Assembly: GCF_037975245.1 (NCBI RefSeq)
Contig: NC_092570.1
Location: 4,620,001 to 4,684,000, forward strand
Source: Apostichopus japonicus
Taxonomy: Eukaryota > Echinodermata > Holothuroidea > Aspidochirotida > Stichopodidae
DNA: 64,000 bases
Direction: 5' to 3'
Below the pieces are notes generated by a model. The model saw only the letters and a list, made by a program, of their open reading frames with translations. It had not been told where the DNA came from and did no database searches. Position 1 is the first letter of the stretch. Each line of letters begins with the position of its first letter. Positions 1 through 64,000 of this stretch are shown piece after piece. A program made the translations under genes and the position numbers.

Positions 1-3000
1 CGAGACTGGGGTGAGGCGACCACGGCAGAGAGTTGCTCGATGCCACCTGAAAGAGGAGAGAACAGAAACAAAAGATGCTTTAATTATAAATACTTGGAGG
101 GATAATGAAAATAATAGGGAAAAAATTATAAAAAACAAAGAAAAATAAAAGATAGAGAAGAAATGTATGATCTTACATTTGACGGAAAATAATGACCTCA
201 CATACAGTGGTTAGCTTCCTAATCGAAGCCCATCGGAATTGGCTTAAGGATTACGGCCCAAACATCTTTGTTCTGTCTATGTCACTTAAATTTAAAAGTG
301 GACTGAACGACGAGACTGCCAGAGTATTCCATTGATTCGAAGTAAAATACCAACCTGAATTTCAAAAATCTTTCTTAGAAATCTATCATGATTCTTTGCA
401 TGAACATGGAAAAAGAATGGATAAAAAGACAAAGTTGTACCTGGCAGAATGCTCTTAAACCTACCTGAACAAGCCGGGGCAAAATCAGGTCCACCATATT
501 TACCCAGCATTCCAAAGCCATACGCTGCGGCCTGCCTAACCTCCGGTCTATTGTCGCAGACATACTGGTGTAGCGGTGCCAGAAAGTAATCCTTGTATTT
601 GAATGCATGCTGACCGACACAGAGAAAAGTTGAGAAGTAGAAAAAAATACAAATACAAATTTCAGCGATGCTTTCAGAGCCAATGAATTGACAGGCTCTG
701 TGTTACATTCATGTGATACGTAACATCCAAGTAATGTGTAACATTCATGTCACTTTCCAATTAAACGAGCACTTGGGGAAATACGCAGACATCACACACT
801 AGCATACACAACATATTAGTGCTACACACCTAGTTAAAGATAAGCCTAAAACGGTTCATAGTATGATATATGCAGTCAGACATAAAAAGAAAAATATTGG
901 TAAAATGCATATTGCATAAAATATTGTATAACAAGAGAGGAGAAACCAGATAAAACAGACGTTAGTGGAAAAAACAGATGCTAGTGTGAGGAAGTGCACA
1001 GAGGCACTACTGTAGTGTACACTACTTTAAGATGCTACTTACAGTGCAATAGTTTAAGACACTACTTAACAGTGCACTACTTTATAGTGCACTACCTTTA
1101 AACACTACTTTATAGCACTATGAAAGCAGGTCTAAGCCAGACACTAAGCCAGAGGTCTAAGCCAGACACATATCAGACACCCTTGATATGGAAAGCTCTT
1201 TGTACGTACAAACTTAAAACACTTACATATCACCACACACATATGGTGGGAGAAGACATATATAGTTCTACACTAGAATGAGACCTGACAATAGGGTGGG
1301 TATGACACACCGTTAAAACACTAGATATGAAACAGACACACTGCTGTGTACTGCTGATATATAGTGTTAAAAGCAAGGAATGGAATATTTGGTAAGATTA
1401 CTTACAGCTCCTGTGAATTCTATTAGATCATCAAATATACAAAGACCCCACTGTCTGTCTGTCCAAGGTCTATCCTGGGGCTGCAAGACAAACAGACAAA
1501 ACAGTTACAACTTCTATACCTAACATCAACGACACAACATGATGACAACCAAATAAGACAAAAGTCCAATGTGAGATAGAGGGTGTGATTTTTATTTTAA
1601 AGAGAGGGAGCTTGTTATGATGTAATGTTGCTCCTCCACATAGCCTTCTCTGTAATCATATATGCAAATATTTTATCAAGTATATATTTTTAGTAAAGTA
1701 CAACATAGCCATTGTATGGAGGTATGAGGCAGCTAGGAGTGTGGGGGGAGGGGAGGGAGGAGGGGTAGGATGGGGAAGAGGAAGGATGGGACAACCAAGT
1801 GCCGGAATAACATGTTAACTGCATGCCTACATTTCCTTCTGAGCTATATCTTGGTAACTGAAAGAGGGAGTTTCTCTTCACAGAAGGTACCCCTGGAATA
1901 AGTTTGAAATTAATATTGCTATAATACACCACCACTGAAGGGCAAGCTACTGTTTTCACACATTAGTGAATATAATGTGAAGGACCTCAAAATTATTGAA
2001 CTTACTAAGAGTCTGATAATATTAGGCAACAACGTCTCAAACATCGGTAGAGCTGTTTCTGCTTGGGTACCAAGGACTGAATGTATCACGTCAGACACCT
2101 TGCTCAGTAACTTGACATCGTCGTCGTCCTAGTGAAGAAACGAAAAAAGGGGGGTGGTAGGAATAAAACAATAAAAAAAACTCATATCGTCTTTATAAAT
2201 ATATAGCATGTAAATATCACATTCAGATCCACAAAGCCTGACTATCATTAATAGCTATCATTTCATGTTTACATTCAAAATGATGGGTCTGCAAACTTGA
2301 AAAAACAAAACAAAAAAGTGGGTCACCCAAAGACAATTCTTGGCGAAAATCAGATCTGTAGATTAAGGGAGCTTGCAGAAAGAGATCCATGAATATGATT
2401 TTCCTTTTAAATGTCAGCTCTATGGTCCCAGGTAGTTTTCATGTATTCTGCACATCCATTCTGAAGGGATGGGGATCGGGTCGACTGGGGCCTGGTGAGT
2501 CATGGCCCAGTTCCCGTGGATGATCCTGGGTCGTGGACAGTTTGCAGACCGCTGGCTTAAAACATACTTTGTGATACAATAACTCTGATCATACAGTTAT
2601 GTTTTGGAAGAGCTTGTTTTAAAGGGATTACCAAAAAGATCGGTGCAAGAGAGGGACCATCTTAGACCATCTACTTGAAAGAAGGTTAGTCAAACTCTTC
2701 ATTTTTTCCTCTAGTGTTACTCAGCAATGTAGTATATAAGTATATCATCTTCAGTTCATACCTCATCTTGTAAGTTTTCTTCGACGTCTTCGTCGTAGTC
2801 TTCGTCTTTCCTTTGTTCTGTCGACAGAGCAGATAGTTTGCGGATGTTAAAGAATTCCAGAAATTCTTTTCCCAAAGACAGTTTGAAACAAATTTCCTTC
2901 CAGAGAGGATTCAAAAGTGGCACGGCAGCTTATAAATAATATTACACTTAAAAAAACATTTTGAGATCAGTTTGCGAGCCAATCGTGAAAACTTGCGTGG

Positions 3001-6000
3001 TTGCAACTAAGCAATGTAACAGTACTTGAACCACTGAGGAAAGGCATGTAAGATCCCAAAACTTGATGCATTCATAATTGGACTAATCGATTACTTTCCG
3101 TCACAAGAATGATAGACCCTACCACAGATGTACTAACTGTTGCATAGTTCACTGCAAAAGGTTGGACTCAAAATAACTTCTCTCGTGAGAATTCATCTAT
3201 AGATATACCTTTCAGTTCATTATTCATTTACTTATTTACTTACTGATTGATTAATAGACTACTTACTTAATTAATAGATAGACTAATTACTTAAAATATA
3301 TTTATTTATCCATTAAGTTTATGCATTCATATCGAAACTTTTAACTGCAGGTTAAGGGATACAGAGGGAAGATATCCACCTTGTATAACTCAATGCTTTA
3401 TTACCTAATTTTGATCATTTTGATTTGAGGTTGCTTTAAAGGGTGTGAAGACTAGCACCAAAAAAAAAGTCTAATGCCGGTAATTTGACCTAGTTTCGAA
3501 TGAGGTGTAACAGAAGTGTTAAACACCACCATCGATCCCAGAAAATACATGTACAGCTTGCTACTGTTGGTAATTAGACACTAGTGTACAGTTAGTACAT
3601 ACAGCTGCGGTCAATACCCACAGCACAGTGTACAAACAATACAGCAATGGACATCTCATTTCCAGCTAAAGATAACAATTTAAGGTATCACATTTCATTA
3701 CTGTCTGCATTTCGTAGTGACACGAACAAAACGTCACTTGCAAGCAACAGAAAGTTAACTTTTCAGATGGCCGCAAGCGGTTTGGGGCGAGTCTCTTCAA
3801 TGCCTTTAAGCATTACTTAGAAGAACTTCCTACCATGTCTTTCGTTTTGTCTTTTGAAGTGTGTGTCCATCATCTCATTGAGGGCTTTAGCTACGTCCTG
3901 CATCTTCGCATCATCCAAGCAGCCTCTTCCTAGAAATTCTACACACTAGGGAGAAAAAACAAAAAGGAACAACAGAAATGTGAAAATTGTCACAAGCAAC
4001 GAGACCTCATAAAAGGTTTTGCCTCTCCCCCCATCCCCCCAATCCCAGATGGAACCCTGACCCTACCATATTTGGTAACTTTTATTTATCTCATGGAACT
4101 CTCCACTTTGATGAGTTGAACATTAGGAATCTGTGTTCTAAGATGCCACACAGACAGAGGGGGATTGGTGTAACAAGTCATTAACATATTAAAATATGGG
4201 CACAATATTTTGGCAGAAATTGGAATATGATAAGGAAAAATTGATATGTGAAGACCTGTAAAGTTACTGTCATAGAATAACCTGTGGAACTATGGCAAAG
4301 TAAGTTTACAAACTGAATTGTCATTTAGTTTGTCTTTGAAAGTTGTAAGCTCGACTGAACTCAAAATTATTAAGACTGCACATTCATGTAATCCTGCACT
4401 TCTCAAAGCTGGTTGGCCGCTTCTTGGAAGGAACTGCTGAGCGTTTGCACATTCAAGCTCGCTGACTTTCAAGCGGTGTATGAACAGAAACCCTTACCAC
4501 AAAAATTCAATAAGAATGCAACATCTTTCAACTGTCACATGACTTTCCATATACTCCTCCAGCTTTGGTCAAACAGTAAAACAAATAAACTAATCAAATA
4601 TGGATCAGTTTTGTTCGATTTGTGTTGTCATCTTTACAGAGAGAACATGCACACACACACGCACACATTCACACACACACTACAAGAGGACAAGAACAGG
4701 CAGCAAATATGATTTACCTTTGAAAAGGACTCCATATGTTGTTCTAGTATATCTACTTCGGGTTCTGTCTGAATTGCTTTAAGTAACGGTGGGTAGATGT
4801 AGGCCCACATCTGGACTAGGTACTGTTCACCTTTGATCTTGGCGCACTCTAAGAGGAGAGGCAGTGACTCTGCCGCAGTAAATCTGGTAAGTGCACGGTT
4901 GTCAAGGGAACAATGTCATTTGCATATCAGTAATCGATGCAGTTGTATTTTTGTAAACGAGAAAGAATACACATTGAGTCTTACACAACTGAAAAGAAAC
5001 AGGCCAAAAGAGAGATTGAGAGAGGAAGATTGTAGGGTTTGATATAGTCAACACCCTCATAAGGTAATCAACACCACATAAGGTAATGACCATAGTAACT
5101 GCCAAGGTTAGCACCATGCCTTCTCTCCCCCTCTTCAAACCATAGTTTTACTGCCATACCTCTTTAAAACTGCAATTCTATTCCAACACCTATTCCTAGA
5201 TGGTACCTTCTAGAAAAAAAATATCCAAGAAAAAATAAATAATCCAAGAAAAAAAAAAAAAAAATCTTAATGTAGTAGAAACTTAAAGAAAACATTTGCA
5301 AGTGCAATTGCTTACAATTATTTTATCGGAGGGGGAGGGATGATCCTTGATTGGAGGTGAAGGAGGGGGTGGGGTGCATGATGAAGGGGCATAACATATG
5401 TTGCCTGATGATAAGATTAACCTTTGTGGAAAGGATATTGTCTTCATAGTAGAACGTTAGATTAGGCACCATGATTTTAACGACCTGCTCTGCGTAATCC
5501 GCAAAGCCTTCCTTTAGTTCTCTTGCATAGCAAACCAACATCTGACATGCGGTGGCTTTATCCTCCAGCCCAGCCGTGTTGACCCCGAATGTATGCTGCT
5601 CCCCGACGTTGACAAAATGCCACCCCTCTTCCTCCGTCATGTTCTTGGCGTCGTCGGCTGTAGAGGGACGAATCGTAAAATAAAGAGAGTAGCGAGAAGG
5701 AAAGCTTAACCGACGGTACGTCGGTGAAATTCCATTTTTGAGGTTAAAAACGAAACAAAGCTTCATCCCTGGCTTGACAGAATTCAAATTCGAATTCCGG
5801 CTTTCGAATGAAAACCAACTCACCATCGAGGAAGGCGATACCCGGTTTCATTGAGGCTGTCTTCAGTAATGGGCCCATGACGACTGGAAGGTACTGCTGG
5901 AAGCTAGGGCCCAATAACTTGCACATTCGGGCCCAGGCCGAGATCATGTAAGACATTTGTGGGTCGTCGTCCTCCATGTCGTTGGCATCTGTCTGCGACT

Positions 6001-9000
6001 TCAGCAGCAACTGCATCACGTCGTTAGCATCTTGCATAAACTAATTACGTAATTAGAAGGGAGAGAGAAAATGAAATTATGCAAGAGTGTTCTCTCTTTT
6101 ACCGTCTCATGAGATGGAGAAAAAAGATACCTTAAACATTTATCTCATAGATAAAGGATATTCTTACAGCACATACTAACGAAAAAGAAATTGTTCTCTT
6201 TCTGACCATCTCATTAGGTGGAGAAAAGAGATACTTTTAACATTTATCTCGTAGATATTGGATATTCATACAAACGAAAACAAAATTACGCAAGAGTGTT
6301 CTCTTTCTGACCATCTCATGAGATGGAGAAAAAAAAGATTGCATTAACATTTATCACGTAAATAAAGGATATTAATACAGCTCATACTAACGAAATCGAA
6401 ATTACGCAAGAGTGTGCTTTTTCTGTCCATGTCATGAGATGGAGAAAAAAAGATACCTTAAACAATTATCTCTTAGATAAAGGATATTCTTACAGCTCAT
6501 ACTAACGAAAACGAAATTATGCAAGAGTGTTCTCTTTCTGACCATCGTATGAGATGGAGGAAGAAAGATACCTTTCACATTTATCTCATAGATTAAAGAT
6601 ATTCATACAGCTCATACTATCAGTAAGCATGACATGACATTACCACCCATGAAAAATGTTCCCACCCGGGCAGAACTCTACATATTTTAGTTGCTAGAAG
6701 TTTTGCTGTTACTAACTCGATCGAGATGTTAAGCTATTGGGCTCCTGAATATTATCGACATTCCTCCTTACCTTCTGTGTACCGACAGCCAGGCCAATCA
6801 GGCTGATGCATTCTATCGTCTTGCCTCTGAGAAGCCTCAACTCCTTGGACGTAGCATTCTGCATGATGAATTTTAAGTTTGGCATGAATGTGTCGTAGTA
6901 ATTGGTGAACTTCTCTTCGGCGGTGTCCGCAATCGCAGCCAGGGTGGTGACCATCTGCTCCAAGACCAACTTGGTCCCCTTTTGAACCAACTACGTGAGA
7001 AGAGGGCAAGTGAAATTACTTTGTGAAAAGTAATTTTCTGAATCTGATTTAAAAGATATCAGCATACTTAACATTCACTTTGTGAAAGTATTGCCTTAGT
7101 TTTTTCACTTGCGACATAGTCAGGAAATGTCAGTGAATAATTTATCCCATAACGCATAGTAAAATGCTCGTAACGCATAGTAAAATGCTATGTAACCATC
7201 ACTGACATGCTAAACAATATGTAACTATGTACAACACTTGTTGTACCCGACAGCAGTATCTACAAAATTTTAAACTAACAAAATCTGGAGATCTGAAAAG
7301 TGCTGTGCAAAAGGTCACCATAAAATATTTCCCTCGCTACTGGGTTTGGTACAATTGCCGGAGATTACCGGAGATATACTCGAGACAAACCCACTGGGAC
7401 CAGGGACACTTTAGCATCAGCGTGAGACACGCACGCTGAGGGCGCTGTCTGACGGGTACAATTGTTGTCAATAAAATACTCGCCTCCTGTATCTTGTGTT
7501 GAAGGATTTCATCAATTTTCGGCAGAACTGTGTCTATATACGAGATGAGGATGGTCTTTGGGCAGTCTTCGCTAAAGTTGACCAGGGCCGCTCCGGCGTG
7601 GGCCTGGACGCGAGGATTAGCGTGATCGTTGAGGACGAGCAACAGACCCGGAATGACCTAATAAGAAATGTGAAATAAACGTCAGGAAATATCTTCTACC
7701 TCGATGCAAGAATTATTGCTGATATCGGGAATTAATTGGTTACGGCGGTCATAGAACACTCAACCACTATTCACAGATTAATTCTTGCTTTAATTTTGGA
7801 GTTATCATGTTTTAAAATGTTTCCAGACTTTGACACATACAAGCCATCACCATCGCATAGATTCCTTCTGCCTCCAGCAAGTCATCAATAAACACACACT
7901 CACACCAGACGAGACACGGAAGAGTTTTAGTCCCAAGCTTTCAATAATTAACATTTCTTTTTGATATTATCGAGTTACAAGTTCCTGTGTTGATGTCTAC
8001 GCTAAGGGTTGTGTGGATGTACAAAACTATGATGCAAAGTGACAGAAAAAAATTGCAAAATAAATGCAAATCAACAAGAAGGTGTCTATGAGAGAGGTGA
8101 CATGTGCATAATTTGCTCGAAATTTGCAAAACACTTAGGAAAAAAGGTGCCACTCGGCATTAAAAAAATAGAAAATAATGAAGGGGATTCCCAGAGCGCT
8201 GTGAGATTCTCAGAACCAATATTGGTAATATTAAGAGGCACATTTTTGGTTCCGGCAGGCTTTTGATAAGAAAGAGTACCTTGTTATGGAATTTCTTCTC
8301 AAAGATTGGGGCAAAGTCTGTTGCCATCTGGCCAAGAGCGTTACATGCTGCATACCTCACTCTCGGGTGCTGTCGAACAGAGTGATTGAAAAGGAAACAA
8401 AAAGGTCACACACTTTTTAATCAGCTTTTGTTTAGCGATTCTTTGCCTTATAGCAGTCCTTGTGGTAGAATAAAAATATCACATGACACATGCATCAATT
8501 CTGAATAGCTGTAGTGTAGTTCAGTGGGATAAACAAAATAAGGTAGAGTTGTGTGGTACAAGATTCTAGGCCATATAATATATTATTTTCTCCAGTTCAC
8601 GAGTCGAAAGAGATAAGCTTTGCATCTGAGGTGAAAGGCTTATGAGAATGAAAAGAATGACCAGAGAGCAGAGATACAGGGAGGATGTAAGATGACAAAA
8701 ACTGGAACAAAATATTAGCATGATTAAATCTCCAAAATTTATGTTCTTCTTGGTAGCAAATATCACAATTGTGTCAGACGCTGAAGGATAGTCAAATGAA
8801 GTCTTCATTTCCTTAAAAAAACAAAACACCGGACTGTAAATGGGTACTGTACCAGTTAACTAACAAGTGACTGTTTGGAATCTTCATGGGAAAGGCTACT
8901 TTTGTGGCAAAACTGATCATTTTAAAGCCTGATGAGACAAACGGAACAAAATGTCTGACTACACAGTTTGTTGATGTTTAACATTTGATTTGTTTTAAGT

Positions 9001-12000
9001 ACCATTTTACTCACCTGATCTTGAAGGAAAGGTAAAACTGCATCGACAACTTGCTCCAAGACGGTCTCCATCTGTTTGTGGCATCCTTCACCCACCGCTG
9101 AGATGGCCATCAAGGCCGCATGTCTGTGCTGCCAACTCTCTGTAGAAGGAGAGCAAAGTATGAAGGAAGTTTCATAAAAAAAATATGCTGTTGTTGTCTT
9201 CATATATGCACTTGTTTTGTATTCTAACCGAGGACTTGAACAAAAGAATTCCAGGTCCTCGGATGTGATTTCTAAAGAATCACCATGTCCTCGAAAGAAT
9301 TCTTTTGTTATGGGGTATTGTTAAGGTTAAGGTACGTGTATTTGAACAATGGAAAAAACAATGGGGTCCTCGGTCTGAATGTAAAACACACCTGTGTGTA
9401 TGTGTGGTGTATGTGTGTGTAAAAGTTCATCCAAACTCAAATGACCATGACTTTTCAACACACCAAGTATTATAAGCTTATAACCAATACGTAATGAGGT
9501 ACACGAGGTAGGAGTTTATAAGCCAAGGAGTCACACCTAAACACACACGCAAACACACACAAGCAATCAACATAGCTTGACCTTTCCTTTGGCAAGAAAC
9601 CAGAACGGCAAAATCTCAAGTGGTACTTACGGTTTTGCAAGAACTGAGGAATCTGTTCGATGATGTACGGCAACATGGTTTTACCGCCCACCCCGCAGGC
9701 AAACCTATCGAGGGCGCTCTCTCCAGCCACGGCGTTACTGTCGTTGTCGTCGTCATCGATCTCGTCAGAAAGCGACCACTCTGGGTCCTCTTCGATGTCC
9801 AGCATCATAGCAAGCATTTCATTCACTGCAGAAAAATTGCAGAATATTGGATTACATCAATCCTTCTGACAGAAAACTTGAGCAGGGATTAACCTGTCCA
9901 TTATCGTATTGCAAGATATGCTATGCCAAATGGTTAAATAATTGCTATACCAGGGCAATGTTGCATGGCAGTTTCTTTTACACAGGAATCATATTACTTT
10001 ATAGAGACAAAATTCAGAGACTTCAACAATTATTAATCCAAATTTGAATACTTGATTATTATCTGCTGAGTATTACTTTTGGCAAAATATAAAAACTTAA
10101 ATCTTGGCAGAGAGACAAATGGGTAATTGTCCATTTTCCCTGACTAAATTTGCTAGAGTTTGTTATCACTTAAACCCAGTTATGTAAATATATTTAGCCA
10201 AACTGCACCAAATTCAGATCTGACGACCTGACGATTCAGGTTCCCAGTTTTCTTGTGCAAATGGTTGAGATTGGAATATACAAAGAAACTTACTAATCAT
10301 TGGTAGAAACCTCGGAAATTTACGGAGCATCGCCGGGGCAACCTCGGAGAGAGTAACTAGCATCTCCAGGCCTAGCTGGCGCCACGAATCTTCTAGGTCT
10401 GTGTTCTTAGCGATCTAAGGAAAGAGAAGGAGGCCCCAATCAAATGTAGTGTAAATGTGTCAATTATACAGCAAACCGATTAGAGGAAAAGATAAAATAA
10501 CATCTGGCACACCATTGTTCAAACTGTTTTAAAAAAAAACAGTATCCCGAAGGTAAAATCATTGATCACTTTAATTATTAAGTAGAATGTGTATATTTAT
10601 GTGTGACTTCCTAACACAGACTCTTTGCAAGTCTAATAGCGAGTTAACTATTCTAGTTAATGATTCTAGGCAATGATAAGCCCACATCTGCATAATCCAG
10701 TGATTGATTTGCACTCATGAAACATTTCATCAGAGGCAGGGAAGGGACGGGTGGGAATGGGCGAGAGGGTCTTCACGAGTTTCACTTTGGCATAAGAAAC
10801 ATTTCTGCGGACTTACCTCCAGGGCAAGACTCAAGACATCTTCGAGACGAGGTCTGAGCATCTTTGGACAATTTTCCTCCAGTTCAATGAAAGACTTGAG
10901 CAGACTGTCGTCATCCTGTAACTTAGCACATTCCACTATAGCCTAAAAAGGCAATTAAAAATATATATGTGAAGCATCAGCATGTGCAATTTGAAATAAC
11001 TACTTGTTACAATATCAATATTTTTTTGTAATAGTTTAGAATGTTATACAATGTACAATAGCTTGTAACTTTGCTTCCTATGAAATACTGAAGAAACATG
11101 TCCATCTCTACTTAAAATTAAAAGAAGACATTTTATACATGTTGCCATGAAAACTTGGTTTTTCTGGTTTTCAAATCTGCATAACTGTGCTTTGTAACTA
11201 TTTTTTCTATCATTAATAGCCACCCTATTGACATATTAAAGATCAACACTATCTTTAGCATTATGATATGGAACATTTCAGTTGACATCATTACTCAATT
11301 GTTGCCAATTTTACCTGCAAGATTCCTGGAAGAAAGTCCCCACCCATCCTCTGAGTAACTGTTGCATCTTCCTGAGATATTAGAAAAGAAACTGCGGCTC
11401 TCGCGGCCATCATTCGGATCTGACGAGAGAAATCACAGAGAACACACAATGATTATCACCAGAAAATTAGACAAAATCAAGTGTGAGCCATGACAACCCC
11501 CCGTTGAAGGTCCAGACCACAGTTTGCTTACCCCCTATGAAGGCTAAGAGTGGAAGAGTACATTATACAGCTTAGGCTCTAATGTCTCACATGGTTTATG
11601 TATTAGGCTACCCACATTGGTTTGTACTTCATTTCCATGTTACTTCCTGCATTGTAATGAAATAAAACTGGAATATGGTCTCTGTATTCGGGTTATGCTG
11701 TGACCACCGAATGACAAACTACTGCCGAGCAGAGTCTACGTCTTTCATTAATCAGTCATGACTCAATGTTCATGTCACATATATTATGATCATGGAAGTT
11801 AGAACAAGACTGCATCACATTATGGTAGTTCCTCGACAACTACTAAATAGGATTTTAAGTTGTCTTCACCAGTCAATTATCACCATTAAGTAACAGTTCT
11901 AGGATGAGACATCAGAGAGATCCATCACTTTCTTTTGGTCTGATATGTGAAAGTATTTAAATTCTTTGGAGTAAAGGATGATAGTAGATATTATCGGCCT

Positions 12001-15000
12001 AGTGGTATGAAAATCGATCTCTACTATCTATGACCACCCCCTTCCCCTTCCCATCAAAATTTATTCCATGATCTGGTTGTCATGACGATGTGACACAAAA
12101 AGGTCACATACATAGCCAAACAAAATACCGAATGAATGAAATTCACTTCCATGCAAGTTTTTGGAGTAACATCTTTTATAGTAAATGAATTTTGTTCATG
12201 ATCTCAAGAGTTGAACACCAATGTACGTTGACAACCAAAAATGTTGGTCACTTTTGCAATGCGTAACCACGTGTACTGTCGTATTTTTGTGGGAGGTACC
12301 TCTACAGCTTGCTGCCACTGTGACTATGTTCTCTTTTGTTACTTGTTTCCTTAAACACTAATTTTATTTACTATTAATGTCCTAACACTTTGAACTTGAC
12401 CTTCATAAGTGATTAGCCCAGTTAAAGGTACACATCAGCTTCATCCGAAGATTTCAGCAAAACTTTCGAGAAATACTTTAGAACATCTATGAGATTTAGT
12501 CTTTGAATATTGTCAAACTTTGCGGGATATTCTGCCAAAATGATGTCGGACAAGTCTTTGCTGTTTATACAAAGTTTATAGGTAACGACGGTTTTGCTTC
12601 ATGTGATCAGAAATAAATACTACCTTTCCGCACTCTCAATAACGTTCTCTTTTCTCAATCAAAATAGAAACTTGTTTCCAGGAGTAAACAATTCATGAAT
12701 CTTTTCCATCTATTGCTTTAAAGTCCTTCCAGTGATCAGCAGCACAGCTGATCGAATTTCCTTCGGGACAAATTCATTAACCAATAGAGTCGCTCGCACA
12801 AAGCTATCTCAGACAAACATACAGTGTAAGTGATTGATAGGGCAGGAAATAGTTCAATTAAGGGAAAAGGTTGTCATGAAGAATGGTGGAACTGTGGCAA
12901 GATGTCTGCAGTTTGTGAACCTAATAGCTGCTGGTTGCATGTCATTACGACAGATTATGAAGCTGAATATGGTTCTTCCTGCCTTCCACTATCTTTCCTG
13001 CCCCCCTCGGCCCTCCCCACCCCACATCTTCTAACAACTAGTGCATTGCTTTATCTGAAGGAGACTAAAATGGGACATTGCTTCAGACTTAAAATGGTGT
13101 CATCAGCCGCCAGAAACTACATCCCTCAGTGAATATATCAATTCCATTAGTGCAATTTTCAGAAATTAAGCTCAATCTAAGAAAAAGGTGTCACAAAACT
13201 TTTGGATGCCTCGGGTCACATGTTGACGATTGATTTGAACATTAAAGGAGATCGATATTGGACTCAAATTTAAGCTAAAAACTGCTAGCATTTTACAAAA
13301 GTATTTTCCTTGAGGCTTCAAACCTACAAATTATTCCCAGCCACTGAGGATAATCTACAATAAAAAAATTGGCTCAGTGTAAGTTACTACTTTGAGAGTG
13401 GGAATGACATGTTCACTAAAACTTGAGCATTGTTGACCATTTATTTGACTTTCTAGCATATATACTGATGACCTTAAAAAACACATTCTCTCCATGTAAT
13501 ATACTCCTGTGACTGTTGCTAGGCAACATACTAAAAATACAGCTTGTGTGAAATAAATTTACAAGCACTATAAGTTTGTAAAGCACGTCAATCTACTTTA
13601 ATGACTATTTTTCATCAAAGAAAAGAAAAAGAAACATAAAGATTATGTTCAGCATTCATTAAATAATAGCTTCCAGAAGATGACCCAAACAAAAGACGCA
13701 TATCATTATTTTTGGACACAATTCATCCGAGTTTTGTATGAAAGATATAGATAAGACATAACAAGTGTCGTGCATTGTAGTTTCGGTTACTCTACAACAA
13801 ATAACTGCTGATGATTTGAAACCCTTTCACTAATAACTTTTACTAATAACTTGAAAATAAACCCCCTTTTCAGTTTCCCAACAGCCCTGTATCTCCTATC
13901 CTTCCAAGAAAATCTAATTCTTTGTTCCAGATCTCATTATTGATATGACAATTAAAGGAACAGATTCAAACAGAAGACCTCTGTAATTAATTGCACTCAC
14001 CGGGACAGTGTTAGCGGCTGCTAGAGACTGCATAAGCATCTGCCTTATTACCTCCAGATAATGGCTCTGTCTGTTACCAAAGATGCCTGGAAAATAGCTG
14101 CAAAGAGAAAATATGGATTTATTAATATTTACCCAAAATACAGGCACCAGGGCCCATTTTACAGAGGCATCCCGGTTATCCTTTTTTTTGATAGAAAAAT
14201 CACGGTAATAATGAAAAAAAATCCAAAGATTGACGATGGAAAGTGAAAGGTCCAGCGGCACTAAAACTATAGACAAAAAGAGGGAGGGTGGGATGGGGGA
14301 GGGGTGGTATGGAGAGGGGTGGGACGGGGGAGGGGTGAAGATTGTCCACAGTGGTTATGTGCAACAGCAGGAAAATTAAAGTTGGCATTCACATAGCCAG
14401 TTTCTAAAGGTAATTTTGTTAACCAGAAAAAGCCAATATGCTTAGGGCTACCCTGTGCTACATTTCAGTTATAACAGCAGTTAATATGACATTCATCTAA
14501 ACTTGCCATTTGGAGTCAACATGTTTATTAGCTTTACTTTACTTGTAATGGCAGGAAATGACCTTTTCACTGACTGAAAAAAACAACAGGGTTTCTTGAA
14601 CTCCGTAAGTTGTATCCATATATACCAAAATATGCAGTTCAAATACAATGGACTTCCTGTGGCATCATGTTTACAACCTTGCAACACATACACACCTATA
14701 CACACCTATACACACATGCCAAATAACTAAACAGTATGCAATAAGGGAAAAAAAAAATACCCCCAATTGGGATAGCAAACAAGATAATGTGAGTGACACT
14801 TCCAGGGATATGCTCAGGAATATTTGAGTGCCAGGTGGAATTTTGCGGTTGGTGTGACCCAGGTGCCGGGGTGGGGGGTCTAAGGGATGAGGTGGAAATT
14901 TGTTCCAAATGAAGTATGCTTAGATGGCAAAAGGTGCTATCTTTGTCCTATTCTGGAGCAAATTTCTTGGTAATTGTAAAAAAATGGTTAAATTAATCAT

Positions 15001-18000
15001 CAAAAATATTGCCGGTCAGGAACTTTAAAATACTGTTTGTGCTGGGCGGCATTCAGAACTGCGGAGAGCGGCCGCCAGTCTGCGCCCGGCACGAGCACAT
15101 CCCTGCAATTCACAAAACCTTGAAGAAAACAGAATGATTAAAAAAGTAGAAACTAACTTTATTAGGTAGAGTGCACTCTCTTTGTGCGCTATTTCATTGG
15201 ATGATCCACATGTGAAGAGAAATTGCAACACCTCGGGCCATCCCTGGGTACCGTAGTCATCTGGAAAATTAAAGACACAAATTTAGTTCAGCAAGCACTT
15301 CACATTTACAGGGCAATAACAAATTTAAACTTGAAAGAAAATCATTCTTACTCTACTGCATTGGACAAGACTGGCATGTATTTACTAACAGTACTGTGAT
15401 ATATTAAGGGTTGAAATTTGTGAAGTACAGTTTATAAGCCGAATTTGAAACACAATTCCTCTGTGTCCACAATGGGTGTGCATCTTAAAACTTAAGCCTT
15501 GCAAGACCAGATACACAATGCCCTGAAGTCAATTTAACATATTGCTCTACCCCCCTCATCCCATGCCCTCCTCCTCCACCACACAGATTACCACTAGCAT
15601 CCCACCTTTAACTCCTCCACATCCCAAAATATCATAATAATTCACATTAAAACTCAGCCTTCTCATCAAACTTGCTAGGAAGGCTACAAGTGGTCACCAA
15701 TGGCAATATAAAAAATAAAAAACAATATTGCTTCCTGGAGAACGAACCACAGGCAAATTTGATTCACTGCAATGTCTATGTATGTCTAGTTTTGATGGGT
15801 CACCAACTTTCCCCAAAAATGAAAAGCAATTTCAACAACAAAGCTGTAATTAAGTTCCAAAGCAGATATATTTTAAAGACTGACCTATGAGATTCCTGGC
15901 AAGTTCAGCTACAACGTCACACATCCTTCTTCGCACCAGAGCAATCTGTTCTTTCTGCACAGCACTCAGCAGCTCCCCTTTCCATCTCTCCTGTACGTTG
16001 TTCGGGAGCTCGGGCCAAAATTTCTCAAAGGATGAGAAGATCTGTCGCCTAAACAAGACAGCTCCCATTTGCCGACACTAATCAGAGAAGGAGACAGAAA
16101 TGTTGCCAGACACTTAAAAATAGAATGAATCAAAGGAAAGACACCATAGCACATATATAGGCCCTGCACCCTCTCTTTCATAGTTGACACTAACTCGTCG
16201 AACTAAAACATTAGCCACTCCTCTAATTGAGCTTCCTGTAAGTGGAAAAAAATGTTCTTAGATTAGCAGTCATTTTCCCCCAAACTATGAGACTGCAATT
16301 TCCAGCCTTTTGGCCAGTGCTACAACCAGTGAGACCACCCACTTCAAGATCAATCCTACGTACTTTCCAATTTCAAATATCGCCACCACCTTCACATGGT
16401 GTTGTGACATAAAATTTACAACTTCAGACTATGGAAGGCACAACTTGCTACGCTCGCAACGTTAGTGAAGTTGATTTGAAAATAATTTGTCTCTGATCAA
16501 GTATGGTCTTATTGTGGACATTTGATATCTTATAAACATTTTGCACTGTGTGTTAATATGCTCGCATAGTTGCATTGCTCCCAAATTTAGCTTGCATTTA
16601 GCTTTACAACTTTAAAGATTAGAACCATGTTTGATCAAATTCTTTTTCATTAATTAAAATTAAATCTAATTCTGCACAATGTCATTATAAGATATCATAA
16701 GTGTGACCAACTGGCAAAATTTCTGCACCTAGTGAGGTTCCAAAAATTAGATATTTTCAGCAATAATTTCTCATCTGTCTATCAAATCCAAATAATGTTC
16801 CTATGTTTGCATGTTTCATAAAACCAAACAACAGTTATTTTGACCATACCTCTGTTGGCAGATTGACATTTGTGAATGCCGACACCAGAAAGGTAGCCTT
16901 GTTGAGGGGTTGGATGTTTTCCAACGTTGCCTGTGGGAAAGGAATGGATGGAAATATGAGAACACAACCATTTTGAAACATCAATTTCAAATTTTTAAAA
17001 CAGTAAAAACAGTATATCTTTGCACCTGATGTCAAATTGTATATTACTATCATGCTCAGATGCTCCAATGTTGAGGAAGCAGGATTCCTCCAAAACTTAG
17101 GTCAAGAACGCTTCACTTTGGGGTTCAATAGTCTGATATATTTAAGCAAAATCAAGAATAATTTTTTCGCACATGAAGTGACATTTTCATTCTATGGAGT
17201 GTTTAGGCCTAGGCTAAAGCATATTCAGGATGTGTATTGGAAAGTTGGCTATTGCTTTCAAATAGTAATGGTACTGCCATATTTCTGTCTGCACAATTTT
17301 GGTGATTCAAATCAAGTTAAAACACAATTTTCATGTTTGTAACTTACAAGGCATAGCCAGCATAGAAGTTATGTGTGATGGTTACAACTGTTTTCAGTGG
17401 CTGCCATGTATCATCACCAACTTTCAATGTACCTTACTGAGCAAATGTATACCACATCTACAAAAGACTTAATTTTTTACGTGGTACATAATATGACAGG
17501 TTTGAAACACTGCAAATCATACTTCAAAAGTTCATAGTGCGAAATTTTGCATTTATGCAAAATCCAAGCATATAGCTCGGCTATGCAGTTTAAACCATTT
17601 TAGGGGAAAACATTTCACATTAAATTTGATAAATAACATTATTAACTATCATCAGCATAACATTTTTGTGCATATCTGTGTCATGTGCAAAGCAAATTCC
17701 TGTCGGGCGATTTTCTACTCTTGACATTTACTAATGTGCAATGCTCTCTTTGGACATGAAAAGGGTAATCAGTTGGAAAATGGGCATGTAATAACTAACA
17801 GTGAAAGTTGAGGCCATCTTGCAAATTTGATGTGACCTACATGGAATATCACTGGCCAAAGCATGACAGTACTAGTCTGGACTAGAACTGCTATTTGTAA
17901 CGTTCAGAATTACGTCGATACTGCCAACAGCAACATCACGACTACTACTAGAACTATAGTTAATACTGTGTGTATGTATAATACTAACGGCTATGGAAAA

Positions 18001-18243
18001 CTGTGTTATGGTCGAAACCCATGTGAAGTAGAAATACAGATGGCGCGAAACTTTTGGAGTTGATGTTGCGACACAGCAAACTTCCAATAAACAAAAAGGG
18101 TGAGTATAAAAGTGCATCATACCTACCGAAATTGTCCTTAAAAATTTAAATAATATATCACCTACCTCGGCCTTCTTTCTAATGTCTCCATTCTCGGAAA
18201 GAAGTTCACTAAGTAGTCTGTCGAATTGCTCTTGCTCCGCCAT
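1..18243 (-). CDS. IPO5: Importin-5 (karyopherin beta-3 / RanBP5), 22 coding exons, 3' end off the window
   Basis: Nuclear import receptor of the importin-beta family: a HEAT-repeat superhelix that binds cargo (classically ribosomal proteins and histones) and RanGTP and shuttles through nuclear pores. Exons read 5' to 3' on the minus strand: 18243-18166, 16930-16850, 16077-15885, 15260-15158, 14097-14001, 11419-11315, 10942-10817, 10414-10294, 9825-9631, 9139-9015, 8369-8280, 7657-7484, 6990-6772, 6040-5824, 5657-5439, 4890-4718, 3945-3834, 2817-2762, 2128-2006, 1480-1406, 609-465, 46-1. These join in frame to about 957 codons; vertebrate IPO5 has about 1,100, so roughly 130-140 residues lie beyond the left edge. 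Recognisable blocks are the start [87 protein letters not shown], the acidic [15 protein letters not shown] and [16 protein letters not shown]. The start ATG lies in an exon whose first 15 residues match the family N-terminus. Intron 12 has a GC donor and intron 15 is AT-AC (see findings). Transcribed divergently from the USP gene. Confidence 0.95.
1000..1130. repeat. Degenerate short repeat, IPO5 intron 20
   Basis: Repeated CACTACTTTA / CAGTGCACTAC motifs with spacing of about 20-30 bases. Low-complexity intronic sequence. Confidence 0.5.
1737..1790. repeat. G-rich low-complexity tract, IPO5 intron 19
   Basis: Runs of three or more G on the plus strand (C-rich in the IPO5 transcript). It could form a G-quadruplex in DNA; there is no evidence of function. 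Confidence 0.5.
4643..4682. repeat. (CA)n microsatellite, IPO5 intron 16
   Basis: Interrupted CA dinucleotide run of about 40 bases, downstream of the 4890-4718 exon in the minus-strand transcript. Confidence 0.75.
4891..5438 (-). other. U12-type AT-AC intron in IPO5 (intron 15)
   Basis: On the minus strand the exon ends in codon GAC plus one base, followed by ATATCCTTT, the minor-spliceosome donor consensus. At the other end TTCCCTTGAC (4910-4901) resembles the U12 branch site, and its presumed branch A at 4902 lies 11 bases from an intron end in GCAC. Joining gives ...[14 protein letters not shown], the same length as the vertebrate family in this stretch. The nearby GT donor (after 5422) with the nearby CAG acceptor breaks the frame. 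Confidence 0.85.
6073..6620. repeat. Tandem repeat, about 115 bp unit, about 5 degenerate copies, IPO5 intron 13
   Basis: Each unit contains GCAAGAGTGTTCTCTTTCTG, then CATCTCATGAGATGGAG, a stretch with ATTTATCTC, and ATTCATACAGCTCATAC. Copies begin near 6073, 6190 (shortened), 6285, 6406 and 6518. The CTCATGAG core is a small palindrome. No coding role is seen. Confidence 0.8.
6991..7483 (-). other. GC-AG intron in IPO5 (intron 12)
   Basis: The exon ending KIQE closes with CAGGAG followed by GCGAGT, and the next exon opens after GTAG with [12 protein letters not shown]. Both sides are in phase 0 and match the family across the junction. The only nearby GT, four bases downstream, shifts the frame. 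This is a standard U2-type GC donor. Confidence 0.8.
9237..9312. repeat. Imperfect inverted repeat (hairpin), IPO5 intron 9
   Basis: AACAAAAGAATTC near 9240 is mirrored by GAATTCTTTTGTT near 9296. Between them GGTCCTCGG...TGATTTC faces GAATCACCATGTCCTCG. Arms are about 35 bases around a very short loop. It could be a foldback or transposon relic. Confidence 0.65.
11420..14000. other. IPO5 intron 5, no gene recognised
   Basis: The longest IPO5 intron. I checked it for exons matching the missing-free importin alignment and none is needed: the flanking exons ending NTVP and starting IRMMAARAA join in phase 0. The short reading frames near 12830-13130 show no recognisable domain. No repeat stands out. 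Confidence 0.6.
14276..14340. repeat. G-rich (GGGGAGGGGT-like) tract, IPO5 intron 4
   Basis: Repeated GGGAGGGGTG motifs on the plus strand. In the IPO5 transcript this is a pyrimidine-rich stretch about 180 bases before the 14097 acceptor. Possible G-quadruplex. Confidence 0.6.
15036..15108. other. Small GC-rich patch inside an AT-rich IPO5 intron
   Basis: About 70 bases are strikingly GC-rich, including GCGGCCGC (a NotI site) and CCGGCACGAG, within an AT-rich intron just downstream of the 15260-15158 exon. No exon or known repeat is recognised. Confidence 0.5.
16931..18165. other. IPO5 intron 1
   Basis: Phase-0 intron between the exon ending IRKKAE and the exon starting ATLENIQ. Apart from short chance reading frames I see nothing in it. 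Confidence 0.6.
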
Positions 18244-20187
18244 GCCGGTGTGCTACTGTGAATAATATTTTGCAATGTTGCCGAGTGCAATCTTAACTTC
18301 CTGTCTTCAATTTTGTGTTCGGTAGAGTTAATGCTAGCAGCAGTAATATAAAATATTAAGAAATATATAACTGTCATATAAGGACCGGAAAAATACCTTT
18401 TTTAACAGTCTCGTATTCTATATAAAGTTTTTATATTGTAATTTCGACTAATTAGACATGATATCTCTTGTTCACACTGTCTTTAAACTACCATTATTGT
18501 ATTACACATGTTATATGAAACTGTGACAGTGAACTTTAGAAAATCATTTGTGGCGCTGTTTAAAATAACATGGCGGAAAACACAGTTGATAGGTGAACTC
18601 CGACCCTTATGCACAAACCGAACGTAAGTAAAATCTCAGCAACACTGGCGCTTACGGAGTTCATATTTTATTAATCAAGTGTTTCGTAAAACAATTACTC
18701 TCAATTCTTGGTGGCTGCGAACAGTTCTCTTTGTTTGATATCCGCCCACGTGATGTACTGTAATAGTTGTATTTGTTTCCGCGTTAGGATATAACTTAGG
18801 CCTGAATGTTAATACTAGTCTGAAGTCTGAGTCAGTACTACTACTACTATGAGTATTACTAATTATTAGTATTAGTAATGTATACTGCGCCGTGTACTAG
18901 TACTACTTGGCATAGGCATAAGCTGTTTAGTACTTAGCCTATACGTATTATGTTAGACCTATGTTATTTCTCACAATACGATGCCCAGACACAGTCAAAA
19001 TTTCTGACATATTATTCAAACTTCCTAGTGTGAACTGTACTACTCTAGGCCCACACTCCACAGTACTACTAACACTAGCAACTATGAGTATGATGCCAAT
19101 GCTTTTACTAGTAGTATGAGTACTTGGCCTGCCATACCACTTTTTTCTTTACTAAGGCCTAGGCTAGGCATTCTACTAAAGTACTAGGAATTCGTAAGTA
19201 AGGCTTAACTGTAAGTTAGACACTAACTTAATCCTTGGGTTGGTTCCTCTTTCCTACTACTACTAGTGAGAACTTTAGAACTCTATAGAAGTACAGAAAT
19301 GGAGAAATTTAACCTCTCTTCCTATCATCACTGCATGATAAGATGGTCTCCTAAATGGAGGTGTAGTAAATTGCAGTAGGCCAACACACATGTAACTTTC
19401 AAAACAAACTAACAAAGTCCTCCTCATACGGAACAAACAAGTCAAGAGATTTGAAACTCATGAGCATAAAAATAGATCGACACATAGATCAAAACATTCA
19501 AGGTCCTTTCCCGTAATCGCTCTGTCATACATTCTTTCATTGTTACTTTTTTTCGATATTAAATTTACTGGGTTTGTTTTACGTTCAGAAAAACAACTTG
19601 TCTCTCAAAGCCTAGTCAGTGTTACTGATTGTACAAGCCTTGCCTGGGTAAACTGTAGACACTGCTAACAAACATCAGAATAGTGTCTGCAATCATCTTA
19701 GCAAGAATCCAAGAACATTATACTTACTTCTTGTATGTAGTAGACTGTCTTACATATTCCAGTAATAAATTAGTAAACAGCACATATTCACTTGTGCAGA
19801 CATTTGAACAAAATATGTATATATGTTATTGGCATGGCTGATATACAATTTAAGACATTTTGTGAATGATAAGTTACGACAACCGTTATTAGCTATTCAT
19901 GAGAATATTGTATCAGGTTTAATTTGGTCAATAATGAACGTTCCTATCTTAATATTGAATATTACAACAATTCTAACAATTCAAAAACTCATGAAAGAAA
20001 GAAGGCTTGATATAAGCTGGTGTTCATCCAAAATCATCACTTCAGAAGTCTCATCCCACCTCCAGCTCTGCTTCACCCTGCCATGCACCCCCCCCCCCAC
20101 CAAATTATTCAGAATATTTTCAAAGGGTATCATAGAGGAGGCAGTGTAGTCCACTTGTGAGAATTATTCTATGATTTGTCTTTTCAG
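18244..20187. promoter_or_regulatory. Divergent promoter region between IPO5 and the USP gene
   Basis: IPO5 starts leftward at 18243 and the USP gene reads rightward from 20279, so this interval should hold both promoters. An ETS-like CAGGAAGT (minus strand, 18303-18296) lies just upstream of the IPO5 start. AACATGGCGG at 18567-18576 matches the YY1-type motif often found at housekeeping promoters. GTAAGTA at 18624 could be the donor of a non-coding first USP exon, paired with the strong acceptor TTGTCTTTTCAG ending at 20187. The 18830-19270 part is rich in ACTACTACT and ACTAGTA words. No TATA box is identified. Confidence 0.45.
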
Positions 20188-20278
20188 ATTTCTTTGAATT
20201 TTGATTGTGGTATTGCTTTGTTAGAGAACAGTGCCGTACGTTATCCCATAGATGTGATTTGTGTATATCCTTGAGGTC
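20188..20278 (+). other. Probable 5' UTR part of the first coding exon of the USP gene
   Basis: A pyrimidine tract and CAG end at 20187. An in-frame TGA lies a short distance upstream of the ATG at 20279, so the coding region cannot extend upstream in this exon. Confidence 0.5.
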
Positions 20279-23200
20279 ATGGAAGAAGATAATGAAGCCT
20301 TGGTAAGCTTGTTGCAGTCGGCTAGCACCAGCAGTCACAATATGGATACAGAAGTCATGGATTTCATGCCAACAGAGAGTGAGCACGGCCACGTGGGCCC
20401 CATTTATGGGCCTCATCTTCCGGGCTTAGAGGCTGGTAATAGTGTTGATAATGGTGAGAGAATGACAAGTTGAATCTAATTGCTAATATTACAAAATAAA
20501 TAACAATAACAAGCCTTTGTATATAAAACCTTGGCAAAATATGTCAAAGGTGAAACTAATTTTAGATTATGGATTATAAAGTGGCCTATTTGATATAATT
20601 TCCATTTTTCACTGTATCATGAATTTGGAGAGCTTTAGTCTCATGACACAGAACGTTTTCAAATGATTGTCTAAATATACTTCAAGGAATGTAGGTTATG
20701 CATGTTCAGTAAATCAAATAATGTTTGGTTGTGCAGTGATCTGTCATATGTTTGTGTTATCATGTCAGTCAAATGTTTGACTTTTGTGTTATAATCATTT
20801 GTTTGTGTTTTATACCTTATGATTTTTTGTTATCTCTCTGATATCTAGCTCCGGCTAATAGCCCGGTACCGCACTCCTTCATGGGCTATGATGAATCAAC
20901 CCCTGGAATTGCCACCGATATCAAAGGTAAAGTTTCATCATTTTGAGATCTTTCACTTCATTTTACAAACATTCTACCACCACAGAAACTGGGTAAAATT
21001 TCCCTGAGAAGGTTTGTCAAGCCGGTGAACAAAAACTAACAAATTGAAAAAGAATGTCACCATTTTATTGATCTTTTTAGTAGGAATTGTAAAGATACAG
21101 TATGTCCCATTCCAACATCACAACATACTTGTACAGTCTTTATGCTACATTTATATATATTAAGTAATTACATTAATAGCTAAATTCTTTATGAACTAGG
21201 ACATTGTTATCCTGTCTAGTTATTACTCCTTAAAGTATCTGTATCATTCTGCTCATTCAACTTGTATTATATTTTTCATCTTTTACCAGGGTATCTTCTA
21301 CTCTGTTAAGCCAATTCAGGCTTTATAGAAGACTTCCTTTCACATTGTAAGTTTGTTTGTTAATGATAAAACAAATCAAACAAAACTCAAATAAAACAAA
21401 CTCTCTCCAGATACACAAACAAGGTTTGCTTCGCATCGCCTATTGGTCAGATCCTGTTCTCGCAGCCTTAAACTAAGAAAAATTAATATATAAGGGGAGA
21501 GAGTGCAAAAAGTTTCCTGAGTGTTTTAAATCGATAGACATGAATTATTTACACTTCTTTCCGCAGACCCATCGGTGCAACCTGGACAGAGTGGACTTCA
21601 GAACATGGGAAACACTTGCTTTATGAACTCAGGGCTACAGTGCCTCATGCATAATTCATATCTATGTCATAGTCTCCTAGGAAACTGCAGTTTCCCTCCA
21701 GAAACACTCACAGGACGGTTTGTCGAACTGCTGACCAAAGTTTGGGAAGGCCAATACGCTGTCCTACATCCGTCAGAATTCAAAGAGAAATTAGGCGTAG
21801 TGCACGGTCAATTTAAAGACTTTCGTCAGGTTAGTAACATTCTTACAATTAAACTCCGTCCAATTTATTGCAAAACTTTCACAACAAAACACTTCATCTA
21901 AACATTTCTCGAAGTCTTTATATTACATGAACAAGTTCAATATTAAGACCATACTCCAGCAAAGAGCAATCACGAAGACAGGACGTTGTTGAACTCCTTG
22001 TTAGAAACTTGGCACTTTTGTCTACTGAGTAACTATTTTCCCTCCTTTGTTTCAAACTGGCAATAAAATTTTGTCATGTTTTCATTCAGTATCGCATCTA
22101 CCATCTCGAGGGCATTGACAGGGAATAATGAAGTGTTCAAATTTCTGTGTAGCAGTCTTGACTTGTACATAGCAATGTGTCCATTCTGCATAGCATATTG
22201 CGCTGCCATAAATTCGTCCCCGAGGCAGTAACAAAACATGAGGTAAAACGTAATATCTGTTTCTCATTGCAGCACGACGGCCAAGAATTTCTAGCTCTTC
22301 TTCTGGACTCACTCCACCAGGAGTTAAATTGGAACGCAAGACAAGGGAAGGTCGCTTCCCCCGCCACGGACGTATCCGAAGAATCCGATGATTCCCACTA
22401 TGCTTCAGAGGCGTCCTCCTCTAAACTGAGCGAGTTGGAAGGTCTGGAACTGGATTCGGTGAAGGAGGAACCCATCAACAATCATACCTCCGCTGCACCG
22501 TCCAGCGATAACGAGGCCTCGGGGTCCGGTGTGGATAACGGGCAGGCCAATGCGACGGATAAATCCAAGGACTCCGTCCGTCTGCCGAGTATAGAAGAAT
22601 TCTATATGAAAGACGTGAAAACTTTGAACACGAACATGCTGCAGGAGAATGAGGTCACTTTACCGCTAGCCACCGGCAGTGACAAATTCCCCAAGAAGAA
22701 ATCCTCCAAAGCAGAGAGGCTTTCTCTCAAAGGGAGAACTGAAAACAGTTTCCAAAAGTCTCCGGTGAAGAATAAAAAGACCAACGTGATAGCCGCCAGG
22801 AAGTCCAGGTCCCACGGTTGTCTGAACAGCAAGTCGAGAGACGCTGCGCTGAACACGCTGGAGTGCTCCTCGAGCACCGACGAGAAGGAGAGCATCAAGA
22901 GGATGAAGTTGGACTCCGTGGACGCGGACGCAATATCACTCGACAAACCGTCCAACCTAGTGTCGGCGAACTTTCACGACTACGTGGTCAGGGGTTCGGG
23001 GGACGACAGTGCAGGGTACGACAGGGAGGTGGATCAACTAGGGCTGGAAACGCTGAGCCGTAGGTTGAAACACGAGCTGGATAGCAATTCTCAGGGCTGC
23101 GACTCGTCGGCTACAAATCTTTCAAAACCATTCCCAATCAAAAACGAAGACCTAATCGCCAAGCTGGAAGACCTACCCTCCAGCACCACTAGTGCCAAGA

Positions 23201-26200
23201 TCATCAAACGGGTCGGCGCCCTCAAGGAGGAGGTGGAGACGATGACCACGACTGTCAGCATGGTGGAAGGCCCCCAAAAGAATCTGGAGTTCATACCGAA
23301 TAATAAAGAACATCTGTCGTCGCTGCAGTTGGAGAAGCCCTCGACCAGCATCGAGAAGAACCAGGAGGGAGAGAAACAGTGGGATGATTACCTGCGGAAT
23401 AACGAATCTGTCATAGTGGATAACTTTCACGGCCAACTCAAGAGCACGGTCAGTATTGCGCTGCTATGTTCACAGAAATAGAGGAAGCCGGGATTTTTAC
23501 AAAGCCCTTAAGGCTTGCATGTTAGTTAGAAAGGGATCAAATTTCTTTTCAGTTCCTTCAAAATTTTCAAAGTCAACCGAGATAGAGCTTTGTAAGCAAT
23601 GTAATGAACATTTCTAGTGTGTAGCATGGTGGGACGAACAATGGCGAGCTTCTTTAAACTGGTAGTTTTTTACTAATTGTCCAATTAATTCCCCCAGAAT
23701 AATTATTTCATCATAATATTTTTACAAAAAAATGCAGATGTGTCAGCCACATGCACATCTATAGTTAACATAATTTTGATTAAAAATCTGATCATCTTTG
23801 TGAACGTTGAAAATATTGTGGCATTTTGTTTGTATTTTGTTTGTATCTCACAGACTACGTTAACGAACGGAAATGGCTTGACTCACAGACTATGCCCCAT
23901 TTTTAATTGTCACGTGTCGTGCGGTAGTAAGAAATCAAGAATGTTGATATTTTTTTCATTTCTTTCCGTTCCTGTGCAGGTTATTTGTAATGTTTGTGGG
24001 CATGTATCCATCATTTACGAGCCGTTTATGTATCTCTCCGTGCCTTTACCGAGAGCCATGGAGAAACAATTTGGTAGGTTCCATGACAAAATGTTTCAAT
24101 ATGTTTCTTGTTTTTATATGTTCCCCTTTTTAAAGCAAATCTCAGCTTTTTTTTTTTTTTTATAACTTATAGTCATCAACCGATGAATAAGATTCTTTTT
24201 AACCGTAAAACTGTGGATTATTATTCTTGGGGGGCAAACTGATGAATGGATTGTGTACCAAATTTAATCTCTACTATAGTTTAAGCAGAATGATGACTTA
24301 ATTTTTTTCCTTTGGAGGGGGGGGGGGGGTTAGTGTTGATATGAAAGTTTATAACTTGTATGTGTGTGGGTGTGGTTTGTTCAGAATCATAAACATGATT
24401 GAACAGCAGTCGTGGAAAGCACTAGGTTTAAAATTGTAGTAATGATATTCAACCTTTCAAACAATGTATTTTCTTTTGTTAGTGGTCACTTTTGTAAGGA
24501 GTCATGGTCAAACACCCATCAGGTACGCTGTGGTCCTCAATAAGACCGACACGGTCACTGAGCTGAGGAGAACCCTTCTCTATACTCTGTACGGTGAAAT
24601 CTCTGGAAGAGAGATTGTCCTGGCAGAAGGGTTAGACTGTCACATCTCGAGAGTGCTGGTGAGTCATCTTCTTTAGTTGTTGTTATGCAAATTAGATTTT
24701 TGTTATGCAAATTTAGTTGTATCGTGTCATCGTGCAACCAACAGCAGAAGTTTGTAGAATGACAGACACGAACCATAGTTTAGTGATGATGTTGCTTTAG
24801 TTGTTGAGACTTAGAATATCAGTTCCCAAAGTTTGTCGCTCCTGTCTTCAGCATCATAGGTTGGTTTCAAATCAGCAGTTACAAAGAGTGGCATTGTTCT
24901 ATAGGACAAAGGAAAAAGAACAAAAGACATTGTGATGTTAGCTGTTCAGAGAGCTCTCAATACTGGTAGAATAGAAACTGCAATTGTCATGCTAACAGCT
25001 TTAAAAAATTCCGTTGGATAATTCTGTTGCTCATGTTTAGAATGTGTTTATCAAAATGTAACATAAGACTGACAAAAGCTGTTTGCTTCAAGATACTCCT
25101 GCGTGCGAGGAAATTTTACACAACACAGGGGTAAATCAATCATCACATTATTTTGAAAAAGAATTATCAAGTTAACAGAAGGAAGATTTTCTGTCCCTGA
25201 ATGTTTTCCCTAAATGAGGGGAAAAAATGGTAAATTTTTCTTTTCTCTGCTTCTTATCTGTCAATAGGAAGACAGGTTGCAACTCCAGTCTGTTGACAGT
25301 GGGTTTCGTCTCATCTATGCCTTTGAGATCGACTATAAGCCTTGCATCACCGTGCCGTTGACCTCCGACCTTTCCAATGGGACCACTTTATCCGTCGACA
25401 TCAGTCAGGCCGCAGGTTACGGAGGAACGGATTCCTGCACGATATCCTCTACGTCCGACTTTGCTGCTCTCGGCTCGTCTCAGTATGTCAGTCCTGGTTT
25501 TGGATTTGGTAACGAATGGGACTTGCTGGGGTCAGAGGTCACAACCTCTTCGTCGGAGGAGGAGAAGCAGAAGATTGCGAGCGGGAGTAAAGGTGAAGCG
25601 AGCGCTGCCGTGGTGGAGCCGGACAGTACGGTGAACATCGGTCAGCAACAGACAGAGGAGGGCGATGATGATGTTTTCAGTAATATGACAACATTCGAAG
25701 TGGATTCCTTGGAACAGATAGACTCAGGCCAGGCAAGGGCAAATACTGCAACCAGCAGCAGCATGGTAGTAGAAGATGCATCAAATCTAAGCAAAGGAGG
25801 ATTGCAGGAGCAGGGAGAAGAAGCAGAGGCAGGGAATGGAGATGGAGATAAAAATGAAGTTCCTTCCTCCCTTGCACCATCTTCCTCCAAGGATACAGGT
25901 ACTAGCTCGGATCCTGCCCTGGCAGGGGCGAGTAGCTGCCCACCTGGGCCGGATCCTGCCCTGGCAGGGGCGAGTAGCTGCCCCCCACCGGGGCCTGATG
26001 ACGATGACATCAAGACGGAGGTGGGTGATCAGGGACAGATCAGCGACGTCAAGGACGAACTTAACGCTAACTGGCACGTCTGCGTGATATGCTTGGAAGA
26101 AATGCCCAGTGACCAATTACTGATCCATGCCATCTGCCAGGGAAAGCTCTGTCACCAGTGCGTCAGCGTGAGTCATGAAAATAGTAAATTATAAATTAAC

Positions 26201-29200
26201 GTTTGTACATTAGTGTCGTAGTGAACTAGTTACAGTTTTGTGGTTAGACGTCTCACATGAAAAGCCTTGTGTCTGATTATCCAGCCAGATTGGTCTGCCT
26301 CAAATTTGTTTCTCCTCCCTTGCATGTACACATGAGCTGAAGATGAATTAGTAGTTATCTGCATCAAATGTTGCCAAACTGTTTTCATTTCAGAACCGGC
26401 ATACACTTTTAACTTATGCCCACAACCATCTCGTAGAAGAGAAAAGTCTGCACCTCGGCCAGTCGGAGATAACTCCCTGAAAACACATTCCATTTAAATT
26501 AAACCGCGGAATCACAAATATTATTACATCATCTCTGCAACATTAAGTGACAAATGAAATTCATTGCGTTACCTTTTCTCGTATACCATAATCAAAATAA
26601 CTTGTTTTTATGGAAGTTAACGGATGGCTGTGTCATAGGGAAGATCCCAAAGGTAGATTGGGTTTTTGTTTATGTTTAGGTTGTGGATTAATAATTATTG
26701 ATTCGGTTTAAGATTATTTCAATTCCTTGGCTTCCTCAGAATAAGAGAAAGTTTGTACCGAAGACTAAGGCTAAAAATCGGACCTTTTTACGATAAGCTT
26801 TTTACAGCTATGGAAATGGAAGTGCAACCACTACAAGGCAACCATTAAGTTAGGCCTAGCATGCCAGATGTCTAACTTGTAGATTATTTTCATTTTGCAG
26901 AGAATAAAGAAACTTTACAGTGAAGACTTCATATCCTGCCCGGTGAGTGTTTTAAAAAAATTTAAGCAAGGCATCAATGTAAACATCAACTTTAATATAT
27001 ATATATATATATTAGCAAAGATATGATTAGAATGAAGAAGTGTCCCAAACAGAAAGGAGAGGTCTTGTTTCATTTGTGGGTTATTTAATGGTTGTCTGGA
27101 GCTGCCATTTTCTGATGTGGAAGTGCTGACACCTTGGTGTAATCTATTCATATGTTCATGATCAAATGTATACTGTGCTATATATACTTTAAGCAACAAT
27201 AGCATTGTCCCATATCTACATTTTTGAATACCTCATCGACAACTTTTCACCCTGGAAAGCGATTTTACTAACCCGTCCTTGGTATTCTATTAACTATACC
27301 GATGGATGGCTAGGTTTGGAACTCCCTTAAGAAAATCATCCACATGTAATAGAATTCCCTTTTAGGGGTATGTTCATTCATCGTGTTATCTTGTTTTTAT
27401 CATTCACTAATTCATTCACTCATTCAATCATCCATTCACTCATTCATCTATTCACCCAGTCATCCATTCACTCATCCATACATTCACTCAGTCAATCATC
27501 CATTCATTCATCCATACACTCATTCAACCATCCATACACTCATTCAACCATCTGTTCACTCATCCATTCATTCAACCATCCAATCACACATTCATCCATT
27601 TATTGCTCACCCATTCCTCCATCCATCCATATGCTCATTCAACCATTCATTCATCCATCCATTCACACATTCATCCATCCATTCATACATTCATCCATTA
27701 ATTCACTCATTCATCCCTTCACTCATTCAGCCATCCATTCACTAATCCATCCATTCACACATCCATCCATTCATCCATTCTCTCAATCATCCATCCATTC
27801 ACTCATCCAATTACTCTTTCACTCATCCATCCATTTGCTCTTCCATTCTATCAATCATCCATTCATCCATCCATTCACCCAATTACTCATTCATCCTATT
27901 ACTCATCCATCCATCCATTCACTCATTCATCTATTCACTCATCCAATTATTCATCCATTCATCCATTCTCTCATTTATTCACTCATTCATATATTCAATC
28001 AATTATTCAGTTTCTTTATTTACTCAGTGAGACTCTTTTGCTATATCTCCTTACAGGTGTGCCGTGCTGACATGAACCCTGGAACTGATTTCGTACCCAT
28101 GATGCCATCAATCAGCTCGCTCCCTTACCTTCGAGTTCTGCTGCTTCCTGTGCAATTCAGAAACGAGTGGGTCGAAAACGGAGAGAGAAAGGTAACAATT
28201 TCACTTTGTCCTGAAACATCTACAAACCAAAGTTTTAATAGATTTAGGCTTTCAATGAATATCTACATTTGGATATCCGAGAGCTGATATTGAAGACAGT
28301 GTGTGGGTTGTGCCCTCATCTTTGAGACCACCACACAACCCTTAAAAAATATCAGCCCTATATGGCAAAATACTTGGATCAAAGTTTTGAGTCTTGCACC
28401 AGATGAAAATACACTCCTTTTTAATATACTAAGATCTACCTTAAGTTTCAATATGCTTTGAGCACATTCAGCCCATCGTGTGAGCTTTTCACCCCTCCTG
28501 CCCCCTCCCTCCCCCCTTGGGAAATAACCAGTTTCAGATTCATCCCTCTATTTCCACTCAGTTACTATGGAAGCAGAGTGCATACTCACTACCAAGAGTT
28601 GTATCATATGTACCTATCGTCTCCTCATTTCATTCCTCCTACCCCCACCCCCCCCCCCCCCTTGGGAGATAACCAGTTTCAGATTCATCCCTCTATTTCC
28701 ACCCAGTTACTATGAAAGCAGAGTGCATACTCACTACCAAGAGTTGTATCATATGTACCTATCGTCTCCTCTTTTCACCCTTCCCCCCCCCCCCTTGGGA
28801 GATAACCAGTTTCAGATTCATCCCTCTATTTCCACCCAGTTACTATGGAAGCAGAGTGCATACTCACTACCAAGAGTTGTATCATATGTACCTATCGTCT
28901 CCTCTCTTCATCCCTTAGATGATGCTGTTTGGTCATCCCAATGTCCTCTACATAATGAACAAAGTCAGCGGTGACGATCTCTTCTCCCAGCTCGAGAACA
29001 TAGCTCCCGTCTCAGCAGACTTTGCTGTAGCGCTCACTGATAGCCAGGTCGGTACCGCTCATCTCTAATATCTAGAAAAAAAAAGTCGTCAGTGCTTTGA
29101 CTTTCATATTGAAAGCAAGAAAATTTAGCTTGACATGTAAAATAAGGTCTTCTGCGTGTAAGATCATATAAACGAATGAGCCAAAGTATTGCCTTGTCTT

Positions 29201-32200
29201 CCAACATGTTTGCAATATTTGGGTTTGGAGGCATGGCATCTTCGTTTAAGTCCTCTTTCATAAGTATGTGAGCAAATCACAACTCATGCATGATACAGTG
29301 TTCACTTCTCGGTCTTTTGGTTAAGATCATGTGCAGCATTATGTTCCCCTTGTAGGGGAATCATGATACACACTGGACCATGATCACACAATCACAGTCT
29401 CGATGCAAGGGGGCCAGAGATTGAGAGCGGATCTGTCGTTTGGTTTTTTGTGCACAGGTTCTTTCATGGGTGACTTTCCTTAGAAAGCAACCTGGGCCTG
29501 ACTGCTATGTTTATACATAGTTGTTCACAAAATGCAGAAATATGATTTTTGCAAGATTGTACGAAATAAGTTTCCTCACTATGTCATATCCAATGCCCTG
29601 CCTAATCTCAATTGTACCCTCCTATGTGTACTGATTCTTCTGTTTTCTAAATTTACCGTGTTCTTAAAAGAAAAGAAGAAGAAGAGAAAAAGTAGAAAGC
29701 CATTTTCTCCTCATCTAAGACAATCAATTTATCAATTTTTCTTGTTGTAACCTTAAAGGGAAGGCGCTGCTCCAGATGTCCGTACGACCTTCAGTGTACG
29801 GGTTGTCATCTGGCCCGAGAGGTGGACATCACCCTGTCTCCGGACGACCACCTGACGGTCTGTTTCTACGACCTGACCCTACAAGCAGTGGAGGAGGCCA
29901 ACCGTTCCCTGGACCATGAGACCATGGACCATCTGGAGAGTAACGACCCCATCACATTACAGGACTGCTTTAGAGCTTTCACAGCAAGGTAGGCTGCAGC
30001 ATAGTAGTGGTGAGACTTGGAGTAGGTGTGGGAGGGTCAGGTGGGGGGTGGGGTGGGGTTGTTTCACACGACTAGGTAGGGAAAGGCGTATGTTGGTGGT
30101 TTGTTAAGTATTTTGTACAGATTTCACTTCTGTTTTGACCATGTAACCTACCAGGTAAATAATTATCAATAATAAATAATTATCAATTATTATCAATAAT
30201 TATTCAATAATCAATAATAAATAATTATTATCAATAATTATCAATAATTAAATAATTATCAATAATATATAATCAGGTAAATAATTACAACAGATGTCGG
30301 TATTTGGTAAATGTTTTATCGAGAGTGAAATGTTGTCCAATTTGATAAACTTATTATATTAGAGCAGCCCATTCATATTACACTCCTTGTTGGCCATTGA
30401 AACAACCAGTTGATTATTTCTTCACACTTTCTTCAGTGAGGAACTGGACGATAACAACCCCTGGTTTTGCCCAGAATGCAAGAAACACCGGAAAGCCATG
30501 AAGACCATCGCTATTCAGAAGTTTCCCAACACGCTGATCGTCTACCTCAAGAGGTAAATTACAAACCTTCTGCCAGGATTTTCTTCTTATTCCACCCTTT
30601 CGACCAATTGCAAAATTCTCCTCCATGGTTTAAACTCCAAACTAGCTCGTAGGAGAAGGAGGTTAGGAGAGCGATCGCCTTAGTTGTTTCAGCCGTTAAT
30701 GGAATGATGCTTACCATCGGTTCAGCCACTGTTTGTATCAATCGATCAAGCATCTAGCCACTGTATAGATGACTCTATGAGTTAGGAACTTGTACAGTTA
30801 CAAGCTTCGGAGAGTCTTGTCAGCTAATGATGATGGTAGTTATGTTAATAAATAAATAATAAATATGTCATTTATGTAGAGTTAAATCACATAAAGTATC
30901 AAAGTGTTTCACAAGAAACAATAAAAAGGAAATAAATACAGTGAAAACAAATAATAACCTAATAAAAATAATTTTTAAAATACCAACACAAAAAAGTAAA
31001 ACAATAAGAGGTTATTAAAAATACAATAGGAGGTTATATAAAAAACATTAGGAGGTTATAAAAGTACAATAAGAGGTTATAACACACAAGAGATTATAAA
31101 AAAAGTAATATTACGTAAAAATAACTTTTAAATAAATACGTCTCCAAACGACATTTATATATTGGCAGCGTTGGACTGGTCCTAATGTGGTCCTAATGTT
31201 GGACTGGTCCTATGTTGCGTCCATGCTATCACGAACATACTAGCAACTCACCTGGAACTCAGCACAAGATATTAGTATTGTTGTCACATTTGGATGTAAA
31301 GAATGAGAAGCCAGTCAGCTATGATATATAATTCAATCTTGAGGTATCAATATTCCATAAAGTGTCCTCCAACAGAATCCATACTAATTTCTTTCTCAAG
31401 CCTCCTAATTACAGTACATGCTAGTGACAGATTTAAAAAAGTGGGGGGGGGGATTGAAGGGGGGAGACTGCTCATAGCATTACTTATAAAGAGAACTTTT
31501 ATACAACAAAAAGCAACAGAAACACTGTAGTTTGTAAGATTTTGTATTTCTGGTTAAGATTTGAGTAACAACTTGATTGTCCAAGTTTCCATAAGTTTTG
31601 TTACCTTTTAAGGTATATATGTTTATAATGGGATTTTTCGTTTGTTTTTTTCCCTCACTGTAGATTTGTATTTCACCAGTTCACGAGTACAAAGCTTGAC
31701 AATAAAGTTCACTTTCCGATTGAAGACCTCAGTTTCTCAGAATTCATGAGTCCTGACTGTTCATTGGTCTATGACCTTCAGAGTGCGGTCTGCCATTTTG
31801 GAGGTATGTTCATCGAAACGACATCCAACACAGACTCTTCAGATAGGAAGTTAGATTCCTTGTTTTTGGTTGTGAAATTACTGTCTTGAAAGTTCTGCGT
31901 ATGTTCTTGGGATGGTGCATAAGTTCATACTTTTGTTACAGAGGTTTATCTCTACAATTTATTCAGGCCAGGGTTCTTCAATAATAGGGTTGTTGCAATG
32001 CAAGATTTTCCACATCGATGTATCTTCAATTTGTTTCCCCCACCCCCCCATAAACAATATTATCACCCACCCCCATTTCTGTCTCCTATCGCAATGAACA
32101 TTCATTTCCCCGTTTCAGAAGTAATTTTGTTGCTAGCAGGCTGTGTGATTCATGTTGTGATTTATTATCAAATTAATTTGCTTTTATCTTTTAAACGTCA

Positions 32201-33210
32201 AGTTTCGTGTTTGTGAGTCTCGGCTTAGATATTGCGATATCGTTGAGGATGGTTTGGGCAGACAATATCAGGAATGAACACTCATATTGATATATACATG
32301 GCCTACCATAGCAACAACACTATCCCGTAACCGACTCTTTTCATTATTGCAGGCGTCAACGCTGGCCATTACACCTCCTTCGTTAGAAACCCCATCACCG
32401 ACTCCTGGCAATACTGCAACGACGAAACCATCGAAGAGAGAGCGCCCTCGCTGGAAGATGCAGAAAACATCTACATCTTGTTTTATCAGAGGAAAGGTAA
32501 AACCACAGAGACTGTTAAAAAGAGGGTGAAATACTTCAGCAAGACTGCTGCAGCCTATTACTTGTGCAAAATATTTCCTGCCCATTAAAAAGAGTCTTGA
32601 TATGAAATTATTTTGTACAAAAGTTTTTTTTTTTTTGCATGACAGAGGATAGACCCCCCCCTACGTCCCAGTCATAATAGCAATTAAATTGTAAATTTGA
32701 AATGAAATAAAGATGTTTACAGAGCAGCACGTGGATTGACTTCTCAGAAGCAAATAAAGTCTGTCTTTGGTTACATTGTTAGCCCAGCTTTTACTTAGTC
32801 CCATGTTGTGATTGGCCATTGTAAACTCGGCTATATGAAGCAATCAGCAGTGATATGGTCGATTACTCCTCATCAGATGTCGATGCTCGCATCAAATTAT
32901 AAAGGCTTCTGGTTTGTCTGCTCCTCCTTCAGATACTGTTCTGCCTTTCAAACTTCCGAGACCCATCAAACCTTCAGAGCCGTTACCATCATCCCCCTGC
33001 AAAGAAGTGGAACAGTCTCCAAGCCCCATGGACGACCAGTCGCATTACTCTAACAGCGAGGACATCAACAGACTGCTGGCCTCGCTGAACCAGGAGGAGG
33101 CCACTACACCAGCCCCGACGACGGTGGGAGTAGAAGCTGTACAGGTGAAAGATTCGATGGAGGTGCCAATGAACAGTAGTCTAGAGGCACGATTGAGAGA
33201 ACTGGACTGA
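20279..33210 (+). CDS. Ubiquitin-specific protease (peptidase C19) with an inserted RING-like module, 15 exons
   Basis: Cysteine protease removing ubiquitin from proteins. Exons: 20279-20453, 20849-20926, 21567-21829, 22273-23448, 23980-24073, 24483-24658, 25268-26167, 26901-26942, 28057-28191, 28919-29047, 29759-29988, 30437-30553, 31664-31803, 32353-32496, 32933-33210. All join in frame to about 1358 residues. Cys box SGLQNMGNTCFMNSGLQC gives nucleophile C102; HDGQEFLALLLDSLH follows. A low-complexity acidic insert spans about 205-540. The USP zinc ribbon pairs are C567/C570 (ICNVCG) and C1144/C1147 (FCPECKK). VSIIYEPFMYLSVPLP and RRCSRCPYDLQCTGC (1058-1071) resemble USP4/15 and USP32/6 respectively. 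The His box NAGHYTSF gives H1224; WQYCND supplies N1241/D1242. Residues 926-970 form a RING-like module. N-terminal DUSP or UBL domains of USP4/15 are absent: only about 84 unstructured residues precede the Cys box. The exact orthologue is not assigned. Confidence 0.92.
25910..25996 (+). repeat. In-frame duplication in USP exon 7
   Basis: Two adjacent units of 42 and 45 bases encode DPALAGASSCPPGP and DPALAGASSCPPPGP (residues about 869-897). The first 33 or so bases are identical, suggesting a recent slip or unequal exchange in a disordered linker. Confidence 0.85.
26043..28074 (+). other. RING-like cysteine module inside the USP, split over three exons
   Basis: Residues C926-x2-C929-x14-C944-x4-C949-x2-C952-x14-C967-x2-C970. 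The fragments are HVCVICLEEM, ICQGKLCHQC and SCPVCRADM. Spacing fits a RING finger with seven of eight zinc ligands. The usual histidine (C-G-H-x-x-C) is glycine (C-Q-G-K-L-C), though H941 lies nearby. It is encoded by the end of exon 7, the 42-base exon 8 and the start of exon 9. Confidence 0.75.
27373..28027. repeat. (CATT/CATC)n tetranucleotide array in USP intron 8
   Basis: About 650 bases of imperfect CATTCATCCATCCATTCACT repeats ending about 30 bases before the exon 9 acceptor. The array stays open in the frame of exon 9, giving an artificial reading frame rich in His, Ile and Ser. The clean splice sites around it argue it is intronic. Confidence 0.9.
28500..28918. repeat. Three tandem copies of a 134-146 bp unit abutting the USP exon 10 acceptor
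   Basis: Each unit runs from a poly-C stretch through GATAACCAGTTTCAGATTC and ACTACCAAGAGTTGTATC to CCTATCGTCTCCTC. The last copy provides the pyrimidine tract and TTAG acceptor of exon 10 (28919). The other two lack this AG. Confidence 0.85.
29301..29479 (+). mobile_element. SINE-like repeat with a U2 snRNA-like head, copy 1 (USP intron 10)
   Basis: The first 45 bases align by eye at about four fifths identity with the 5' end of U2 snRNA (CTTCTCGG, CTTTTGG, TAAGATCA and GTTC landmarks in order). The body (GATCACACAATCACAGTCTC, GAGCGGATC, AGGTTCTTTC, GGGTGACTTT) recurs at 59440-59570 and 60291-60466 on the minus strand. A non-autonomous retroposon is the best reading. Confidence 0.75.
30140..30290. 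repeat. AT-rich tandem repeat (AATAATTATC units), USP intron 11
   Basis: Imperfect tandem copies of AATAATTATCAATAATTATT-like sequence. Confidence 0.8.
30840..31130. repeat. AT-rich repeats with AGGAGGTTATA motif, USP intron 12
   Basis: Several copies of AATAGGAGGTTATA or AATAAGAGGTTATAA in an A-rich context. Low-complexity intronic sequence. Confidence 0.65.
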
Positions 33211-33615
33211 GGAACAGTTTGTAAAGTCTTATACATAGAGGGAGTAGGGATTAGGGAAGGGAGAGATTAGCCGTGGGGGAGGTATGGGCCGTGAACGAGT
33301 GGGAGAGGGGGGGATGAAGAGAAATGGAATGAGGAACAGTTTGTAACTAATGCATAAAGGGATAAGGGGAGGGAGAGTAATATAGGGATTAGCCATTCGG
33401 GAGGTATTGGCCGTGAATGGGTGGGAGGTGGAATGGGGGGATGATGAGAAATGGAATGAGATGCATCCATCTCAAAGAAAATGTGAGAAAGCCGTCTGAC
33501 AGGTGCGAGTGTGTTGTGGTGATATAGAATCATAATTCCGTCACATACGAGTATATCTCAGGACGTATAATGTAAGAAGAAACATGAGAAATAAATTATA
33601 TTAGCCTCCTGATCA
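33211..33615 (+). other. Probable 3' UTR of the USP gene with polyadenylation signal
   Basis: Follows the TGA at 33208-33210. AATAAA is at 33590-33595. Two copies of a G-rich unit of about 125-130 bases lie at about 33211-33334 and 33335-33462 (shared GGAACAGTTTGTAA, GGATTAG, GGGAGGTAT, GGCCGTGAA, GAGAAATGGAATGAG). Confidence 0.65.
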
Positions 33616-36600
33616 ACACAAAAACGCTGCAAGTAGCTTCTTTCTAAAATATTTCAATTGTTGCTGAGGTGCAGGTCAGAGATAGTACAGACTATCTGCG
33701 TCTCCCACAGGGTGGTTGCTGTGCCAAGACAGAACCGAGTATTACGTCAGATTAAAAATTGAGATGGATATTAAATATATGAAATCAAAGCATGAACATG
33801 GCTCTACTGTTTGAAGAGTTTATACTTCAGTTGTCCTTTCCCTATAATTCGGTTATTTGGGGCGGTACCTATCAACCCAATCCCCACGAATAAGGGATTA
33901 TATAATATCGTATCGTATTGATATGTGTCATAGCATTAAGTATTCATGCAGCAAAGAAGTGTTATGCATGTTGTGTTATGTTTTAACATTTGTTCCTGCA
34001 CAAAATTAGGAGATGTACAACAGGAGATGAGCACTGTATAGTAAAAGCCCTGTTTGGTGTGAAGGAAAAGTCACTTGGGGATGGGGGGGGGGGGGAATTC
34101 TGAAAAGTATCTCCCTAATGAAGAAGGTTAGCCAGATTGTTTTGTTTGAAGCAACTAATGATAAAAACTGCTTTAGTTATGATTGGAGTTGTTGCAAACA
34201 ACTTTGTCTTCTTATTTTGCCTGGCTTTTAAGTAGTAAATACAGGCTTTAAAAGAGAAGTTGACATTATTGGAAATGAAAGTTGAAGAGTGAATTAAGCT
34301 GTCTGTCAACTTGAACTGTTGTGAGTTTTTACTTAAATTGTTAACTAGCAATGAGAAATTGATGAAAATCAACTCAATGGAAAAGAATTGCTTGAAAATG
34401 TTTGAGAGACTAATAATTAACAGCTCAGATGTTATCAAAGTCATGAAAATGAAGATAAACGAAAAGGCTGGAAGAAGATTAACTAGGCTAGTGATAGCTC
34501 TCCTGGTCACAGTTGTGATATGTAATATTCATGTTTAATCTTGTTTTTTTTTAACATACTGCATTTGAATTGTCATGTCTTGAGTTTGCAGTATCATTTG
34601 ATTGGAAATGGGGCAGGTTGGTCTCATTTCTGCCTTCCAAATCCTCCCCCATTCCACTCCTCCCCCATTCCACCTCTCCCCTAATCTCAATAAACTACAA
34701 ACAAGTGACAATGAAAATCATAAGGTGCTAGTTAAGCCCAATGAGCCAAATGCATTGCTTGCTTTACAGCTCCGGCCCCGCCAGTTGGATCACTGAACCA
34801 ATAGCATTTGAACCCAGTTTGTAGTCCCCTTCTCCATCCACCTTCAGCCCCTTCTTAATAAACCACAATAACCAATTAATAAAACCGATTAATAAACCGC
34901 AAGAACATATTTTTGTTTTTGTATTTTCAAAGAAACTATACCAAAAGGCAATTGATACTTTGTAGTTTGTTTCCTAAGTTTTTTGTTTGTTTGTAAAACA
35001 AGTGTTTTTGTATCTTATTTAAGCAGTTATTTGTGCAAATTAGAACACACATTCCTCCTCTCGATGAGTTTGAAACTCACGGGAAGTTTTAAACGGACAG
35101 GTTTCGTTACGTCCCTTTACATTATATTCTGTTTTCTTAGACAATTGTCATTTCAATGTGCGCATCTCATTAAGTTTGTTGTGTAAGCATAGTGAGTACA
35201 TTTGCTAGCCCTACTCTGTTGACAAGTTTTTTATTTTAATAGCAAAAGAGTGGAATTAATGAACTAAAACTCATAACTTTGTGAGATACAATAGCTCTTG
35301 TTGATGGCAAAGAGCGATTTAAACAGAACATGCCAAATTTGTATGATATATTTTAGATTTTCATTTAGTTTAGTCAAAAAAAAACAAAAAACAAAAGTAA
35401 GAAAAGGAGCTATTAAGGTAAGACTACAGAGAGGCTGTTTGTACATTTACTCAACCAAAATTGATGGTTATTTTGTACAGTGAAAGTTCTATCGCAACAA
35501 ATCCAATTTTTTTTCTTCGTTTTTGTTGCTCTTTAGAACATCATGTTTTGTGACTAATGAGTGTGGCCATTCTTAACATAAGCTTCCACACAGCAGACAT
35601 TTGACTTCAGTGAATGAGAATACTTTTGTGAATCAGAACATGGAGGAATAAATTTTTCAATCACTTTTTCAATAACTTCCTAATTAGTTTAGGCCAATTA
35701 CTGACAACCTTTACTGAAATCTAATTAAATCCACCAATTTGGAATTTCAGATCTCAAGTTTGAATCTCTTTATAGTAAAAAAAATTTAAAATTCTCTGCT
35801 TTTTTTGGCAAACAAATAATAGTAGTAAGGAAGAGAAAAAGAAATTATATCTTCTTAACAGTAATTGAATTTTTTTTTTTTTACATAAATCATGAAGTAT
35901 TTTCAGATTATAACTTTTTGCAAGGGAGTACTTAGTTTTGTTTGGCACACTTATTATCATTGTTTAGCAGGAATCACTTATTGGAAGGGGGGAGGCGATG
36001 GGAGGGGGGAACCTAAATTTATCATTATTTACCAAATTTGAAATGGGTCGCCATGTTGTTGTATGATCACAGCTTCCCGCTTTTCTAAAGATTATGAAAC
36101 ACTTGTCGTCAAGGTTACCTTTGATGAAGTAGATTTATATTATAGTAAGGCTCTTTCATATATTAATAAACCTGTACTGTGTATAGAAAAATTAAGAAAA
36201 GTTGATGATACCTTACCATTCAGTTTCATGAAATGTACAGCATTTTGTATTCTTGTGAGATGACTATTCTTGAGATTGATTTTTTTCCCCCCTCTTCTCT
36301 CTGTTTTTTTGTTTTTCATTTCATTTAAAGAGATCTGTTTTTAAAAAAAGTTTACATTATCAGTGAACAATAATATACAAGGTGCAATACAAGATGGAAT
36401 GTGCCTAAACAAATATGTCTGCCTCATTTTTTTTGGTTGTCATCCAAGAAATAGTGTAGAATGAGAATATTAGATGTGTTGGGATGCTGAAGACAGTTAT
36501 GTGCAGTGCCCTCTGAGTGAGCAATATATTGCAAATTAGTTGACCTCAGCTGACCTCCCCATATTCACACCCTTCCTCAATTAAGACATAAAGAAGCAGC

Positions 36601-39600
36601 TTACTTGGAAATGGGTATAGAAAAGCTTGAATGGCCATCTTTAACAATAGAAATTCAAGGGCTAAGTGAAATCTCCATGACCTTTCCCCGTCCCTTCCAC
36701 TCCCACCACAATTTAGAAAAACCCATCTTCATCAAATTGTCTCAGAAAACTACCAACTATAAAATAGAATTATATAAATTCGAGAAAATAAAAAATATTA
36801 ATGCAACACAACATTTAGTTTAGAACTGTAATATAATAGACCAGTTATATGCTCAATGAGTAAGTACATAATATGAACAAAAGTACAAGGTGATAAATAA
36901 GTGAGAACCCTCAAGGTGACAACTTTAGGCAGTTGATAAAAAAATTTCACTTTCAAAACGAAGATTAAAACAAAAACCCTAGGAAAATAATGTGACAGTT
37001 GGACAAAAGCATTGTTAGGACACCGATGCATGAAGGGACATCACTAGAATTCTCTGTAGCATTTGTTGTATTAGAACTAATACTCATATTACAATGCTCC
37101 ATGTTTAAAAGTCTGGCAATTCCTAGTTTTGAAAGATATCGACCTATTCTCTTTTGGAATACATGTTGTTAATTTCATTAGTAACTTATGACAATTTTAT
37201 ATCCTACCTTTGCTTCTTATTAAATTAAGTTAAAAACCCACTCAGATATACTACCATACAAAGTGTTAATAATTCATTAAAGAATAGTAGGAAAAACAAT
37301 AGTAAAATGAATATTCATAACGTTGAAGGTGATGAATGATCCACATCAGTTTTGAACAACAAGGTTAGTTCTGAATGAATCCTGTTAATAAGAAGTCGAC
37401 ATATCAAAAGGAAGCTTGCATAATATGCTAATGAATCAAGATAAATGAAAAAAAAATTGGCAAGGTGCACCACAAGGTGTTTTTTGTCCAAGGGCCTATC
37501 AACTGGACGGAGTTTGGGGGTAGTTTGCCATTAATCCCAAGACATCTACTTATCAATGTAACCTTTCTGACGTAAAAGCACAACGTCACACACACACAAA
37601 ACCGAACCTAATACAGGACATCAATAAATCACATAAGCATTAGAGAAACAATAATAACTTCAATCACCATAGATACAAGTACCATAGAGACAATGAATAA
37701 ACATCAACTAATTTACATATTTCATAAAATGCTATAGCCTTTACAATAAAAGTGCATAACAATGCATCAACCAGTTTGCAATATATAACTACTATAACAC
37801 CTCTTAGTGGTTAAAAAAAAAATGACATATTTTTTAACAAGTCAAAGAAAAACAACTAATCTCAAACAGCTTGTTTTTTTTCTAAGTAAATATTAGAATT
37901 TTTTTCCTTGACAAATCTCTCGAAACTTAAAAGCTTATTAATGGGAAATAGTTGCTATCTGTATAAACTCTGTCGAATACATGTAAGAAAAATTGATCAG
38001 AGATGTTTGGCTCCTTACAAGCAACTTATTTCTTGACTTTACCCGTTTCCAACTATTTATACATGTATTTAATCAAATTTTACTTTCTTTATGAAAATAT
38101 TACACATGGGAATTTAACCAGTAGTTTCATGGAACCACAAGGTTTCTTCCAAAATATAATCCAATTTACAATGAAATGCAATACCTTTATAAGTGTTCAA
38201 CTGTAAATTTCCAGTTTAAAAAATCAATTGTTTTGCTGTTGAATCAGCCTATATTTGGGATCTCTTCTAGAAAGCAACTGGGCACCTCTAGAGAAGATCC
38301 TGCTATGATGAAAAGACATCAGCTTTAAACATTTATATGGGCACAGTCAGATCAGCTCTTAAAGTGAATGTATTAATTACAAATTTCCAATATAGTGGAA
38401 TAGTAGAGTAGGTTTTTATTTGATCTATTGTAATCAAAGGTTGATCAAGTTTTTTTGCTATTTAGTAATTTCTGTAACAATTAAATCAAATGTGAAATGC
38501 TCCTTCATTTTAAACAGTATTGCCTTCATGAAACATAGCTGAAATATGTTTGAAAAACAGGTCCTACCAATTGGAAAGTGGAACATAATATTCCTCTTAA
38601 AGTAAAAAAACACCCATCATCTTGATAAACATTTGTTAACACCCAATTACTGTTTCCAAACCAGCCGTGCCAAATTCAAAAAACAAGAAACCATTTCTTT
38701 CAGCACTAGTTATAATGGAACAATGAAGATCTTTTCTATTGCAAATATTGGTATTTTCCATCAACAAAAATCTGAAAATTATACATATAATCCAACCCAA
38801 GTTATACCAATACTTTGCTTACAAACTGTAAGCATTTATGGTTTCAAAGTACTATTTTGAAAGGAACCTTTTGTTAAAAGTGATGAAGACTACCTAAAGG
38901 TGAAGAAACAGATCATATCACACAGGGTGAGAAGATTGGTGCTAATTCTTAGAGTGGTTCATTGTTGATAGCAGGAAATGCTATTAAAATAAACAAAACA
39001 AAATCTAACAAACACAATTCTAAGTGCAAAAAGCTTGCTCTACCACTTACGCATCAGGAGAACTTAATGTTTATTTGAGAATTATCTTTGGTATAATTAT
39101 AATTACAATCATCACAACAGATTCTCAAATGATCTTTCTGTTACCATGGCAATCATATTTAAGCAATCTAAGCACCAATTTCCATTTTTATATACAATTA
39201 TTGTCAAAATTACTGGCTATGTTCAAACTTTAATACTTTATCAAGTTTGGATAATAATTATTTTTTTCTTGAAACATTTTTACGACTTTCAAACAGTGTC
39301 TTGTTGAGTTAATTGTTTAAATATCCATATCAACAAGTAAAGCACAAAAATTGTTATTTAATAGATTACATTGGAACAGAGTAAATAGGTTACTAAAGAT
39401 GATGAAATATTATTTGAAAATAATCAAAAGCTTCCTCAATCTACAGAAGCTAAGGCAATGTAGAAGCGTATCAAAGGAGGGGCCCTGTAATCTTGGGAAT
39501 TTTTCCCTCAACAGGTTAGGCTGACCAGCCTACCATGGATAAACTTTAACAGTGACACATAATATTCTTTGCTTAGCTAGAATTACAGAAAATTCTGAAA

Positions 39601-40345
39601 GATTGGTTTTACAAGTATAGGCTTGATAGGCTTCTTGATAGAGCACATAAACAGTATTACTCATTGAAAACTGTAATAGCTCATCCATATGGTAAGAAAA
39701 GAAATTCCATCAAGTTCTTTTCCCTTGTCACTACATATTTTCATACCCAAAGTGTCTGTGTTAATTTATCAATGATCCTCACTATGACAGTAAAACGTGC
39801 CAATTTGCAGAGATGCAAGCAAAAGAGTTTGAACAAGTGGAGCGTAGGCTAAAATGTGTCTAAAAAGATGACAAGGATGCATAAAGAGAGGCATATCAAA
39901 AACAATCTGGAAGACTAGCAGAGCAGCTATTTCAATAAATGCATATTTGGTCAGGTACCTACAATTCTGTACACAGTCATTCCACATTTGATTTCAGGAT
40001 AAGTTATGAATATAACCAAACCATGTTAGGAAGTGGTTGGGAGAACCACTTTATACTTATTACAACCAAAATCTACCAATAAATTTTAAGGTTGGATTAC
40101 AAAACTATCTACCAGCCTACACCCTCCTCATCTCTCACCCAACCCCCAATTACACGTCACCCTCCTACATCACTCAACTTGACTTCTGACCCCTCTTACA
40201 CCCCACCCTCCTATATCAAGTGTGAATCATCAATTATGGGAAAATATGTATAAAAAGAAAAGACTTCTTGAGTAGTGTGTTTGTTTTTGTTGCACGTAAG
40301 ATGACCTTCAGATGACCAAAGATTACATTCAGAGTCGCCCACTTT
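33616..40345. other. AT-rich spacer between convergent USP and DZIP1 genes, including the DZIP1 3' UTR
   Basis: The two genes meet tail to tail. I found no spliced or domain-bearing coding region. The longest frame (about 131 codons, minus, 34510-34115) is hydrophobic and AT-driven, with no recognised domain. AATAAA on the minus strand at 39075-39070 is one possible DZIP1 poly(A) signal. A dispersed repeat copy lies at 39505-39665. Confidence 0.55.
39505..39665 (+). repeat. Dispersed repeat with tRNA-Lys-like segment, copy A
   Basis: GGTTAGGCTGACCAGCCTAC starts the copy and GGCTTGATAGGCTTCTTGAT followed by AGAGCAC ends it. The same order of blocks recurs at 40656-40865. Confidence 0.6.
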
Positions 40346-43300
40346 TCAGAAATCACTCAAATCGAGGTCATCGTCGTCATCAAAATCAGTGACGGATACC
40401 GTGGAGGTCTTGTTTGTTCCTTTAGTGCTCCCATGAGCAGAATTAGCTGTTAATGAAAAGAAAGTTGAAAATGTATGGGTTGATGCCACTGTCATAAATT
40501 GATATATTATCAATCATAAATATTCACTGATTGATATTTAAATTTCGGTTATTATTCAAATTTTTTAAACTTTCCCTCAGATATCGGTGATCCGATCTAG
40601 GAGGAAAACACTCATTATTAAACGGTTAATAAATCTGTTCACACTTTGTTCTCAATTGGTTAGGCTGACCAGCCTACCGTGAGAAAAACATTAACTGTGT
40701 GTCGGATCCAAACAGGTTAGGTCGAACAGCCTACAATGATATAAACAATAAAAGCCACATATATTTTTCTTGAGCTTAGGCAGAAAGACAGCAGGCTCTC
40801 AAAGACTGTATTTCACAATTTTAAGGCTTGATAGCCCATTTGGCAGAGCACAGAATATGTGCTCTAAGAGGCTTCCAAGCCGCACTCACATATCATAAAT
40901 GTTCCTATTTATCTTGGGTATAAAAATTTAAGAAGAAACACTAACTACGAGTTGAAGAAAGTTCTGACCTTTATTTGATGACGTTCCCCAGACACTTGTT
41001 CCGTAAGTATTGCTTGCATCAGAGTTAGGCTGACCTGGGTGCGGTCGACTGGAAAGGAAATGGTTTCACCAAAAACGGTTCATCAAAATTGGTTTGTGAT
41101 CATAAATTTATCAAAACTTTTGATGAAATTAATATGAATTTAAATTTGTTAAAATAGCTTGATGCCTTGCACAAGTTCCACTAAATGTAAAAGTACAAAA
41201 TTAGCATAGAAATATAAGCAATTATTTTCACCTATATCATCTGAAATGTTTTTCTGTAGTAAAAAGAAAACAATTTCATCCATTATACATTTTAAGAACA
41301 GATTGAAAAAAAAAACTTGATAAAAAGAATAAATAATAAAATAAAACTGTTAGCAAACTTATCCACTAGAGAGCCAGTGTAAGAGAATTTGTAAAAGTAA
41401 GTTGTCCTGAAAAAAAAACTAGATACAATTTTTTTATTTTTAAATAATGATTTGTTTTTTTATAAAACTCTTCAGTTGAGATTAGAACAAAGAGGAATAC
41501 CACAGGTAAGAACCAAGACAGCAAAATAGACATACAGAAAGTTAAAACAGACAATTACAGATACAGCCAAATCACAGTTCAGTTCAGCTTGAAGTTAGAG
41601 TAATATCACATCATACAGGAGGAGTCAAGGACTCAATTTAAGTACTTCAGAAACAGTCAAAGCAGTATGTAAGTAACTTCACCCTTTTCTTTCTCTCTTA
41701 ATTTCTTAATCACTGCTTCGACGATATTTACAAGTATTTGTTCTCTTCACTAAAGTTTTTATCTTTTCACTTCACAATTGGTTCTGGCCACCACTTCTGA
41801 TATTTAGTTTTATATTTTATTTAAAAAAATATATATTTATGCTCTTTAGTGACGGCCTAGCTTTTCCCTACATTCAAATTTAAAAACAAAGAAATTGTAC
41901 AAGAAATAGAATTACTTTGATCCCGCAGGTTGACTCCTGGTCTGTTGCTTGGGCGGAGACGAGATGCTTCCATCCAGAGATGAGATCGCTAAACTATCAT
42001 CGGATTCTTCTCCAGCATCAGGAATCGTCTGGATGGGAAAAATGAAATTAGTTTATTGGGATGAAAATTATTACCATTCACAGCAAGAAAAGGGACAAAA
42101 TTTTGTAACCATAAATTAAAAAAACTTAAGTGGTCTGATAACTTTATATTCATATAAATATTTGGCAATGTCACTCTCTAGAAAATCTGATATTCCAGTC
42201 ATTCCATTTAATTATTCAACAATGGTGGTTTTCTGCAAATTCAAGAGACCAAACACTCAGCGATAATTAAAACAGGAATTTTGCTGGGTGTCGGAGGGGT
42301 TTCTGAGTGTGTATTCTGACCTAACTGATAACATCATAAGATCACAGGCAAAAGTGAAGATTTTATTACAATTCCAGGAATATCTTATGTCGACCTACTC
42401 TGTACTTGGCTTCTCTTTAACAAGTACAACACAAGAAACACTATGGGTTTGTATGAAAAATAAAAAAATAAAAAGGAATATCCTATGAATCATTTGCAGA
42501 ATGTATCGCAAAGTGGAGCTTTCACCGCCACCAGTCGGATGGCCAGAGATGAGCGGGATGTGATACACAACCTGGCAGAGGGAAGATCTTTTAAGATAGC
42601 AATCTGTTAGATATAAGATTCAACATTACAGCTTCCTAAGCAAGTAGAATGAGGACAGAACACTCTATTTGTTCCCCCTCCCTCCCCCCACCCCTCTCCA
42701 TCCCTCCTCCTTTTCCCCATTCCCACAACATCAACTCTGCCAATTTTATTTTATCTTAATATTAACAAACTATTTCTTGATGAAACTCACAGGTATCCTT
42801 GGAGACGGAGAGGCAGTCCTAGGGTCTGGGCTACGAGCACCATTTCTTCCGGTTCCACTGAGATCTATCCCACCCACAGGCTTCTTTGTAGAATGTCTGC
42901 CTTGGAGCTGAGCTTCAATACTCTTTGACAACTCTGATACCATGGGACCCTTTTGAATGCAAGGTAAAACGCGTCATCAAAACAAAACAAATTATGATGC
43001 GTAAGGGCATGTCAGATATTGTTGCTATGGCAACTGTCGTAAATTTGTTTTTCAAATAAACTCGTTTATACCGTTACCATAAATTATTCATTACAGATAA
43101 AGCAAGTGATCCTTCAATTGGAGTGAAGGAATTTTCTATTTAACTATAAATCAAGTTTGATCCGTCTTAAATCCACTGCAGTGTAATTGTTGTTTTGATT
43201 TACAACGTAAGACCAAAAGTTAATCACACGTTCTGTTTTTAACATATAAGGAAGCCAAAATTCTGCTTGCAGAGCAAGTGTAAGAGTTATTGTTACAAAG

Positions 43301-46300
43301 TAAGGAGGGAGAAAGGAGTCCTTGTCGCTTAATCTGCAAATATACTGGATTGATGTCACTTGAAAAGATAAGCAGGAAGTGAGAGTGAAAGGTTCATCAC
43401 CTTTGGAGTGCTGGAAGATGGCCGTCCTCCTCCTCGTTGCATCTTGCCAGCAGAGACCTCATCAAGGGCGCTGATGTCTTCCGAGTCCCAGTCGCTGTCT
43501 TCTACATCATCGCCCTGCATAATGAAGTAGAAAAATGGGGCAACAGAGAGGGGTAAGTGGTGGTGACAACAATGTGGATAATGAGCCAAAAAATGACTAT
43601 GATAGACATACTGACCTCAAAAAACCACTCTGAAAATGGAAATAATGTTAAAATGGACACTACAAAATGTCATTATTACAAACACTTCCACAATTGAGCA
43701 ATTAGATACAATCATTTGCATAATTTGGCAAATTGGATAGCAAAACTATCTGGCTGTTACAACATTTCTTTCAAATCTTATACCTTTGCTTTAGACACAA
43801 TGAAACATTGCATCTGGAAGGTCTCGCAGATTTTAGCTACTGTCGGCTAAAAATATGATGGATTCCTCATCCAGGAGAAGCCCCTATGGTGTACTCATCT
43901 GAAATGTCCTTCCAAATGGTAAGAAATCCAAAAACAAGATAATGAAACTGTACATAAGCTAACCATCCAACCTGAAGTGCAAGTTACTATCAGCCAATCA
44001 GCTTTCACCGTTTGTACATGTGGTTAGTTACCATCCTTACATACCTGCCAACCAGGCTGGTATTTCCAGCGTACAAACTATACAGAGATGCTTCAATCTT
44101 TAAAGCAGTGATACCAACCTGTGCTTTTCCATTTGGGACGGGGTCAGCTCGTGGGATCGTGACGGGAGCTGCCTGGCGTTGCTGTGGGTGTGGCTTGGCT
44201 ACAGGTCTATCGGTGACCTCCGATTCTTCTTCGTCTTCCAGCGACAAATCTTCATCTTCGTCTTCCTCATCATCGTCACTTTCATCATCGCTTAGATCAT
44301 CTTCAAACGAACTGACAGAAGAAAGGCAAACCAAGAACTTTTTTCTTAAATTGAAAGATAAAGTGGTTGATGATGGCATTCCGTTTGCGACTCTGTACTT
44401 CAACCACTTCAAGACTGAAACCAGATGGGATACGGAATGGTTTTCCAAACAGTTAGAACACAACATGAGTGTATAGGGAGCAGAGAAATTAAACACTTTG
44501 GTCATAGCAAGTCTACATAGATTTGGACCAAAATAGTTCACTTTCTGATATTTGCAGATTTACAAGATACAAAACTGGTCAGCTCTGCACATACAACTAT
44601 AGAAAACGATCAAAACTGCTTCTCTCCTTGTATATTACAATTTTGCCTCTGGGAACCTATTGAATACACCTAAACACACTCACACAGACATGCATGCACA
44701 TACACAAACCTAAACACAAAGTAAAAACGAAGATACTTACACCCTTGGTACAGAAACTCTAGCTTGAGATTGGTTCTTTGGGGTGGACGTTGATGGCTGT
44801 GACCTTTGACCCGGTGTCCTCACTTCAGTACCTGGCCTCCTTCCACTCCCACTTGAGGCTGACCTGACTACAGAAGGGGAACCCCTCCCCTGATCCCTGG
44901 GGGCCACTGGGGGAGGTGTCTTTCTCCTGGCACTCGAGCCAGGTAGTGAGTTTGACCTTTTTGCAGGTCTTTTAGGTTGTTCCTTAGGTTTAGCAAGAAT
45001 GGACCTTGGCAAAGTCTGGGACCTCGGAAAGGTCCCTGATGATGACTGGTTGGCAGGTTTGGAGTACTGTAAGCTGGCAGTACCTAGGAGATGAAAAGAA
45101 GACATTTAGGAGAGACTTTAAGGAGCTGGTTGTATTCCAGTACTGAAATTAAAGGACTGACCAGTGTTATGATCGAGTGCATAAAGGCAGTGGTATTAGA
45201 AGTAATGACCCCTAGCATCTCGGAGGTTGTGGATTCAAGCCTTAGCTGGCTAGAGTATGGTGGGCTTTCATCCAGGAGAAATCCACGAGTTTGTCATCAG
45301 AAATGGTCTACCAAAATGGTAACAAAATCCAAAATGAGCTTAAAATTGCAAATTGGATAGCATAGCCACCAGACATAATGTGTCAGTTGCAACATGCAAT
45401 ATGTGGCTGATTAGGGTCGTTAAATAACTGCATTCAAGCCGACATTTATGAACATTATTCTTATAACAACACTGGTGCCACCCCGCCCTCACACACACCT
45501 CTTAGAATATTGTTCACTCATGTCACTATTGCACTGCACATGCAAAATAACACAGTACTTCTCACTCTAAGTAGTCAAATGTTTGTGAGAATTAACATAA
45601 TGACTTTGATGACAGTAAAGTTCTGCCCAAGACTTAATATGTAAAATAAGACAACGATAGAGGTCTGAAAAAGTGTTGAAGATTAAAGCAGTGATTGATG
45701 ATGACGACGACGAAAATCACGACCATAACCATCACCACAACTACACCACCACCACCACCATCACCATCATCACCACCACCACCATACCCACCACCACCAC
45801 CATCATTATCATCACCATCATCATCATCATCATCATCATCACCACCACCATCACACCACAACCTCCTTCACCACCATCATCATCACCATTATCATCATCA
45901 CCATCATCATCACCATCACTATCATCATCACCACCACCATCAACCACCACCATCAGCACCACCATCACCACCACCATCACCATCATCATGATCCCTTGCT
46001 ACTCTTTTTTTCATCCTCACCTGATCTGACTTGACCTTTCTGGCCTCTCCCATCGCCTTTCTTCCTCCCTCTGGCTTGCTGTTCGATATCTTTGCGCAGC
46101 TGTTCTCTTATGTCGTATAATTTGGTGTGTTTCTTAGCGAGAGACTGTCGGTCCTGCTTCATCTGCCTCGTCTTTGTTTCTAGAGCCTGGTTTGAGATTC
46201 CCTGTACTCCCTGTCAGGAAGAAGATAAAGGAACAATTCAAAGTATAAATCAAGAGAGGTAAACCATTAAAATAAACATCTCCATAGTTAAACAGCACCA

Positions 46301-49300
46301 CACTGAAACAAAGACGTAAAGGAACTGTGCCAAGTCTACAAAGCACGATGAAAAAGGATAAGGTGAACTGAGGGAAAAAAAGGTAACTTTGCAAAAAGGT
46401 TGACAAGAAGTCAGTCCAATAATGAAAGAGATTATATGAGTATAAGCATCCTCTAGATCTGAAATGTGGTAGATAGTGATTCATCTACAGTCACCTAAAT
46501 GGCATGGCGATACCTTTCCAGTAGTGTCCTATTAATTCTACTAATCCTACTAACACACCCATCAGGCCGCCTTCTCCAGCTTGGCTCACCTTCACCCACC
46601 TCGTATCTCTACACATGTTTCTGAATTGATAGATTGATTGATAGACTGAATTAAAATGAAATGAAATTGAATTATTCTCTGTTATTTTCATCTGTCATAT
46701 CACCTTCACATTCTATCACTTATCATTACCCAACCCTGATGCCTATTGTTCAGTTATAACAATGGCTACATAGTCTACATACTTCTTCACACACACCCCT
46801 GAGGTACCCCAGATTATCTCCATGACCTGATGCTTCTTACCTGAGGTATTCCTTTTTGTTCTAATCTCAACTGAAGAGTTTTATCAATCTGTCTCCTCAT
46901 GGCCTCTACCATCTTCTTTTTAGTTAGCTCCTCTGAATTAAAAATAAAAGTATCTGATAAAAATGTTGTTGTTGTTATTTTTGTGGTTAAATAGGTGGTT
47001 CATTGCTAGAAGCCACACGAAATGAAAGCTGACTTAATTCACACTACATGTTGGATTGAAAGTTTGGATCACTCTGAACATAACAGGATATCCTCAATCC
47101 AAGATATTTACACATTGTTAAGAAAGTTATAATATAATGTTAACCTTGCACAGAAAAGTTTGTGTTTGTATACTCCAATATGCAGATGAGGCAAGGGCGT
47201 AGGCCACCCCCCCCACAGTCACAAGGCCCCAAAGTCACAGGGCCTCTGTGAACACTTCTAGGCAAAACCTACATTTGGGTTGTGCCTGAAAATCCTAAGA
47301 GGGGATGGGGGGGGGGGTTTCCAGAGGCTGTTAATCTGACACTGCTGTCAGTTCTGGTTGAATACTATCATTCCTGCTCTTATTTTGCAGATTGCACCTC
47401 TAGTTACCTTATCTTTCATTAACAGGTCAGTTATGCTGAGGAATAAGGTACAAGTGGAAGAAAAATGCAAGCTTTAAACCGAAGGATAGTCAAATCCCTA
47501 GAAATTATCACAATGCTCAAAAGTTCCTTGATGATGACAAAAATAGTTTTACCAGATTCAACCAATTCTTCTTCGGATTCTTCCGAAGTTTCAGGAGTCG
47601 GGGATCGGATGCGGGGTGGAGTTGGTGATGGAGGAGGTTTAGCCTCTTCCGTTTTCTGCTTCTGGAAAAGATTTGGACACCAAATGAACTCCCCTTTAAA
47701 TTAAGCTTATGAGGAGGAAAACGATGCAAGATTAGATGACACAATATGCAACTGTTCTTGACAAGAATACTGATTAGTATGAGACAGGGAAAAAGAAAAA
47801 AGTGCCAATGGCAACATATATTTGAGAAGCAAATTTTGTGGTCCCTGTTGGAAATCTCTAAAAGGAAAATGCTTTGATATGTATATCGCAAAATATCTCC
47901 ATTAGGAACCACTTCTCTGACAAGATGTCCTTACAAAGCAGAGCGATAGAGACACTCTTAAACATTGAACGCATACGCTACAGAATAATTTGCTTTGGCA
48001 GGGTTGCTGACTAATTGCTAATCTTGTTAAGCCTAGGCATCAATACCCTACATAGCTTGTGTTAGGCTACAAAGTTAACAATTCTAAAGGTTATTGCAAA
48101 GAACAAGATCTAAACATTTCCTCTTTTACAATGCAACGAATAGTGTCTCTTTATGGTAATAAATTCATCAGCAAGTCAACTTTCATGCCATTTTGAAGCA
48201 GTTCTTTCACAAAAATTTGAGCAAGATTTTGATAACTCACTGTTTGTTTCAGTTGCTTAACTTCATGCAACTCCCTCTCTCTTTCTTTCAGCTTTGCTTC
48301 ATACTCCTTTGATTTCTGCAAACAAGAATGCTTAATGTCACAAAATAGAATGTCTGCCTACATCAGTTACTAACAAAGAAAACTTTAACAATGCTCTCAT
48401 TGTTCATAGAATGTTCTAGGACTCACTGAAGGTAGCAAAATGGTAGGTAGCAATTTAGGTAGCAACTTCACTGTAGGTAGCAAAAATAATAGGTAGCAAT
48501 GTAGGTAGCAAAGTAGGTAGCAACTTCACTGTAGGTAGCAAATATATATTTCAAAGGTAACAAATAGATTTTGGAAATACAGACATTCACTACGTATGAA
48601 ATTTAGTAACCACAGCTGTTTTTTTAATTGGTCAAGTATTTGCTTTAAACGCACAGCTACCAATAAGACATTAATTTTTAATAATTCTTAATTAAAGCAG
48701 GATCAGTTCTCAAAACTCTTCAAAACATTTCTTCCGCAAAAAGAGTGTTACTTGGTATCAAGGGAGTCTTCAAACTTGTTAACAAACTCAAAGCCTCAAC
48801 AACAATTGAAATTTTAACAAACAGACCCCAATAAAATTCAAAATATTGTCAAAACATTAAATCTTGAGAAACTGAACTAGAAATAAAATAATGTTGATTA
48901 TCACAATCTGCACAATAAGTGACATTTTATGTTTAAGATGAAAATTCATGCAATAATACCTTTACTTTAGCCTTGCAACTTCATAAATTGTAACCCATTG
49001 TAAGAAACTATATCAGTTATTTCATGATACATAAAACAAGCAAATATGTATAAATAAATGCATAAACTGCTATAGCTTTCCAGACATCAGTAAATAGCCC
49101 TTCAGAGTTTAATCCCTGACAGATGCAAGCATTTCGTTTCCACATGTCATGATAGTTATTTCAATACAAGTTTTTTGTCAGAAATCTGGCTTACCTTTAA
49201 GACATTCTGGATCTCTTTACGATGTCTTCTCTCAATTTCTGACCCGCCTTTTTTCTCTTCCTTCAAAGTGGTTGCCATGTTTTCCAACAAAGCCCTGAGT

Positions 49301-52300
49301 TCTTTGGTATCCTTGCTGCATCTCTTCTTCTGATCTTTCATCTTAGCCTCCCATCTTTTCTCCAGCTCGTTTCTCTCATCCTCTAAAGAGGCTCTCGCCT
49401 CTTGAAGCTGTCCAAAGAGAAAATGAGATGATGATCGCATTGTGAAAGGAAGACACTAGACACATTATACCATACAGTTAATAATGTAAATTTTATATTG
49501 ACTGTCAACAAAGAAACAGAAAAGTGACGCCTTTTGAATTGAGATAAGTACACTACTACCACAAATTTTGAAGTGAACCTGAAAAAAGGGAAACATTTTG
49601 AAGAATTTATCAAGAGATACACGGCCATCATGTAGTACATGAATATAGATAATAAAAACTATTGAGACCCACAGGCATGCCCACATTAATGCGTGTGTGT
49701 ACATGTGTGTGTGGGTGTGTGTATGTTTGTGTGTATGTATATATGTACGCGTGTATCTATGTATGTACATGTATGCATGTTCACGTATGTACAATCAGCA
49801 GAATGTTCCATATTATGAGCCTACTGAAGTGTTAAAATGTCCGCAGCAAGGGTGGGCACAAAGCTGCACTTGCAAGCCACTATAACATTCACAACCCATT
49901 TGCAGGCTGCAACACTTCAAGACAATAACAGAAAAATGACAATATATGGGAACTGAAAGATTGGAAAGTTTAACATGGCCAATGTCCATCCATTATGTTG
50001 AAATATCTTATCACAGTTAGGCTCGCCCTTTATGCACACTCCCTTCATTGTTTCATTTGATTTATGGTGTTGGTGTTTATGAATTACATGAATGGATTTG
50101 ATTTATGAATTTTATGAAATTTGTGATTCATGCATGTCAACAAAAATATTATAGGATTCCACAGGCTGCATATTAATAGAGTTAAAAAAACCATTTATGC
50201 TGCTGGCAGAAAATTTTTTTTGCATTCAGCTCACTGGCCAAGTTTTGCCCACTTGTGGCTCACAGCAAGCTAAACAAACTTGATAACATTTATGGTGTTT
50301 GCCGTCCACATGAACATCCTTTTTTTCTCAACTGAGATCCATAATATCTTAAAGGGAGCATTTTGAGTATTACTTTGATAAGTGGGCATTGATCTTTGCA
50401 AAAGACTATATTTTGAAGACACCATCCAGTCATTAAACTAATGGTGGGTGACCTCTGACCTTACCTTCTCTTCATATTCTTCTTTCATTTGCTTCATCTC
50501 CGAGTGCTGTTTCTTTATTAATTTCCTCTGCTCTGCGATTTCATCTTCATCTACCAGAGTACCAAGATTTGACCTTTTGCCTAAAATTTGTAATCAAAGA
50601 CAGTAAATTCATGCAATTTAATTTTGCATGAACAGAAAGTCGATTTTAGATTATTTGCGAACACTTTGAAGGAAAACAAAGATGTTATCTTCAAGTCATT
50701 CTCGCTAATCACAGTGTTAAAAAATTATATCCCATTATTTGGAGAGTTTTAATGAGACCTTTTGTCTTTACAGTCCAGTTGGAGTCACTACCCGTGATAT
50801 ATCTTTCTCTCACTGGACTCTCATTGAGTCTACCCACTATATTATCTCTATGGTGGATATCTGTCTCTAACTAGACTCTCATTGAGTCTAGCCACTGTAT
50901 TATCTTTATGATGGATATCTGACTCTTGAATGTCATTGAGTCTATCACCGTATTATCTCTATTGTGGATATCTGACTCTAACTGGACTATCATTGAGCCT
51001 AGCCACTGTTTTACCTCTATGGTGGAAAAAATTCACAAACTTTCCTTTTTCACGTCACTGTTGAAATTACTTACAGCATTGTAATGTGTACAAACTACCC
51101 AACCTCTCAGTTGGATGTCTTCAGCAGAAAGTTTTAACTCCTGAGTAAATAGAAGGGATTGTTTTTTTTTTCACAGTCCCCCCCCCCAAATTGTTCTATT
51201 AAGGATCTTTGGATGGCCACATGTGTCTGTCGTCCTAAACTTCATTTTTTGTTAGCCTAAATGATTAGAATAATTCAGCTCCATGGGGTTACTTACCTAA
51301 CTTTGACTGTAGGTCTTCAAGAGCAGCCTGAGAGACAGAGTGGTTATCATGCATTTCTTTCATCTCTTTTAAAAACATTGACTGCATTTTCTCCATCTCA
51401 GCCTGTTGATGAAAGAAGTCATTTAGCATATTTAACAAGAAAACAAAGCATGGCAAGATTTTCACAATATTTTACAATAGTCATTTTTTATAGCCATTAT
51501 AGGTAAAAGAGTTATCCATGCAACAGCAGGGTTAGTCACGAGGAATAAAGAAAATGTCAACCCTGTGTAACAGGATCAACCCTTTCCCCTTTTTCCTTAA
51601 CACTACTAGTAATATGTTATTTGATTTTATAATGAAAATTAACATTCTGACACAATTAACAAACAAAAATGTAGTGCAACAAACAAATAAACTGAAATGA
51701 TCATGAAATGAATAATAATGCACCTCAACATCCATAGTGAATATTTCAGTAATTCATGATTTTACAAGTTTCCATGACAACATAAAAATAGGACAAGAAT
51801 GTAATGAACCATTACACCTCAACATTCATAGTGAATATTTTAGTTATCCATGACTTTACATGTCTCCATGACAACACATGAATGGGACAAGAATCTACTG
51901 AACCATAACAAAATTGATCTTACCCCAATACTACTCAACTAATGTAATGATTGAATCAAGTAGACTTCACCTGAAATTTATCAGTGTAGTGTGACTAGGA
52001 CACAACCAAAGCATGTACTGGTATCACAAGGCCACAAGTTCCATGTACAATTACAGTTGAAACATGCAAGAATGTTTAACCAGTTTAAAACTGCAAAGGT
52101 TGACTATGCAACGACACAAACTGTTAGAGTCTTATAATTTGTGGCTTTTTTTTTTAATTTGCTAACCTTGTGGTTCTCACTTTGCTCTTTTTTCCACTTA
52201 ACAAATTCACTCCTCATCGCTTCTTCTTGAGCAGTCAGTTCTGCCTTTTCCTGTTTAGAGAATAATTAATGACGCAAAACGATAAGAAACAAACTTTTAT

Positions 52301-55300
52301 TACACGAAAATGCACCCACATACTTGAAACCTCTTACATACTGATGGCAAAATGTGCTATGCTGATCATAAACTTACCAGGTACAGACATTTCCAATACA
52401 TCTTAATTTATGATAACTTTACATAAAATGCCTTCTGGCTAGAGCAGAACTAAATTTGTGTAATTTGATTATCTTCAAAAGTGTAAAAAAAAAAAAAGGT
52501 TCACATTCCTGAGCAAAGTACTTGCTAGTGATGTCAGCATATTCAAATGTGATAATTATACATACTACCTTTAAGCATATGATGGCATAAAAAAAAATAA
52601 CTTTCTGTGATAGCAAACCACATTTAAACTCTACATTTCTTTTCCAATATGTGCTATGAATGAAGGTAAGGGGAGGGGGAGGGGGAGGGGGAGGGGGAGG
52701 GGAGTGAAAGGGGGGAGTTGGAGGGAAGAAGGAGATATTTAAAGAATGGTTTTGAGTTTCTACCTCTTGCTCTTGTTTCTGCCTTTCCAATTGTTCTTTT
52801 AATCTGCCTCTCTCTTCTACCAGCTGTGACTGAGTCACCTTCAACCTGTCTTTCAATTCCTCCATCTCGTGCTCCAACTTCTCCCGCATCTCGTCCATCT
52901 TCTTCATCTCGGTCTGAGATTCATGAGGGTGGGCACCCTGCGAGACATACTCTGGGTGTTTTCGAAGGAGATGGGACTGCAGGAAGGCAGCCTGCGTGAA
53001 CGCTTTGGGACAGTATGCACACTAGGAAGAGAATGAATGATACAGACAAGTTAGAACATGTTACATACAGAAATACTTACAAGGCAGGACCTGGTCTTGA
53101 AGGTTTGTTGCCATCTGCATTTTTCATTCGTAAAAGTTGTCAAAATGTGGGGAAATATAATCCCCATCATGATTGTCTGACAGTTAATTGCACAATAGTT
53201 AAATCAAAAATATATAATTTAAACCGTTGGGTAAATTATTCTTGTGGTAATGTTTAGAACCGGAATGTATGATGCCGCTTTAATTCGCAACAATACAAGT
53301 AAACGTTCACACCTGTCATTCTGATTCCTTGTAAGACAAATCACTCATACTGAATAAAGAAACCATAAAATTATGATACTGTAAATATTAACCACAAGTG
53401 GCTATGCATCAAATCTAATAACATACAGGTGGGTGAAGCTCTCATATATTTTCTCATCACCACCTTCAAAACCATTTTGAATATTGGTGGATGGAATAGT
53501 AACATTTGAGAAAACATTTCCAAGGATAAGATGCTAAACAATTTAAGCTGTCATTCCAAGCTTACTTTCAGATATGCTCATCAATGTTACTTGTAAGCTT
53601 ACTGATACTTGGCAAACCTTTTCATTTATGTATGGAAGGACAATGTGAGTATGTATGAGTCACGTGAGTAGTGAATCATTTCATGTCCATTGCAATGTTG
53701 AATGTTGAATTGTTCAGAGGCTACTCTAATGAATGGTACTGTACATTTACAGAATGTTTCCTGCAATAGCTCTGTCCATTACTGTTTGTATAAATTAACA
53801 TATTATGCCATAATAAAAGCATATAACAATGCACTCTAGTTGCTTAACATAATCAACATTCACTGTTTGCATAAGTTTTCAAGTTGTTAATTACTAAGAA
53901 GAAAATGTGACCAGACTACCAGATGTTTATATTTGAATGGATTCAGCAATAACTAACTAACCTTGGTGAAAACAATCTAGGAACCTTAATTGATCAATTA
54001 CAGTCCTACATCAAATAGAATCCATGAAGGTGAGTATCAGTATAGGTAACTCTGTTAGAATCCATGACGGTGAGTATCAGTATAGGTAACTCTGTTAGCA
54101 TCCATGAGAGCGAGTATTAGTATAGGCAACTCTGTTAGAATCCATGAGGGTGAGTATCAGTATAGGTAACTCTGTTAGAATCCATGAGGGTGAGTATCAG
54201 TATAGGTAACTCTGTTAGAATCCATGAGAGTGAGTATTAGTATAGGTAACTATGTTAGAATCCATGACGGTGAGTATCAGTATAGGTAAATCTGTTAGCA
54301 TCCTTGACAGTGAGTATCAGTTTAGGTAACTCTGTTAGGATCCATGAGGGTGAGTATCAGTATAGGTAACTCTGTTAGCATCCATGAGGGTGAGTATCAG
54401 TATAGGTAACTCTGTTAGAATCCATGAGGGTGAGTATCAGTATAGGTAACTCTGTTAAAATCCATGAGGGTGAGTATCAGTATAGGTAACTCTGTTAAAA
54501 TCCATGAGGGTGAGTATCAGTATAGGTAACTCTGTTAGAATCCATGAGAATGAGTATCAGTATAGGTAACTCCGTTAGAATCCATGAGGATGAGTATCAG
54601 TATAGGTAACTCTGTTAGAATCCATGAGAGTGAGTATCAGTATAGGTAACTCTGTTAGAATCCATGAGGGTGAGTATCAGTATAGGTAACTCTGTTAAAA
54701 TCCATGAGGGTGAGTATCAGTATAGGTAACTCTGTTAGAATCCATGAGGGTGAGTATTAGTATAAGTAACACCATTAAAATCCATGAGGGTGAGTATCAG
54801 TATAGGTAACTCTGTTAAAATCCATTAGGGTGAGTATCAGTATAAGCAACTCTGTTAGAACCCATTGAGGGTGAGTATCAGTATAGGTAACTCTGTTAAA
54901 ATCCATGAGGGTGAGTATAAGTATAGGTAACTCTGTTAGAATCCATGAGGGTGAGAATCAGTATAGATAACAACTCTGTTAAAATCCACGAGGGTGAGTA
55001 CCAGTATAGGTAACTCTGTTAGAATCCATCAGTGTGAGTAACAGTATAGGTAACAACTCTGTTTGAATCCATTAGGGTGAGTATCAGTATAGGTAACTCT
55101 GTTAGAATCTATTAGGGTGGGTATCAGTATAGGTAACTCTGTTAGAATCCATAAGGGTGAGTATCAGTATAGGTAACACTTTAAGAATATGAGTATGGAC
55201 TCAATACAAGTCTGTTGGCACAAAATAGCACCAGCTTCTCTGAAGGGATGCAGCACCTCTATTGAGACTAATGTAACCTACATATACTAACAATGTAAAA

Positions 55301-57316
55301 ATAACAATGCATTTTGTGTTTAAATCAATTAGCATGGTGGAAAATGGCACCTGGCATAGAGAATCAGCCTATTTATTGCTCACCTGATGATAATTATTAA
55401 CGCCTGACTGTATCAGATTCTGCTGAGCCTTCAGGAGTTTCTTCCGTTTATGACTCTCTTGTTTGACTTTGTAGAGCTGTTCAGTTATGACCTCAACTTC
55501 CTTTCTTCTCTCCTCCTCTCGCTGATGAAAAGTGGATGCCTCCTCCTTGAGGGATTGAACGGTTTCCGTAAAATAATCTTGTGTGTGCTGTAAAAAGGAA
55601 TGTTAAGAACAGCTGAGGAATGATAGCTCAATAAACTGGAATACATTGATTTGAAAGAGGGGGGGGGGGGGGAGGGAGAACTAACATAAAGACCATGAAT
55701 TATTATACTAACGAACATGACAACCAATTGTAACCATGACATCCACTGGGAGGGAACTGCCCCCTTCACTATTGTGAAATTTTCTTTAAACTAACGTTAG
55801 CTCCAAAAATCATTTTGATTATAACAGGGTGCATAGTGGAAAATTATTAAAGCACACTCCACATGCATCCTGCCAACCCACATCCTACCACACAACCCTA
55901 ACCCCTCCCCACCCCAATTTTGAGAAATCCTGGATCCAGCAACTGTCCATTAAGATGTCCTTGGACAGACTGGTCATGAACTGTACAACTATATGATCTT
56001 GTTGTGATTACAAATGAAAATGGTACCTGGAAACTATGTACAGAGACCGACAATAGAAATTTGTAATGAATAACACATATCGCTAACATCACCATCAATT
56101 TTCAGCTGCATGTTCATTCAATGTAATTACTTATGTTCACATAAAGATCAATCGAATTAGATCGATTAATCAATCATCAAAATTCTGCTCATAGAAAGAG
56201 TTGATCCTCACATTAAATTGAGAAAAATCTGCTTGTCCTTCAACTTAAATGTATGACACATATTAGGTGTTCTTGTGTACTTCATCTCCCTAAAATTTCT
56301 CTCCTCCTCTTTCCTCTACTCCTCTCCCCCTCCCTCCTCCCTCCCTCCTCTCCCCCCCCCCACCAAGCAGAAGATGAAAAGATATGTATGACCCCATGCA
56401 GCTGTCACCTTGAACATGAAGAAAAGGATCTTAAACGGCTTCATATCATCTTAAGCATCTAAAGCACCACCCAGCTCATATACATTTCTCATTGGGCATT
56501 TTCCAAGAGGAAGAGCCCTCCGTAGCCCAAAAAACATCAAGCACTATCTAACTGACCTCCACAGAAACTAAAAGTCACTTTCAGATTAGAAAAGACCCTG
56601 TGAAAGCTTACCACAAGGTATTGTATGATTAACTGTGACATCTTAAATACTTTCAGGAAGTTCTGGTCCACAATCCTGGTATCTACTTCTTCTTCAATGT
56701 CACAGTACGCTATACTGGATATGTTCTCTCTCAGTACTTCAACATCGAGGGTTCTTGTGAGATGGTCAATATTCACTGAAGCTATGAGAGATAGAAGGGA
56801 TAAAAATTGACTAAAATTCTCAGATTTTTAAAACTCCCAAGTCCTAAAAGCTTAAGGCTACAAAAGGTTAGCTTTCCCTCTAATGAGGTTCAAAATTTCA
56901 GAAATTTGGTAATTAATTTAATTAAAGCATTACTTATATCTGTAACAAAAGTGTCTGAAACATTTGATGTTGAAATGTAAGAAGTGACATAAAAGGATAT
57001 CAAACATTTGTCACTACAGCCCTTATAAAATGGAGTGGGTAATTCCCTTAATGGATGAAACTGTGGGAATGGTTGTTACTCTGTGTAGATAATACTCGGC
57101 GTAGAAGATACACAATCTAAACTCAGTCATATCCCTGTCTGATAACATTTACTTACCAATTTTTCTCCAATCAATTCTCTCTTTTCTCCTATTTAAGACA
57201 AATCCTGTATTTCCCCCTTGTCTGGGGACATGGCTGCCATACCCATTGGGTACACCACCATTAGCAACGCCATGGCTGTCATAGCCCGCACGGGGACTGG
57301 AAGCATAACCATTCAT
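40346..57316 (-). CDS. DZIP1: Zinc finger protein DZIP1 (iguana), 19 coding exons, complete
   Basis: Basal body and ciliary transition-zone protein needed for cilium formation and Hedgehog/Gli signalling. Exons 5' to 3': 57316-57157, 56775-56612, 55587-55384, 53021-52764, 52250-52167, 51402-51297, 50580-50465, 49407-49195, 48315-48241, 47661-47553, 46932-46841, 46210-46021, 45083-44741, 44311-44119, 43514-43401, 42949-42791, 42028-41916, 41048-40969, 40446-40346. About 957 residues against about 870 in human. The conserved N-terminal domain includes ERIDWRKI (about 46-53) and LDVEVLRENISSIAYCDIEE. The C2H2 finger is C177, C180, H193, H198 (CAYCPKAFTQAAFLQSHLLR, then KH). Charged coiled coil spans about 205-490, then KGIPQGVQGISNQAL, a Ser/Pro/Arg-rich tract, an acidic tract, DSDWDSEDISALDE, KKPVGG and the end VSVTDFDDDDDLDLSDF. 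All junctions are in frame. The ATG is preceded by 32 UTR bases after an acceptor at 57349. Confidence 0.95.
40656..40900 (+). repeat. Dispersed repeat with tRNA-Lys-like segment, copy B (last DZIP1 intron)
   Basis: Contains GGTTAGGCTGACCAGCCTAC and a second partial start (CAGGTTAGGTCGAACAGCCT), then GGCTTGATAGCCCATTTGGC followed by AGAGCAC. The latter resembles the acceptor stem, D-arm and A box of a tRNA-Lys. A weak B-box-like CTTCCAAGCC follows. Probably a tRNA-derived SINE fragment, not a working tRNA. Confidence 0.55.
43720..43950 (+). mobile_element. SINE-like fragment related to the 45155-45410 copy
   Basis: Shares GGCAAATTGGATAGCA, CATCCAGGAGAA, TCATCTGAAATG and CCAAATGGTAA blocks with the copy at 45 kb, in a rearranged order. 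Lies in the DZIP1 intron between the 44119 and 43514 exon edges. Confidence 0.55.
45155..45410 (+). mobile_element. tRNA-Leu/Ser-headed SINE-like element (DZIP1 intron)
   Basis: GATCGAGTGCATAAAGGC resembles the D-arm/A box of a long-variable-arm tRNA. CTCGGAGG then GTTGTGGATTCAAGCC resembles the variable arm and B box. The body (CATCCAGGAGAAATCC, AAATGGTCTACCAAAATGG, GCAAATTGGATAGCA) recurs at 43.8 kb. It is too degenerate to be a functional tRNA. Confidence 0.6.
45694..45990. repeat. (CAT/CAC)n trinucleotide microsatellite, DZIP1 intron
   Basis: About 300 bases of imperfect CATCATCAC repeats ending about 30 bases downstream (in transcript sense) of the 46210-46021 exon. In the transcript it reads as (GTG/ATG)n. 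The long His-, Thr- or Met-rich frames here are repeat artefacts. Confidence 0.92.
48425..48548. repeat. GTAGGTAGCAA short tandem repeats, DZIP1 intron
   Basis: About eight or nine copies of GGTAGCAA, alternating with ACTTCACTGTA spacers. Confidence 0.75.
49690..49790. repeat. (TG)n / (TATG)n microsatellite, DZIP1 intron
   Basis: Interrupted GTGTGTGTATG-type repeat of about 100 bases. Confidence 0.8.
50790..51025. repeat. Tandem repeat, about 60 bp unit, 4 copies, DZIP1 intron
   Basis: Units contain GGATATCTGTCTCTAACT, ACTCTCATTGAGTCTA and CCACTGTATTATCTCTATGG. Degenerate copies are adjacent. Confidence 0.8.
51720..51912. repeat. Two tandem copies of a unit of about 95-98 bp, DZIP1 intron
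   Basis: Shared blocks CACCTCAACATCCATAGTGA, TTTCCATGACAACA and GGGACAAGAAT, once from about 51721 and again from about 51816. Confidence 0.75.
52672..52715. repeat. (GGGGGA)n tract, DZIP1 intron
   Basis: Five or so GGGGGA units on the plus strand, about 50 bases downstream in transcript sense of the zinc-finger exon end (52764). Pyrimidine-rich in the RNA. Confidence 0.75.
54015..55183. repeat. 40-bp minisatellite, about 29 copies, DZIP1 intron 3
   Basis: The unit consists of GTTAGAATCCATGAGGGTGA followed by GTATCAGTATAGGTAACTCT. Most copies differ by only a few bases, and a few carry 1-3 base insertions near the right end. It lies just 3' (in transcript sense) of the exon before the zinc-finger exon. 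Confidence 0.95.
55655..55676. repeat. Poly-G tract, DZIP1 intron 2
   Basis: A run of G, then GGAGGG, about 70 bases upstream in transcript sense of the 55587 acceptor, where it reads as a C-rich pyrimidine tract. Confidence 0.6.
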
Positions 57317-57348
57317 TTTAATCAAGACAAAATTAGTAAGCCATATTG
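57317..57348 (-). other. 5' UTR part of the first DZIP1 coding exon, with a tiny upstream ORF
   Basis: An acceptor CCATTACAG precedes 57348. The segment carries ATG GCT TAC TAA, a three-codon upstream ORF ending before the main ATG and in a different frame. Confidence 0.6.
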
Positions 57349-57836
57349 CTGTAATGGAAAAGAAAAAAGAATTTTAATGTATCAATGTGAATCCATGCTA
57401 CATAGTTAAACAGAACTTTCACATAAATAATAAAGAACTTTGAAGGAAATTAAAACTACAGATCATAGCTTGAAACTCGAGTCTGCATGTCATCTTCCAT
57501 ATCACTGATTGCTTCATATTTACAACATCATGAAAACATGAGTCCACACTAGGCAATGTTATTTTCTTTCTTAACTTATCCAGATCGAAGTAGTGCTAAA
57601 CATTCACCACCAATGACCTAACATCGTGGCAAAGAGGAAGCTCACTTCTTGGGTTTTTACCTTTTTATATGTCTTCAGCATAAGAAACTTATCATATAGA
57701 AAAGATTCAAATCTGCAGAAGGATGCCACCTTGAGGCAGACCAAAAGCCTGATATTTGATCAGAAATATATGCGACATGGCTCCTAAAAGTCTAAGAAAA
57801 ACCTGAATTCCGTACAATCAGGAGCACAGATTGGTA

Positions 57837-58472
57837 CAATTATAGAATACAGGGCCATTCATTAACTCTTCCCAGCATCCGGATGCGCGGATGCGCGGTG
57901 TGTCTGTACATGTCCGTACACGTATGACGCCCTCTAAAATTCTATCACGTATTTCATTTTGACTCCGCATCCGCGCATCCACCCCGGGAGTACTAGGAAT
58001 GGACTTAAATAATTTTCGAAAGTTTCCCCATATACCATCATGTATTTCATTTTGACTCCCTCTAATTTCCATCACGTATTTCATTTTGACTCCGCATCCG
58101 CGCATCCGCGCATCCACCCCGGGAGTACTAGGAATGGACTTATATAATTTTCGAAAAAGTTTCGACATATACCATCACGTATTTCCAATACTGAAAGTCC
58201 CGTATGTACGAAGATATTCCACATCAATAGTGTGTCGTTCTTAAAAGGCATCCGTACATGTGTGACGCCCTCTAAAATTCCACCACAGAAGTACTAGCAA
58301 AGGACTTAGGAAATTTTTGACTCCACATCCACGCATCCGCGCATCCACTCAAAAAGAAAGAACTGGGACTTTGACATATTTTACTCACATACGTACTGGG
58401 GTGAGACTGAGCATCCGCGCATCCGGATGCTCAGATAGTATCATCGAGTGGCCCTGTATTCTATAATTACTC
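57837..58472. mobile_element. MITE-like element, about 635 bp, with terminal inverted repeats
   Basis: The left end reads AATTATAGAATACAGGGCCA and the right end is its reverse complement. The inverted similarity resumes inward at GCATCCGGATGCGCGGATGC. Inside are direct repeats (CACGTATTTCATTTTGACTC, CGCATCCGCGCATCC, CACCCCGGGAGTACTAGGA, GGACTTATATAATTTTCGAA). No transposase frame and no clear target-site duplication were seen. Confidence 0.75.
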
Positions 58473-58641
58473 CCACAGATTTGCATCCAACGTTTTCGCA
58501 TAACTAATACCTATGTAAAGCTCCAATACACAATGAGCCGTATGACCGTTGGTGATATAATTTGAGGAAATTCATAGAGTTTATCGATAAGTGGCCATCA
58601 AAAACGCATGTGATCATCGAATTATTTCAAAATATTCTTAC

Positions 58642-58760
58642 CTATAATAACCTTTCACAGAATGGTGTGTAGTACTTCATTTTCTTGGTGTAACTAACGA
58701 CGCCGTACAGTTGAACTTCGATCTCTTGGTTGGAATTTTAGTGATAAATATTTTTGTTAG
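58642..58760 (-). other. Possible non-coding first exon of DZIP1
   Basis: The minus strand has TTATTATAG followed by GTAAGAATAT (donor after 58642). A non-coding exon is needed because the first coding exon begins with an acceptor. Its 5' end is unknown. It also contains a short ATG frame that stops at TAG before the donor. Confidence 0.3.
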
Positions 58761-59439
58761 GTGACTATTTTGCAATCCCATTTTCTGCTATGTGCTTGGC
58801 TCGTCATCGGCCAGTGGTTTCTCTCCAAGTGTACATTTCACACTCACGTAAGTATACTGCCGCGTTCACACTATCTATCTGATACGATAACTTTTCGTTT
58901 TGGTGAATTTTGTCGGCTTTCCCAATGCCGCATAGGAACTTGCAAGGACATCGTCCCTAGTTGCGGAAAGTTCGCAAGATTTCTTTCCTCGGAGAGTTTT
59001 GGAATGTATGGGATCGGATCGTCAGAGTTACCTTAGTCGGTTAATTGTGGTCTCGAAAATGTGTGAGCAGTCTTGTGAACTTCCCAGGAATGAAATCCCG
59101 GTGCAACTTTCAACTTCCCAGCGCTTTGATGAGAATCATAAATTAAGTAAATAAAATCAATCAATACTCCTTGCAAGTCCGAGCGTCTACAAAAATTACT
59201 CGCAGTATTTAGTTTATAATGAGAATTACTCATTCACTCTTTTAGTACGGCTCACATTGTATAACAGAATTAAATCTCCACGGGGTTGTTTATAAGTTGG
59301 TTTGTGATAATTTGTTAAGGATAGTCACCCAAATGGAATATCCTGGTCACAAAAGAAACACAAGTTCACTATACTGATACCCTCATCGCAGCCTCAGTCC
59401 CCAGTTACATTCTGACCATGCATGAAGTATACTTTTTAA

Positions 59440-59570
59440 GAAAAAGTCGCACAGGAAAGAACCTGGGCACGAAAACCAAACTACCGAACGACTGATCCGC
59501 TCTCAACCCCAGTCCCCTTGCATCGGGACTGTGACTGTGTGATCATCGTCGGGTGTGCATCATCATTCGC
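59440..59570 (-). mobile_element. U2-headed SINE-like repeat, copy 3 (5' truncated)
   Basis: On the minus strand it shares GATCACACAGTCACAGTC, TTGAGAGCGGATC, GTGCCCAGGTTCTTTC and GACTTT with copy 1. The U2-like head is missing or too diverged to see. Confidence 0.65.
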
Positions 59571-60290
59571 CTCGAAGTATGAAGTATTACCCTACTTCCA
59601 TGCTCTGCCCATGTGGTTATTATGAGGTGCTATTCCTTAGCGCAAAATAACGATTCCTTCGAACCAGCAAAATACCGTTCCTTTATCAATTTCCCTTTCA
59701 ACGAAAAGCTTGGCCAAGCAGCATCCTTGGATAATGCTCCAGTCTCGGAAGCGAGAAAATTAGGCACTTTCCCCCTTGCTGGAATAGAGCAGGCAGCTGC
59801 CACTTGCAGCTTCCTGAATACAGTGCATTTTTAAAAGTGCTGGTGTAATTGTGGGGGGGGGGGGGCGGGGGTACGAATAGATACAATTACGCAATATGTA
59901 CCGTAATTGATTGAATATATATACAATCAGGTGTATTCTCAACATAATAATAACAAGAATTACCGAAAAATATGTAAGCAGTGTTCTTTCCAAAATGCAT
60001 TTTCGAAGATCGCCCCGAGGAACGCTTATTCTTGACAAACGTTAAAAACGAGCCATACTGAAATTATCCTCAGGGTGCTGAAATTTTCATCCAATTCCTA
60101 GATTGCGTTATGGCGATATTAATAGTTCATATCGTTACAGTTTATACCATATGTGAAGTTGAAGCAACCAGGTGGGATAACATAGTTGCACACTTAGATC
60201 GTTTGGATGGGGGGGGGGGAGCTTGGTTGGACATGGTTCCACTGAACTTTGCTATTGGGTTTTGCAGTTATGATTTTTCATACTAGTAAT

Positions 60291-60466
60291 AAAAGTCACC
60301 CAAGAAAGAATCTGGGCACGAAAAACAAACAACCGAACGACGGATCCGTTCTCATGCCCTGTCTCCTTCCATTGAGACTGTGACTGTGTGATCATCGTCA
60401 GGGGTGTATGGCACGATTTCCCTACAAGGGGGACATAATGCTACATATGATCTTAAGCCAAATTAC
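60291..60466 (-). mobile_element. U2-headed SINE-like repeat, copy 2
   Basis: Minus strand reads TTTGGCTTAAGATCATATGT (U2-like head from about base 15), then CCCCTTGTAGGGAAATC, the shared body, and GGGTGACTTT at the end. Oriented opposite to copy 1. Confidence 0.7.
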
Positions 60467-60663
60467 TGGGGATTAACGGGGTCAGGTTCTCTTATGCTTC
60501 TTCTCAGAACATTTACATAGTCTATATGCAGACTAGTATATGTTGATGACTAGAAAAGTAGTATATTTTTCATTGACTAGACATGTTTTGTCGGAATGTC
60601 TAATTAAATCACTTTCCATCCATATACTTTATATAGCTAACCCTTCTCCCTTCCCTTGATAGG

Positions 60664-61005
60664 TAGGCGCGTAGCGAAAGGGGGGGGGGCGAAGAGGGCG
60701 ACCGCCCCACCCCTTGAGCAAATTTGTTTGTCATGTTTTTATGATATCGCTAGTAATTTCAAAGTAGAAAATGCTTAGATGCAACTAACAAGGCCTGGGA
60801 AGTGCCATTTCCAGCGATATGGGAGGCACTTTCGGCCAAAATTGTCTTGTACGCTTCACGCCAACTTATGGTGGCGCTACGCTTAGAGAGTTTCCGCTTT
60901 AATACCGTTTATACGGCTCTGATAGTTTCCAGTGCCGAATCTACGGCTCTAATAGTTTGCCTACAGGTTCGCCCCTCCCTTGGCAAATTCCTCGCTACGC
61001 GCCTG
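60664..61005. mobile_element. 342-bp MITE, hAT-like, with target-site duplication
   Basis: Terminal inverted repeats AGGCGCGTAGCGA at both ends (left from 60665, right ending 61004). The flanks TTGATAGG (60656-60663) and TTCATAGG (61006-61013) match at 7 of 8 bases, as expected for an 8-bp duplication. The interior is non-coding and G-rich near the left end. The hAT assignment rests only on the duplication length. Confidence 0.75.
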
Positions 61006-61975
61006 TTCATAGGTCCGCTGCAGAGGACTATATGGTATTTCTGACTAGGCTGGGGGAATCAAAGGAGCAGAAACCAGTCCCCGAAGAGTGATCGAACACG
61101 TACCATGAAATGGCGTTCACATAAATTCCAAAAGTAGGGAAGGGGCACGTCCAAAATCCCCACGGATTGATTTAGATAGGGTGTGAAGTTTAATTGATTG
61201 GGACTGACGCGAATCAGGGGTGGGGGGGGGGGGCTGGGATCATTGATGCCGACTCGCATGTACGACGTAGGTCTGTTGTTCTTCCCCCAGAAATGTTTAA
61301 ATGTAGACATCATTTTTGAGCAAATTATATATACTATAAAATTAAGGTACGACGGCCCTAGACGCATCATTGTGTTTATAAATACTACTTGAGCGGTGAG
61401 AAATGGGAAGGGGATATAAATCCGTAGTAGTTGTCTAATATTCTCCATCTGAACGCAAAAATTGCCCTAAACTTCAATCAACAACGTCGTATCAGGGATT
61501 CCATAACAACTCCTTGGTCTTACAGTGACCGGATATTCAGTCTGTTTCTCTTTCCCACGGTAAAGTTGTGGTCATTTCCGAGGTTTATGCCTTGTTCTCA
61601 GTTCGATGTTATTTAGAGCTATTATCTCGATATCTTTGTTTGATGAGCTACCACTTATGCAGAGTGTAGTTGTGGGATCACAACTATCTTTCAACTGAAT
61701 ATCCTAACCACTACATGATAGCTGAAGGCTTGGCCTGTCATGGCACCTGCAAATTTCTATGTCATGAATGTTTAGATTTTGAGCTAGAAGAGGAACATTA
61801 TAATTCTGAACACAACCCTTCCGTTTACTCTCAGCCTCGGAGTAATATCAATTAACCAAATAATTTCTAAAATGGTTTGAAGCACCTTCACCCCTCCTTA
61901 TTTTTTACATCATCTGTACTTTGATTTATACTCTTTCACATAAAGGCAGAAAACGATGACGGGGACTGAAAATAA

Positions 61976-61988
61976 GCCCCCCCCCCCC

Positions 61989-62021
<33 letters not shown>
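61976..62021. repeat. Poly-C / poly-A homopolymer tract
   Basis: About 12 C followed by over 30 A. Could be a retroposon tail or an assembly-sensitive homopolymer. Confidence 0.8.
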
Positions 62022-62022
<1 letters not shown>

Positions 62023-62840
62023 CACTGCAGTAGGTCATTTTACGTCTTTTTATTAACAAATTAAGGTTGAAACTTTGATGTACATTACTGTAATTGTGGC
62101 ATATGGTACTCTTAGGAATTTTTCTTTGTCTTATTTAGGGAGAATACTTCCAACAAGTAAACAATCCTTTTCCTTTCCTGTGGTGAAAACTTCCCGTCTG
62201 GACAATGACTTTGTGTGGTTTTCTTTTGCACACGACCTGCGTCAATTAGCAGTTTCAATCACTCCAAAATAATTCGTACTTTTATCTGTCGCGATAAAGC
62301 AAATCACTTGTGAAAAAAATTTGTTACTAAGGCTCGCAGCGCCCCCGCAACTACTTGTATAAATAGTTTGCACCAATTGAAGTGACCCTTTTAAAACATA
62401 GTAAAAGTTGTTCATAGACTAGATAAGCTCATTGGTCCATAGAGTTGCTGAGGGAAAATCCCGCACAGCTGATTTGCGTACCGCTCAAACAATAACAGTG
62501 CAGACACACACATGTAGGGCTCTGTGGAAAGATCGTCATCACTTTCTTTGTTGACGAGCAGTCCGGTCAAATTCGTCTATACTCATTGCAGAAGGTTAGT
62601 AAAATGAATCAGTTCCCTTTGTCTCGAATTAAGAGTATTACTTTGTAACAAGAGCGCAAAGCTTAAATAATTTTGCATCGCATTTAGATAAGACCGGTAC
62701 AGTATTTTGGATTCTCTCTCTCACTCTCGAGATATACCTGTTAGTGTTTACGTTTTCGTATTACTATAAGTTACTCTAGCCTAAACGATAACGTTATAGT
62801 CGTCAAGAATTGCATTCGTGAGTTGTGTGACGCATTTACT

Positions 62841-62855
62841 ATGGAGTCCAAACCG
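62841..62855 (+). CDS. Possible first coding exon (MESKP) of a rightward gene leaving the window
   Basis: ATGGAGTCCAAACCG followed by a strong donor GTGAGT at 62856. The region upstream (about 62400-62840) is less AT-rich than the rest and contains another possible UTR donor (GCAGAAG then GTTAGTAAA at 62595). The protein cannot be identified from five residues, and it may be chance. Confidence 0.3.
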
Positions 62856-64000
62856 GTGAGTGTGCAAGTTACATCGTGTTAGATATGTTTTCTTTTTGCA
62901 ATGCATTGTGTAATTTTATACTTTTACAGAGTCATTCAGTTTCCATGGTTGTATTCTTTACATTTTACTAATTTAATTTAAGCCTTGCAACTTCAAAATT
63001 AAAAAGGTGACATTTATATGATTTGTGAGGATATGATGTAACCAATACAAACTGTTAGGTTTAACTTGGAAGCACAACCAGAACAGCAGAAGAGATTTCA
63101 TGTAGAGTTTGCTATGACTTTTAACAATTATGTAAAAACAATATTAATAAAATATAGGCTAGTAGTACTTTATCTGGATATTCTAGCATAGTTTTAAATC
63201 AGGTCGATATATATCCCTTAATAACCAATGTTGACTTTCACAATAAAGTCACACACATCCCTGGATCTTTATTACCTTAACACCATGTTACTAATGTTGT
63301 ATGATATTACTAATGAGTTTGTTCTAGCAGAGGGCAGTAATTAGGTACTTCTTGGAAATATGGTTTGTATGTGACATTGGGCATCTGGGTCTTTTGATTA
63401 TTGCATATAATCAGTATAACTCTGTAATGCCAACTCTTCACTTTCAAATTGGAATGCACATATAGGTCAAGAGGAGGATAATATGTCCCTTTTTGCCTCT
63501 GGATTTCCTAAATAATTATGATTTAATATTTATCAAATAATTAATGAACATGGGTATAAATTCTAGAAACGATAGGGTAGAAAATCAGAGTCAGTTCCTG
63601 TAGAGGAAATATTTGTTTATGTGAAATGAAACTTGATCAGCTATGAAGAACTTGTCTGTGACTTGGATATATATATATATGAACGATTTTGAATGGTTTT
63701 ATAGTCAATAGCACGAATGAATGAAATCATCAAGGGAGTATTTCTTATATATAGAACACTATATTCAGAATGGGACACTTAGAAGTTAGAGGGGATGAGG
63801 TGGAGAGAGGGGTCTCAGGTCGAGAAAGAATATGAAATATCACTTAGACATGCTGCTTATAACACATTACTTCTCAGCTAATAGCTTCAGTCAAAAATAT
63901 CTGAAGACTTTTCTAGATCCTCACAAAGAATATGATGATAATTTTGGTCAAAGTATACTTACTACTTAATTTTAACCAAGAACAAAGATGTTCTCACTTT
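62856..64000. other. Right edge, probable intron or spacer
   Basis: AT-rich sequence with no exon, domain or repeat family that I recognise. Confidence 0.4.

Follow-up and report, generated by a model that had tools for sequence, protein, structure and literature searches.

Our analysis of a 64,000-nucleotide stretch of genomic DNA (hereafter the window; G000:C10:4620001-4684000), probably from an animal to judge by its genes, supports the presence of a predicted USP-type deubiquitinase that carries, between its Cys and His boxes, a RING-like finger short of one zinc ligand. The predicted gene comprises 15 exons on the + strand of the window (20279-33210) and encodes 1,358 residues in one open frame. 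As the earlier note had claimed, the Cys box (C102) and His box (H1224) enclose seven cysteines spaced like those of a RING, and this spacing did not arise in any of 20,000 shuffles of the protein; the additional claim that the core RING histidine is replaced by glycine was borne out by Gly946, encoded by the codon GGA.

Gene model and catalytic domain

The exon ends of the 15-exon model were set by hand and, with the ends so placed, all 14 introns display GT-AG borders with consistent phases. The start codon is preceded by an in-frame stop, the first exon (20279-20453) and the 5' end being provisional, and neither of two ORFs upstream of the gene had a Pfam match at E up to 0.1. We scored the splice signals in a leave-one-out manner against the gene's own sites and compared them with the AG and GT sites of the 20-34 kb stretch. 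The acceptor of exon 8 is the best of 14, with only 0.44% of 904 AG sites scoring as high, and the donor of this exon is strong (1.1% of 809 GT sites score as high); the donor of exon 7, with C as the last exon base, has the lowest score of the 14 (19.8%), and weak acceptors were found at exon 2 (63.5%) and exon 11 (27.4%). Every junction from 6/7 to 10/11 is in phase 0, and exons 7-10 are therefore each symmetrical, an arrangement that would permit exon gain or frame-keeping skipping, neither of which is proven.

Pfam UCH matched the protein in two stretches (5.2e-51), as expected of a UCH/USP catalytic domain. The Cys box (GNTCFMN, with Asn97 and Cys102) is encoded by exon 3 (21567-21829), as aligned to solved USP11, USP4 and USP15, the QHD box (residues 172-174) by exon 4 (22273-23448) and the His box by exon 14 (32353-32496), with His1224 and Asn1241 assigned by alignment; the third triad residue, Asn1241, and the oxyanion residue, Asn97, were both placed by alignment position. 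The roles of Cys102, His1224, Asn1241, Asn97 and the QHD box are those that we presume these places to have in a USP. Alignment also placed the first pair of the USP zinc finger (CNVC, 567-570) in exon 5 (23980-24073) and the second pair (CPEC, 1144-1147) in exon 12 (30437-30553). Exons 2 (20849-20926), 10 (28919-29047), 13 (31664-31803) and 15 (32933-33210), also with hand-placed ends, complete the model together with the insert exons described below.

Among solved structures, the closest match of both catalytic halves is human USP11 (6e-33 and 6.6e-34); next come USP4 and USP15, and after them USP8 and USP2, considering the best 60 of 88 matches for the second half. USP19, USP32 and USP31/43 are absent among the matches listed (40/40 for the first half, the best 60 of 88 for the second), and the ranking of relatives is limited to that extent. 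Judged from its sequence, the window protein is a relative of USP4/11/15/19 that looks like an active USP and should cleave ubiquitin.

The insert and its RING-like finger

The two halves of the USP zinc finger are separated by an insert that begins with a UBL-like stretch and an acidic linker, continues with the RING-like finger and a post-RING segment, and ends with CxxC pairs. The UBL-like stretch (residues ~596-680; 24483-25345) occupies exon 6 (24483-24658) plus the first part of exon 7 (25268-26167); it matched Pfam USP7_C2 weakly (0.0079, under the curated cut-off), and its start aligns with a USP19-like gene of the same genome. No solved UBL matched this stretch, solved USPs being matched only by the finger part of the query. 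The acidic linker follows in exon 7 (residues ~681-925; 25346-26080). The earlier note had described both linkers as acidic; this description suits the second linker (residues 680-920; 17.8% D/E, 3.7% K/R) but hardly the first, the long linker that follows the QHD box in exon 4 (residues ~193-540; 16.7% D/E, 13.8% K/R). A tandem repeat of ~22 bases (25914-25983) codes for part of the linker ahead of the RING and repeats a PALAGASSCPP-type peptide.

The finger is coded by three exons: exon 7 supplies C926, C929, C944, G946 (in the His place), C949 and C952 (26081-26161), exon 8 (26901-26942; 42 nt, flanked by two phase-0 introns) supplies C967 and P968, and exon 9 (28057-28191) supplies C970 and, in the linchpin place, Arg971, before continuing into the post-RING segment. 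Skipping of exon 8 would thus disrupt the RING while leaving the frame intact. Repeats occupy parts of introns 8 and 9 (27400-28001, 28501-28905): a long microsatellite of the ATTC/ATCC type and 2.9 copies of a 133-base unit in tandem. No solved chain resembled the post-RING segment at better than 1.1. The CxxC pairs (1060/1063 and 1069/1072; 29768-29806) are located in exon 11 (29759-29988), where the insert ends; visual inspection made a kinship with a CRGC segment of a USP32-like protein seem likely, but we did not retain it as the two could not be aligned by BLASTP.

The spacing of the finger, C-x2-C-x14-C-x-G-x2-C-x2-C-x14-C-x2-C, is that of a C3HC4 RING whose histidine has given way to Gly, such that seven of the eight zinc ligands of the cross-brace order are present, with Gly946 at the fourth place. 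A pattern comprising the RING spacing, with loops in their customary ranges and place 4 left free, was found in 0/20,000 shuffles of the whole protein as well as in 0/20,000 shuffles of residues 591-1120. With the 72-residue finger segment as query, Pfam zf-RING_2 matched at 9.6e-6 (26.2 bits), 1.1 bits short of its curated cut-off of 27.3, and zf-C3HC4_3 at 6.3e-5, also beneath its curated cut-off; with the whole protein as query, the zf-RING_2 match drops to 0.0018. When a histidine was put at 946 in silico, the zf-RING_2 score rose to 30.6 bits, and hence the shortfall of the finger is attributable to the lost ligand; removal of exon 8 lowered the score to 15.4. As the GGA codon is three base changes away from a His codon, one erroneous base would not account for Gly946. 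In nine shuffles with the cysteines fixed, zf-RING_2 was never matched (0/9), other RING-named models appeared in 3/9 (0.028 to 0.7), and the best match of any kind was an unrelated model at 0.0011, and values near 1e-3 are for this reason unconvincing on their own. The identity of the finger as a MYND or a B-box was considered and rejected, as no MYND or B-box model matched at E up to 1.

The best solved matches of the finger are the RINGs of TRIM5 (7.9e-4) and RNF38 (9.4e-4), both at about 1e-3. In comparison with RNF38, Ile928, Pro968 and Arg971 occupy its hydrophobic, CPxC and final arginine places, while differences reside in the Gly substituting for the His ligand and in Ile956, which, in the alignment read by eye, takes the place of the tryptophan of RNF38. 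The available excerpt of PMC13061254 describes an E2-binding place, to which Ile928, just ahead of the second Cys, corresponds, and a linchpin place, to which Arg971, next to the final ligand, corresponds; by its sequence, the finger agrees with what that excerpt terms a dRING, i.e. a degenerate RING with altered zinc coordination.

Relatives in the same genome and in the literature

We searched the genome (671.6 Mb, 35 contigs) with the window protein and obtained at least 22 matches with 39 of 47 candidates scored, 11 on its own gene and 11 at six other places; many further USP pieces are present in the genome (91 matches). From similarity and known motifs, we take the six other loci to be USP4/15-like, USP19-like, USP32-like, USP31/43-like, USP8-like and USP2/21-like. 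On shared columns, identity with the window protein amounts to 52.3% for the USP4/15-like, 51.2% for the USP19-like, 50.0% for the USP32-like, 46.6% for the USP8-like, 45.8% for the USP31/43-like and 40.3% for the USP2/21-like protein. A tree of the seven USPs of this genome (the window protein and the six others; 172 columns, with rows stitched from tblastn pieces under lax limits) joins the window protein to the USP19-like protein at a support of 0.479, too low to fix its placement. Since the six relatives exist as separate genes, we regard the window protein as one more member of this group.

With the finger region as query, the genome yielded 3 matches, all on the own gene, and the genome search brought up no separate match for the 42-nt exon 8. 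The USP19-like gene harbors a MYND-like finger (0.0025, under the cut-off; 25/39 positions, at an exon end), the one feature behind the six labels that a family search supplied, positioned after the start of the UBL and ahead of the second catalytic half. A scan of viral contigs returned 3 pattern matches and no relative. Our literature search, covering CC-licensed papers and judged by the titles and starts of abstracts of those listed, found no USP with an inserted RING, and the available excerpts of an arthropod ubiquitin survey and of a USP32 review make no mention of a RING insert in a USP.

Discussion

Known USPs provide precedents for parts of this arrangement. According to the available excerpt of PMC9842591, the catalytic domain of USP19 bears a UBL and a MYND finger, and the window protein resembles it in having a UBL-like stretch and a RING-like finger inserted in the catalytic domain; they differ in that 1) the finger of the window protein matches RING models, with no zf-MYND at E up to 1; 2) no CS domain is listed for the window protein; and 3) the USP19-like gene is a separate one. 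USP4, USP11 and USP15, the best solved relatives of both catalytic halves (for the second half among the best 60 of 88 matches), have, as a counterpart of its UBL-like stretch, a UBL in the insert, which in the excerpt of PMC12718135 lies with a disordered segment between D1 and D2. In contrast to the window protein, however, no zinc finger is described for their insert in that excerpt; moreover, the 1,358-residue model gave no match to the DUSP that lies upstream of the catalytic domain in USP4/11/15, a further 5' exon being possible, and a USP4/15-like gene occurs separately in the same genome. CYLD, as described in the excerpt of PMC13061254, likewise has a zinc module inside its USP domain, but this module is a B-box rather than a RING, the window finger has no B-box match at E up to 1, and CYLD is absent from the solved matches listed for the two halves (40/40 and the best 60 of 88). 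With the MYND finger of USP19 and the B-box of CYLD as precedents, the slot for such an insert is known and a RING there is the unusual part; UBLs and zinc modules recur as inserts of the USP fold.

By analogy with the inserts of USP4/11/15, USP19 and CYLD, we favor the reading that the finger probably serves as a docking arm for an E2, an E3 or a RING partner on a live deubiquitinase, a view we hold with moderate confidence. We surmise that the finger would adopt a RING fold in which zinc site 1 is intact, and that zinc site 2 (C944, C967 and C970, with no His at 946) would be either weakened or completed by another residue, e.g. His941. The linker would hold the finger close to the active site and, once this docking arm had bound one of these partners, the protease might thereby trim chains at their place of building. 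In our view, the UBL and MYND inserts of the relatives may steer substrates in a like manner. The excerpt of PMC12718135 reports that the UBL in the USP11 insert steers this enzyme to K48 chains and that the UBL insert is without effect on chain choice in USP4 and USP15, so steering by inserts is not general. Counting against a docking role, the Pfam scores of the finger, of the UBL-like stretch and of the USP19-like MYND all fall beneath curated cut-offs, shuffles can give chance matches near 1e-3, and Ile956 stands where RNF38 has its tryptophan.

Alternatively, the finger may be a working E3 that binds E2~ubiquitin, with the protein both building and trimming chains, as the earlier note had suggested, be it as ubiquitin editing or as self-ubiquitination checked by its own protease. 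Retention of Ile928, Pro968 and Arg971 is in keeping with such activity, as is the statement, in the excerpt of PMC13061254, that RINGs with altered zinc coordination, some of them short of a zinc site, may retain E3 activity; however, one zinc ligand is gone, Ile stands in the tryptophan place of RNF38, and the B-box of CYLD displayed no E3 activity with 16 E2s according to the same excerpt. We regard a ligase as rather unlikely, albeit with a real chance given the retained E2-facing places. Because a ligase RING also docks E2s, our confidence in this reading overlaps with that in docking.

We are equally doubtful that the finger is a mere structural or dimer-forming knot of the long insert, devoid of contact with an E2 or E3. 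The missing ligand and the long linkers on both sides would suit a knot, and the excerpts of PMC9842591 and PMC13061254 describe other USP zinc fingers as interaction modules or as lacking E3 activity, but a knot leaves the retained E2-facing and linchpin places unexplained. A bolder proposal, which we deem improbable, is that of a distinct USP family with a UBL and an E2-binding RING built into the catalytic domain, in which one chain would both conjugate and remove ubiquitin, with the in-frame 42-nt exon 8 as a splicing switch that turns the RING on or off. Lastly, a chance pattern or gene-model artefact, in which cysteine-rich pieces of three exons were wrongly joined, might be read from the lowest-scoring exon 7 donor, the shortness of exon 8 with no genome match of its own and the hand-placed exon ends, but is very improbable given the absence of the RING spacing from the shuffles, the best acceptor of 14 together with a strong donor at exon 8, and a CP|VC pair completed exactly over the exon 8/9 junction.

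A RING within the USP fold would link deubiquitination directly with the E2/E3 machinery, and the insert would offer a natural test of docking vs. chain choice vs. conjugation as the role of such inserts. Should the RING be active, the protein would be a single-chain ubiquitin editor that arose via insertion into one domain and not by fusion of two.

Neighboring genes

A likely gene on the - strand (43000-53021), presumably DZIP1, encodes a C2H2 finger with coiled-coil-like sequence after it; the zf-C2H2 model matched at 0.0011, under the cut-off, with better low-complexity matches on the same ORF. On the other side, an importin-like gene is located on the - strand (295-18252), with Importin_rep_4 matching one of three ORFs scanned at 5.6e-18; from its N-terminus, we take it to be importin-5. 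This gene and the USP gene are arranged head to head, their starts lying ~2 kb apart, and the two may share a promoter region.
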